NCBI GenBank assembly: GCA_033065855.1
Contig: JAVXUO010001315.1
Location: forward strand, 124,001 to 188,000
Direction of reading: 5' to 3'
Source of the DNA: Escallonia rubra
Taxonomy: Eukaryota; Streptophyta; Magnoliopsida; Escalloniales; Escalloniaceae
DNA length: 64,000 bases
Below, in pieces: positions 1 to 64,000 of this stretch (positions are counted from its first letter, which is position 1; every line of letters begins with the position of its first letter). The notes below the pieces were generated by a model, which was given only the letters and a program-made list of their open reading frames with translations, had not been told where the DNA came from and ran no database searches. The translations under genes and the position numbers were made by a program.

Positions 1-103
1 GAGTTTTACCGACGGAGGTTTCCGTCGGTAAAACTTTTTTTTAGCGACGGAATCTATTCCGTTGATAAAAATCCGTCGCAAAAAAACGTCTTTTCTTGTG
101 GTG
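1..103. mobile_element. Right terminus of a CACTA (En/Spm) element
   Basis: The window opens inside subterminal repeats (ACCGACGG and AGCGACGG with their complements). These end in TTTCTTGTGGTG, the complement of a CACTA-type terminus (CACCACAAGAAA, one base off canonical CACTACAAGAAA). The same subterminal motif borders the complete CACTA element at 57067-63751, so this is a family member whose body lies outside the window. Orientation is unknown. Confidence 0.75.
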
Positions 104-239
104 AAAGCTCTAAAGAGAAGAAGCTTAAAAACTCCAACGAGACCCCTCAAAATAAAGGCCAAGGGGCTTAATAGAGCTCTGGGGCGTCAGAACTGATAAG
201 ATTGGCATAAGCCAATCTATGAGCTGGAGATAAGTCAGA

Positions 240-722
240 ATAATTTATAAGAATCGCAGATTGACAAAAGTTAACTAACCGGCCGATTTGTCAACTAGCG
301 GTTCATCCCATTATTTTAAAATATTTTTATCAAATTTTGAGGGATTATCTGACCCTAATTTCGGTAATATCTCTGATTTTGCAGATGTGATGTACCAGAT
401 TCGGGACTTATCTTCCTCAACCATATAAATCATTAATTTAATTCCTTGCATCAGGGATAATTCACAGAGTAATTCCTTAATTTATCTTAAAGAAACTAAT
501 AAAATAAAATCTAAATACTTGGACTGGACTGACACAATTGGACTGGACTGCACCAAGCCCAATTACCAACTGGATTGCTGGACTGAACTGGACTTGGACT
601 TGACCGGACCAAATTAATTGATAAGGTTATATTACTAGGCCTAGGCTTAATAACAAATTTTAATTAATATAAAGCCCACTATTTATTTAATTAATAATAA
701 CTACAAAAATCGGGTGTCTACA
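240..722 (-). mobile_element. Ogre/Tat-like LTR 5' fragment
   Basis: Read on the minus strand from 722 it begins TGTAGACACCCGATTTTTG, a start typical of Ogre/Tat-type Ty3/gypsy LTRs. It later contains a stretch (GGGATGAACCGC...GGCCGGTTAG) that matches the plus-strand fragment around 3262-3300 (GGGATGAACTCGCC...GGCCGATTAG). It is therefore a truncated, inverted relative of that LTR. No coding remains. Confidence 0.5.
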
Positions 723-851
723 ACTAGTATTCATAAAGATGATAGACCATTCTCTATCATGTGGCATCTTGCATAAAATGGCTCTTCATGTGGTTCTCTC
801 AGAAGTTTGGTTAAAGCTTTCCTACAGAGGAGGACGAGTGGTCGTGAACTC

Positions 852-896
852 TGTGTGTGTGTGTGTGTGTGTGTGGTGGGGGGGGGGGGGGGGGGG
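852..896. repeat. (GT)n followed by poly-G
   Basis: A TG dinucleotide run is followed by about 19 consecutive G. It is a simple microsatellite and a G-quadruplex-prone tract. DNA from 723 to 1728 otherwise shows no recognisable gene or element. Confidence 0.9.
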
Positions 897-1728
897 TGTT
901 TTTTAGAAAATGATGCTAATTAAATTATTCACAACAATAAACTTATATCAATTCGGCCCAATGGTCTACGGCGAGTCTCCTACCATTGCACACAAGGGTG
1001 TTAAGTGCACCTCCAAGAGTTTTATAAGAATACAAAAATTGAATGTTTGTAGGAAGTGATATAAAACTCCTTGATGAGTAGACTTACAAATAGGATTCAA
1101 CCTTTGAGCTTTGTTCACTTAGGTGAGAAAAGATATTGGATGAATATGAAACTAGATCCTTTTAGCTTAAATGAAACTCTTGCAAAAGACTCTCACATGT
1201 TAAACAATAAAGATAAATGGAGCGAGACAAAAATGGTAGCAAAATCTAAATAAGTGAAAGAAAGTAATCGTCTTCACTCTAGAAAGGAAAGGCAACTCAA
1301 ATGGTTAAACAAAGTCAATGGCATATTCGTCGGTCAACCTTTGCTCTTGAATTGAAGTGCAACTTGTTTACACCAAAGCTGAACCACAACCATAGTAGCG
1401 TACACACATCCATGTTATGGTAAATTTTTATTTTTAGCAACAATAACTAATGATTTAGTAAATATTGATGTTAGGTTAATTTTTAGTTGTTTCTTGAATG
1501 CATGAGAGAGGCAACATTGAGACTCATACTTTGAGTATATGCACTACAGATACGAGTCCCAACCAGTTGGGATATTTTCTTGGTATGTGTAATAGAAGAT
1601 TTATAAAAATATTTGATATCTTAAAGTGCTTAGAGGTTCCAGATCTTACTAAGAAAGCCTCGCTATAATGCCCAAAGAGAACTTGATTGAGGTATTAAGA
1701 GTGTGAAATTCTTAATGACCTCTATTTA

Positions 1729-2318
1729 AATGTGTTTGATAACGCTCAACTTTGTACACTTCAAAAACTAGTTCCTGCTCAAAATTCATCAAAATTTAAG
1801 TTAGAGCGACTTACTTGTTACGTAGTTTTTAAGTGAGATTGAGAAACTCTCAAAACGAATGTTATGTAAAAGGAATATTTTATGACCACCGCCACCATTT
1901 TGCTGCCACCGTCATGACCGCCACATTGCCATGACCTCCACCACCACAACACCATCACCACCATCACCAACACGACTACACACCTCCACCACCACTTACA
2001 CCACCTCTATGTTAGCGCCAACACGACCTTATCCTCTAGTGCGCTTGGTGCTACCACAACTATTACTCCACCACATCACCGCCACGATGGCCACCACCAC
2101 CATCAACACAACCACCATGGTTTTGGCAATTACAAAATATGAAGTATAAGCATCATGTACAGTTTTATTGAATGGAAAATGTGCAAAATTGATCAATTTT
2201 TAGGCATCCACTTTTAGTTTACCCAACATATCAAATAATTTTTCAATCCTAGAAAGTCGCTAACATTTTTCAGTCTAACAACTTCAGCCTGTAAATTTTA
2301 AGTTTTAACAAACAGTCT
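1729..2318. mobile_element. MITE with CCA-rich core, copy 1
   Basis: The left end reads TGTGTTTGATAACGC and the right end TTTTAACAAACAGTCTT, forming an imperfect terminal inverted repeat. The core (about 1880-2135) is a degenerate CCA/CAC trinucleotide repeat. The design matches the clearer element at 46919-47744, which has a TTA duplication (PIF/Harbinger type). Here the duplication is not clear. A 72-codon reading frame in the core is a repeat artefact. Confidence 0.5.
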
Positions 2319-2984
2319 TGAGTGTCTTAGATAATGGCTTCTTTAGTTACTAAGGCCTCATTTTTAGTTACTAGTAAAGTTCACGTGCTTTGCACATGAA
2401 ATACTGATACTAGAAAACATGAAATAATGCCACCTTTTTAGCTAATCCTAAACTTATATTTTAATTTTGTTATGCTTGTGTGTGAACCATCTGTCAGTCC
2501 ATTAGCATGACGAGAATTACTTCTTGTCATTCATGGACAACTAAGAACTATGAATATTTGAGTGCTCCACAATGAAAATTCATGTCATGTTCTTGTGCAC
2601 TAATAAGTTCGGTGCTACTCTGGTATACTCTACTTCTAGCATCAACAATCATCATGCACATAATTTTTCAATTCAATCTACTTCCACCTCAAAATATATA
2701 GTCTCTCTATTATTGACAGTATGTGAACTTTATTACGTGATCTCTTGAAATGAGGATAACAACATCCTCCACCCTAAACTTCTTACCATTTACAACCATT
2801 TAGGAGTTGCTTCCCCTCCATCCTAATGTTTTTTTACAACCAACAAATGAATGCAAATTGGAGGCTTTTTTTTAAATTAACAATGGATTAGACACCCTAT
2901 TTATGTAGTCTTTTATTTACTTATTATTACTGAGCTGCTTTTATAGTTAAGGTTTATAAGTTATGAGTGTAGGACCATTAATAA

Positions 2985-3888
2985 ATAATGAGCTAAAGTT
3001 ATTTAATTAAGTCAAGACCAGTTTAGTTAAATACAGTCCAGTTCAGTTTGAATCATGTCTAGTTAGAAGATTGTGACTGATTAGATAATTTAAAATTATC
3101 TTGTGAGAATTATACACGATGCATAAAAATCTTCTTGATTGAGATGAAAGTTGAAGATAATTTTTGAAATTTGGTACATCTCATCTGATTTATTAGAGAT
3201 AGTTATCGAATTAATGACAGATAATATCTTAAAATTCAAGAAAAAGTCTTAAAATATTAAGGGATGAACTCGCCGGTTCTCGACAAACTGGCCGATTAGT
3301 TTGATCTATGATTTTTTAATCAAATATCAAATATTTCAGACTCAAAAAGTTATCCTTATCATTTCCTTCAGTCCCAGACCTCTATAAAAGGAGCCTTTTG
3401 GGCTACTGTTTAGAAGAGGCAATTTTCTGTAGAAGTTTTGGACCATTTCTCTTTAGAAGTGGCGCATAATTTTTAAGGAGAAATTCAGCATTTCATATAA
3501 AACTCTCCATATTTGTGATATATTTGCATCATGAATTCATCGCGAGGTCGTCATAAGTCTTATAAGCCAGCATCGTTTAGAGATAATCTTATAGTGCTTT
3601 CTAGTTTAGACTAGATTAGAAAAGACTAGAATATTTCTTAGCCTCGTGAACAAATTTTGATCAATAAGACAAAACTTACAAAAAGAATCTTTTTAAGTTC
3701 ATTTTTTTTATTTGCATCAAAGACCGAATTTTAGGTCGCCTCCCGTAAGGTCTAGTCGAACTAAAATTCGTTTGTCCAGCCGGATATGAAGACTATTTGA
3801 CCTCGGTTGTCGTATTTAAACCCAAACTATGTGTTAATTTAGGGACTGTAATATGCATATTTCTATGTTTTGTTTTAAAGGCCAAAAA
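2985..3888 (+). mobile_element. Ogre/Tat-like LTR, U3-R part
   Basis: This segment resembles, in the opposite orientation, the LTR fragment at 240-722. It contains a TATA box (TATAAAAG at 3383-3390) in a promoter-like setting. It appears interrupted at 3889 by another LTR that starts TGTAACGCCCC. The likely continuation (U5 and primer site) is at 7430-7612. No internal coding region is seen. Confidence 0.45.
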
Positions 3889-5090
3889 TGTAACGCCCCA
3901 AATTTTTCAGAGCATTAATATCAAATAAACAGAGTCAGAAAACATCAAAATATCCAAAGTTTACTAATTGGGTATTCAGAGCATTTACTAACCAATCCCA
4001 AAGATACATCAATAAATGCCATAGCGGCTTAAAGCATTTCTATAATCCAAATTACTCAAACACAGAGTTCCATAATAAAATCTAAACAAATTCAATTTGT
4101 CTTAATTATTTCATCTAAAAATGCTAATACTGACTCCGAGATAAATACCACTAGCTCTTAGTCACACAGCTAACCATGTAATCCAATCCTACCTACTGAT
4201 CACCTGAAAGGAAAATAATAAGGGAGTGAGCCAAATGCCCAGTAAGGTCGCTCAACGGACCAACTAAAAGGATACAAAAATGTCTGAGGAAACAAAATTA
4301 TGGACATACGGAATTTTAACAGAACAGATACACAAAATAATTTTGAAATGCCAAATTATATATATATATATTGGTACAGAGACAGACACTAGAGAGTCAT
4401 TCAAAATAAGATCACACATGCCATCACTGACATGTGAAACCAAATTCATAAAATAAGATCGCGATCTCTAGCTCATCCCACTGAGCTAGCCCACGTTCCA
4501 ATCTACGTAGGTAAGTCGGAAACAGAAACGTCACATACACTGTGACATGGCTCACATAATTTTTCTACACTTTGTTCAATAAATTAGGCGAGACACCAAC
4601 AAGCTGCCTAGATCATGTAAACTAGTGGATCAACTACACCTTGCGGCCCACGGCTCACAAAAGTGTCACTTATAAGTCACGCAACCTGAAAGTCATGTGA
4701 CAGAACTTTACGAAAATTTGCGAAGCGATTCAAGTGGAGTATTTCAATAATTTTATAAACTAGTCAGAAGTACACTTGTACTGAAAAGAATAATAAAAAA
4801 TGTATTTAATAAAAGTGGTGGCAACCAAATCAAAGTTTGTGATAGCAAATTGTAACTAAACAAATAAACAATACTGCTTGGGCACATAAATGAGATAACA
4901 AACTAAGTACCCAAGTTTATAGCTTTATCAACAGAAGAATGAAATAGTTTGTTGCATTGGATGGGAGCCAACACGTGTGGCAGTAGAAGAAAACAAGTAG
5001 AGATGATAAAACATGCATGATACACAAAAAGTCATGCATGTCCATTACATACAAGAAGCCAAGTGTGAGTGGAGAAATCATGATGCTAAG
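3889..5090 (+). mobile_element. Tekay/Del-like LTR fragment
   Basis: It begins TGTAACGCCCCAAATTT, the usual start of Tekay/Del chromovirus LTRs. It contains a segment reading GGGAGTGAGCCAAATGCCC then AGTAAGG, also characteristic of them. A CCA-core MITE interrupts it at about 5091-6477, and similar AT-rich LTR-like DNA resumes afterwards to about 7370. No gag or pol is present, so it may be a solo LTR. The 3' boundary was not resolved. Confidence 0.4.
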
Positions 5091-6477
5091 AGTGTGTTTG
5101 AAACCATGGAATTGATGGAATTTCATTTCAAATCCTCAAAGTTTGTTATTTGGAATATTAAAAAAAGGAATTGGATTTCAATGGATTTGACTGGATTTGT
5201 TTCTTTAGTGCGAAATCCGATGAAAAATGGTCGGATTTCATGGAATTCCGATTTACTTGAATTAAAAGTAATTATTTACCTATCTTATCCTTTTTCTGGA
5301 TCTCTCCAACAATGAACCCATCACCATTGTCTTCATTACAGCTACCACCACATCACTTTTACTACCACCGCCGCCACCACTACTGCCATCATCACCACCG
5401 CCTCCATCACTATTGCCACCACCACCGTCGCCACCACCACTGCCACCATTATCGCCGCCGTCATTACTACTACCATCAGCAGCGCCACTGCCACTGCCAC
5501 CATCATCACTATTGCCATCACTACCACCGCCGCCACCACCACCACCACAACCACTGTCATCGCTGCCACCACCGCTGCCACCACCGCTGCCACCACTGTC
5601 GCCACCATTGCTATCATCACCCACGCCACCACTACTGCCACAACCACCACCACCACTGGCGCCACCCCTACCACTACTGCCACCACTACCACCGTCGCCA
5701 CCACCACTACTGCCATTAGCACTGCCACCACCACCGCCACTTCCACTACCATCACCTTTGTTGCCGCTACCACCACCACTACCATGGGCGCCGCTACTAT
5801 TTCCACCACTACCACGGGCGCTGCCACTATTTCCACCACCGCCACCACCACCATTATTGTCACCACCACTACCACCGTCGCCACCATTACTGCCGCCACA
5901 ACTATTGCCACCACCACCGCAACCGCCACCACTACTGCCACCACCACCACACCACCATTGTCACCACTACCACCACCATCGCCACCACTACTACCACCGT
6001 CGTCGCTACCATTACCATCACTTGACCACCCCACCATTACTGCCACTGCCACCACTACTACTTCCGTCACCGCCACTATCGCAACAGCCGCCAACACTAT
6101 TGCCACTGGCGTCACTATCGGTCTCACTTCTCTACCGCTAGTTACACCTCAATACCACCACCATTACCATCACTTGACCACTCCCACCACTTCCACCATC
6201 GATTCTGCTATCCCGTGTGGTGCCGCCGCCACCACCACCACCACGTGGTGACACTAACACACTTAAAATCACTAGGTGTAGTTCGTTTTTCATCGTAAGT
6301 CAATGATATAATTGTCCAAAAATTTGTTACCTTTCGATTTCCTTTGTTCACCAAACACAAAATAGAAATTCTGTGATTTGAATTCCCTTCTGTTCCAAAC
6401 AAAAAAAGTGAATTGAATTCCAAATCCAATTCCGAATTTGAAATCAAAATCCTAAAAGAATTAGTTCCAAACAGATT
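5091..6477. mobile_element. MITE with ~0.9-kb CCA/CCG core, copy 2
   Basis: The ends read AGTGTGTTTGAAACCATGG and, on the opposite strand, AATCTGTTTGGAACTAATTC, an imperfect terminal inverted repeat rich in GGAATT motifs. Between them (about 5335-6245) lies roughly 0.9 kb of degenerate CCA/CCG trinucleotide repeat. The long reading frames here, encoding His/Pro/Thr- or Val/Ala/Gly-only peptides on both strands, are artefacts of the repeat. The family link to copies 1 and 3 rests on the shared layout and the TGTTTG terminus. Confidence 0.5.
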
Positions 6478-7429
6478 GTAAATGAATTTGGAACAATAGA
6501 ACCTCACACCCACAAAAACTGTGATGATGCAACAGACGCCACTCAATGGGCACACACGATGAGGTCAATACACAGTTCAAACTCAAACTCAAACAGGAAG
6601 GAAAACAAAGAGAGAACGACCATGGTGACGGCTGAACTGTTTCACGGCACGAAAAACGAGATAACCCAAATGATCAGAATTTTAGTAAACTAGATAGTGC
6701 TTAGTAACAAAAATTGAGGCAACAGAACAATAACTTTTAAGCACAACTGCATACAAACAGTAGTTCCAAAAATTGAATTGATCGAACAACAAATTTAATC
6801 TTTCTCGAATCCAAAGACAATTAGATTGAATAATTAAAACTTTAAACAGATTATCGGCCCAACGCTAATTCAGATTTCAAAAAGTAAATCCTTACCTTCA
6901 ATTGCACAAATTGACTCCAAGCTTTGATCTTCTCAAACAAATTGTATCAAATACCCTAATATAAAAATACTCAAATTTCAATTGGACGTGTTTCTTATCG
7001 TGAATTTCAATCCCAAAATTAAAAATATATTCTTACCTCAAAGTGACGATTACAATCTCAAAATGTCTCTTTCGAGAGATGCTTTGGAGGTTATGAAGTT
7101 TCTCCTACTCCTAGCAATGTACGTAAGTCATTATATACCTAAAAGGGATATTCTTATATTCCTTAAACAATTAGAATTTCAAAAATACCCATTAAGTCCC
7201 CAAAGCTCTCGAACTTTATAAATGGGTCACATTAAAGCCTAAATTTAAATTGCGTCACCTAATCCAAAAAGTATAACCCACTTTTTGAAAACAAAAATCT
7301 GATTGTTTCTTAGACCCAAGCACTAAGAGAATTATTTTTTTCTTTTCAGAAACGCCCTTAAAGACATAAGTTAAATTTAGTTTTATTTATTTATTTATTT
7401 TTAACAGATTTTTATATTCGGGATTTAAC

Positions 7430-7612
7430 AAAAAATCGTAAAAACAAAGTAGAAATCGTTAGGTATAACGGGTGCCTGACACCTTCCCATTGTACAAGTT
7501 AGTCTGTAATCTCATCATCTTTCTTTTCAATAGATTAGAAGCCTAGAGTCATATAAGAGCTTTCTTATTTTTTCTTTGTTTCTTCTTAACAATAATATAA
7601 GATGGCGACTCC
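7430..7612 (+). mobile_element. Ogre/Tat-like LTR end with primer-binding site
   Basis: A phrase reading TATAACGGGTGCCTGACACC is followed by a T-rich stretch and then ATGGCGACTCC (TGGCGACTCC at 7603-7612). This order is the usual R-U5 end and tRNA primer site of Ogre/Tat-like Ty3/gypsy elements. Downstream DNA (7613-8010) holds no recognisable gag. Confidence 0.5.
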
Positions 7613-8011
7613 AAGTTAGACCTACACGAGTCCAGAATTTTCGAGGCGGTTCGCTACACACAGTGTTTCACCATTATACTTATTCTTATATTATTTAGTG
7701 TTTAAGTTTGTTAATCTAGTTATTAACTAATGTACAAGAAAAGGGTTTAGTTTGAATAGCTAATTAGTTGTTATTCAATATACCAAATAACATACCATGA
7801 AGCAAACAATACAGATATATACATAAGAGATGCTTGGCTTGGAACCCCTTGACCGCAGCAAGGAATATAGGTTTATTGCTATTACTATTAATGTATAATA
7901 ATAACTTATCGAACTTGCTGATAGGTTTTGAATAAGTAAACAAATATTTTATATTGTGAACTAATTCTAGCTATTGCTATAACTGTATAGATAAATTTAG
8001 AATAAACTTTG

Positions 8012-8226
8012 ACTCCTACCCGGGTTGTAGGAATCTTCCTCCAACCCCGTATATAGTGACAATTAATAGTCACTAAATATTTCTAGTGACTTTTCTTCTA
8101 ACACTTTCAGTGATAATTATTAACACTTTTTTAGTGTCACTAAATAAATGTCACTAGAGACATTTAGAGACAATTGATTGTCACTATATAGAGGGTAGGA
8201 GGAAGATTCCTCCAACCGGAGTAGCA
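8012..8226. mobile_element. Inverted-repeat MITE
   Basis: A roughly 215-bp foldback. The left arm (GGGTTGTAGGAATCTTCCTC...TATATAGTGACAATTAATAG) is complementary over about 60 bp to the right arm (CTATATAGAGG...GGAAGATTCCTCC). The short middle holds several AGTGAC/GTCACT repeats. There is no coding and no clear target duplication, so the superfamily is unassigned. Confidence 0.7.
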
Positions 8227-8891
8227 TCCAAATTTTTTCCATAAATTTATAGGTATTGTTATTACCACGTTAGTTGGACTTGCTAATAGATTTTGAAAAG
8301 ATAAATAGCAGAGAAAAAGAATCTTATAAACTTGGTCAACGGTTATTATTTAATCTTGTGAGTGACATGTTTATGGTGTTTGCTTTTAAGAAGGCTAGTG
8401 TTTCCTTGAGTTTTTGTAGTTGATCAAGTTATTAGACTTGCAAATTTCATATTATTTTGTCAAGTCGAGCTAAGCAGATATTGCGCCGAAAAAATATGTT
8501 GAATAAGGCGCAATGAGAACTCATGTACCTTGATTTTATACAAGTTGTTCATGTGTAAAAATTTGATAACTCGGTTATCGGCAAGTCAATTATTTGTAGA
8601 ATCTCTAAACAGAAAAAGAAAAATGAAAAATAGAAACTTGCGACTAAATTATTTAAGTTTGATAGGGGTTAAAGAATATTATAAGCACGCACCTTAAAAA
8701 ATGAGTTTATATGGATAGTTATTTTTTTGTCAACTTCAACGGAGAAGATGAAGTATCTGACATTAGCACATTTTAGTGTTCGTTTGGCTCCCTTTTTGCC
8801 AAGACAAAACACGATTTAACACAAGGAAACTTGCCTTCTTGTATAAATTCTTTAAAAAGGTTAAGAAAATTTTATTTTTCACCGTTTATTA

Positions 8892-9197
8892 CTCCCTCCG
8901 TCTCATATAATTTGATTAAAATTTCTTTTTTGGACCATCTCAAAAAAATTGTTCATTTTCAAATTAAGAAAGAATCTGTAGGTATTTTTACATATTTACC
9001 TTTTTATGCTTTTTTTATTCTAATTCTCTCTCCGTATTTAAATCTCTATCAACTCATTTATCTCTCCTGACCCATTTTCTTACACTTTTTTATTCATTTC
9101 TCTCTCCATATTTAACACTCTACTAACCAATTTTCTCTTTTCTGGCCACTTTCTTCTCCACTCTCTTTTCTGATCAAATTATGTGAGACGGAGGAAA
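8892..9197. mobile_element. Stowaway (Tc1/mariner) MITE
   Basis: The terminal inverted repeat is CTCCCTCCGTCTCATATAAT on the left and the complement of ATTATGTGAGACGGAGG on the right. TA dinucleotides at 8890-8891 and 9198-9199 form the target duplication. CTCCCTCCGT is the Stowaway signature. The length of about 306 bp is normal and no protein is encoded. Confidence 0.88.
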
Positions 9198-9233
9198 TAT
9201 GTTTTTAGTATTTTTACTTCTCAATAATAACTA

Positions 9234-9428
9234 CTCTCTCCTTAATTTTTATTAGACGTCATTTAACTATTGACAAAGTTCTAAGATAAATTTAATACAT
9301 GGCTTCACTCCTTATTTTTATCCTCCCTTAACTCCTCAAAGTAAATATTTAATTCATAATTACTGTGTGAATTTAAACTAATATCTTCGTCGTATATTAA
9401 TTTTAAAAATTCGCCAAAAAAGGGAGAG
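9234..9428. mobile_element. Second Stowaway-like MITE
   Basis: It begins CTCTCTCCTTAATTTTTATT and ends AAAAAAGGGAGAG, flanked by TA on both sides (9232-9233 and 9429-9430). It lies 35 bp after the first Stowaway element and is about 195 bp long and AT-rich. Confidence 0.6.
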
Positions 9429-10182
9429 TAACTTTTTTTGCATAGTTAAACGTACTACTATTATTTTAGGACAAAAGGATGCTCTTCTGCAAAGTCCAGC
9501 AACTTTGTCACTGCCTTTATCCACCCGGGACTAATTGCTTCTGCTCTGCGGCACTCTTTTCCTTGCATATCCACTTTGAGCACGGGACTCATCTGCCAGC
9601 TACCATCCCACTTGACCGCCGGATGCTGCTTACAGATTCCGACTATCCAACCAAGGTTCGTTTTCCTTTACTCCCCAGCGTTGGAATCTGTTTAACTAAT
9701 AAGTTTCCCACCGCCCATGTTGGATTTTGGGTTTTTTCGTTGTGTGTATTTGGGTGGTGTTCTACTCTTTTTGTTGAAGTATTTGGATCAGAAACAATCG
9801 TTCTAAGCTTGTAAATGTAGGAACTGCTGATTGCAACCAGAGCACCAAGTTCCTTAACTAGGTACGGTATTTGAAATTTGTAGTGCAAATTAATTTACAG
9901 TTGTTTGGCTTGTCAAACAACATTTTTTTTTTAAATTCTAAAGTAGTAGTTGAGGAAATTCATATTTAATTCTCTCAGGAAGAAACTAAAGAGTCGGCTC
10001 AAATTTCAAATGGTTGGGAAAATTCTTATGTCGGGTTGAAGGGTCCTCTCTAGAAAGTATTTTCAAGAGCAACCAACTTGTTGTTAGTTATTCATATAAA
10101 AGTTTGATCGCTATAACACTACTTGTATACTTTACCTGGTATGTGGACTAGAGTGTAGACGCGAATCTATTTGTTTCACTTT

Positions 10183-10530
10183 GTAGGCTTTCATCACTGT
10201 CAATGACTTTGATACATACGGTGACCAGCCCTGTTTTAAAGTTAGTTTTGACGACGATCTTCTTCGTGTCAATCAAGTCAATGATAGATCCCACTGGCAA
10301 AAATTGAACTACTAGCCATATGTACTTTTCCTTCATAATAATTTCGGTTCTGTAGTAAAAGTACAATAGGTTTTTACAAAAAAAAAGGGTTGTAGTTAAT
10401 GCTCAATATCGGCGTCACAAAGTCTGGAAATACATGGGAAAGGTTGCTGAGGCTCATAGTCGTCAGAAGTACATTGTTGATGCAATTATGGATGCAAAGA
10501 TATGCGCATACTTAGATTACATAGGCTGAG
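10183..10530 (+). pseudogene. Possible exon relics of an unknown gene
   Basis: Two stretches translate into protein-like sequence although neither starts with a clear initiation codon. About 10183-10308 gives AFITVNDFDTYGDQPCFK and onward to a stop. About 10391-10530 gives VVVNAQYRRHKVWKYMGKVA and onward to a stop. The balanced composition, with charged, aromatic and acidic residues, contrasts with surrounding AT-rich noise. No family was recognised. They could be remains of a decayed gene, captured exons, or chance. Confidence 0.25.
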
Positions 10531-11452
10531 TTCTTAGGAAATTGAAACGAGTACTTTACTTTACAGTCTAGCATCAAGAAACTCGTAACTTCTTACAAAC
10601 TTTGAGAAAGTACCTTCAAACAATGCCTTTTAGATCTGCGCAGCAGAGAATAGCACAAGAAACAGTGGCTTTGTGCTGGCGTTTCGCGCATATAGCAGCG
10701 GCAGAGGGATCAGAAGGCGCCACGGGGTTAAATCCTCAAAATCCAAGCCTCCAATGGTTGAGAACCCTAGCTGGGATGGAGCTGAAGCTCAATCTTAATA
10801 GTCTTCTTTTTTGTTTCTTCAAAAGTCCCCTAGAGAAGGCAGACTTGCCTTCTTTTACACCAACCCCAAACCTTCCCTGAGAAGCCAGCTCTAATCTTCC
10901 AAGAGAAGCTAGAACTTTTCACACAAACCCCTCCCACTAATTTCAGACCTATCTAGCTCCCCAAGCATACAAGTACTTTTACAAAAGACCCCAAAAGTTC
11001 AGAGTTGACTCAGATTAGAGACCAAACTGAAAAGACAATACTACCCCTGACAAAAAGTACTATTGAAAATACTTGAAATAAAAACTCCTTAGAAGCTGTA
11101 CATATTTACATGACTTTGCATCAATTGTGGAGTTTACCTACTAATCATTCCATGATTTCTGATGGAAGACTAGCTTTGAGAGAGTTTAAAATGTTCAATG
11201 AGGATTTCTTTGGAAGTGCTTATGTAGACACTCAAGGGAGGAGAATCCACTGTGAAGGGTGGTGGTGGATAATTCAGGGGCGGAGGAGAACCATAGAGCC
11301 GGATACTTGAGCGACGAGGTTACTTGTGTTTATGGGGCCTAGTGTGGCAAAAACTATGCTACCACCATCGGCAGTGGGCTGACATGGAAATCTAAGTTCA
11401 AAAGGAATTCCAAGGTTGGGAGATGGAATACTTGCAGTTATCGACTGCTTTT

Positions 11453-11547
11453 GCACAAGGAGGTAGATGGTGTAGTCCAGAAAGTTAATGGGTTCTCTAA
11501 AGCACAAGGAGGTAGATGGTGTAGTCCGGAAAGTTAATGGGTTCTCT
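11453..11547. repeat. 49-bp tandem duplication
   Basis: Two nearly identical adjacent copies begin GCACAAGGAGGTAGATGG at 11453 and 11502 and run through GTTAATGGGTTCTCT. They differ at one or two bases, which implies a recent duplication. Function unknown. Confidence 0.9.
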
Positions 11548-13145
11548 TTTTCTGTGTGTCACTGTCTAATCTTTTTTTTTCCTTCAACTGCTTAGGAATT
11601 TTGGTAAAAAATACGTATCTTACGGGTACACTTATTTGTTCTCTCTGAGGGCTAAGGATGTGTGATATGGAATTGGCTCTAGTGTTCAAGCTTTTCGTTG
11701 CATTAAAAAGGAAGATGGACTTGGAGTTGGTGAGTGGATGATTGGTATACTTACCTGAGCTTACAAAAATTGGCCTTCCCTTGTGGAGAAGACAAAAAAA
11801 GAAAAAAAGAAAAGAAAAGAAGCCGTAAATTCCTGATATGGTTCAGTTTATCCGACTCTGATATTATTGACCGTGCCAGTCTTTCTTTTCTTGTTCTTCC
11901 TCTTCTTTCTGTCTTTTTTGGTGCAAAGTGCTAGCAAGTGCAACGCATACACTTTCACTTACCTATACAACAGAAAGCATGTACGATGGAGAACATGTCG
12001 CCCTCAGTCTCACTGTCCTAGTTGCTTGTCTTCAATCCTAAGCCTCTAAGTGGTGGACCCGCCATCTGTGTTGAGGGTAGTTGGTGTTCCTATAGTCTGT
12101 TCTTTCGTAGTTCTGAATTCAGTTTTCCTGCCTCACTATCTGCACTTTTGTTTCCTTTCTTTTCTATCTTTGGTCGACTGGAAAATGCGAAGATAGAAAA
12201 AACAGTTGCTAATATTCTTGGCAGAATTGCCTATGCATTGCGCTAAAAAGTAGTTGAATGCATAGTTGGTCATACTCGGTTTTGCTTTTGCTTAGGCTTG
12301 TTGAAAGTGGCCTTCTAGTTTCGAAAGGAAGAGACAATCTATTGTTATGTGGTGCTTGGTGTGTGAAAATTAGAGGGAGACATTTATTATCACTTGGCCG
12401 CTTGCAAAGGCGGAGGAAGAGTTTGTAGATTTTGCCACTGGGCACTGGCTAAGATAGGTTTCTCTTGGTCGTATCTAAATAAATTTCTGATACACTGAGG
12501 TGCAGTGGGGTTAGAGTTCTAAGAAGGATGAGAATGAGGCGGAGAATGGCTCCTTTGTGTCTGACATGGGCTATCTGGAGGGAGGGGAACATGCTGGTCT
12601 CTGGATTGGTATAGCTTCACTTATATAGCCTGCGTTCATGTTCTTGAATTTCCTTGTTCTGGTTCAGGCTCAAGGAGTAGTTTCTAGGGTTTCCTGGCTG
12701 CAACTAGGATACAAAGTAGTTGGCTGGTGGCTTGTTGTTATCTGTGGGGTCCTTTCTGGTCCCCCCATCTAAATCCAGTCTAGATTTGCATTTGGTTCTT
12801 ATGCATGCTTTCTATCGGAAATAAAGCTGTAACGCATAGCTGTGTTTTGGGGATCACAATTCCTCATCTCAAGGAGAAGAGGACAGAAGTATGGGCATAT
12901 AGTGGGTTTATATCTGTTAAAAGTTTGATTGCTCTTTTTTCCTCCACAAAGTACTTATAGGTATTGAAGCCCAAATAAGTGAACTCAATGAAATGGTTTT
13001 GTACGGATTCTAACTGCTAGGTACCATACGTAATTGAGCCAACAGATCTGTGGATCATGGGCCATGGAAGTTGTTAATTTCTGGTCTCAGATTGTGATGA
13101 TCCATGTGTTGCAAGGTCATATACTAAGCTTTTAATTGGTTACTT

Positions 13146-13306
13146 ATTTTTACGTCTTTCCTTGTTTGGTTGTTACATGCACATGAAAAATGCAGGTCGA
13201 GCCATTTAATTAGTTCCAAGGGACATTTTTACTTCTTTTCTTGTTTTGGCTGTTACATGCACATGAAAAATGTAGGTCAAGCCATTTAATTAGTTCCAAG
13301 GGACAT
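13146..13306. repeat. 80-bp tandem duplication
   Basis: The block containing GTTACATGCACATGAAAAAT and TTAATTAGTTCCAAGGGACA occurs twice, starting at 13172 and 13252, with a few substitutions. It lies about 1 kb before the reticulon start codon and may sit in its 5' intron or promoter. Confidence 0.88.
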
Positions 13307-14227
13307 ACATCCGTGAGTGGATCAACGTGCATATTCGTGGCTAAGCTTTGACATCTTGCCTCATCGTAGGTGTAAAGACCCAGGTCATGGCTCAATGACA
13401 CGAAACTGCACTTCTCAAGAGGGTTAGCCAATACCAATTAAGTACCATTAAATCCTTGGCAGGGTCGTTTAAGGCGAATATCAAATTCACTTACTTATGA
13501 TATGGATGGGGAGGTAAAATCCCCCCTCCTTTAATCTTCACCTCTAGCATTGTTGGATTGTACCAGCAACCCCATCAGAAGGAGACCACATCAGAATGTC
13601 CCTCCTTATCCTAACCTTTGGCAACTTTGGATAGCCTAGCCCAAGCTTTTGAGAGTTGGCACTGATATCATCTTTTGAAGTTCCCAGGTCCATGGTCCCA
13701 CCACAGGGCATTGCCTCCTTCAAAAGGGCTAGAGAAGTAGGTACTCTTGAGTTCATAGGTAGTGTCTTTTAAGCCTAATTTTAAACACTAATGTAGCCAA
13801 CGTGGGATTCCACCTATACTAGGCATCAAAGATGGGCCAATTGGATTAGGGGACCATTGTAGTCTATGTACATTAAACTACCATTCTTTTGCGTACTGCT
13901 ATTACTGTCTTTGATCCCTTTGATTTATAATGTCTCAGAGGACATACCATGTTTTAAGACTTTTTGCTTTTAACTATGCCGAGGAAGAAGGCCAGATTAT
14001 ACGAGTATGCATCTTTTTGATGAACCTGTATTAAGAGATTAAAGTGCTAGGACGTAATAGTGTTTCGCCTCTGCCAACCGGAACTATAAATTACCATCTG
14101 ATAGTCTAGGTTTTTTTACAAACCACTTTTTGGTTAACGGGCTTTCTATAATTCAGACCCTATGGTACTGATGTGAGCTCCAGCAGCTTTTGACATTCTT
14201 ACTCTGTTCTTATGCAGTGCAGGAGCC

Positions 14228-17200
14228 ATGCCTGAGGGAATAACAGCAGAGAAAATTTTCAACAACGTCATGGAAACACTTTCTGATAGTGCTTCAAAGC
14301 AGAAACATGTGTCATTTTTCGAGGAGGAGAAATCGAGCTCAGTCGCTTCTCAGTTCAACAGACTGTTTGGCCGCCAGAAGCCAGTTCACCACCTTTTAGG
14401 GGGTGGCAAACGTACGATCCTTTAACCCTTCTGTTTCTTTTCTTAGAGATACACGATTGTGCTCTGTCCTAAATTTTTTATCTATGGAATGTGTAGCTGC
14501 TGATGTGCTGCTATGGAGGAACAAAAAGATGTCAGCAAGCGTTTTAGCTGGTGCTACAGCTGTCTGGGTCCTCTTTGAATGGCTTAATTACCATTTCCTC
14601 ACTCTGCTGTGCTTAGCTCTTGTAGTTGGTATGCTGGCCCAGTTTGTTTGGTCAAATGCTTCTGGCGTAATAAACAGGTGACACGAGATTTCCTCAGTTT
14701 TAGTGATGTTGTACTTGAAAACTTCATGTGTGGTGACAGTTATTTCAGTGACAACAGGTCTCCATCTAAAGTCCCTCGTCTTGTGCTGCCTGATGAGTTG
14801 TTTGTCAACATTGCCATCTCAATAGGGTCTGAGGTTAACCGTGCTTTAGGATTTCTTCAGGATGTTGCCTGTGGTGGAAAAATAAAGCAGCTTCTAGTGG
14901 TATGCTTGGACTCCTCAGCCTTCTCTCATATTATTTTCTTCACTATGCAGTGCACACACTTGTGACGCTTATGGTCTCCTCTCCTCCTATACAAAGCATA
15001 AGTTTTGCTACCACAAATTGCTGAATCTACGTGCTTATTATTTCAAAATAATTCTTAGCTCAACTAAAATTAAGCCTTTTGCCCTGAACTAGTTGGGAGT
15101 GGCGACATGAATTTTCTTCTTCTACTGATGTTATTTTCAGTCTTCCCACCTTTTCTTTTCTTATCCATCTGGCACAAGCTACTTTTCCTCCCTGGGGCCT
15201 ATAAAGTCATATGCTGAATATGTCCAGACCACATCTCAAGTGGTTCTGCTCCTCAGTTCGTGCCAACCCCACCTTCTATCATGTTCATTGTTTGTCTCTA
15301 TTGTAATTAGCTATACTGTAAACAAATAACAAAAGAACTAACATACTGAAGACACCACAGGGGTCAAAGCATAGGACTCCAGAACTACATCATGTTGAAA
15401 TAGTAGACTACATTTTAAACCTAACACTGAAATAGTTCTACAAAAGTTGGATTTTCTGATAAAGCAATCCAAGATTAGTTGAAAAAATCGTCCAGCACAA
15501 CCATATATCGCATGCCGTGGCCGTGGGCTATCTAAAAACATCTCCAGGTTGCTGCTGGACAATGGCTCACCATTATACCACAGATTTTAGGAAAATTGCA
15601 TCTCAGTTCTACTACATACTCTAAATCAAAATGTCAGATGCAATAAGAAGAAATATGGAACATTCCAATAATATCTAATAAAACTTTATGCTTGAGATCT
15701 TTAATTCTTAAGGAAATTATTAGCTGCATAGAGGTAATTTTTATCTCTACCTGAACAACAGCAGCAAGGGAATTGTTGTAAGGGATTTTCTGTAGATGCT
15801 TCTTCTTTCCAGTTGCTAGCATCCGACTGATCTGAACTTCAGTTGATACTACACATATGTAAACATAAATTTTAAACTCTACTATTAGGACCAGTGATTT
15901 GATCTCTCCCTCTCTCTTTCTGTCTCTTTCTTCCATTCTACCATATGGAAATTGATCAATGCTACACTAGGGCTATTATGAACTTGTATCCAGGGAATTT
16001 GTCTATTGATCTGGGGAATAATAGGCTTATCAGCTGGCAGTGTTTTCAAGCAGTAAAGAAACATCAACTACAAACTATATTATTAAATTGGTGCAACAAC
16101 GTATAGTTTCTTCAGCTTTTATCTTTCACTTGTGGTAACCTCTCACAAGGTTCAATTCCCCCCTATATGAGCCTGATCTTATGGTTTTTGAATGCTTTGT
16201 GGGGATTGCTTAGTTAATATATCAAGGTTTCTTCTAGGTTGTACTAAGCTTGTGGGGTGCTGCTATAATCGGAAGCTGGTGCAACTTTTTGACTGTCCTG
16301 TATATCGGTAAGAAATCTTATCTATTCCTAACAACTTTTGCATACTCTTAGTATCTGATTGTGATTAGTTTTCTCTAACCACTGGATGACATTTAGTGTC
16401 CTGTACATGTTGCAATACTAAATTACAATTGGAAACTTTTGAAGGAATCCAACCAGCCGAGTTCACCATCATTGCAATCACCGCCCCCCACCCAAAACCC
16501 CACAGGCACCAAAAACAGAAGCATAAAAGATAAGTTAAAGAATAAAAAGCCAAAGCTTGCATCTGTTGCCAAACCTTAGTTGGAACCTTGCTCACAAATC
16601 TCGCACCCACTCCCATTGCAAAAACCCACCACACTACTCACGCTCTCGCTCCAGAATCTCGCACCGCTCCTGCTCCCACCCACGCTTCATGCAACTTAGT
16701 GCTTAAGTTTTAGCATCTCGGAAATGAAAAGTAATAGTAATCACTGGACATAGCTGACCTAGCCTAGCCAGTCCTGTATAATGGCCGGTCCTGCTGTTTT
16801 GCAACGCTGGCCTGCTTAACATTTAGAAAGTCAAAAAAGAGTCAGATTCAGCAATAACTTTAGGTGGAGGGTACTTCAGCCAGTGTACAAGATCCTCTAC
16901 AGAGAGCTTGCAAAGGGTCATTCTGTCTATGGTAGTATCATTGGGGTTCTTGAGTAATGCCAGAAAGCTGACGCTGAGTGGTGGGCACCATATAAAGCTA
17001 AAATGGCGGCTGGTTTGTGAGGAGTCACAAAAACCATAAGAAGAAAGTATTTTGGAGTCAGATTAATGCGTTAGTGTGCATGCCAAGGTTGAATTTGAAC
17101 TGTAAGCAAGTTTGTTGTGAAGTTTATACGAGGTTCAAGATGCCAAAAAGCAATCTGACTCAGGATGGTTTTGAGTAAGCCCAATATCGAGTGAGCCAAT

Positions 17201-20200
17201 AATGTCTTTGCTTCGTCAAAGAAGCCCTTGTTTGCTTCCTCTTTTCCTCTATTATTCGTTCGCCGGAACCAGAAGTAAAAAGAGACAAGGTTGCTTTCTT
17301 TCACTTTTTGTCCTGGGCTTGGGGTTCTTAGAACGAGATATTACTCAGATATCTTTTCTTCTTTCATTGTTCCCAGCCTAAGAAGCAAGGACTCTGGTGT
17401 GGACACGCGGATATGGTATTCTTTTAGCCGAATAGGCGAATATTATCTTATTTAATGCTTTCATAAATAAGCAAACAACCTTCTACCTTCTAAATTAAAA
17501 GTTATCTTGTTTTCAACGACAAATAAAATGTCGTAGGATAAGATTTAGCTCTTTTATAAATATGTCATGTATTTATCAAGTAGTAATAGTAGTAGTAGTT
17601 GTAGTTGTTATTATCGTCATTATTTACCTATACAAAGTAGTGATTAAAAGAAATCACTTTTGAAGGTTTAACAAGTGTGCATAGCAGCTACCACATGTTT
17701 TGCAGTGACCATCATGTGGCTATAATACCAAAATATCAAGTTGGCAGAATATAAGAGGACAAAGTATTAGTCCATATCTCGGTCAAAGCCTTGGACCCTA
17801 CTGCCAGAAGAAAGAGATCGCCTCTTTCCCCTTCCTCCTCCTACTCCTCCAGTCTTCTTCTTCTTTTCCTCTGAAGCCATAGCCATCGCCTTCAATGTTC
17901 ATCGCCGCCACTAAATGCCACGATGTCGACTACCGACACTTGCTGCATCTTCTCCTCCTTGTTCTATTTTTCTTTTTCGTACCTGGAACATATCTAAGAT
18001 GTATCCTGGACATATCTGAAAGGTAAGTCTTCTGTAACTGCTGCCAGCGGCCGGACGTCGCCGGTGGTCGCGTTCGTTGCTTCGCTTGCTCTGCTCTTCT
18101 CTCTCTCTCTCTCTCTCACGTCTTCAAGAGTTCAAGCCTTATATCTAGGAAGATCTGTCCCATTACTTTTAGTTTGAAGTATATGTTTTTTAGTTTATGC
18201 TTTGACCCCTGAAAATTCTGTTTTCACCCTTAGGTATCCTATTTGTGTTTTGGCCCTGAAAATCCTTATAAAAATTGTGTTTTCACCCCCCAAGTAGTTG
18301 ATACGCACCCACCCTGTGTCCTAGCTGTATAGTAGACACCCGGTATTTCGAAAGTAAAATTCAATATATCTGGACACGCGGCCAGTGCGCACCCAAGCGG
18401 CACCCAACATGCAACCCCTGCGGGTGCTTCATATATTTTGGTGCACCCGTGCTTCATAGTTCCCAGCATCTCTTTGTATAAAATGGGAAGCAGAACCCCC
18501 ACCCAACTTCTAATGTCAGATGTTGGTAAATGATTCAGCATTCTCACTTCTGTGGAACAATCTTCAAGGAGAAGTTTCATAGAGGTTTAGAACAAGCCAA
18601 AAAGTAGCAATCTCGGCCCTAATTAAGCAACGCATGCTGCTGGTAGTGCTACCATCCTGCTTCTCTGTGGTGTGGTGCAGGGTAAGATCCTCGGACTACT
18701 TGCTGGAGGATTCAAGTTCCCCAGTTGTAATTGCATTTCTATCTTTGAGTTGCAAAACAGGAGAAACAGGTAAAGCGGAGAAGACGACCAGCCCAAACAT
18801 TGTACTAAACATCACACTATACGCTAGGCCAAGCTCAATTCTTCTATTAGGAACTCTTCAGTTTTTGTGGTCAGAGAAATTGTATAGCTTCAGCAGATGC
18901 CTGGAGGCTTCTTTGGGCAGTTTCGCCCAGTTTATATGCAAGTAATCTTATGCTCCTTGTATACCTGAAAGCTTTTTGAGATTTTCATTTTCAAAGGAGA
19001 TGCATTGACCATAATCTTCGTTGAACACTGAACAAGAGTCTCTGGATTTCGAGCTCACAAAGGTGTTTCCGGTGCTCAAAGCAGCAATCCTGTGCTTGGT
19101 CTACCATTTTGAGAATCCCATAAAGATCTGCATAAATATTTCTTGATGGATTTCAATTCTCAAGAAGCTTATTGGCTAGCATCGCCATATCCACTGGGTC
19201 TTAGAGACAGCAGACAGGAAGATAGTGAAAATGCTCGCTACTGAGTGGACTGTTTGCGTTAATAACAATCAACCCAAGTGATGGGAATGCCTGTACTTAT
19301 CATGTCTGGATGCTTGGGTGATCTTGAAGCAGGAGTTGATATTTTAGTGGAGAGGAGCAATGAACATAGACAAAATGTTCTTGTTAAGAAAGTAAGCCTC
19401 ATTAACAGGGACTGCTGTAAGAGTTAAGGAGCAAAGGTCTTCAAAAGGATGAGCGGCAAAAAACAGGCATGTGTTGTTTACTAGCAGACCGTAAGACTGT
19501 ACGTCACAACTAAAGCTTAACAAATTTGTAGAAACCAAAATACCATATGCCAAAATATTAAGATAGTGCTAGGCTTCCCAAAAGCCCAGAATTTGGGATG
19601 AAAATAAGCACTACTAAGAAATTAAAGAACGTAGATCCATTGTGAATACATCCGTTGCTAAGATCTACACTCATCCTAGCAATAACCAAGTGGTTCAGCA
19701 GATAGCTTTAAGCGAGTTACGATTACAGTTAAATTCAAGAATTTCAGAAGTTACAGTAACGTGTCAGTGAGGATATGAGATAAAGCGAGTAAGAGCATTG
19801 GAGTGGGAATTTCGAAGATTACATATTCTAACCTGTCAAGTTTGGTCAAAAGGGCTGTAAGATCAACTTCTGTTGTTGCATATCATGATTGCTTCCAAAT
19901 TTGTTCAACTAATGCTGATGGTTGTGCGAACTATAGCTAAGTGGGGTAAGATTTTGGATTAATTCAAATCTGTTCGCTGCCTTTTACTCGAGTTTGCAAA
20001 TTGTCACCTCCCTTTTCATAACTTGTAAATACGTGCTTCCACTTACCAAATTTGGTGCACCGTGGCCCAAATCATTACTTCTGCTCAAAAAGTGCAAAAG
20101 AATTTCCATGTGCCGAACACATGACCTACAATGAAGGGTGAAGACAAGATGTTACCTTATGCGGCAAGAATTTGAGAAATGGCAGCTTAGGTGGCTAGCC

Positions 20201-21628
20201 AATATAATTTCACTTTCTGTACTATTGGCCACCCATATTCCGCTTCTGTTTTTCTCACTACAAAACCTCCTCCTGCTGCCATTACTGAACCTTTACCATC
20301 ACCCAACGAGAACATCCCCATCTACAACAACCCCTGCCGTAGCTTGTATTTATTCAGCCTCGCCAGACCCATCACCAAGCTCACTACTAACAACTAATGC
20401 CCACCACAATAGCTCCAATGCCCCCTGACCACCACGCCCGCCCATTGAGACAGCCTCCACCACCTTTCCTGCAGAAGCTGGAGGTAGAAAAACCACTGGT
20501 GGTGGTGGGGAAATTAAGATGAGAGGTGGAGGGGTGGGATGAAGCGAGGTCGGAGAGGACAAGGGATGGCGGAGGTAAGAAGGCAGGTCGAGGAGGTGGC
20601 AGAGTGCTGGGGTGGATATGGGAGATGAGATAGAAATTAATGGATTATTTATAGGTAGTTTTTTATTATGAAACCGCATCATTGCCCTTGACATATGGTC
20701 TCATGTTAGCGGCTGTAATTAGATGGACGTAACAATTGGGTCATGGAGCACCAAAGTTGGAAAGTGGAGAACAGACTTGCAAGTTTTCCAAAGGGAAGGA
20801 GTTATTTGCAAACTTGAGTAGAAGGGAAGGAATGTAATTTTTCTACCGAAAGGGTCCACAAATTTTTTGCTTCCATAGCTACATATAGGAGGTGGTATTG
20901 GAGAATTCTGCTTGCCTACTTAGTTTTGTCGGTCAGTCTGGGAATTTGAGGCTTACAGTTTTACCTATATTTTTGGGAGTTTCCATCAGGTTGTAGAAAT
21001 GGATAGTGTTTATGGAGTAATGAGTTTCGAAAGAGAATGTAACTACACAGCATTTACAGCATTTCTTATCCTATATCTAACAAGGTGTTGGATTAGTCTA
21101 ATTTTCATAACATAAGACCCAAGGACATGGCAAACTATTCGTTAGTTATTTCTAATGTAAAATGGTGTTTTCTTGTGGCGCACATGGTTTAATTGGGAAC
21201 TTGTCCCATCTTAAAGCCAAATGGATTAGAAGAACCACTGTAAAATAGTGTTCATGGTAGCATATCATATGAGATGTGTCGGAAGCATCTCGCGCCCATG
21301 TCAAAGTGTCGAGTGTCCCACATGGGCACTTCACGCATTTTGAAGAGTCCATGTAACTTAGTCCTAAATACAAAAAGGGTATCGTGGATTTCTTGAATTT
21401 TCTCTCAATTTGTTATTCAGTGCCAGAAGAAGCAGCCCTAAAATCTGAGCTATAACAGGTTTTCTTGCTGCCCATACGCTGCCTGCTTTCTACGAGAGGT
21501 ATGAGGACCAAGTTGACAGCTTTGCGGACAGCGTCCTTGGACAGCTTCAGCACCACTACCGGAAATTAGATACTGGTGTGCTCAGCAAAATTCCCAGAGG
21601 AAGATTCATGGCAAAAAAATATCAGTAG
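14228..21628 (+). CDS. Reticulon-like protein B (RTNLB)
   Basis: An intact five-exon gene: 14228-14411, 14497-14677, 14749-14899, 16238-16307 and 21459-21628, all with GT-AG introns. The spliced frame is 756 nt (251 codons plus TAG). The N-terminus MPEGITAEKIFNNVMETLSD, the FNRLFGRQKPVHHLLGGGKP motif and ADVLLWRNKK match plant RTNLB proteins. The reticulon homology domain follows: hydrophobic hairpin 1 at about residues 73-120, a hydrophilic loop (RSPSKVPRLVLPDELFVNIA), and hairpin 2 at about 170-205. The C-terminus ends KKYQ, which fits a KKXX ER-retrieval signal. Reticulons are ER membrane proteins that curve tubules. The chosen ATG gives the expected family N-terminus and follows a probable 3' splice site. 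Length is normal, with no stops or frameshifts. The exact RTNLB number cannot be assigned. Confidence 0.96.
17895..18022 (+). other. Possible nested exon in the RTNLB intron
   Basis: An ATG opens a frame starting MFIAATKCHDVDYRHLLHLL, followed by a strongly hydrophobic run (LLVLFFFFVPG). It stops at a good donor site (AAAG|GTAAGT at 18022). The preceding 80 bp are CT-rich, like a plant 5' untranslated leader. This looks like the signal-anchor first exon of a nested or inserted gene. No downstream exon was recognised, so it may be a gene fragment. Confidence 0.3.
18097..18117. repeat. (TC)n microsatellite
   Basis: A short run of CT dinucleotides lies inside the fourth intron of the reticulon gene, just after the possible nested exon. 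Confidence 0.85.
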
Positions 21629-21838
21629 GTTCCTTCAATGTACAAATCATCTGGAGGAATCTGTAGGACTTGCACCTTAGCACATGGACTTGAACACCTT
21701 TGTGTGTAAAACAGATATTCTCTGAAACTCTCTGCCATCCATGTCTAAGAAAGAACATAAACTGTGTATTGTTCTATGTAAATTTCGGTTACTGGCAGGG
21801 CAGCATGGGAGATAACAACTTTAAAAAAAAAAAAAAAA

Positions 21839-21843
<5 letters not shown>

Positions 21844-21884
<41 letters not shown>
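21844..21884. repeat. (TA)n microsatellite
   Basis: About 20 TA units directly follow a poly-A run, some 215 bp after the reticulon stop codon, possibly within or just after its 3' untranslated region. Confidence 0.92.
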
Positions 21885-21886
<2 letters not shown>

Positions 21887-22156
21887 AGTTGATCTGGAGT
21901 TGTTTACGAGAATTTAAAGTGTAAATTTGGGCTTACTGGAAGCCTTATCTGGAGTTGTTTACGAGAGTAAAATGCAACTCTCACGGAGGGTAAAATGCTA
22001 CTTATTCTGGACCATTTTTTGTGGTAAAAGTTTTGAACCGGCTAAGAGATTTCGAATGAATGGCATAATTTCGCAAGCTATATCAGCAGAACCAGCCAAG
22101 AGATTTCGAGCCTTTGTTGATTAAGCCACACCCAAGTTTGAACTGGGGAAAAAGAA

Positions 22157-22190
22157 TACGCAGTCCCCGGCCGCGCGGTCAACGGATCAG

Positions 22191-22243
<53 letters not shown>
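22157..22243. repeat. MULE end-like sequence and (TA)n
   Basis: The stretch CCGCGCGGTCAACGGATCAG, ending at 22190, matches the outer right end of MULE 1 (GCGCGGTCAATGGATTAGCT at 31405-31424). It is followed by about 25 TA units (22192-22242) and then by the left end of MULE 1. The two ends are therefore inverted across the TA tract. It is probably a truncated neighbouring copy of the same family. Confidence 0.6.
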
Positions 22244-22244
<1 letters not shown>

Positions 22245-22500
22245 AACTGATCCGTTGACTGGGCGGGCAACTTGGACTAAGTTGCTCTCGCGATTTGGTC
22301 GTCCATCCTTAGAAGATGGACGGCCCAAATCTTCTTTTTTTATAAAAAAAACCCGTCTGCTACACGGTCTTTTTTACCAAAATACCCCACTCTAGCCGTC
22401 CGCTACACAGTGTAGTGGACGACTTTTTGACTGACAAGTGTCACATCTTGTCTCCCCACATCGTCCGCTAGACAGTGTAGCGGACGGCGTGATAGATATA
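22244..22500 (+). repeat. MULE 1 left terminal inverted repeat
   Basis: Aligned by eye with the complement of about 31125-31427, the two arms share the palindromic AACTTNGNCTAAGTT near the tip and CTTTTTGACTGACAAGTGTC. They also share CCGCTACACAGTGTAG-type hairpins (two here), the same unit that forms the internal arrays. The arm differs from its partner by many substitutions and small indels, so the insertion is old. Confidence 0.8.
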
Positions 22501-23061
22501 ACCAAAAGTGCTTTAATTCTCATCTTTTTTTCCATTTTCACCTCTTTGAGCTCCGATTGTCTCCATTTTCAACTCCCTTTAAGTTCCAAGCTTCAAGTAA
22601 CAAAGTTTCAAGTTTCACTCAAGCAAAGCAAGTTTGTGAATGGTGAAGTTTTTTTCTGTGTGGATGTTTATATAAATTTTTTTGAGATTATGTTTGTTGT
22701 ATTTATCTGCCTATTCATCAAAGTAATTTTAATTTGTTGTATTGTTGTTATGTTCAAGAAATTAATTATAGTTAAATTCACATTTTTTTTGAGATTATGT
22801 TAGTTGTATTTGGCATGCTAAATTTGTCTATTCATCAAAGTGATTTTAATTTGTTATGTTCAAGTAATTAATAAATGTTAAATTCGATTATTTTTTAGAT
22901 TATGTTTGTTATATTTGTCATGCTAAATTGGTCTATTCATCAAAGTAATTTTTATTTGTTATGTTCAAGAAACGCCATTATTTAAATTAATTTTTATGCC
23001 GAAAAATGTTACAATTTGATAGTTAAACGTAATTTATTTCTACATAGATTTTTTTTTCACA

Positions 23062-25336
23062 ATGTTTGATTTCGTGTCAAGCTCGAACACCCCAGTAGAT
23101 ACTAGTGATCCATATCTAGGGCGAACGTTTCGAACATTGGAAGAAGCCGAAGAATGTTTTCGAGCGTATTCGTTGAGGGTTGGTTTTGACATTAGAATCA
23201 AGACAACTAGAACAAGCAACATAACAAAAAAAATATGCTCTCGCTTATACGAGTGTCATAAGAGAAGACACCCATTCTAAAATGAGAAACACGTCGGTAA
23301 TGATGATGGTGATGACGAAATAGGATATGCGCGGATAAGACATGACTTCTTTGATTTGCGTGCACATATTGCAAGGTCAAGATGTTTGTAAGCCAAAAAA
23401 CCAAAGCAAGATAATTGGCTTATTACTAGCTTGGAATTGGCACACAATCACCCGTTAGTAACCCCTTTCAAGGTGAGTCAGATGCAGCAACACAAGAAGA
23501 TGAGTAATGTCGCACGGAGCCTGATTCACACAATGAGTAATGCGCAGATAGGACCTACCGACATTGTTAATGTTCTTGCTGAACAGGCTGGGGGAATTCA
23601 GAATCTGAACTTTAACACGACAAACGTTCGTAACACGGTCAGAACCCAAAGACGAGCCGCGTATGACCTCAATGATGCTCAATCCACAGTGAGCCTATTG
23701 AAGCCGATGCAGATGGAGGACTCGCAGTTTACCTACGAGTATAAACTTGACGACGAGCATCGAATTACCACAATTTTTTGGGTCGACGGTCGTTCGAGAC
23801 TTGCTTATCAGTATTTTTTGGATGTTGTGACTTTCCACACCACGTACCGTACCAAGAAGTACTCGATGCTATTTGCTCCTTTCACAGGCGTTAATCATCA
23901 TTATCATTCCATACTGTTTGGATTCACATTGTTAAGGGATGAGAGCAAGAGTTCTTTTGTATGGTTATTTAAGACGTGGCTGGAAGCCATAAACAACAAA
24001 GCACCTAAAGTTATCATCACATATCAAGATTTGACAATAAAGAAGGCTACAGTCTTCCCAGATATCCGACACAACTTGTGCACTTGACACATAAGCAACA
24101 AATATCCTGAACGTCTGCATCACGTGTATGCAAAGTATCCAGACTTTAAACAAGTTTTTGATAGGTGCGTTAACAAGTTGTTAACGATTGAGGAATTTGA
24201 AGAGAGGTGGGAAAAGCTTGTTGAGGATTACTCATTGCAAGACCACGAGTGGCTCCAACACTTGTATGAGCTCAAAGAACAATGGATTGGCGTTTACACG
24301 AGAAGGTATTTTTCCGCGGGCATAAAAACGACGGGCAGTAGTGAATCTATGAATGCCTTGTTCGATAGTTATGTAGATACAACTACGAATTTGAAGAGTT
24401 TCGTCACATCTGCCTAAAAGGCGGTTGCACATATATTCGTGAAAGAAAGGGATGCGGACTTTGCAAGCATGTACAAACAAAGGAGAAGGTTGCTTGAGAC
24501 CCCGTTGGAGGTGAATGGTGCAAAAGTCTATATGAAGGAGATGTTCATGCAATATTAAGTAGAGTTGCAAAAATCGGGACAATACAGTATAAATAATGTG
24601 GCAGAAAAGTCTACACATGAGTACAAGGTCTATTCGTTGATGAACGACCTCGCCCCTAGGAAGGTGCATAGACTGTATACGGTGAGCCACGACACAGAGA
24701 CGGATTCGGTGACATGTGTTTGCAAGAAGTTTGAGTTCCATGGCATGCTGTGTAGACACATTCTACGGTTTTTCACCCAAAAGAATTTCAAGGCAATCCC
24801 TGATAAATACATCTTACCGCGGTGGACTAAGGTTGCAAATAGGTTGCATGGTACCATTGCCTTTCTGGAGCATCTGTATACTGGCTTTGAAGAATCAGAG
24901 ACGTTGCGGTATAATCATATGGAGACAATGCTTACACATTTCTTTGTATAGGGTGCTGCTACAATGGCCGGATATAAACATCTCCGCGAGATAGCAAGAG
25001 TCCATCATCGACCAGTTTGAAGTAGCTTCAATCAACAATGCGGTTGACACTGAGCCTACGCAGGGATCAGAAGATGATGAGCCGGTTAAGGAAGAGGATA
25101 ATGATATCCGGCCTTTGGATCCAATTATATCGCAAACAAAAGGTCGCAAGAGATCTACACGGATGAAGAGCTCTATTGAACAAGAAACTCAACCTAAAAA
25201 GTTGAGAATGTGTGCATTGTGCAACAAAATGACCAACCATGACAAACAGAACCATTACAAGGCACTGGTGATAAGTCCAAGGGGTTTACAAGACGAGGAA
25301 GAAGATGATGCCGAAGAAGATGCAGTGGACCTTTAG
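23062..25336 (+). pseudogene. FAR1/FRS-type MULE transposase, decayed
   Basis: One reading frame from 23062 to about 24951, broken by stops, with a frame change before the C-terminal tail (25115-25336). Domains in order: a FAR1-like DNA-binding region (GRTFRTLEEAEECFRAYSLR, about residues 19-75); the MULE catalytic domain with DVVTFHTTYRTKKYS (first Asp), NNKAPKVIITYQDLTIKKA (second Asp) and GSSESMN (candidate Glu); a SWIM zinc finger (CVCKKFEFHGMLCRH); and a C-terminal Cys/His cluster (CALCNKMTNHDKQNH). In intact relatives it cuts and pastes the element by binding the terminal repeats. In-frame stops follow HKRRHPF (23278), HNLCT, FVTSA, MFMQY and LTHFFV. It cannot make a full protein. Confidence 0.9.
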
Positions 25337-25547
25337 TCTAAAAATTTATTGTAATAATCTTTTATGAGCCATCAAGTCTATTGGCGTTGTATTTGAATTA
25401 TAGACTTTGTAATAATCCTAGATGTGTATTCATACTAAAATTTTACCGTACCATTTGGTTATTCTCGAATTGTGTTTCTTGACCATCTGAATTTTAATGT
25501 ACTCTTGTAGAAACATTGCATCCAATGCTAAGATTTTTTTTTTGTTT

Positions 25548-26445
25548 TGATCGTCCACTACACTATGTAGCGGATAGCCAAGCCGAAACACTGACCTCCA
25601 ACACTTAGAATTTTTTTTTGGTGTTATGCCATCCGCTACACTATGTAACGGACGACCAAGTAGAAACATTGGCCTCCAACACTTAGAATTTTTTTGGGCG
25701 TTTAAGCCGTTCGCTACACTATGTAGTAGACGGCCAGGCAGAACCATTGGCCTCCAACACTTAAAAGAATTTTGTGTGTTTAGACCATCCGCTACAGTTG
25801 CGGACGACCAAATAGAAACATTGGCCTCCAACACTTACAATTGTTTTGGTGTTTAAGTCGTTGGCTACAATATGTAACGGACGGCCAAGCAGAAAAATTT
25901 GCCTCCAACACTTAGATTTTTTTGGTGTTGAGAACGTCCGTTATACTATGTAGCGGACGGCCAAGCAGAAATATTTGCCTCCAACAATTAGATTTTTTTT
26001 GGTGTTTAGGCCGTCTGCTACACTATGTAGCGGACGGCTAAGCAGAAACATTGGCCTCCAATACTTAGAATTTTTTTGGTGTTTAGACCGTTTGCTACAC
26101 TATGTATGTTTTGGTGTTTAGACCGTCTGCTACACTATGTAGCGGACGGCCAAGTAGAAACATTGACCTCCAACACTTAGAATTTTTTTTGGCGTTTAAG
26201 GTCATCCGCTACACCATGTAGCGAACGGCCAAGCGGAAACATTTTTTGGTGTTTAGACCGTTCGCTACACTATGTAGCGGACGACCAAGGAGAAGCATTG
26301 GCCTCCAACACTTAGAATTTTTTGGTGTTTAGATCGTCCGCTGCACTATGTTGGACGGCCAAGCCGAAATATTAGCCTCCAACTTAGAATTTTTTTGGTG
26401 TTTAAGCCTTCTGCTACACTATGTAGCGGATGACCAAGCAGACTA
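25548..26445. repeat. Palindrome array between convergent genes, MULE 1
   Basis: About 13 imperfect tandem units of about 55-85 bp. Each holds the hairpin CCGCTACACTATGTAGCGG or a variant, followed by GGCCAAGCAGAAACATTGGC, CTCCAACACTTAGAATTTTT and TGGTGTTTA. The same hairpin occurs in the terminal inverted repeats, which suggests a transposase-binding or structural motif. The array fills the gap between the 3' ends of the transposase and the PMD-Ulp1 gene. The small open frames in it are repeat artefacts. Confidence 0.92.
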
Positions 26446-26689
26446 ATGTAAAGCCCTTTTCCCTCATTTTCTTACCCACCATCAACCTGTCTCAAGAAGT
26501 TCAAAAAAACCGCAACACATAAAATTCTTAAAAGAAATACTCAACCGCAACACGAAACCATAAAAAGATTGCCTTTCATAAACAAACGAGATCAAATTTC
26601 ATAAACATAAGCAACTCAAGTGACAATGCTATTACATAACAATAAAAATTTACAATGTTATTCGGTCTCATCCTGAGCCGGATTTACAA

Positions 26690-29615
26690 TATTCCTAACT
26701 AGTCTAGGCCGTCCTCTATGAATTTGTCAAGCTATCCTATATCTAAAGTTTTCTACGTCTGCTTCGCTCCAGACGGCCGCCTTGAGGCTCTACATCAAGA
26801 TGAAGACGCCGCAGTCTGAATGATTAGCTCGTATGGGCCTCCGTTTCTTCAATCGAACTACAAGATTCGGCTTCGTCGGTACTCTTTGTCCATGGAGAGA
26901 GTGGCCATGGCACAAAGCAGATCCCGTGGACAAATAAAATCGGCGTAAGCTACGAGATAACAATTACAATAAGCAAATTAAGAAATAGAAAATCCTAACA
27001 ACAATCGAAAGATTACCATAGCATCCAATTGTTCTTTGAAAAGTTTCTTCACGGGCATCATTTTGGCATCGTTGTGGAAAATGTCGAGGATTGATATGAC
27101 CATATTTTTTGGTTTATAGCAAACCAAGTACCAGTGGGACTGATCCAAGAAGGGTAATATGAAGGCGTCTGCATCACGGACGTTCACCAATGGAGCAAGC
27201 ATGCAGTGAGCGAACTAGGATGACGCCAATGGAGCAAGCTTCTCCTCCCCCTCACAAATTTACACTATTGCCATTCTCCACAAAGCATGCCATGAAAAAG
27301 CGCATCCATCATAAAAACGCGGGGATACGCATTGCCCCTATCCCTTTCCCGACGCATCAAAAGTTTGGTGCAGGTAGACATCACAGTATCTTCCAACCAA
27401 CGACATCAGAGAATCCACCACAAGACATAGTAATCCATATTATTGGGGCAATTCACACCACTTTCTGGTTGTAGCTGGGAGGGGGGGGGGACTCGTTGAA
27501 GTAACGTTGGTGGATTATGGCACATTGTTTCTGGCTTTAGAGGCTTCAACGGATGCACTTTGGGATAAGCAGGGTCGACCGGGGGATATTGTCCTCCTTG
27601 AGGCTCTTCGGGTATCCTAAGGTCGTAAGGTCCCGCCCACGGGGTGACGAGTGGCAGTGACTCGGAAAGATTGAAGTTTGCAAAGTTGAAGTCTTGTGTG
27701 ACTTGACTCCGAGAGATTGGTGTAACTTCCGGGTCCCCAAGCAAAGCAAACGAGGGACCATTGAACTTATCCCTCGCTCACATGGGGAGGCTGCCACCCA
27801 GGATAATCCATTCCCAAGCTCACGCCCGAAGGCTATACCGTATAACAGCTCACAAACTCCCCGCAGTCATGCTCCAATATCTCAGCATGGGAGCGAAGAT
27901 TCGCTCTCATGGCATCCAGCAGATCCTTTCGCCCACTCAACTTCTTTAAGAAGACGGGCGAGGCATCAACCTACATCCAAGTAGATAATAAGTAACTTCA
28001 AACACGAATGAGATTGAATGCAAAACTACGAGATCTAATTTAATTAAAAGCATTAGGAAACTTACGAGCTCAAATGCCCTACGCTCATCGATTTGACCCT
28101 TAAGGTGGTACTTCTGGCCTCTTGTCCACCTTATTGGGGCTATTCTCTTCTGGGTGATGCAGTATTACCACTCGAGATACTGCTCAATGCTGACCACGGG
28201 GTCAAGCTCCGACACAATGCCCATCGACGTGTCTTTCCAAGAACCCCACATTTCAATTTCGGTAGCGTACAATTCGATCGCATTCACCTGGCCAAACCGT
28301 TGGACACCCGGTGTGTTCCTATTAACCCTCATATCTGGGGCGTCAACTGGCAACCCCTGCAGGTAGTCAAAATGGCGCATTGCACGATCTGGTAGTTGCC
28401 ACTCCGTGATCTCGAAGTGGATCAGTGGTGTGCGTTGTAACCCGGAGAGCGTGAAGACGAACGACTCTGCCACCCGTCCCGTCAAACGTTTGTACGGCGC
28501 CCAACACATTGGCCCAGAGATAGCAAGTCGAACTCTCCCCGATAGAATACGATGTTGTGATGGGGATCATCTTTCCTCGGATAGTGGCTCTCCCTCCGAC
28601 TGTACTCCCAAGCGCACAACCGAGGCCACACATTATTGGTTCCCTTCCTACGGTTGGGTGCGCCGACAGTAATGTGTTCATAAGACCACACCTAAGAACA
28701 AAGACAAATTAGGGTTGTATCGTCAAAATTTATTATGCACTGACTAATAAAAAAATATCGAAAACGTAATTACAAAGAGATATGATATACCTGCAACAAT
28801 GAAAGACATGCACATATAGCTTTGAAGTCGGGCCTCGTACGCGTTGCCTTGTGCAATGCTCGATACAAGTATGCAAGAGTTGCTGCACCCCAGGCATACT
28901 CCCCAACCTCTTGCAAGTTGCCCAACAATGCTAAATATTTGGTTTGAACCGTATTCTTCGGCGTCGTTAGGAATATAATTGCCTCCATCACCCATAGCAG
29001 GAAGGCCTTTGTGTGCAGCACAAGCATCTCCTCCGTGTAGTACTCCGGCAAAACCCCAAAATTTTCTACCAACCACCTCAACTTTATGCCACCACTGTTA
29101 AATTCATTCTCAAGTATCGAAGTAAAGAAGCCCTTAATAGCTCTTTTAGATGTTGCGGAAGACCGAGAAGCAATTATCGGATGCCCCGTCACCGGTAACC
29201 CTAAGATGAACCCTACATCTTCTAAGGTTATTGTCATCTCTCCAAGAGGGAAGTGAAACGTATTCGTTTCACTTCTCTATCGTTCACAAGGGCACCTATT
29301 AAGTTTCGGTTAATTTTGTTGAAAGATATCCCCATGAGTAAAAACCCCAATACCAATTCCCCGCAGCAATTTTTTCTGAAATTTATTCAATCTCTAGTTT
29401 TGGAATTGTTTGGTTTTTTCTGTTGTGATGAGTGGTGCTCTTTCCTACGAATTAACAAAGACTATTTAAGCAAAGCAAAAGGTGTACAATGTTTGTGAGA
29501 ATAAGAAAATAAACAGAAATTAAGTATCTTACTGTCCATTCTAGATAGATGTACTAATATGGTTTTCTTGGTCGTATAATACGGATGGATCTTTTAGTCC
29601 AGGGATAAAGGCCAT
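26690..29615 (-). pseudogene. PMD-Ulp1 (C48 peptidase) composite gene, decayed, copy 1
   Basis: Exon 1 (29615 to about 29533) encodes MAFIPGLKDPSVLYDQ and onward, with Trp changed to a stop. Exon 2 (29444-28791) holds the plant mobile domain core (FHFPLGEMTITLEDVGFILG then LPVTG; GNLQEVGEYAWGAATLAYLY). Exon 3 starts at 28691 (VWSYEHITVG; ALGSTVGGRAT; HFEITEWQLPDRAM). A Pro/Ser-rich linker follows (SQVTQDFNFANFNLSESLPL). The C-terminal half is a Ulp1-like cysteine peptidase: AFILPFLDQSHWYLVCY carries the His, ISILD the Asp and NHSDCGVF (near 26810) the catalytic Cys. Ulp1-family enzymes remove SUMO-like modifiers; the substrate here is unknown. Several frameshifts and stops break it. The intron positions match copy 2. 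Confidence 0.85.
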
Positions 29616-29705
29616 TTTTGCGACTGAAATTATGAAAAAACGTCAAGTTTGGAAGTTTTTATCAAACGCTGACAAATTACCAACGCTATACATACAACGC
29701 TAGTA

Positions 29706-30802
29706 TAGAGATGTCAAACGGGTCGGGCGGCCCGCGGCCCAGCCCGACCTGGCCCGAAAAAAGCCTCGGCTGGCCCAGCCCTTTTATGAACAGTGCAGGC
29801 TCGAAGGAATAGGGCCTTGGACCGGGCCAAGGTTTCAGGAAAAATGGCCCGGGCTAGGCCCAGCCCTAAAAAAGCCCAAAAAAGCCCGGCCCGATTTTGG
29901 CCCGGATTCGGCCTTAAATTTGGCCCAAATTCTGGGCTGGCCCACTTTTCTTTTTAACTTTTTCTTTCAACCAACTATTTTGGTAATTTTTTTAACAAAA
30001 CAGTTAACTTTTTCTAATGTGTATCTTACTAAAATAAAACTCTTTCTTTCAACCTACTATTTTGTTAATTTTTTTGGCAGTTATAAACTTTTAATGGCGC
30101 CATGTAGCAAAATATGGAACATTTATTTAATGATAAAAGTGAGTTCAAGTATATCTTCCCCTTCCCCTTGTCTATATGTTTTGCCAAATTAAAATCCTAG
30201 TTGCGGCCATGATTTGAAAAGAGGCCCCGTCTGACAAATGACAATGGCTCGATGACTAGACAAAATGTCAGTGATAATAAAAATAAAAAAACATGATGTT
30301 AATATTGTTGATAATAATGTTTCGAGATTTTTAATATGAGTTAATGATTCCGACGATTGCAACCTCTTTGCCGTGGTCATGGTTTTACAATAAAGATAAG
30401 GATGTGTATAGAAAAGGAGGAAGTAGACAAACTAATGAGAGAGTCACCCATGTTTAGCTGCTAGTGCCCCTCTCGTGTAACAGGAACCATACTACAATGT
30501 CAGTGGGGACCTCTTACACTAGTTTCAGTTGGCGATTGAGACTTGTGATGTTGCTCCAAGTCTCCAACCATTTAATTTATAGATGTGAATAACAAGGAGT
30601 TAAGAACAGGAAGAAAAAAAATATTGGGCCCGGGCTCGGCCCTAAATATTGGGCCTAGGGCCAGGGCTTGGACTGGGCCCAAATATCCCAGATTTCAGGC
30701 CCGGCCCGGTTTCTTTTCTTTTGGCCCGGCCCCGACTCTTTTTGTTGGAAGCCCGCTGGGCCCGGGCTGGGACGGCCCGAACCCGGCCCATTGACATATC
30801 TG
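29706..30802. mobile_element. hAT MITE with GGCCCGG-rich ends
   Basis: The left end TAGAGATGTCAAACGGGTCG and the complement of the right end (CAGATATGTCAATGGGCCGG) form the terminal inverted repeat of a well-known plant hAT-type MITE design. The subterminal regions are packed with GGCCCGG/CCGGGCC motifs. The centre is AT-rich and non-coding. The flanks retain parts of an interrupted GCTAG motif, but the 8-bp duplication is degraded. It lies just upstream of exon 1 of the copy 1 PMD-Ulp1 gene. Confidence 0.75.
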
Positions 30803-30817
30803 GATAGCACATGCATA

Positions 30818-30843
30818 ACACACACACACACACACACACACAC
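30818..30843. repeat. (CA)n microsatellite
   Basis: About 12 CA units. Its complement, a GT run followed by GCATGTGCTAG, also occurs at about 31463-31495 upstream of the second PMD-Ulp1 gene, so the tract belongs to the shared 5' region of these genes. Confidence 0.9.
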
Positions 30844-31124
30844 GTAATCTAGAAATTGTCAACGCTAGCACATGCATAATACATAATCAAAATCATGCGC
30901 AATACTCACAAACTCTAGATTATACACAAATAAATGATTGATTTGTGAACTTACGTGATTAATTAGACGATTAAAGGAATTCTTGGGAAGAAATTACACA
31001 GATCTATTTGCCAACGTAGCTGGGAAGATAGGGAAGAAGAAAGAAAGGATGACTTTCGAAGTTAGAGTTTGTTGTATATATATGGGTTGTCCGCTACATT
31101 ATGTAGCAGACGGAGTCCCCGTCT

Positions 31125-31427
31125 GCCACAATATCTAACGGACGGTGTGGGGGGACATGATGTGACACTTGTCAGCCAAAAGTCATTCGTCACACAGTGT
31201 GGCGGACGACTTTTTGACTGATAAGGGTCAGGGTCAAAAAGTCATCCGCTACACTGTGTAGTGGACGGTTAGGGCGGGATATTTTGGTCAAAAAGACCGT
31301 CTGCCACAAAATATGGCAGATGATTTTTTTTTTTCAAAAAAAAAAAATAGACCTGGGTAAGAATGGACGGCCACATCGCGCGGGCAACTTAGCCTAAGTT
31401 GCCCGCGCGGTCAATGGATTAGCTCTC
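31125..31427 (-). repeat. MULE 1 right terminal inverted repeat
   Basis: The complement of the left arm, ending GCGCGGTCAATGGATTAGCT before TA-rich DNA. It carries at least four degenerate copies of the CCGCTACA...TGTAGCGG hairpin, two more than the left arm, so the arms have changed by gain or loss of units. Confidence 0.8.
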
Positions 31428-31673
31428 GTATATATATATATAGATATATATATATATATACACGTGTGTGTGTGTGTGTGTGTGCATGTGCTAGTGTTGG
31501 CAAAGCTAGATTTGCCAATGTTTTATAGCAATTTACGAATTTGATGAATTATGTATGTGTAGATGTGTATATAGATGATGTATTATGCATGTGCTAGTGT
31601 TGGCAAAGCTATATTTGTCAAGGTCTGGAGCAATTTACGAACTTGATGTATTTGCTTAATTTCAGTAAAAAAA

Positions 31674-34600
31674 ATGACATTTAATCCCGGACCCGAAAAT
31701 CCCTCCGTCTTGTATGACCAAGTAAACCATATGAGTACAACAATTTGGAATGGACAAGTAAGATACTAATTTTTGTGATTATTCTTTTTAATTTCAATTG
31801 TGAACATTGTATATTTTCCTTAAAGACGCTTTGTTAATTCATAGGAAAGAGATTTACTAAAGAATCCACTTGAATTGTGGAGGTTACACCCGCTTTATAA
31901 GCGTTTGTTGCGTAGGATGGGGTTTGGGGATATTTTTTCCTCAACATGACTGGACTTTAATATGGGCCATCGTTGAACGGTATTTTCACTTCCCTCTTAG
32001 AGAGATAACAATAACTTTAGAAGATGTAGAGTACATCTTAGGATTACCCATGACTGGACGGCCAGTTTGTTTTGGTAAGATTGATAGGCAACATAAAGGA
32101 TTTGCAAGGGACAAATTTGGAGCGATACCCCAAGACTAGTTTGGGCAGAGTAGAATAAAGTTGAAGTGGTTGGTAGAGTCGTTCGCGGTTTTATCAGAAC
32201 CTTTCACGGATGAGATGCTGGTTATGCACACAAAGGCTTTCATGCTCTATGTGATGGGGGCCATTTTGTTCCCAACGATGATGAAGAACACAGTCTACGT
32301 GAAGTATTTATCTCTGTTGGATAACTTGCAAGAGGTAGGCAAGTATGCGTGGGGTGCAACCACACTTGCATACTTGTCTGCACAAAGCAACAAGGATCGA
32401 GTGCAAAGCTATATGTTCATGTCTCTCATTGTTGCAGATGTATCATATCACCCCTTTTTTAATTTTTAGTGATAAATTTTTATTAGTCACTGCACAATTA
32501 GTTTTTACCATACTTCACCTATTTGTCTTTATTATTTTTTTCTAGGTGTGGTTTTATGAACACCTCGGTGTCGGGCGCCCCAACTTAGGCCCAAAACCCA
32601 AAATATATGGCCTTAGTTACGCTCTTGGGAGTACAATCGGAGGGAGAGCCACTACCGGAGAAGAGATAAACCCCATCACAAGATTGTCTTCTATATGTTG
32701 GGCGTTGTACGAGAGATTGAAAGACATGTGGAAAAGTCATACGTTTTTACATTCTCTGGTATGCAGCCCACTCCATTGATCCATTGGGAGATTACAGAAT
32801 GGCAACTACCTGATCGTGCCATGTGATAGTTGGAATGCATGCAAGGGTTGCCAGCAGATGCTCCAGACATGATACCTAATGGGAACCCATCAATTGTGAT
32901 GTTCGGGCATGTAGATGCCCTCGAACTGTGCTTAGAGGAGATTGGACTGTGGGAATCCTAGCAGGACACACTGAAAGCTATGATTTCCGAGCCTGACCCT
33001 GTGATCAGCATCCAGTACAATCTGCAGTGGAATGATCACATTACTCGGAGGAGAATACACCCAGTGTCGTGGGCAATAGGCGAGAAATACCAGCCTAGGG
33101 GTATAATTGAATAGCGAGTTGCATTTGATCTCGCAAGTTTCCTATTTAAGTTCATGTAGCATTCGATCTCATAAATATCCTATTTAAGTTCATGTAGTGT
33201 TTAAGATTTACAAATGATCTAACTTCATGTAAGTTGATGCCTTGCTCGCGTTCTTCTAAAAATTGAATTAATAGAGAGATCTTTTAGGTGCCATGGGAGC
33301 GAATCTTCACTTCTAGGCTTAGACCTTGGAGCATAGCTACGGGGAGTTTGTGAAGGGCTATAGGGGACAACCTTTGGGCATGAGCCTAAGAATGGGTCAT
33401 CCCTCGGGGCAGCCTTAGGGTGTGAGCGACAGAATAGGTAGCCCTCGGGGAAGTCTTCGACCATGAGCGAAGGAATGGGTGATGTTTGGGGGCAATGTTT
33501 GGCTGTGAGCAAGGGAATGGGTAGTCCCTCGAGGAAGTCTTCAACCATGAGCGAGGGAATAAGTGATGCTTGAGGGCACTATTCGGCCGTGAGTGAGGGA
33601 ATGGGTCGGCCCTGGGTGCAGCCTTTGGCTAGGAGCCAGGGAATGGCTCATTGGGACCAATGGAGTCGACGCTCATTTGAGTTTCTTAGGGACTCGTATG
33701 TTACAGAAGATCCCCGAAGTCAAGTCACACAAGATTTGGACTTCGCGAACCTGTCTTTCTCCAAGGCAATGCAACTCGTCCCGTGGTCAGGAACTTCCAC
33801 TTCTGGCCTTGGGATACCCGAAGAGCCTCAAGGAGCAAGTAGGAAAAAAATATCCCCCATGTCGATCCCATCCCTCCTATGTCAAAAGTCATCCGTTGAA
33901 GCCCTTGAAGCCAAAAAAACATGCCTCAGTCTACGAACGTTGCTTAGTGAGCCCCCCAACTATGCTCTCAAGTTCGTGTTCAATATACGGATTATGATGT
34001 CCCATCGATAGTATGTCCTCCCTCGGACTAGATGCTTCATTGGATAATACAGTGATAAATACATATATCCAGCTTCTGATCCGTAGAGAGAGGGATAGGG
34101 GAGATGCGTATCCTCGATTTTTTATGTTCAATACGCTTTTTAGTTCTTTACTCTATGGACATTGCGACCAATGGTGTAAGGCAAAAAAAAGGCAGACATT
34201 GAGTAGCTATCGTCCCGATTCCGCGCTCACTAAAAAAATCACTAATAGTACGAATTCAGTGAGTTACTTGGATGTGGATGTCTTTCTACTACCCGTCGTA
34301 GACCACATCCACTGGTAGCTATGTCTGTTTCAATCGTTGACAGTCTCTGGAACGATATAGTGGATGCCTCTTAAGCAACCTTACAGCGGACCCTTGGGAG
34401 CTATGGTGAGAATATTATTTGTCTTTATAGTTTATCTATGTCTTAATTTAATTTCTTAATTCGACTCTCATAGCTTAAGTGTCTTTTATTATTCTGCAAG
34501 ATTTGTTTTGTTCCATTCTTTGCAACCTCTAAGGGCTTAAAGCACCGGCAAGATTGAAGCTCAATATTTAGGTGAAGAAAAGTAGGCCCATGCAAGTTAA

Positions 34601-34700
34601 CGGATCAGATTGCGGTGTCTGGTGATGTACATGGACTTCATTTGTCAGTCTGAGAGCCTCAAGAAGCACAACTGAAGCCAAGACGATGTAAACAACTGTA
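31674..34700 (+). pseudogene. PMD-Ulp1 composite gene, decayed, copy 2
   Basis: Exon 1 (31674-31757) encodes MTFNPGPENPSVLYDQVNHM and ends IWNGQ at a GTAAG donor. Exon 2 (from 31845) encodes ERDLLKNPLELWRLHPLYKR. After a frameshift near 31935 come FHFPLREITITLEDVEYILG and DNLQEVGKYAWGATTLAYL of the plant mobile domain. Exon 3 (from about 32546) has WFYEHLGVGRPN, YALGSTIGGRATT and EITEWQLPDRAM. A Gly/Ser/Met repeat linker follows at 33366-33650. The Ulp1-like part (about 34025-34700) has YIQLLI, VDVFLLPVVDHIHW (His) and QVNGSDCGVW (Cys, about 34600). Stops include one after FGAIPQD, one after HIHW and one after GVW. The organisation is the same as copy 1, so it is an inherited passenger gene of this MULE family. 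Confidence 0.85.
33366..33650 (+). repeat. Coding tandem repeats in the PMD-Ulp1 linker
   Basis: About five imperfect units of about 55-60 bp containing ATGAGCGAGGGAATGGGT-like sequence. In one frame they encode MSEGMG/VSKGMG/VSEGMG blocks. They lie between the mobile domain and the peptidase of copy 2. Copy 1 has only one or two degenerate units at the same place (about 27760-27860), so the linker has expanded or contracted. Confidence 0.75.
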
Positions 34701-35029
34701 GATTTAGGATAGCTTGACAAATTCAAAATTGCAAATCTAGCGAAGTTAGGGATATTGTATTTTTGGCTAAACCAAAGGGTAATATTTGACGTATCTTTTT
34801 GATGTAATAAAATACCATTTTATGTGATAATTGAGCACTTCTTTCTAGTATTGATTGTGTGATGTGATTTGAAAATGTCATGTATGTATAGTTTGAGTAT
34901 TGATTTATGAATGTGGTGCGTTATAGTTGAGTATCGCTTTGAGAATGTGGTGTGTGTGTGGTTGCTTTGAGAATGATTAAAACATGTTGGTGGTGGGTTA
35001 AAATAAGGCAAAATGGGTTTTAAGGGCTG

Positions 35030-35640
35030 CTCTACCGTCCGCCACATTATGTAGCGGACGCCAGGGCAGTGTGCCAAGTCTCTGTTCCAGACAGTGAAAC
35101 ATAATGCTTTTTTGGGGGGTCTTTTTTCTGCTGAAGTTTTGGGACTAAGAACCCGAATTCTAAGTGTTGGGACCAAGAACCCGAATGTTTTCTAAGTGTT
35201 AGAGTGGGTGGTTTCTATCCCATTGTTCACTACACTATGTAGCGGTCGGTAGGACAAAATGCTTAATTGGGAGTCTTTTTTCTGCCTAAGTGTTGGGACC
35301 AAGAACCCCGAATGTTTTCTAAGTGTTGGAGTGGGTGGTTTCTGTCCCCTCGTCCGCTACACTATGTAGCGGTCGGTGGGACAAAATGCTTTTTGGGGGT
35401 CTTTTTTCTGTCTAAATGTTAGGACCAAGAACCCCAAATTTTTTCTAAGCGTTGGAGTGTGTAGTTTATGTCCTTTCATTCGCTACATTATGTAGTGAAC
35501 AGTGAAATATAATCCTTTTTTGGGGGTCCTTTTTATGTTTAAGTGTTGTGACCAAGAACCTCAAATTTTTTCCCAAGTGTTGGAATGCGTAATTTCTGTC
35601 CCCTCGTCCGCTACATTATGTAGCGGACGGTGGGACAAAA
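35030..35640. repeat. Palindrome array between convergent genes, MULE 2
   Basis: About five units of about 110-130 bp, each with a CCGCTACAYTATGTAGCGG-type hairpin and then GGGACAAAATGCTTTTTGGG, CTAAGTGTTGGGACCAAGAA and TTTTCTAAGTGTTGGAGTG. The hairpin is shared with MULE 1 but the spacer is different. The array occupies the same place, between the transposase and PMD-Ulp1 3' ends. Confidence 0.9.
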
Positions 35641-35834
35641 ACTTTTTGTTTAAGCTCGGCAGTTTAGCATGGTTAGTTAACTTGCTAATACACAACTCTT
35701 ACCAAAAATACCAAAAATTGTTCACTACAAGAGTACATTAAAATTCAGAAGGTAAAAAGAAAATTTGTGAATAACCCAATGTTATATCTAAATTAATTAT
35801 GAACACAAGAAAATATTATTACAAAGTCCATAGA

Positions 35835-37297
35835 CTAAAGGTCCACTTCATCTTCTTCGGCATCATCTTCTACCTCATCTTGCAAACCCCTTGGACTTAT
35901 CCCCAGTGCCTTGTAATGGTTCTGCTTGTCATGGTTGGTCATTTTGTTGCAGGATGCACACTTTCTCAGTATCTTAGGTTCGATTGCTTGTTCAATAGAG
36001 ATCTTCACCCATGCAGATCTCTTGCGGCCTTTCATTTATGATATAATTGGATCCAAAGGTTGGATAACATTGTCTTCTTCCTCAACCGACTCATCTTATT
36101 ATGATCCATGTGTAGGAATGCCTTCAGCTTCAGCCGCATCGCTAGCTGAACCTACTTCAAACTGGTCGACAATGGGATCTTGCTCTAGCGTTGGATCGCG
36201 AAGATATTTATATCTGGCTATTGTAGCAGAACCCTTTACAGACAAACGTGTGAACATTGTCACCAGATGATTATAGCGCAACGTCTCTGATTCTTCAAAA
36301 TCAGTAAATGGATGCTCTGGAAAGGTAATGGTATCATGCAACGTGTTTTCAACCTTAGACCACCACGGCAAGACGTATTTATCGGGGATTGCCGATATTC
36401 TTTTGAGTGAAAAAACGCAGAATGTGTCGACACAACATGCCGGAGAACTCAAACTTCTTGCAAACACATGTCACCATATCCGTCTATGTGTCATGATTTA
36501 CCATATACAGTCTATGCATTTTCTCAGGGACAAGGTCGCTCATCAACAAATAAACCTTGTATTCACGTGTAGACTTTTCTGCCACCTTGTTTATACTGTA
36601 TCGTCCCAATTTTTGCAGCTCTACTTGGTTTTGTATGAACATCTCCTACGTATAGACTTTTGGACATTCACCTCTAGAGGGGTCTCAAGCAGCCTTCTTC
36701 TTTATTTATACATGCTTGCAAAATCCGCAGCCCTTTCTTTCATGAATATCTGTGCAACTGTTTTTTGGGTATTTATGATAAAACTCTTCAAATTCATAGA
36801 TTCACTTCTGCCCAACGTTTTCATGCCCGCAGAAAAATACCTTCTGGTGTTAATGCCAGTCCATTGTTTTTTGAGCTCATACAAGTGTTGGAGCCACTTG
36901 TGGCCTTGCAATGAATAATCCTCAAGAAGTTTTTCCCACATCTCTTCAAATTCCTCAATCATAACAACTTGTTAACGCACCTGTCAAAATCTTATTTAAA
37001 GTCTGGATACTTTGCATACACATGATGTAAACGTTTAAAGTATTTGTTGCTATTGTGCCAAGTGCACAAGTTGTGTCAAGTCTCTAGGAAGACTGTAGCA
37101 ATAGCCTTCTTCATTGCCAAATCTTTATCCGTGATGATTACTTTGGGTGCTTTGTTGTTTATGGCTTCCAACCACGTCTTAAACAACCATACAAAAGAAC
37201 TTTCGCTCTCATCTCTTAACAATGTGAACCCTAATAGGATGGAGGGAACGAGCACTGTTCCACAAAAAGGACGGGGATCTGGGGGCATTTTGGACAA
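35835..37297 (-). pseudogene. FAR1/FRS-type MULE transposase, truncated, copy 2
   Basis: Homology to copy 1 starts abruptly in the catalytic domain (SILLGFTLLRDESESSFVWL) and runs through NNKAPKVIITDKDLAMKKA (second Asp, closer to consensus than copy 1) and GRSESMN. It continues to the decayed SWIM region (ARSLSSPACCVDTF in a shifted frame) and the C-terminal Cys/His tail CASCNKMTNHDKQNH. The FAR1 DNA-binding region and first catalytic Asp are missing, and end-like repeats lie directly upstream. Several stops and frameshifts are present. It cannot be functional. Confidence 0.85.
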
Positions 37298-37299
37298 AA

Positions 37300-37800
37300 T
37301 GTCCGTCCGTTACATAATGTAGTGGACAATTTTTTTCTTTGAAGGAACTAGATCTAGTCCATCTGTCCTTTAAGGATTGACGGTCAGATGGCACTGACAA
37401 CTTAACCTAGGTTGCCAACTTCATCTGGATTTGTGGATGGTTCAAATTTGTTTTTCGCGCTTTTTTAAGTACGTCCGCTATATAATGTTGCAGACGATTT
37501 TTTGACAAAAATGTCCATCACCCACACAATCGAATGTGCAACAAAAGTGTCTGTGTGCTACATAATGTAGCGAACGATTTTTTGACAAAAATATCACTCA
37601 CCCACGCAATCGAATGTGCAACAAAAATGTCTGTGTGGTACGTAATGTAGCGGACGACCCAAACCCATTTATGTCATATAAGGAAGTAGGCAATTAAGGA
37701 TCTAGGAACAAGAGCACTGGACCATCCACAAATCGCAGATGGACAGTCAGATAGCGTTGACAACTTAACCTAAGTTGTCTGCGCGCACGCGTGTGCACAG
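37300..37800. repeat. MULE 2 terminal region with duplicated end motifs
   Basis: GACAACTTAACCTAGGTTG (about 37398) and GACAACTTAACCTAAGTTG (about 37760) are two copies of the end motif seen at the MULE 1 tips. Between them ATCTGGATTTGTGGATGGT (37423) and ACCATCCACAAATCGCAGAT (37724) are inverted. Three CCGCTACATAATGTAGCGG-type hairpins lie inside. This may be a small non-autonomous derivative nested at the element end, or a duplicated terminus. Confidence 0.6.
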
Positions 37801-38061
37801 AAACACGCATGCTAACTCATTCCATTCATTTTGATAGTTGCATGTTTGAAAAACTAACGTAGAGCTCCTTAAACAATTTGAAATGGTAGCAAAAATATGG
37901 TTTCTTTTGTGAAAAAAATTGATATTCTTATATTCTTAAAAACATGAAAAGAAATATGAAAAATTGGTGACCAAACAAAGAAGGGAATATACGACTCAAA
38001 GGCTTAGACAAGCTGCGTTTCTCAGTAATTATAACTTAACTTTTGCGGGCGGCTCCAAACC

Positions 38062-38508
38062 TGCTAGAATATTGATCGGGAACCACAGCCGGGAAATGGA
38101 CCTGCAAAATAGAACACAGAATGACTGTTGGGGATGTTCCGGTGGAGGAAGTTCCGATGCTAAAGTCAGAACGTTGTTACAGGGGTGGAGCTCTGAATAG
38201 CAGAAATGTACTAGGTGTGCGTGTGTGTGAACCTGTCTGCGTACCTGGGATAGTCCCTTTTATATAGGCATAGACCGAAGAGTCCCGGTTGGCTTGCATC
38301 TCTTAACAGATAGGCCTTGGACTTGATCAGTTGGGGTTGTGTTAGGATCCTTAGGGATCACGTCACAATCCCTTCTTGATAAAGTTAGTGCCCTTCTAGG
38401 ACGCTAACTCTATCAGTAGGACAACCCTCAAATCCGAGTCAATCGTTAACTATGAGTCAATCTCGCCACATGTCATCATCTGATTGGGCGAGTATTTTTA
38501 GCCATACA
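38062..38508 (-). repeat. 3' LTR of the gag-protease element
   Basis: Runs TGCTAGAATATTGATCGGG to AGCCATACA in plus-strand reading and aligns along its whole length with 43627-44073, with scattered substitutions. It contains TTTATATAGGC and the GTTAGGATCCTTAGGGATCA segment shared with the other LTR. Confidence 0.93.
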
Positions 38509-38729
38509 TAATGCCCCCCACTTTCTTAGCAAAGAGGCTTGTCTGAGACACGCATCAAAACATTTACGAACTTTTTCTCCTTTTTGTAAGCACAAATAAT
38601 ATTTTCTTCAATATTTTTGCAGACCAAATATTGCCCAAAGACCAAGATAACCAATTTTTGTTGCGTAAATAGCATTTTGGAATTTTTCGGAAATTTCTTG
38701 TATGTTTTCGATTTTTTTTTCTTTTTTTT

Positions 38730-40470
38730 CTGCTCGGACCAAGGCTTGCTCGGGAAGCGGGCTCGGACCTGCTATCCGGGAAGCCTGCTCAGATCTGCTG
38801 CTCGAGAAGTAGGCTCGGACCAGCTGTCCGGGAAGCCTGCTCGGATCCGCTGCTCGGGAGGTGGGCTCAGACCAGCTGTTCGGGAAACGGGCTCGGACTT
38901 GTTGCCAAGGAAGCCTGTGCGGGGCTGCTGCGCGGACGGCCTCCCTTAGACGCGGGCCTTGTGGCTGAAAGGCCCATCTTTGTTGAAGTCCAAAGCCTTA
39001 TAAAAAGAATAGAGCTTCCAGGCGCGGCTACGGAGAATCGAACACTTGATAGCGTTCGTGTAAGGCGCATGAAATACCACTGGGCTGGTCGGCCAGTTGT
39101 TGTTAAATCTGAGCACCAAATATATTTAAACACTTACTTGGAAACTTAGAAAATTCATAACTTCTGTCCAGGAAGCTTGCTCGGACTTGCTATCCGGGAA
39201 GCCTGCTCAGGAAGAGGGCTCAGACTCGCTGTCCGGGAAGCCTGCTCCGAAAGCGGGCTCGTACCTGCTGTCTGAGAAGCTTGTTCAGGCTTGAAGGCTA
39301 GAAAGGCCCATTTTCTACTTCTTTTTTTTTCTTCTGTTCGGTCATGCTGTGCGGGCTTGCTGCGCGGACAGCCCAATTTCGCTAATTAGGCTTGGAATTA
39401 TGTTGTGGCTTGTTTCCTTGCAAAAAACGGAACTTTTCTAAAGTTGCTGGGAAGTCTTAAACTCCTAACCACGCGCACGCAAGAGGCATGGCATTCCGTT
39501 GGGCTGCTCGACCCCTTTTGGTACTTCCGAGCAGAAAACTTATTTAAACTATCACTTCAAATTTTGAAAGGACCATAACTTCTTGCTCGGACCTCCGTTT
39601 AAGGTGATTTTTTTTCCAGGTAGTTTTTTGAGCTCTATCCATAGAAAATCATCTTTTCTTCAAAAGAGTTCAGATGCAAGCTCTACTCAAGAAAACTTCT
39701 TCGACTTCTGTACAAGAGCTTTCCTTAATCAAACTCCCTAGAGCTCTGCTCATAGGGTTTGCTCGAAAAAAAAGGCCTTGGAGCTTGACGCGTGAACTTG
39801 ACTCTCCTAGACTACTCGGGAACTCTGCACGGCCATGCTGCTCGGGTGTTCTACTCGAGTAAGATGCTCGAGTGTCTTGCTCGGACAGGCTGCTCGGGGA
39901 ACCTATTCGGACACGATGTGCGGGCATCCTACTCTGGCATCATGTTCGGGTACGCTGTGCGACATCTTGCTCAGGCATCCTGTACGGGTGCCGCTGTGCG
40001 CGGATAGGTGCTAGAATCTTAAGCTGTTGGAAGTTTTAGTCCACAAAGGTGTCTGCTCGGGCACTCTGTTCGGACGGCATCGTGCTCGGACGGGTGCCAA
40101 AAACTTAAGCTCTTGAGAGCTTTAGGATGTGAAATTCGACAAAATTGTATGCTCGGGCACTCTGTTCAGACGGCATCATGCCTAGACACTCTATAGGGCC
40201 ATGCTGTTTGGGCGACGAGCTCTACCATCTTTCTGCTCAGGCAGACATTAACCTTTAGGATCTTGAGAGCACAAAGGGAATGAAGTTAGGCTGGCTGCTC
40301 GGGTGACGTGCTCGGTTGGCATCATGCTTAGGTAGACGCCATAACTTGGGCTCTTGAGAGCTCAAAGGTCATCAGACAAGGTGATCTGCTCGGGCGACGT
40401 GCTTGGCTGGCATCGTGCTCATGCAGACACTAGAGACTTAAGCTCTTGAAAGCTTTAGAATCTAGAATTT
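38730..40470. repeat. CTGCTCGG-rich internal repeats
   Basis: Imperfect repeats around GCTGCTCGG, GCTCGGACC and TCTTGAGAGCT fill the part of the retrotransposon where pol would be expected. The related element at 56371-64000 carries similar CTGCTCGGGCAG repeats in the same relative position, next to the 3' LTR. Open frames here are short and show no recognised domain. Confidence 0.8.
39021..39095 (-). other. tRNA/SINE-like head with A and B boxes
   Basis: On the minus strand CAGCCCAGTGGTATTTC (39088-39072) resembles a polymerase III A box and GTGTTCGATTCTC (39045-39033) a B box. They are about 30 nt apart, as in plant SINEs. A more diverged second copy is at about 39512-39450 (CAGCCCAACGGAATGCC and GAGTTTAAGACTTCC). 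No A-rich tail or target duplication was defined. Confidence 0.4.
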
Positions 40471-41247
40471 CACTGTCATAATTTTTCTAAGCAGTTTGAT
40501 GCCCCCTAGAGGGGTTTGACCTGTGTGTTTTTCACCTCTCCTTGGGAGGGTGCTTATGCAATTGTGTTTTTAAGCTTGTGCTACCCACATCTTGCATTAT
40601 GTTTTACTTTCGCACGAACCATTATCGTCAGCCAAGGGTTGGCAAAGAAGCCTCGCACTCCCACTCGGCTAAGTTTTGAATTAGCAAAGTATGATGGGGC
40701 GACGAACTCCCACAAGGACTTTGTCGTTTCACGGGTTAGAACTATAGCTAAACCGTTCTAGATAAGACTTGAGTCCTTCCTTACTACCTTATGTACACTT
40801 TTTCTTGGGAAGAGTGTATGGAAAAGGCGTCTGCACTCTTGGGAGCCAAGTTAATCTACAAGAGGTCGTGGATGAGCAGCCTGCTTGGGCAAGCTGCTCG
40901 GGTGACGTATTCGGGCGACGCACTCGGGCGCTTTGTCGGATTGGCCTGTATTTACTAGTTCTTGAGAACTTTGAAACAATAAGAAGAGGTTTACTTGATC
41001 ACTCTGGTTGGGCAAGAGTTTACAATCATTACAATTATGCTAAAAAAAGACTTTATTGCTTGGTCAAAATACTAAAAGTGCATTGGGGACTAATGTTATC
41101 CCGTTTTATTCATCTAACTGTCTAAGTACTAGTTAAATATATTCGAAAAAAATCCTAAGTCTTACTTCGGAATAGGCAAAGTTTGAGCCTCCTGCCCTTC
41201 AAAAAAGGAGTATTTTGCCTTGGGGCAAGGTGCTACTGATAGTAGCG

Positions 41248-43588
41248 TCAAAGGTTCTCTTTTGTGCCGTCCTGGAGGTCATCGATGATTAGGGCTTCTT
41301 TATTTTTGGCTTGGCATGATGCCATGTAGCATTGTCGGGCCACTATTTGGTCGCATTTGACTTCCCCTACTCCATGCTCCGTAGGGAACTTCATCTTCAG
41401 ATGATACGTGGACACCACTACCTTTAACTGGTTCAAGGTTGTTCTCCCGAGTATGGCATTATAAGCTGAAGGGACACGAACAACCACAAAATCTAGTATC
41501 AATTTGGCTTGAGCCGGAGGGGTGCCGATGGCGACTGGTAACGCAATGATCCCTTTGACTGCATTAGGGTGGTTAGAGAAGCTGTAGAGGGGTGTATCCA
41601 TCTTGCGCAGCCGATCAGATGGGATGTTCATCTTCTGGAAAGCTTCATAAAAAAATACCTCGGCTGAACTCCCGTTATCGACTAAAATCCTTTTGACATC
41701 AAAATTACCCACTCGAAGTGTGACAACCAACGAGTCATCATGGGGTGTTTTTATATCCTTTATGTCATCCTTCGAAAAGGAAATTGTGGGCACCAATTTC
41801 GTCTTCTGTTTTCCTACTTGGGGATTGACTTGTGATGCACACTTCATTTGCATAGGCCTTGCGACCCCATCCGAAATAACCTCCTGCTGCAATACCCCCA
41901 GAGATTGTATTGATGGTGCCCACATTCTCTTGCCTCTCTTCTCTTCCCTCTACAATCAGAATCGCTTCTCTTCTATCATCTCTGCGTGTGATGTACTTCT
42001 TCAAGTGCCCATGCTTGATGAGGGCCTCAATTTCACGCTTAAGCAATTCGCAATTGTTGGTAGTATGGCCATGATCGTTGTGGAATTGGCACCATAGACT
42101 CTTGTCTCTCTTACCTGGAGCTAATCTCATTCTTTCTGGCTGGTCAAGAATCTCCTTGCCTCTTATCTCATGAAGGATTTGCGATGGTTGGGCATTCAGG
42201 GGCGTCAAGTTCTTCATGTCGAGTGGCTCTCTAAGATGCCGCTCATCGCGCTTCGAGCGCTTGGAATTCTTTTGGCCTCCAGGACTGTCCTCACGGGAAC
42301 ATTCCCTTGCTCTTGATCATTGTCATTTTGATGCCCCTTATGCATTTCCAAGTATTCCTCGGCTTGGATATACTTGTTGGCCTTATCTAATAACACGATC
42401 ATGCTTCCGGGGGGACTTTTGTTGACATCAAATGCATATTTGGATGTAGGTCAGAGACCACGCAGAAAGGCCCTGTATTTAACCGACTCATCCAAATTGT
42501 CGATCTCTAGCGTCGCTGCGCTGAATTGCCCTAAATAATGTGACAGGGATTCATTCTTTTCCTGCACCACGTTGAGAAGGCTCGTGGAGTTTTTTCTTCT
42601 GGTGCGGCTGCTCACAAAATGCTTCTGGAAAATATCAGAGAGTTGAGCAAATGAGTGAATGGACCTTGGCTGCAAGGACTTGAACCATGCATGTGTGGCC
42701 TTCCTCAAGGTGGTTGGAAAAGCGCGGCACATGACCGCGTCAGAGACCTGGAGGAGCAGCATGTTTGTCTGGAACTAATAGACGTGTTCTCCGGGGTCGC
42801 CACTCCTATCATAGAGGTAGCACTGGGGCATCCTAAAATTGGGAGGCAACTTTGCCCTCTCAATGGCTTCTGACAGAGGATATCCGGAGTCCCCCCTTGG
42901 GGCAGAAAGTTGTTGTGGGCAAGGCTCGGAGATAACTTTCTGAGAAGTCCGCCCTTGAGGGCGATGCTCTCGTGTCCCATGATGAATCCGTCTTTGGGGA
43001 CGTCTTGCCTCTGAATGGCGTCGGCCTCGAGGTTTGTCGATCGAAATATGAGACGAGTCTGTGCTACCCTCGATTGAAGGGTCCCTACGATAACACGAAC
43101 CTCTCCTTGTAACGTGCTCCTCGGTCTCCTCTTTTGGTTGATAACTTGGATCGGCTTCTGATCTATAGCTTGATCCCGAGGTAAGTCTTAGACGAAGATC
43201 GTTAGGATCAAGGTGGGGTTAGTTGGTAGAAGCGGACGGAGCGACGAATTCAAGTGTCCTCTGCAAAGTGTTTACCACATCTTTGAGCTCATGAATTTCC
43301 CTCGTCAGATCCGCGTTCGGCGTCTTAAAAAGTTTGCGATTGAGGCAATGCCGAAGGTCACCTCTTTTCAATGTGGTGGTGGTTGGGGAATGGTTTTTGC
43401 TAGAACCATTGTCCGATTGAGGGGTAACAGAGGTTACATTGATGTGGGTGTCTTTGGCGTGATGGCGAGACGGGATCGAACGTTGATCATGAGAACGGCC
43501 CTCTCGGCGAGTGCCACTAGATCGTGCTCGCCGATTTTCTAGTTAAGCGACTGAGTGGAGATGTGTTGGAAGACGATTGTCTGGCCAT
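41248..43588 (-). pseudogene. Tat-type gag-protease gene, decayed
   Basis: The start ATG at 43588 lies 38 nt inside the 5' LTR boundary (MARQSSSNTSPLSRLTRKSA). Next comes the gag core (EAIERAKLPPNFRMPQCYLY; AFPTTLRKATHAWFKSLQPR; FVSSRTRRKNSTSLLNVVQE), then a zinc-knuckle-like motif (CQFHNDHGHTTNNC). A retropepsin domain follows, with active site VDNGSSAEVF and the typical AYNAILGRTTLNQLK. Gag packages the RNA and the protease processes the polyprotein. In-frame stops sit at 43517-43519, 43219-43221, 42775-42777 and 42451-42453, with frameshifts near 42285 and 41880. The gene ends after DLQDGTKENL with no pol following. Confidence 0.92.
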
Positions 43589-43626
43589 GTTCCCTGTTGG
43601 TCCCACGGATGACGCCAAAATGTTGC

Positions 43627-44073
43627 TGTTAGAATATTGATCGGGAACCACAGCCGGGAAATAGACCTGCAAAATAGAGCACGGAGTGACCGCCGGGGGT
43701 GTTCCGGCGGAGGAAGCTCCGATGTTAAAGTCAGAACGTTGCTACAGGGGTAGAGCTCTGAATAGCATAAATACACTAGGTGTGCGTGTGTGTGAACCTG
43801 TCTGCGTACCTGGGATAGTCCCCTTTATATAGGCATAGACCAAAGAGTCCCGGTTGACTTGCATCCCTTGACAAATGGGCCTTGGACCTGATCAGTTGGG
43901 GTTGTGTTAGGATCCTTAGGGATCACGTCACAATCCCTTCTTGATAACGTTAGTGCCCTTCTAAGATTCTAACTCTATCAGCAGAACAACCGTCAAATCC
44001 GGTTCAATCGTTAACTATGAGTCAATCTCCCCACGTGTCATCATCTGATTGGGTGAGTATTTTTAGCCATATC
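43627..44073 (-). repeat. 5' LTR of the gag-protease element
   Basis: Runs TGTTAGAATATTGATCGGG to AGCCATATCA in plus-strand reading and matches the 38062 LTR in length. The internal side carries the primer-site-like sequence and the gag start, which fixes this as the 5' LTR of a minus-strand element. Confidence 0.93.
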
Positions 44074-44850
44074 AACTAGTAAGACTCCACGTACGTATAC
44101 TAGTATTTTATGCGCATGGTTTGTACAATATACCATCCGGTGCAGAACTGTCATTAGCAATTTGAATACTGCCGATAGAGATTTTCAGTCACTTTGCAAA
44201 GAAATTAATAGCGAATGGTTGTCAATTTTCATGTCAAAACAACCTTTTAGGCAAACTCCATTCACCTCCCATTGGGTAACTCACTATCAAGGTAAATCAG
44301 TGCTTATATAGATCCCTGTTAGACTACATTGACTAACAAAACCAAAATCACACTTGAGAACAAAGAGAATTTAAAGACAGGAGCATTACATAATATGAAA
44401 ATTTAAAGAAAGGAGCATTACATATTTTGCCCCTCCCGCTTATCCCCTGAAAAAAATAAGAACAAAACTATTCCCTTCTCTCTCTCGTCCCTCCGGTTTC
44501 TACTCAACCACCTAACTACAACCACCCTAACTGTATGAACTGAAGTAATGTTAACCCATCAGCCATCAAAAGCCGCTGCCATCCTGCTAGAGCGAAGCCA
44601 AACATCGTCGCTACCATAAACATATCGGTTCTGCAGTCGGCACCAAAGCCACCAGGCATCAATATTTGGTATGTATGTGTTGCTGCCTCATATGAAACTG
44701 GTTAAGAATTGAGGTTGTCCGGGTGTGCCGATGCATGATGGCGGTGGGGGTTGATGTTTGGTGATGGTGGTGTTTTGCCGGGGAGATGAGAGGGAGAAAA
44801 GTATTAGCATTCTGTTTACCTTTGGCATGCAATCTTGACTTCTTGAGCTC

Positions 44851-45384
44851 TTAGCATGAGTAGCGTTGAGTTTGAGGACAATGAAGAGCGGACTTTTGAA
44901 GGAACTTTTCGACATTTGAGGCCCTTATTTGTTCGGCTTTCTTCATCAGTCCGGCCATGTATGTTTCTTCAGCGATCCTCAAGAACTCAAGTTTAGGAGG
45001 GGGCGAGGACCTCCACATGTCCAGCTCTTCCCGTAGCGACAGCATTCCAAAGGGATCGGAATTATATCTGTGGAGGCGCCTGCAAGAGCGGGATAGTAAA
45101 GCCGCTATCTCCTTGTCCCTTTCCTCTTTGATAGGGTAGATAGATCTTGTTGGCTGAGGAAGAAGCTCTTCTGAGATAGCATCACCTTCTTCAGGATGCA
45201 CGGTGGAAGAAGTGGGCAAGTCTGATTTGTTGCTTCGGCTGGTATCATCCTTGTCTTTCTTGCAACCACACAAGATACACAAGATCCTCGTGCCACAAAA
45301 TGTTCCCATCTTTGACCTCAAATATCTCAATCTGTCAGTACTGGAATTAGAAACCACATTTCCATCAAGCAAAACGGGAGCCAT
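44851..45384 (-). CDS. Uncharacterised 177-aa protein
   Basis: An uninterrupted frame starting MAPVLLDGNVVSNSSTDRLR. A Cys-containing segment follows (TRILCILCGCKKDKDD), then a Ser/Pro/acidic stretch, then a charged, probably helical C-terminal half (KEERDKEIAALLSRSCRRLH, SLREELDMWR, KLEFLRIAEETYMAGLMKKA). It is hydrophilic with no signal peptide. The composition is normal for a soluble plant protein and not a repeat artefact. Upstream DNA to about 46300 has several plausible 5' splice sites on the minus strand (AAAG|GTATT, AAAG|GTATAC) and CT-rich leader-like sequence, so this may be the last exon of a spliced gene. No family was recognised. It starts 0.8 kb from the retrotransposon at 38062-44073. 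Confidence 0.6.
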   Translation of the reverse strand: MAPVLLDGNVVSNSSTDRLRYLRSKMGTFCGTRILCILCGCKKDKDDTSRSNKSDLPTSSTVHPEEGDAISEELLPQPTRSIYPIKEERDKEIAALLSRSCRRLHRYNSDPFGMLSLREELDMWRSSPPPKLEFLRIAEETYMAGLMKKAEQIRASNVEKFLQKSALHCPQTQRYSC

Positions 45385-46918
45385 TAAAGCGCTACAGGAT
45401 CTAAAGAGCTACGACTAAAAACTCCAGCCAAGATAATCGAGGCGGAGGGACGAGAGTTTGGGAACACTAGCCCACTGGTACCCTCAAGGATTCTCAATAT
45501 GCTAAGCCAACAACGTCTAAGCGATCAATGGATCGGGTTAAGGCAGAGGTTTGGACTAAGGAAACTACAAAGCCAACCAAAGTGACTATGCATAAAAATA
45601 AGTCCATCCTAATACCTTTTGAGATCTGCTTGGTTTCGTGATACATGCAACGAATCATGTCTACAACTCGGCAAAACGTTTTCAGACAGCAAATAACCGA
45701 TGAAAACTTAAAAAGCAGATTATATCATATCGATTTAAGAACAAAGCAAGCAGACCAGGATATCAAAATCGCATCCACACATATTGAACTCTGCACTATT
45801 CCACTATCTAAACATATATTAGCCTAGTTGACATATAAAAGCAAAGCATCAAGCTTAAATCAATCAAAGAATGAAATTATTTTAATTAAATCTTATTAAG
45901 TCAAACACCAAGAGACTACTGCAATTGAAATCAATACAAAGCTGCTATGATCATCAACAACCGGCATTCGATAAAGATACGTATATGGCTATCTATGGTT
46001 TAAACTGAGATGAGATCTAGTTTCATGCATGAGAGCAGCAATACCTTCTTTTACCTTTCAAGTTTTCTCCGTATCTTTCTTCTGGTGTAGGGTTCCTAAG
46101 TATAGCGAAAGAGCAAAACAATCAAAACCCAAATACCAACATGCTTGAAACACACGGTAGAATGCCATAAAATTACAGTGGACTAAAGGGAAAGCTAAAT
46201 TGAAAGCAGTATACCTTTCGAGCCTGAAAAGGATGTAGAAGCTTTTCTTTTTGCCCCCTCTTGCTCTCCCTTCTCTGCTTGTTGTGTAGTCTGAATCAGT
46301 CTAGGATCATCTTGTAATACTTGCCTTAACTGTGAACTATATCAAATTTACAAAACGCGTAAGCATACAATTTAAGATTGCATTCTTTTTTTGGTAAGAT
46401 TTCTTTCCCTCACTGGGAAAAATTATTACTCCGATGATATAGTGGCATCCCTGAAAATACTTTTGCGACAATTGCCAACCGCGTGACAGCCGAGAAATGC
46501 CACAAATATGCTTTTACAACTATTTTCGTCGCTGAATGGGTGAGTGAAGGAACATACCACGTGTTCTGTGTGCAAAACAAATAGCCAATAAGTTCTGCAA
46601 TTGTCAAGCGAAATCTTTGGTGATTTTATTGAACTTTTGTTAATAGCAAATCTCGTACACCTTGAACTTCACAGCTTGCGTTGGTGATAACCTTATTTCT
46701 TTTCTTTTGGTGGTGGTGTCTATTACTTAAAGATTTGATTTAATCCATTCCTGCCAAGGATCAACTTTTTATTTTGATTGCGTATAGCAAGGATGCATTG
46801 CCAAAAGATAAAAATGTCTAAATTTATAACCGAAGTAAAATTTACTATCTTCGTGCTCAAAAAAGAAAAAGGAAAAAAAAAAAGAAAATTCAAAATGAGC
46901 TAACCCCGCCTGAAGTTA
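45385..46918. other. Probable 5' region of the 177-aa gene
   Basis: No convincing ORF. On the minus strand the sequence around 46265-46210 (purine-rich leader ending AAAG before GTATAC) and around 45625 (CTCAAAAG before GTATTAG) could be untranslated exons with donors. Otherwise AT-rich intergenic DNA. Confidence 0.35.
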
Positions 46919-47744
46919 GGGTGTGTTTGATAGCGCAATTAAGTACTTAAAATTTAATATTTTTAATTAAGTGCGTTTGATAACGCTTAACGTCGCACCA
47001 CTTAAAAAATTAATTCCTACAAAAAAATAGACTAAATTTAAAGTCAGGGTTGACTTATTTAATGTTTGTCTCTTAATTCTAAATGAGATAGTTAGAAGTT
47101 ATTTAACACAGTTTTACATAAAAAGAATAATTACCACGATGATGTCGCCTCAATTAATTTGCTGGCAATAGTGCCTCCACCACACTACAACCACCACCAC
47201 AACTATTATTCCCTTTTGCTACCACCATGCATCACAATTACCACGACATATCCACTACCAACACCACCACAAGGAAACCGCCATATCCACCACACTATCA
47301 CCACCGTCACCGCTTCTATGTCCGCCAAAACTATCTAAATACTCACCGCACTACAACTACAGTCATGACCGGCATGTTGTTGTCTGTCGCTACCACCACA
47401 ATTAATAACACCACATCTTCACGCACCACTATTGCTACCATTGATACCTTTCTGCTGCCGCTACCACCACCACTATCATTATTACTCCATCACCATTGCC
47501 ACCACCACCACCACCACCAACATGATTATAGCCAAAAACAAAAGTTATAAAGTACATAAGTAAATGCATAGTTTTATAAAATGGATAAATTTGTAAATAG
47601 AATAATTTTCAGACACTTGCTTTTGATTTGCAAAACATGTTAACTTATTTTTCAGTGAAAATTCAGTCGCTTAAAGTTTTCAGTTTTACGAATTCAGTAC
47701 TTAACTTTTTCAGAACTTAAATTTCAGTTTTATCAAACAGCCCC
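46919..47744. mobile_element. PIF/Harbinger-type MITE with CCA-rich core, copy 3
   Basis: The terminal inverted repeats are GGGTGTGTTTGATAGCGC on the left and, on the opposite strand, GGGGCTGTTTGATAAAACTG on the right. TTA trinucleotides at 46916-46918 and 47745-47747 form a target duplication, the mark of PIF/Harbinger (Tourist) insertions. The core (about 47170-47525) is degenerate CCA/CAC trinucleotide repeat. No transposase is present. This is the best-preserved of the three CCA-core elements in the window. Confidence 0.78.
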
Positions 47745-47773
47745 TTACACTTTTTTGTGAGAGATAAATTGTT

Positions 47774-48618
47774 GGATTAAATGCACATAAAGTCCTATAC
47801 TTTGGTGTCGTTTATGCGGAACACCCCAAAGTTTATTATTTAATTTGGTTTCCAACACCCCAAATTTTCTCTTTTGTACCTCAGACACCAATTGATAGAA
47901 AAGACTTGAACTTTTTGGATGTTTGTTTAATCTCGACGGGCAAGTTTGACAATTTGCAACAAAAGCCTATGTGATAGCCATATGTGGTAGCCACATCATC
48001 AGTGTCAAACTCTGTGGCAGCCACATCTTCTTATTTCCCACTATCTTCTTTTGTTTGAACTTAGGTTTCCGCCTCCGATCCCTGCAGCATCAACCACCGT
48101 CACCATCAATCACAAATGAAAGTACTGAACCCTTCATTTTTTAATTTTCACCCATCACCCAATGTAGAAGAGATTTCTAATTAGGTATTGACCCAATTGC
48201 TCAGTAAAAATTTAAAGATAACTCTAAATCAAAACCAAACTGTCGATCCCAAATTTAGCAATTGCAAAAATTCAACTCACACGAAGATGGTGATTGTCAC
48301 GTAGGAAAGGAGGCGACAGCAATAGGGTGGTTAGATATGGGGAAAGAGGTTGGCGGCGGTGAGGTGGTTGAGACATGGTGGTGGGTGAGCTTGAAGAATG
48401 GGGGCAGCAACTGGTTTAGGGAAAAGGGTGATTTTGGTTAGAGAAAGGAGGCGAACTCCTCGTTTTACCCTCAAAATTTTAACTGACATTCAGGTTTTTT
48501 CAATTAATTGGTGTCTCGAGCATAAAATTAATGATCCCAATGTTAAGAGTTGGGTGTGAACCAAACTCTTAACATGTAAATGATCCCAAAATATTGGGTT
48601 TTATGTGTATTTAACCCT
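47774..48618. mobile_element. 845-bp TIR element, possibly MULE-related
   Basis: Terminal inverted repeats GGATTAAATGCACATAAAGT and, on the opposite strand, AGGGTTAAATACACATAAAA. The 8-bp direct repeat AAATTGTT flanks it (47766-47773 and 48619-48626). An 8-9-bp duplication fits MULE or hAT. The interior is non-coding. It sits 30 bp from the PIF-type MITE. Confidence 0.65.
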
Positions 48619-48929
48619 AAATTGTTTTGATGTACTGAAGAATCACTTTTTCAGTCAAAAGAGTCAATACACAGTAAGCATTCATTTTTCAACACTAATA
48701 ATTTTATTTGCTACACTTCAAAATCTCAAGGGTGGTATGAGATTGGAGCTCCTTCTCAAGACCTCAAGTGCTTATGGAACTCTAAAGAGAAAAAGTACAA
48801 GAGCGCGAGTCACATATCAGACTTCAGAGCCACAACTCAAAATCACGCTCAACCCATTTGCGTCCTTATGCACCCACTTGATAAAAGAACATTTTTACAT
48901 CTATATCTATACTATATAAAGTTAACTAC

Positions 48930-49800
48930 TCGGTTGATGGCTGTACTATAACCCAAATTTAGCTTTAGTCACTGGACTTTGTTTTATGTCAAAATGGTCA
49001 TTGGACTCGTTAATTTGTTCAATTAAGTCATTATGTTAGGTTCAATTACCCAAAGACCCGTTAAGTGCCCATGTGTGAGGCACGTGAGCCTTAAATTGGG
49101 GGCAAAATTGTCAAAACACATAAGCTTAATATTTTTATATTTTTCTTCTTTTCTTTTTCTTTTCATCTTCTTCTTCCTCCATTGCCCACTTATCCACCAC
49201 CACCACACCCGACCTAACTATAGGCTTCGCTTCCTGAAAGAAAAAGGGTACTTGTTTAAAGCATAAAGGAGCTTCTGTTGTTGTGGTTAGCAACTATGAT
49301 GAGGCATAGCATCAGCAGTATCACTAACGTTGAGCAGTTAAAGCACTCCCAAATAATTTTTTCTGCAGTATTATCTTTTTCAGGAAAGCTTGCTCGACCA
49401 ATTTTAGGTCAGGGTGGGTATTTTCTGACCACTTTTCCTACAACATCGGGTTCTACATTCAATCTTGGTCTAAAGGCCCATTTCAACCCCGTAATAAGAT
49501 AACTGAGTACTTGCAAATGCATTCGCTGTTTTTGGTTGCCACACATCCTGCTCTTGGTCACTTGCTATTCAAATAAACTCCACCAGATTTAAATATTCTG
49601 CGTCATTGATATCCAGTAGACATGACAAAAACTTTTGTAGCTTGAACCACAGGCAACTTTGTACAACTGTCTCGGTCAGCGGATCTGTAAGATAAAACCA
49701 TCAGACGGTGGTTCCAACCTGACAAGCTAGGAGAAAGCAACGAACTACATTCAAGGAAACCTCATAGATCTGTTCATTTTAGGATAAGTGACGCGCAAAA
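48930..49800. other. AT-rich intergenic DNA
   Basis: No gene recognised. Short reading frames show no domain and the sequence has no clear terminal repeats. Confidence 0.5.
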
Positions 49801-49814
49801 CTTCTAGACATCTC

Positions 49815-50122
49815 ACTAGTACTTCCAGTTTCTCGCCCCGAGGACATCTTATTACACATACAAGAATAAAAATAAGGCATTAACACTATCTTGTAAGGAA
49901 CCTTAACTGATGTAGTATTGCAAGATCAGCATTACCAAGTAAAAGGCAACTTGAAAGCTTTCAATACTAGACAGCTCACTAGTAGTTACAGTTTGAGGAT
50001 ATCTCTTATATAAAGAGAGAAGAATAGACATAAGGCACTAAGACTAGGATGTAAAGAACCTAAACTGATGTAGTATTACAGGATCAGCATTGCCAAGTAA
50101 AAGGAAACTTGAAAACTTTCCA
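49815..50122. repeat. ~157-bp tandem duplication
   Basis: Two diverged copies each contain CTGATGTAGTATTRCARGATC, CCAAGTAAAAGG and CTTGAAARCTTTC, beginning near 49815 and 49972. The first lies among AT-rich DNA and the second leads into a GC-richer segment. Confidence 0.75.
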
Positions 50123-50539
50123 CCCGACGGGCTAAGGTAGTGTCCAGGAGGAGTCCCCTACCTGGCGGGAGAGGAGTTCTCAAGTCGGAGCACTTGGAGC
50201 TCCCTGAGATAGTGTCCTGGAGGAGTCGCCTTCCCTGAGGATGCTGCACACTCCGGAGAGTAGGTCGCAGCATGTTCCATGACTAAGGCAAGGTTCGAAT
50301 GGTGTGGTGAAGGGATGGACCACCGCTGGGGCGTGGCAGTGCAATAGATTGCTGGGGGCATAGTTATATAAGTAGCACAACACATATTGATATGTGTGAG
50401 GTGTTGGGTTGCAGTCGCTAACTTTTATCTGGAAGCGCATGATCGACAGTGCATAGGCGCAACGATGAGTGTTATGGAGACGGGCATTGTGCTAAGGGCA
50501 GGAGACACGGAGACAGCGCTCTAGCACGGTCGTACATCG

Positions 50540-51110
50540 CGGCAATTTGGAAAAAGAACGGAAGTCATAGAGCATGGAGTTCCCAAGGGGAGGATAGAAG
50601 AAAGGGTAAGCGAAGAGTCCCCAAGGAAAAGGGAAACCAAAAGGGAAGGCAAGGGAGACCTTAAGGAGAGGGAGCCCCCAAAGGATGAAGCTTGGGATCC
50701 CTCAAGGGTTGAAGCAGGGGAGCCCCCATGGAGTGAAGAAAGAAGTCCCCTAGGAGAGGAGACCAAGGATGGGGAGCCCCCAAGGGTAGGAAGGCCGCCA
50801 AGGGCTGAAGCAAGGGAAACCCCAGTGAGAGGGAGGCCCCAAGTTATGAAGCAAGAGAGACCCCAAGGAGCTAGAAGGGGGAGCTTGGGCTGATCTCTTG
50901 TGGGGAAGGCCTAAGGCTGACCCCTTTAGAGGAAGACGTGGGCCGACCTCTTTGGGGGAAGGCATGCCCTCGATTCCAACACTTGGAATATTTTTGTTTT
51001 GGGGGTGCATCGTTTGACGACAATTCCAACAGTTAGAGTATTTTTGTGCTAGAGGTGCAAGACGTGACGTCAATTCCAACACTTGGAACAATTTTGTACC
51101 AGAGCCACGA
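50540..51110. repeat. Purine-rich and ATTCCAACACTTGG repeats
   Basis: 50540-50950 is a degenerate repeat of AAGGGGAGCCCCCAAGG-like units. 50970-51110 holds three units of about 55 bp containing ATTCCAACACTTGGAA (a near-palindrome) and TATTTTTGT. The ACACTTGGAA phrase recalls the spacer (CTCCAACACTTAG) of the MULE palindrome arrays. No coding is supported. Confidence 0.6.
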
Positions 51111-51292
51111 CACGTGACTTAAGCGTGTGCCTTTGTAGCGTTGAACTTTGACCGTTAAATACTCATTAATGTGTCGCGAGAGCGGGACTCAAAAGCGATT
51201 AAAAGTGCTTAATCAGGATGGGCTAGCAAGAATACTTTTGCCACCAAATGTTGTGTAGCTAACAGTATATCATCCTTCCAAGGGAGAGCTAG

Positions 51293-54026
51293 TGTTTTGC
51301 GCTCGTAGACAAACTCTCAACTAATTAACAAGTCTTTTGTGTCTCTTGCTGAGGACATCTATGAAGACAGAAAATTAAACTAAAAATAGAAAGATTTTGT
51401 ACCCAAAGAAGAAAAAGAAAGCTTTTAAATAATCGTAAGTGTTTACACAGTACAATGTTCCTAGGTCAGAACTGAGAATCTATATTGATAGACGGCAAAG
51501 CATCTAAAAGGTAAAGAAAAATAAGAAAAAAAAGACTTGAAATCAAGTCATGATTTGTTTGATAGTTAAGTTGTTGTTCTTCCTTTCTCTAATTTCCTCC
51601 TGTTACCCTTTTCCAAATGTCACTGCTCTCAACTGCCAAAAATTGCTTTGCTTGAATTTTTGTTATAACTGTTGAAATCTTATATGTTCATATCTTTTCT
51701 AATTGCTATGGGTTACTTCTTTAGACAGCTATCCAAAACTGCTACCAATGTTCTTCAAAGCAGGCTCCATATTCTATAAGCCTTAGCTACCTTACTCACC
51801 ATTAGTAGCCACCTGTCATTAAGAATTATAACAAGCCTTGAATAGAATGACATGTAACTTAAACATTCATCTTCTTTGTCATGTAAATGTGTCCATAGCT
51901 TATTGACCACGTAATACTTTTCATTTTATGTGCCAAAATTGCCTCCCAGGCCCAAGCAAATAAGTACTTTTGCAAAGAGTCATATCTTTCAAAAGGAAAT
52001 CATTTCTTTTACGATCGATAGGCTTCCACTCTTCACAATGAAAGCATTTCTTACTAGCGATTAGCCAATGATTGGCTCTAGCTGCCCCATCTTCATTTTG
52101 CATATACCATTATCAAGATAACCTTGGAGTGAATTAAAAGAAAGCATTTTTTACTATCGATAACCTCGAATTCTTCAAAGTGAAAGCATTTTTTCACCAT
52201 TGATAGCCTTACATTCTTCAAAATAAAAGTATTTCTCACTATCGATTAGTTGTCGATTGCTTTAACTGCACCATCTTGATTTTGCATATACAACATCAAG
52301 ATAACATTCATTATTGATAGGCTTGCACTGTTCAAAATGAAATCATTTTCACTATCGATTAGCTATTGATTGGCTTTAACTCCACCATCTTGATTTGTCA
52401 TACACTAATTTCAAGATAACATTAGAGTGTCTTAAGATTTGCTAGTCACTTCTTCTTGTTTGATCATCAGATATAATGCAACAACATAAATCAACCAATG
52501 ACCATAGTTGGCCAAGCCATTAAACAAACCATGACCATGTTTGGCCAAGATACTAACCAAATCAAGATATAAAATAGCTCCTGATATGCCAATCGATTGA
52601 ACAGTTTTATTTCAACATGCATGGAGAAAAAAGAAAACAAAGAATTTTTAACTATATTTGCACTTTTAGACAACCATTATCAAAACTCTACCTTGGTTTG
52701 CTCCACATTCCCAATAGGGTATCCTTTTCCAAAAACATAACACCGATTAGCTCCCAAAGTATATGTTTTTCATTAGATTTTATGGTGTCAAAAGCTTCAG
52801 ACTCACTTACATCAGGGAACTTTGAATCAACAGCCATAGTTGGCTCGCTATACACCACATGAAAAGGGCTCTATCTCGCTTTTAACCATAATAAGATTCC
52901 AAACTTGCCCCCAGCTGACTATACCCTTTTTTAACTTATCGATCTTTATATAAGAATGTCCATGGCTGCTCAATTTCTTCTGCCATTTTTGGCACTATAT
53001 CACGTTTTTTAACATACTGACTAGCGTCAAGTTCAAATCTATCCATTCCGTTTAGTAATAAGTCGTATGGTCTAACATATTTGACTATCTCCGAAATAAA
53101 TCGTGCCCCCCAATTATGTCACTCCTTTCATCAGTTTTCTAAACCAAGTCTATTGATAAAATGGGGTGTGCACTATGTTCATTTTCAAAAGTTTTTGCCA
53201 CAGATGGCAAAAAAGCTTGTTCTTCGACAATTTGACTTTCATTAACTTGGGACTCATCTGTATATAATGATTGCGTATAGTCAAAAGGTTCAGCCATTAT
53301 TAGCCTACCAATCATGACAACCGATGAAAGGAGTCGTTCGACCTCCTTTTTCATCGATCTAATTTTTTCAAAAATCATTTTCAAACATTCCACTACTCCA
53401 TTTGGAGTATTTCCAAACAAAGTTGATGAAAATTATAGATCTACCACTCTTGATTTCATCTTCTGTAGTTCATTAGAAGTTACTATCAAAACAATTGATA
53501 GAATAACAATGTTATAACAATGTTTGCGCTTGTAGGCAAACTCTGAATTAATGTTCAAGTTCTTTTGTGAAGACTTGAAAGCAACTCGGGCCTAAAATTC
53601 TAAAGAATGACTTGGAAAAAAAATATTTGAAATCAAGTCATAATTTGTTTGAGAGTTGAGTTATTGTTCTTTCTTTCTCTCATTTCCTCCTTCTACCTTT
53701 TCCAAATTTCGCTTCTTTGCTAATGCCAAAAACTGCTTTGCTTGAATTCTTTATAACTGCTAAGAAACTGTCCATACACATGTTTTGTGAATGCTCTCGA
53801 TTGCTTCTCTAGACAGCTATCCAAAATTGTTACTAATCTCCTTGAAAACAGGCTCCACATTCTATAAGCCTTAACTGCTTAATAACCATCAATAGTCACT
53901 TGTCATTAATAATCGTAACCAGCCTTGAATCAGAATGACATGTGACTTAAATTTATATCTTCTTTATCATGCACATATGTCCATAGCTTATTGGCCACAT
54001 TATACTTTTCATTTTATGTACCAATG
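51293..54026. mobile_element. Short non-autonomous LTR-type element
   Basis: Direct repeats at 51293 to about 51941 and 53521 to about 54026 begin TGTTTTGCGCTCGTAGACAA and TGTTTGCGCTTGTAGGCAAA. They share long segments such as TTGAAATCAAGTCATGATTT and TCCATAGCTTATTGACCAC. GCTAG flanks both sides (51288-51292 and 54027-54031), a 5-bp target duplication. The 1.6-kb interior has no gag, protease or pol that I recognise. The LTR end is not the usual CA, and strand and superfamily are undetermined. Confidence 0.68.
52010..52430. repeat. ~105-bp repeats inside the short LTR element
   Basis: Three to four imperfect units contain TTCTTCAMAATGAAAGCATT, ACTATCGATTAG and TTTAACTGCACCATCTTGAT, then TTTTGCATATAC. 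The regular spacing and shared order show a tandem array in place of coding sequence. Confidence 0.75.
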
Positions 54027-54960
54027 GCTAGCCCTGCAATCAACATTCAATTTCCCAATAATAGGTTGCCAAATTGCCTGAAAACCAACACATTTAAATA
54101 ATATATACTCTTGGTTTTCCTAATGGTTGTGACAAAATACACACTCATCATTCATTGGCTAAGACATTTCGTTATTTGCATTGTGTCCATGGTTTGTTAT
54201 TCTCTTCAGAGAGGCCACAAAATTAATACACGTGATTTTTTTTTCTTTTGGTATGGTTAGAATTGCGATTTCCTATGACTCGTCGCTATGGGGATGGGAA
54301 TCAACGACTTTGATGTTATCTCTTAGAGCCTTTGCCATTTGTCTCACCTCTTGGGATTTAATACACATGGTTGGTTATAACTATTTTACGCTAGCCAAAA
54401 CCCTACATATAGTCGTTGGAATATCTGTCATTATGGTGTTCCTTCTTTCTTTTCCTTCCTTTCATGTTCGTTCTTTAATGATTTGGGTTTTGGCATCTAT
54501 TTATGTTTACTTGACACCTTACAAGCTGTGTAGCCGCTGCTTTGATGTATACCTGAGCTAACATATCGACCATTAGTGGTACAAGTCATCTCCATTATCC
54601 GGAAGCATGCCTGAGTAGCACTGGTAGCCCTAGCAAAAAAGAAGAGATATGATAGAAGAAAAAGAACTTAAATTGGTCATCAGGGGATAGCTTTAAGCAC
54701 TTCCGGTAGGTTTCTCAGCAACTACTTGCCCAAGGCTCGGCCATCAGGAAGTCGTTCATACCACAATCTTTTCTGTTGATATTACTTTTACTGTCTGTGT
54801 TAGTTTCCGTCTTATAGTAACGAAACGTATAGATCAATAAAAAATTTGAATATAGGGTAAATTGCACTAAACTTTTTGAGGCTTACATTGGTTTCTCACC
54901 TAAGACCCTGAAGTTTCAATTTAAACACATATCACCCTACGATTGAGGATTGGTTTCAAT

Positions 54961-55513
54961 TAGGAGTGTATACGAACCGAGTTCGAGCCAAATATGGGTA
55001 TGTTCAAACTCGTTTGTTTAGTTTCACGCCATCTTCGTGTTCGTGTTCATGTTCCTATTCGTTTAATCTTCAAAATTTTGTTTGAACTCGTTTGTGGTTC
55101 GGTTAACAAAACTCGTGTTTGACTCAAGTTCGTGGACTTATTTATACAGACCAAACTCGAACTTAAAAACTCGTGTTCTTGTTCAAAATAATTATTTCCA
55201 AATCATAATTACACCTTACTTGATCCAATTGTGTAACTCATTTTAGGGCTTTCAAGTTTAAACTTAATTAATATTATTATTAAGTTATATAGCCTTTCGA
55301 TTTTGAACATATTATAATTAAATTATTATTCAGAAATCCGTTCATGAACACATTCGTGAACACTTTAAAATGTTCATGGGCGACTCGTTTAATAAACGAG
55401 TTCTAAAACTTTGTTCATGTTCGGTTCGTGTAATATACAAACGAACATGAACGAGTTCTTTGGGGAACGAACCACGAGCAGTTCATGAACAGCTCGGTTC
55501 ATTTACAGCCCTA
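54961..55513. mobile_element. hAT MITE
   Basis: Ends TAGGAGTGTATACGAACCGA and, on the opposite strand, TAGGGCTGTAAATGAACCGA form a terminal inverted repeat. The 8-bp target duplication GTTTCAAT (54953-54960) and GTTCCAAT (55514-55521) matches 7 of 8. The interior has many GAACTCGTTT/GTTCATG motifs on both strands, typical of this plant hAT family. No transposase. Confidence 0.85.
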
Positions 55514-55734
55514 GTTCCAATTAGACCCAAAATTATTTTATCGTTCAAAGAAGTGGATGGGCGCGCACCTTGAGGGGTTATTCGGGTAACAAACATTTGG
55601 AGGAAATTTTGTTGGTTCCTCTCTCTCACAACAATACAGACCCACCCACACACAGTGGTGCCCCTCTCCCCCACCATTCCCTGTAATCACGCACATAAAC
55701 ACATTACAAATAACCCACCTCTAAGTGCCTATAA

Positions 55735-55975
55735 GTGAGCCAAATAATGGGCCGAAAGCACGATGAGCCCATATGACGAAGTCGCCGTTGTTGGGGAAGG
55801 TAGTAGAGAGCTCGGCAGTGATTGAGGCATCCGACTTGCTCCAGATAAAGGGGAAGATAAGGAAGTCGAGGATGGTGATCAGGGCGGCAGCAGCCTTGAT
55901 GACTTGCTCCTCTTAGTAAGGGGCCTCGACGGCCTCAAAGTAGATCAAGAAGATGAAGGGGAAAAGGGAGAGTTT
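55735..55975 (-). pseudogene. Polyamine transporter (PUT/LAT type) fragment
   Basis: The minus strand translates to a decayed N-terminal segment of a plant polyamine/amino-acid permease. FPFIFLIYFEAVEAPY precedes a stop where the family has GGPYGEE. Then come [39 protein letters not shown] and [13 protein letters not shown], then another stop. It covers roughly the first two to three transmembrane segments. The rest of the protein is absent on both sides, so this is a gene fragment. It lies between a hAT MITE and an LTR. Confidence 0.75.
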
Positions 55976-56370
55976 TTTTGTTATTGGAGGTTGTTAGTGG
56001 AGGTAGGGGTGGGGAGGGGTTGGTTATTTGGAGAAGGTAGGGTGTGTCACCGATGGTGGTGAGATGTGGTAGTCTTTATTTGCACAATGTACAAACCAGA
56101 AACACACACACACAGAAAGACAGATTGCCCCATCTTCATCGAAATAGGTTAAGATGGCGAGGGCGGCAGGCTTCGTGTCTGGGTTTTGTTTGGTTTTTTT
56201 TGTATGTAACACCGCGTACTTATAAAGGCGTCCAAAATACCTATTGGTTGGTAAGAGCAAAAAGACGGATGATTTCTAGTGACATTTGGAAATTAGTATA
56301 TTATAATAAAGGTTAAAATTCTTTTCTGGCCAAAATATAATTATGTGAACTTTTTGGGGTTAGTTTGTGT

Positions 56371-56842
56371 TGCAGCTAAAAACTGGATCAGGAACCACAC
56401 CAGAAAATAGGCTTGCAAAAGAGATAACAAAGTGACCGCCGGGTGAGGTTCTGGCAGAGGAACACTCCGATGCTTAAGTCAGAGAGAGCTAATAATGTAG
56501 AACTCTGAAAAGCAATAGAACACAATGTATATGTGTGTGAAGTTGTCCATACCTGGGGGGTTAGACCCATTTATATAATAGTAGGAAGAATAGCCCTAGT
56601 AGGACTGGGCTATGAACAAATCTAATCAGGATTGTCATGGGATCCTAGAGGATCACATGTCTATCTCTAATGATAGAGTTATAGCCCTTTTAGGATTCTG
56701 TTTGATGATCAATATGGCAAGTGCCAAATAAACAGTATCCTAGTGGAAGACTACGTATCCAAACTGCCACGTGTCATAACGGCCACGTGTCATGACTGCC
56801 ACGTGTCACCTACATATTGGAGGCGTATTTTTAGCTATATCA
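56371..56842 (-). repeat. 3' LTR of the second retrotransposon
   Basis: Runs TGCAGCTAAAAACTGGATC to TTAGCTATATCA in plus-strand reading. Shared blocks with the 38062 LTR include GGAACCACA, GTGACCGCCGG, CTCCGATG and GTATTTTTAGC. About 472 bp long, slightly longer because of a G-box triplet. Confidence 0.85.
56765..56806. promoter_or_regulatory. Three evenly spaced CACGTG (G-box/ABRE) sites in an LTR
   Basis: GCCACGTGTCA occurs three times with CACGTG at 56767, 56783 and 56799, exactly 16 bp apart. The core and flank fit plant bZIP/bHLH G-box or ABA-response elements. They lie in the promoter (U3) part of the LTR. The related LTRs at 38062 and 43627 have only one such site (CCACATGTCA and CCACGTGTCA), so the triplet is an expansion. 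Regulation is inferred only. Confidence 0.6.
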
Positions 56843-56919
56843 TAATGCCTCCTGCTTTTGCCAGCGTTAACAAAGCAGGAGGAAGCACATTTTTCCCACT
56901 GAAGATAGCTAAGCACACA

Positions 56920-57066
56920 GAGAGAATTCTGCTTGGACAGGATTCTGCTAGGGCAGAATTCTGTTCGGCCCAAAAGTCACTCTGCTTGGGCAGAGTGCTC
57001 AGACGGGATTCTGCTCGGGCAAAATTATGTTCGGCCAAAAGTCACCCTACTTTGGCAGAGTATTCG
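56920..57066. repeat. CTGCTCGGGCAG tandem repeats, left part
   Basis: About two units of roughly 60-65 bp with TTCTGCTCGGGCA, TTCTGTTCGGCCAAAAGTCA and CTTTGGCAGAGTGTTCGGAC. The series stops at the CACTA insertion and continues at 63752. Confidence 0.88.
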
Positions 57067-57430
57067 CACTACAAGAAAACAGGCTTTTAGCGACGGGGAA
57101 ATCCGTCGCTAAAAGCCCAAAATCCGTCGCTAAAAGAATTAGCGACGGATTCACCGTCGCTAAAAATCCCTCGTATAAAAGCCCGTCACTAATAGTTTAG
57201 CGACGGAATTTTTAAATCCGTCGCTAAATATGTGATTTTTACCGACGGATTTATTTTTCATTAGCGACGGATATTCCGTCGCTAATTATATTTTTAGAAT
57301 TTTAATTTATTTTCTTTTTTGTCCAATTAGCGACGGATTAAATATTTAGCGACGGAATATTCCGTCGCTAAATAACCTATTGAAAGGAATACTTTAGCGA
57401 CGGAATAAATCCGTCGCCAAAAGTCAAATT
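57067..57430. repeat. CACTA left terminus and subterminal repeats
   Basis: The 12-13 bp inverted terminus is followed by about a dozen copies of AGCGACGGA or TCCGTCGCTAA in both orientations. These are the expected binding sites for the TNPA-like protein of CACTA elements. Confidence 0.93.
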
Positions 57431-57664
57431 TTTTTTTGATTTTTCAATTACCTAAACCTGTACAGAAATACAATTTTCAATTCTCAACAACAACGCGCAA
57501 TAAGCGAAATACAGAAAGAAATATATATAATCAATTATAAAAAATATTTATTATAAAAGAAACTAATACATGTACAAGCCGGGAACCGGAGATAGCCGGT
57601 TAGGAGAGGGGAGAAGAGTACAAGCCGGGGGGGGAAGCTAGGAACGGGCACGGGAAGGGGCTCA

Positions 57665-58791
57665 TCAGGGGTTCCCGAGTCCCGGATCTGGATCCTGCTG
57701 AACCGGGGCCGGGGCGGCTGGTCCAGCAGTGCCCTGCTCCCTCATCATCCGGCACACCACTGTAGCAATGCGCTGGATATCCTCCTCGTTCAACTGAGGC
57801 CGAGGAGCCGGTGTCTGTGGAGGGGCAGCAGGGGGTGAGGACGCTCCTATCACGGCACGAGGAGTCGTGCTAGGCAGGCCGCGTATGCGGCCTTTCGGCC
57901 GATTCACGACCTCCGGCGTATCCAGCCATCGCTTCAACCCCCCAGTACTCGCAGCCGTACTAGTGGACGCTGATGGCTGTCCGGACTGCTGCTCGGACCC
58001 CCTTAGCTGTTCATACGAGGCCTGCAAAAATAGTGGTTTAACGATATGTTAGGGCATTAATTAACGAAACAGACATTGAGGATAGAAAGAAAAAACATTA
58101 ACTTAAATAAATTGACTCACATCGATCCGCCGGGCAATATCTGAAATATAGTCGCCCGCCTGGTGCGTCTCGTCCTTGTCCTTCTTCCGCACGTGCGTCT
58201 GAGTATAGGTCAGAGCTATGACCTCATCCTCCTCTAGATCCGGGTGCTCGACCGCGTTCATGTGTCGGACGATGTCGTGTGGCACCGACCCCCCCATGTG
58301 CGTCGGATCTCTGTTCTGTCTGTTCTCAGCCCCGCTCTTACTCTTGGCGTCCCAACCTGGATCCGCAGCCCACCGATCTATCATCTCCCCCCATACACCG
58401 TGAGATATCCAATGTGGGGGATATTTCGTCATGTCCGTCATCGGGGCACCCGCGGGCAGCGCCTTCTTCGCCCGGTCCCGTGCATCGTGGAGCCATCGGC
58501 GGTAATTCTTGCCGATGTAGGCAAAGAAAGCCTGCTGCCCCAGTCCCTGCTGCTCAGGCGTATCAAACGTGAACCCCTCCTGTAAGGCATTCAATAACAC
58601 AAATTAACAACATAAAACAGACAGTAATTTAACATTTACCAACGCTGAAAAAAATACTTCACCGTACCAGCCACTCCTCCCATAGGGCCTCCCTCGCAGC
58701 GGCATCCCAGTCCTTCCAGTACAGGCGTGGCTCGAAGAATCGGCCCTTCACAAGAACGCCGATCTTCGTCCTCGCCATATTCTCCAGGATC
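57665..58791 (-). CDS. Ptta/En/Spm-type (TNPA-like) protein gene, 3' exons
   Basis: Three exons on minus: 58791-58668 (MARTKIGVLVKGRFFEPRLY, then WKDWDAAAREALWEEWL), 58579-58121 and 58021-57665, with GT-AG introns and compatible phases. Exon 2 carries the plant transposase Ptta/En/Spm signature: WLHDARDRAKKAL, HWISHGVWGEMIDRW and SKSGAENRQNRD, then HMGGSVPHDIVRHM. Exon 3 is a Pro/Ala-rich linker plus a C-terminal helical piece (EEDIQRIATVVCRMMREQGT). Such proteins bind subterminal repeats with the TNP2/TNPD transposase. The downstream exons are free of stops. The 5' exons are missing, replaced by the TNP2 fragment in a different frame. Confidence 0.85.
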
Positions 58792-58795
58792 CTGC

Positions 58796-59403
58796 CAAAG
58801 AAGTTTCCTCATCATATTCTTCGCGTCATAGTACGACGGCGGTAGCTTTTCACTTTCGGGCAGTATTTCTTTGATGAAGGTAACAAACTCGTTAAAACCT
58901 TTCTCACTCAGCCCGTGGTCTGATTTCAACTGTAATAACCTACTAACCGCAGACAGCCGTGTGTGTTTCGGAGCTCCATCCCACATCGGCTCTTCCGCAG
59001 CTCTCAACAACTCATAAAACTGATGAGCCCCCTCGTTCGGCGGCTGTGGCCTGTCGTTACCCCAGTCAACATTAGCATGCCCAGCATCCATAATCATATC
59101 TCGGAAATCATATCGTGCCTCCTCCCTAACTTCAGTTTGACTAGCCAGGTTGGACGACAATACTATCGTTTCCCCGTGCTGCGTCCACCTTGTGTATCCA
59201 CCCATAAAACCGTACCGACGAAGATGCCATTTTACTTCAATTCTTTTTCTCCAGTGCAACAACTCACATCTACCGCACGGGCACCTTATCTTAGCAAGGT
59301 CAACATGTGCAGGATGCGCATAAGCGAAGTCGAGAAATTCGTCAACGCGACACTCAAAATCTTCAGCATTCTTCCTTTTCATCCAACTTCGATCGACTGA
59401 CAT
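58796..59403 (-). pseudogene. TNP2 transposase N-terminal fragment
   Basis: Begins MSVDRSWMKRKNAEDFECRV with a good ATG and includes the transposase-associated domain (about residues 1-80) with IRCPCGRCELLHW. It continues through FYELLRAAEEPMWDGAPKHT and EILPESEKLPPSYYDAKNMM, a segment that precedes the DDE catalytic domain in TNP2 proteins. There, near 58796, homology stops and the sequence passes into a TTTGGCAG splice-acceptor-like motif of the Ptta gene. About two thirds of a normal TNP2, including all catalytic residues, is missing. Confidence 0.88.
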
Positions 59404-60059
59404 GACGACTGAATTATCGTACTGTATATCACCTTCAATAATGACCAGTGTTTAGGCATTGCCGATGTAAATATCAATGCATGAATGTTACAACATGTCT
59501 ACATATTTCCCCTCCACTCTTGAACAGGTAGTGGTCCTATCCCATTCAGAAAAGCACATGTTTATAAAACAGTGAATAACTCATGCTTAGTCCGATGTCT
59601 GTGGAAAATTCGGCAGCACCTCCCCGCATTTCTCCAAGTACACCACATCGATTAGGTGTTCTAACATTCATCTAACCTTGCTCAGGAAGGTTTGACGGAT
59701 GTTAGAACACCAGATCTGTATGCACCGGAGAAACACACGAGAACGTGTACCAAATATCCACGACATTCATTACAAGGCATTACTTTGTAATGAGTACCTT
59801 TGAACGGGAACTAAGGGTTTCTATGCATGCATGTGTTCAGAAATTGATAAGATATGCAAGAATCTTTCCGAAATATCAAAACTGCAGAATGATCGTTGCA
59901 TATGTTATCAATTCCACATTAAATAGAACTCGTTGACAACGAGTTGAACCATCTCGTTGCCAATGGACTTCTCAAAACAACAATTAATATAAAGAAGGCA
60001 GGGTTTGTAAACAACGAGTAATTGAACCATCTCTGGGCAACATGGAGTAATTATGGGAT

Positions 60060-60900
60060 GTACAAGGGCTAATTAGGGCTAACTGGGTTATTAGGGTTAA
60101 TTACGATTATTAATTATAGCTGATTAGAGTTGATTAGGACTAATTAGGGTTATTTAGTCCTAATTAGGGTTTAATTGTGCCGAGTAGTGATGATTAGTCC
60201 TAATTAGGGCTAATTGGGCTTAATTGGGTTATGTTAGGGCTAATTAATGTTAATGAGGGATAGTTTCGGATGATTATAGCTGACTAGGGTTGATTAGGAC
60301 TAATTAGAGTTATGTAGTCCTAATTAGGGTTTAATTGTGCCGAGTAGTGCTGATTAGTCCTAATTAGGGCTAATTAGGCTTAATTGGGTTATGTTATGGC
60401 TAATTAATGTTAATGAGGGCTAGTTTCGGATAATTATAGCTAATTAGGGTTGATTATGACTAATTAGGGTTTAATTGTGCCGAGTAGTGATGATTAGTCC
60501 TAATTAGGGCTAATTAGGCTTAATTGGGTTATGTTAGAGCTAATTAATGTTAATGAGGGCTAGTTTCGAATAATTATAGCTAATTAGGGTTGATTAGGAC
60601 TAATTAGGGTTATTTAGTCCTAATTAGGGTTTTGATGGTGCCGAGTAGTGTTGATTAGTCCTAACTAGCGCTAATTAGGCGTAATTGGGTTATGTTAGTG
60701 CAAATTATGACTAATTAGGCTAACTACAATCAATATGCGCATAATTGGGTTCATTTGGGCTAATTTGAGGTAATTACAGCTAATTTGAATTTCATCAGGT
60801 TCTTAGGGTTAATTAAAACTAATTAGGCTCGTTAGAGCTAATTAGGGTTAATTGATTTACTAAAATATTGTTAATCAGGACTAATTAGGGCTAATTATAG
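60060..60900. repeat. TAATTAGGG-rich higher-order repeats
   Basis: Dense TAATTAGGGCTAATTAGGG-like motifs are organised in longer units of about 140-160 bp, marked by CCGAGTAGTG at about 60180, 60340, 60480 and 60641. The TTAGGG core resembles telomeric repeat, but the array is too irregular to be telomere. It is inside the CACTA element. Confidence 0.85.
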
Positions 60901-61024
60901 CCAGCGCTGGAGCCACGATTAGATTCCAGGGGGTGCATGCTAAAAATGTCGCATTAACCTAACTAACCTAAATTTAATGCACATTCAACAACCTCAATTC
61001 CGACACCTCATATAGGGTGTCGAT

Positions 61025-61150
61025 ATGGTGTCCGATACGTGTCTGACACCTCCGGACACGTGTCCGACACATACCGACACGTGTCCGACGCCTTTGGACA
61101 CGTGTCCGACGCCTCCGGACACGTGTCCGACGCCCACCGACACGCACCTC
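61025..61150. repeat. GGACACGTGTCCGAC tandem repeat
   Basis: About five units of 20-21 bp (GGACACGTGTCCGACGCCT), each palindromic around CACGTG. It is a compact G-box array within the CACTA element. The Thr/Pro/Asp-repeat peptides that it would encode are artefacts. Confidence 0.9.
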
Positions 61151-61599
61151 CAGACACATCGGCATACGTTAATTTATTTTCTAAATGTCGGACACCGTCG
61201 ATCAGACGTGGTGTCCGTGTCTGCGCTAACTAACAGGTATCTCAATCCAATTGGGTCCCATCCTCCGTCAACATTCTCAATTCTCAAATGCTCAATGCAA
61301 TAAAAATTAACAAAAATCACACATTCAATCCAATTGGGTCCCATCCTCCGTCAATAATCTCAATATCTCAAATGCTCAATGCACAATTAACAATCTAAAA
61401 TCATTAATTAACAACCTAAAATCATCAATTCATAATCGCAATTACTTCAAATACACAGCTAATAACCTAAAATCATCGATCAATAATCACAATTCTAAAA
61501 CGCACAATTAACAACCTAAAATTATCAAACAAATGATCAATGTTCAAATGGGAAAAAAATGTTCAAAATTCACATATCCGATGCGCTTGAATTATTTCA

Positions 61600-62240
61600 A
61601 TTTAGGGTTCGATTGTATTAGGGCATTCAATTTAGGGTTCAATTAGTTTCATTTAGGGTTCGGTTCAATTTAGGGTTCAATTACTTCAATTTAGGGTTCA
61701 ATTAGGGGGTTCTATTGATTCAATTTAGGGTTCAGTTGATTTGAGGCATTAAATTTAGGATTCAATTAGTTCAATTTAGGGTTCGGTTCAATTAGGGGGT
61801 TCTATTGATTCAATTTAGGGTTCAGTTGATTTGAGGCATTAAATTTAGGGTTCAATTAGTTCAATTTAGGGTTCGGTTGGATTAGGGCATTCAATTTGGG
61901 GTTCAATTAGGGTTCGGTTAGATTGGGGCAATCAATTTAGGGTTTAATTAGGGGTTCAATTAGTATAATTTAGGATTCGATTCAATTAGGGCATTCAATT
62001 TAGGGTTCAATTACTTCAATTTAGGGTTTAATTATGGGGTTCTATTGATTCAATTTAGGGTTCGGTTGATTTGAGGTATTCAATTTAGGGTTCGGTTGAT
62101 TTGAGGCATTCAATTTAGGGTTCAATTAGTTCGATTTAGGGTTCGGTTGGATTAGGGCATTCAATTTGGGGTTCAATTAGGGTTCGGTTGGATTGGGGTT
62201 TGGGGTTTAGGGTTTGGGGTTTAGGGTTTAGGGTTCGCAT
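61600..62240. repeat. TTTAGGG telomere-like repeats
   Basis: Many AATTTAGGGTTC motifs occur in longer units marked by GATTTGAGGCATT and GGTTCTATTGATT. The array ends at about 62200-62234 in nearly pure plant telomere sequence (GGTTTAGGGTTTGGGGTTTA and onward). It lies inside the CACTA element, so it was carried or assembled there and is not a chromosome end. Confidence 0.88.
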
Positions 62241-63219
62241 CTATGATAACCTACCCGAAACAATCCTTGTTTTAACCTAAATGGAATAGTTCAAAGATTA
62301 GAATGTAGCGTACAATATTGTATTATAACTCACTATTAACTCACGCACAGTCCCAGAACGACCCCCTCACTAGATGCGTAAAATTACCAAATTGTCCTTG
62401 GGGTTTTCGGCACTAGAAAAATCCCAAAATATCTGAAAATACTATTTTAAGTATCCTGAAGTCATTTTTGGGCTAAAAAGTATTTTAAAAAAAAATTGCC
62501 CGTAAATCTCGAACTAGTGTCCAGACCGAGCGCTAAAAGGTCAGTTTCGAAAAAACTACCTATTGGCCTCAGAATGGCACGAAATTTTAGAATATGAATC
62601 ATATCAGTAAAATAAGATTTTCAGATTAAAATAACTTAGTTTACTAGGTTAAATAATTTGTTAACTTTGATTAATCGATGCCATAATTTAGCACCCCTTA
62701 CGGACACCGAAAATTCTCAAAACATTCCGGAGCCTACATCTCGTAAAACTATTGGGGGTTATAGTTTTGCACTTTGTCCAATTCTGATCCTAGATATTTA
62801 TAAAAAATCATTGAAAACTGCCTAATTTAATTTTAACCTTTAGTGACCATTACCTTTACTATTCAGATTAAGCACACCTAGTATTTCACCTAAATGCACA
62901 CACATCTCCTTCTACCTTCAGCCGAGATGTTCATCCCACACCCACTTCACAACCACACATTACCTCACTTCCAACCCACTTTAAATCATAGAAACCTCAT
63001 TACACCATTCTAACTCACTACAACATACACTTAAACACTCAATTTAACACATTTACACACCTATAATACACACACCATCAAGAACACACACACACACAAT
63101 CACGAACACACACTACACCTACAAAACACGCACTTAACTCCTCGAAAGCCACTTACATGTTAATAAAAACCAAAGAGAAATTAATGACAGGACACGGGAA
63201 GCAAACCAGAATACCTTCA

Positions 63220-63441
63220 CCGGTAGTGGTGGCGGCGCGACAGTGGTGGCAGCGCGGCAGCGGTGGCGGCGCGACAGTGGTGGCAGCGCGGCAGCGGTGG
63301 CGGCGCGACAGTGGTGGCAGATCGGCAGTAGTGGCGGCGCGACAGTGGTGGCGGCGCGGTAGTGGTGGCGGCGGTCCTTCGGTTTTGAAGATGGGCGGCA
63401 GTGGCAGTGGCGGTGGCAGGCTCTATCGCCGGTGAGAGAGA

Positions 63442-63479
<38 letters not shown>

Positions 63480-63540
63480 AACGGGAGAAAGAAAGAGAGA
63501 GAGAGAGAGAGCAACGGGAGAAAGAAAAGAAAGGGGGATC
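63220..63540. repeat. GGTGGCGGCGCGACAGT repeats and (GA)n
   Basis: 63220-63400 repeats GGTGGCGGCGCGACAGTGGT-like units of about 30 bp. 63430-63540 is a GA microsatellite containing two copies of GCAACGGGAGAAAGAAAG. GC content rises sharply here. Reading frames on both strands are low-complexity artefacts. Confidence 0.85.
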
Positions 63541-63559
63541 TGATATTTTTAAGTCCTTT

Positions 63560-63751
63560 ACCGACGGAACACAACCGTCGGTTAAAGTCCGTCGGGAAAA
63601 CCCTACTTTCACCGACGGAATTATTCCGTCGTTAAATAGTTTTACCGACCGACTTTTACCGACTGTTATTTCCGTCTCTGAAACGACTTTTAGCGACGGA
63701 ATTTAGTCCGTCGCTAAAAGTCCGTCGCTAATTCCCTCTTTTCTTGTAGTG
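63560..63751. repeat. CACTA right terminus and subterminal repeats
   Basis: ACCGACGGA- and TAGCGACGGA-type motifs in both orientations, then TTTTCTTGTAGTG. The ACCGACGG variant dominates, as in the terminus at 1-103, so that end is closely related to this one. Confidence 0.93.
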
Positions 63752-63754
63752 TCG

Positions 63755-64000
63755 AACAGGATTCTGCTCAGGCAGAAATCTATTCGGCCAAAAGTCACTC
63801 TGCTCAGGCAGAGTGCTTGGACAGGATTCTGCTCTGGCAAAGTTCTGTTCGGCCAAAGTCACCCTGCTTTGGCAGAGTGTTCGGACAGGATTCTGTTTGG
63901 GCAGAATTCTGTTCGGCCAAAAGTCACTCTGCTCGTACAGAGTGCTCGGATAGGATTCTGCTCGGGTAGAATTCCGTTCGGCCAAAGTTACCCTATTTTG
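63755..64000. repeat. CTGCTCGGGCAG tandem repeats, right part
   Basis: About four units of 60-65 bp matching 56920-57066 (ACAGGATTCTGCTC, TTCTGTTCGGCCAAAGTCA, GGCAGAGTGTTCGGAC). They belong to the second retrotransposon and run off the window. Confidence 0.9.

Follow-up and report, generated by a model that had tools for sequence, protein, structure and literature searches.

What function could join a plant mobile domain (PMD) to an Ulp1-type (C48) peptidase within a transposon? The question is raised by 64,000 nt of the Escallonia rubra genome (GCA_033065855.1, contig JAVXUO010001315.1, positions 124,001 to 188,000, forward strand; hereafter the window), in which two such genes lie beside Mutator-like (MULE) transposases. 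The ingredients are already known separately. MAIN and MAIL1 are required for transposable element (TE) silencing, and an anti-silencing use of MULE-captured PMDs has been proposed (PMC5418596, PMC7156037); capture of ULP sequences by MULEs is described as frequent (PMC2528002); and the VANC proteins of VANDAL elements, which are described as non-TIR MULEs (PMC13317346), are anti-silencing proteins with a DUF1985 domain, in systems with tandem linkers and non-coding motif modules (PMC5735166, PMC10398659).

The window contains two dead copies, A and B, of a plant DNA transposon family of which this genome holds many better-preserved members; stops and frameshifts mark both copies as decayed. 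Copy A extends from ~22243 to ~31428 and has TIR-like ends in (TA)n. On the transposase side, a (TA)n microsatellite (22188–22242) adjoins the TIR (22243–22500), which has a 23-bp palindromic module at 22463; positions 22201–22341 are 83% identical to the TIR of a relative, L029, with (TA)n counted in. On the PMD side, the TIR (30911–31428, 68% identical to the L029 TIR side) is followed by a (TA)n-like run (31429–31460) that ends copy A immediately 5′ of copy B. The decayed FAR1-type MULE transposase of copy A (23392–25336, plus strand) contains Pfam matches to the MULE domain (23392–24087, plus strand, E = 1.8e-20) and to SWIM (24559–24951, plus strand, 2.2e-4), and shares 73–87% amino acid identity with the transposase segments of L029 and another relative, L030 (tblastn). 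The 77-bp tandem repeats at 25507–26442, with degenerate GTCCGC..GCGGAC palindromes, lie between this gene and the decayed PMD-linker-C48 gene (26660–29620, minus strand), which was delimited by Pfam, exon similarity, and splice sites. Its exon 1 starts at ~29615, the PMD exons reach ~28060 with the linker and C48 beyond, and introns 1 and 2 have GT-AG ends. The PMD is clear at 28773–29276 (minus strand, 1.5e-40), with a second match slightly below the curated score at 28168–28566 (minus strand, 2.9e-8); the C48 profile match is weak (27268–27405, minus strand, 0.11), the catalytic half being recognized through similarity to relatives and through its HW..ILD..SDCG motifs.

In copy B, the PMD-linker-C48 gene (31670–34725, plus strand) was placed by Pfam and exon similarity and has a stop, frameshifts, and damaged splice sites. 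Its PMD gives two matches (31861–32136, 1.4e-9, and 32140–32466, 3.2e-13, both plus strand) and its C48 one (33998–34315, plus strand, 4.9e-7), separated by a tandem-repeat linker of 42/84-bp units (33390–33606, plus strand). The decayed transposase (35831–37270, minus strand; tblastn and an inverted match to that of copy A, 84–91%) is convergent to it, with 127-bp tandem repeats (35159–35648) between the two genes that include a palindromic module at 35606, another module lying just before them at 35037. Repeats of 80 bp (37477–37657) lie near the transposase-side end, at ~37.3–37.7 kb, and no PMD-side TIR of copy B was recognized in the window. The order of PMD, repeat linker, and C48, and the convergent transposase beside each copy, are thus as the first-pass annotation had described them. 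The elements continue past both limits of the span it had given (26690–34700). Its statement that the boundaries of exons 1, 2, and 3 agree stands for the intron positions, which align in the two copies; in copy B, the sites themselves are damaged (AT at the intron 1 donor, GC at the intron 2 donor, and AA at the intron 2 acceptor).

Close relatives of the window gene number in the dozens in the surrounding 566-Mb genome. The PMD-to-C48 stretch is colinear in 36 of the 40 scored places for subfamily 1 and in 34 of 40 for subfamily 3, to which the window copies are closest, and this recurrence rules out a chance juxtaposition. In subfamily 1, the predicted gene has four exons, in which PMD, tandem-repeat linker, and C48 are joined over three predicted GT-AG introns; the third, inside C48, was revealed by the relatives and is absent from the earlier exon scheme. 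When 17 copies of subfamilies 1 and 2 were spliced in silico, nine gave uninterrupted proteins of 889–911 aa with no letter altered, six were broken, and two did not follow the splice-site patterns. One uninterrupted protein of ~890 aa (L018) matches both the PMD (PF10536, E = 1.2e-71, 242 bits for a curated score of 34.9) and C48 (4.7e-20, 72.8 bits for 20.7). All uninterrupted proteins seen belong to subfamily 1. L036, of subfamily 2, is broken when spliced, and the PMD2 of L035 is interrupted by a stop; none of the three subfamily 3 copies read is uninterrupted, as intron 1 is missing from L029 and its exon 2 has a late stop codon, L030 lacks C48, and L048 has a frameshift within the linker. 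The start motif and the positions of introns 1 and 2 are identical in subfamilies 1 and 3, between which synonymous sites are saturated, and these shared intron positions favor a single fusion event over an independent joining of the parts, of which we saw no case. Two adjacent genes are ruled out by the conserved phase-0 introns, the GTAAGT donors, and the uninterrupted spliced proteins; a general, rather than copy by copy, reading gave no hint that PMD and C48 were separate genes with their own starts. At the level of predicted splicing, PMD, linker, and C48 therefore form one gene, as first proposed.

The carrier was likewise characterized from its sequence: it is a TIR-bearing MULE of the FAR1 type that lies at (TA)n microsatellites and contains two convergent genes. 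L029 has TIRs of 296 bp, 97.3% identical with (TA)n counted, with both genes between them; in C2034 and C815, the TIRs reach ~1.8 kb (97% identical) and ~2.1 kb (91%), and element size varies from ~7 kb (L029) to >11 kb (C815). In relatives, transposase frames with minimum lengths of 646, 662, and 656 aa each contain FAR1, MULE, and SWIM domains, and in L018 a single open frame matches all three (PF10551, 8.6e-33; FAR1, 9.7e-15; SWIM, 2.6e-7). In 16 of the 20 loci retrieved, the PMD-C48 gene and the transposase have a convergent arrangement. Runs of at least eight TA occur in 14 of the 20 stretches, not each of them shown to be an element end; (TA)n lies at both ends of L029, in runs on both sides of L030, and at the flanks of window copy A; in all three, it would mask a target site duplication of 8–11 bp. 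The TIRs and transposase domains thus support the view that a MULE carries the gene beside its own FAR1-type transposase.

A new point of this analysis is the kinship between PMD and DUF1985 that their profiles suggest: they cross-match in both directions, PMD exons matching DUF1985 with E-values as low as 2.4e-8, and one DUF1985 gene in turn matching PMD at 1.6e-6. For a curated DUF1985 score of 35.1 bits, the L018 protein and exon 1 of L018, L036, and L044 score 28.0–34.5, L029 and L030 13.8–16.2, and three genomic exon copies (L040–L042) exceed the threshold with 36.1–37.9; the ~890-aa protein itself, at 28.0 bits, falls below it, which counts against a VANC-like reading. Neither L001 nor L002, two PMD genes of a different type, matches DUF1985, the ~890-aa protein has no DUF287 match at E ≤ 0.01, and no C48 motif was visible by eye in the translated stretch of a true DUF1985 gene (L039 with L047). 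DUF1985 and C48 co-occur in at least 11 pairs, from 145 DUF1985 places against 124 C48 places, these being part of about 150 listed of 284, so that 11 is a lower bound. Among the loci read, the nearest PMD outside the family is L008 (48% over PMD1), and among PDB sequences the PMD exon had only a weak match (E = 0.22). PMD frames of 596 and 685 aa were also observed.

In Ulp1, the catalytic His and Asp are 17 residues apart and the Gln stands six residues before the Cys. The C48 domain of the relatives has the complete His-Asp-Gln-Cys set with this same spacing; Cys and Gln are kept in 10 of 11 aligned C48b copies, and His and Asp in the aligned C48a copies, L013 having lost the catalytic Cys. 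The set is incomplete or broken in both window copies: copy A has Arg at the position of the Gln, six residues before the Cys, and copy B a stop codon directly after HW. The best solved relative is SENP2 (3.3e-7), the match coming mostly from the Cys half; both AlphaFold models are poor (pLDDT 37). The dN/dS ratio (ω) across copies, which the first-pass annotation had put forward as a check, indicates purifying selection on the PMD exons (five comparisons gave ω 0.26–0.50, with each bootstrap interval lying below 1) and a looser regime in the first half of C48 (C48a, ω 0.58–0.77, upper bounds 1.01–1.20), near-neutral in places, ω reaching or exceeding 1 in several close pairs. For C48b, one of the two comparisons has an interval below 1, and pairs vary from 0.25 to above 1; some near-identical PMD2 pairs give 0.58–0.87. 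In the transposase, the TPC segment has ω 0.36 (0.16–0.84), and the TPM row is uninformative (0.17–2.42); two rows for the N-terminal segment (TPN) were dropped because their dN of 0.44 and 1.05, despite 87–92% DNA identity, indicates frameshifted stretches. Given the purifying selection on the PMD exons, the earlier term "passenger" is probably wrong.

The linker consists of tandem peptide repeats, and the non-coding parts of the elements carry palindromic modules specific to the subfamily (GTCCGCTA..TAGCGGAC and CAATCGCA..TGCGATTG). In L048, 38 GTCCGC motifs occur in 2.5 kb, compared with a mean of 0.84 over 200 shuffles, and their density peaks in the intergenic stretch between the 3′ ends of the two genes; in L029, modules lie near both element ends and GTCCGC is dense there.

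Several of these features recall known systems. Kaonashi (KIU)/VANC of the Arabidopsis VANDAL MULEs is likewise a MULE-borne second gene with an Ulp1 domain, and in KI-MULEs the Ulp1 gene is described as running opposite to that of the transposase (PMC13317346). VANC and KIU have DUF1985 where our elements have the related PMD, and both systems combine tandemly repeated peptides with non-coding tandem repeats that contain short motifs specific to the family. On the other hand, unlike VANC/KIU as described, the present gene has a full PMD above the curated cut-off, a FAR1-type transposase, (TA)n flanks, and no DUF287 match, and its anti-silencing role is one that we infer; the TIRs, too, set it apart from VANDALs and count against a VANC-like reading. 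The MULE-captured PMD-C genes of grasses and Amborella also place a PMD inside a MULE and have been proposed to act in anti-silencing (Ikeda et al. 2017), but there the PMD is described as fused to the transposase, whereas here it belongs to a separate convergent gene and is joined to Ulp1. In grapevine, melon, and rice, MULEs that carry ULP sequences, Jittery-like ones included, share the Ulp1 domain (Benjak et al. 2008 and references therein), while no PMD is mentioned in that account ("mobile domain" has 0 occurrences in PMC2528002). Among the TA-microsatellite MULEs MuTAnT, TAFT, and SaTar, which also lie in (TA)n, the TA-targeting AutoMuTAnT has a Jittery-like transposase, but it is described as a 4.9-kb element with a single ORF (PMC4486113), shorter than the two-gene elements found here. 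Finally, genic fusions such as MAIL3-PP7 and the "protease" fusions (Nicolau et al. 2020) also join a PMD to an enzyme domain, sometimes a protease; these are described as host genes, unlike the multi-copy transposon gene reported here.

Because it joins a silencing-linked domain to a SUMO-protease-like enzyme beside a transposase, the PMD-Ulp1 gene is a good anti-silencing candidate. We tentatively favor, at somewhat less than even confidence, a reading in which the putative spliced product is an element-encoded helper acting like the VANC/KIU proteins of VANDALs. The DUF1985-related PMD and the variable linker would direct the protein either to palindromic modules in the non-coding parts of its own element or to complexes of the MAIN/MAIL type. 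At those sites, the peptidase would strip SUMO, or a similar modifier, from silencing factors, and this removal would keep element copies expressible.

The same protein might instead help transposition, by binding modules in both the TIRs and the subterminal repeats and aiding the transposase, while its peptidase would process or de-SUMOylate the transposase or repair partners. The modules and dense GTCCGC near both ends of L029, together with the convergent arrangement in 16 of 20 loci, would suit such a helper; however, the motif is densest in L048 between the 3′ ends of the genes, and the Jittery-like AutoMuTAnT has one ORF only, and we regard this role as rather unlikely. That the gene comes from captured host sequence and plays no role itself, its PMD and Ulp1 parts having been fused and then copied passively as in Pack-MULEs, seems improbable: ULP capture is described as common, six of the 17 spliced copies are broken, ω for C48a is near 1 in some pairs, and none of the copies read in subfamilies 2 and 3 is intact, but ω intervals lie below 1 for PMD1, PMD2, and one of the two C48b comparisons, nine of the 17 copies are intact, and the gene is common to subfamilies with saturated dS. 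We give similarly little credence to the idea that the protein, through its PMD, acts on host MAIN/MAIL-PP7L complexes as a dominant-negative or decoy, its peptidase being secondary or decaying. The part played by MAIN/MAIL1 in TE silencing, the proposed anti-silencing by captured PMDs (PMC5418596, PMC7156037), and a PMD more constrained than C48a are in agreement with a decoy, whereas the retention of the catalytic residues in nearly all aligned copies and the constraint on C48b in one of two comparisons are not.

The anti-silencing reading could be extended, though we consider this wider proposal doubtful, to a second, TIR-MULE-borne VANC-like lineage, in which PMD and DUF1985 would form one superfamily, MAIN/MAIL and the anti-silencing proteins would be kin, and each subfamily's own module would be the target and the SUMO protease the effector. 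Three questions meet here: how PMD proteins contribute to transposon silencing, how VANC proteins un-silence them, and why transposons repeatedly acquire Ulp1. A single multi-copy PMD-Ulp1 gene, together with the PMD-DUF1985 kinship at profile level and the candidate target repeats, links all three in a form testable with one protein.

The PMD (Plant Mobile Domain) exons, the C48 (Ulp1-type peptidase) fragment and the MULE transposase were all recovered by Pfam at the places where the first-pass annotation had put them, which confirms the observation of PMD and C48 copies beside a MULE transposase. In copy A, the transposase lies at 23392–25336 (+) and the PMD-C48 gene spans roughly 29615–26660 (−); copy B shows the mirror arrangement, and the two transposases give inverted matches at 84–91% identity. 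Both copies contain stops and frameshifts. Six residues ahead of the Cys, copy A carries Arg instead of Gln; in copy B, HW is followed by a stop, and the splice sites of introns 1 and 2 are altered. Copy A ends within (TA)n on both sides, near 22243 and 31428, and these ends are similar to the terminal inverted repeats (TIRs) of a relative; a search for the PMD-side TIR of copy B found none. Elsewhere in the window, a Transposase-associated domain (PF13963, 7.4e-18), typical of CACTA elements, lies at 58639–59451 (−), and dense repeats with a 20-bp register occupy 60110–60719. Two 300-nt direct repeats (38061–38360 and 43626–43925; 92% identical, about 5.6 kb apart) could be LTRs; four ORFs tested from the interval gave no Pfam match at E ≤ 0.01.

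From the 566-Mb assembly containing the window, 20 loci were fetched around matches to PMD or C48. In 19 of them (the exception being L030), C48 lies downstream of PMD on the same strand, a share biased by selection on either domain. A transposase segment was present in 17 (none in L021, L022, and L036), downstream and convergent in 16 and on the opposite side in L019; several fetched stretches stop short of its expected position. Three subfamilies can be distinguished: 1 (e.g., L018), 2 (L035, L036), and 3 (L029, L030, L048), the last being the nearest of the three to the window copies. Queried with the PMD-to-C48 DNA of L018, 36 of 40 scored places matched over 2,870 or more of the 2,962 bases, with 93–100% identity, the remaining four being partial or split. 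The L029 query was covered in 34 of 40 places (six partial), in 33 of these 34 as two pieces that break at an intron missing from L029. These counts are lower bounds, as 40 places were scored out of 1,172 (L018) and 1,515 (L029) candidates. Identities of 96–99% among the 33 subfamily-3 places suggest a recent spread; of these places, L048 is the one whose transposase and TIRs were read.

That PMD and peptidase belong to one gene, as first proposed, and that a MULE carries it, are both borne out at the level of sequence. Copies of subfamilies 1 and 2 share a start (M-DFNP), a phase 0 intron 1 (after ..LLQ, before VWSYE), a phase 0 intron 2 (GTAAGT donor, before VD) and a third intron, about 84 bases long and located within C48, the exact ends of which were deduced from alignment. 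When 17 of these copies were spliced by script, with no letter changed, nine gave predicted proteins of 889–911 aa reaching the DCG motif, six were interrupted and two could not be traced by the splice pattern; the L018 product has 890 aa, with PMD at 72–421 and C48 at 670–873. Subfamily 3 has the same type of start and keeps the position of intron 1 in L030 and of intron 2 in L029, which lacks intron 1 where its relatives carry about 120 extra bases. None of the three subfamily-3 copies read encodes an uninterrupted protein: a stop interrupts exon 2 of L029 near its end, C48 is absent from L030, and the frame of L048 changes within the linker repeats. Between subfamilies 1 and 3 (subfamily-2 copies included), dS is saturated and dN is 0.37–0.41 in the first PMD exon, 0.53–0.62 in the second, 0.81–0.95 in the His/Asp (HW) half of C48, and 0.56–0.60 in its Cys half. 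We infer a single old PMD-C48 fusion, passed down along with the transposase. Judged from shortened ORF readings, three loci are apparent deletion derivatives: in L040, PMD exon 2 passes into C48 sequence soon after it begins, exon 3 is seemingly replaced in L041, and C48 is seemingly missing beside the transposase in L044.

In L029, both genes are enclosed by 296-bp TIRs (97.3% identical, (TA)n included). Longer TIRs were obtained by joining adjoining stretches in contigs C2034 (1,777 bp, 97.1% identical) and C815 (2,093 bp, 91.1% identical, containing three 311-bp tandem units). Fourteen of the 20 stretches scanned contain runs of at least eight TA, which do not all necessarily mark an element end; such runs flank both sides in L029 and L030, and in L018, L019, L021, and L033 shared homology begins at a TA run or within about 20 bases of it. 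These flanks recall the MuTAnT, TAFT, and SaTar MULEs, described as inserting in TA microsatellites (PMC4486113, PMC5907723). Open frames of at least 646 (L018), 662 (L020), and 656 aa (L029) contain FAR1, MULE, ZSWIM-type RNaseH, and SWIM domains.

The dN/dS comparison proposed at first pass (NG86, intervals by codon bootstrap) favored constraint on PMD, with intervals reaching above 1 in the HW half of C48. The ratio was 0.28–0.50 in the first PMD exon (three pairs) and 0.26 and 0.32 in the second, all intervals being below 1; it was 0.25 (0.12–0.55) and 0.27 (0.08–1.02) in the Cys half and 0.58 (0.35–1.01) and 0.77 (0.49–1.20) in the HW half. A wider pair table includes ratios above 1 in some close pairs for either C48 half and of 0.58–0.87 in some near-identical pairs for the second PMD exon. 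These estimates thus indicate that PMD is under constraint and that the Cys half is probably maintained by selection, the other half being loose or fast-evolving. The best solved relative of the peptidase by sequence is SENP2 (3.3e-7; Cys half 24.2 bits, HW half 7.4 bits), found with an ORF translated straight through the small third intron and aligned with HW, D, and Q..DCG in register. The spacing (H to D 17, Q six before C) agrees with that of Ulp1; in L013, a Tyr replaces the catalytic Cys.

The linker is a tandem array of 60-bp units in L018 and 33-bp units in L029, a likeness to VANC proteins, whose variable regions contain tandemly arrayed peptide motifs and whose targets evolve through tandem repeat formation, according to Hosaka et al. 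(PMC5735166). Non-coding parts of subfamily-3 elements show a strong enrichment of a 23-bp palindromic module, GTCCGCTA..TAGCGGAC (L048 intergenic, C1818). The L048 intergenic stretch has 38 GTCCGC/GCGGAC (200 shuffles: mean 0.84, maximum 4), its 8-kb locus 20 modules of the GTCCGC-N-GCGGAC type, and the L029 element eight. The three exact modules in the window (22463, 35037, 35606) all lie within copies A and B; GTCCGC occurs 0 times in 1–21000 and four times in 40001–64000. L018, the one subfamily-1 locus counted, has none of these modules, and its TIR carries four CAATCGCA-N-TGCGATTG palindromes with 8 half-sites, against a mean of 0.055 and a maximum of 1 in shuffled sequence. The fusion protein may bind the palindromic modules; the main rival reading is that the transposase binds them instead.

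Exon 1 matches DUF1985 over most of the profile in L018 (1.3e-7), L036 (6.7e-7), and L044 (2.4e-8), and weakly in L029 (0.06) and L030 (0.01). Of eight loci cut out around DUF1985 matches in the genome, seven (L040–L046) are the transposon PMD exon, three of which exceed the curated score on their own, and the same 256-aa frame recurs at many further places among the matches listed. The remaining one of the eight, L039, is clearly a gene of DUF1985 type and matches PMD (1.6e-6). The mutual matches lie at 3491–4258 in L018, 1411–1932 in L039, and 1429–2196 in L044. L008, which we take to be MAIL-like, matches DUF1985 at 5e-4; a profile search gave no DUF1985 match for L001 and L002, presumably PMD-B-like. 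The curated DUF7745 score is exceeded by the L018 exon, not by those of L036 or L044. Because each profile matches members of the other, PMD and DUF1985 may form one superfamily. Four neighboring PMD genes (L001–L004, C922:1278226–1296817), with the whole PMD in single frames of 643–689 aa, are the top PMD matches among those listed and are about 20% identical to transposon PMDs.

A figure legend draws VANC proteins with a DUF1985 domain (PMC5735166), and the link from PMD to a VANC-type domain is unexpected and worth a proper test. Published work describes PMD-C captured by MULEs, with the anti-silencing idea raised (PMC5418596), PMDs of transposable elements as a possible way to counter silencing (PMC8616336), fusions of genic PMDs with "protease, kinase or metallo-phosphatase" domains (PMC7156037), ULP inside MULEs of several plants, in KI-MULEs oriented in reverse to mudrA (PMC2528002), and KIU as a VANC carrying Ulp1 (PMC13317346). 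In the open-access literature, we found neither PMD joined with Ulp1 and a transposon or with peptidase C48, nor "mobile domain" beside "Ulp1 protease family" or DUF1985; DUF1985 and Ulp1 occur together in one paper. Databases of protein domains may already list a PMD-C48 architecture. The function of the fusion protein is inferred, and the PMD-C48 gene is a new addition to the MULE-borne Ulp1 genes known before.
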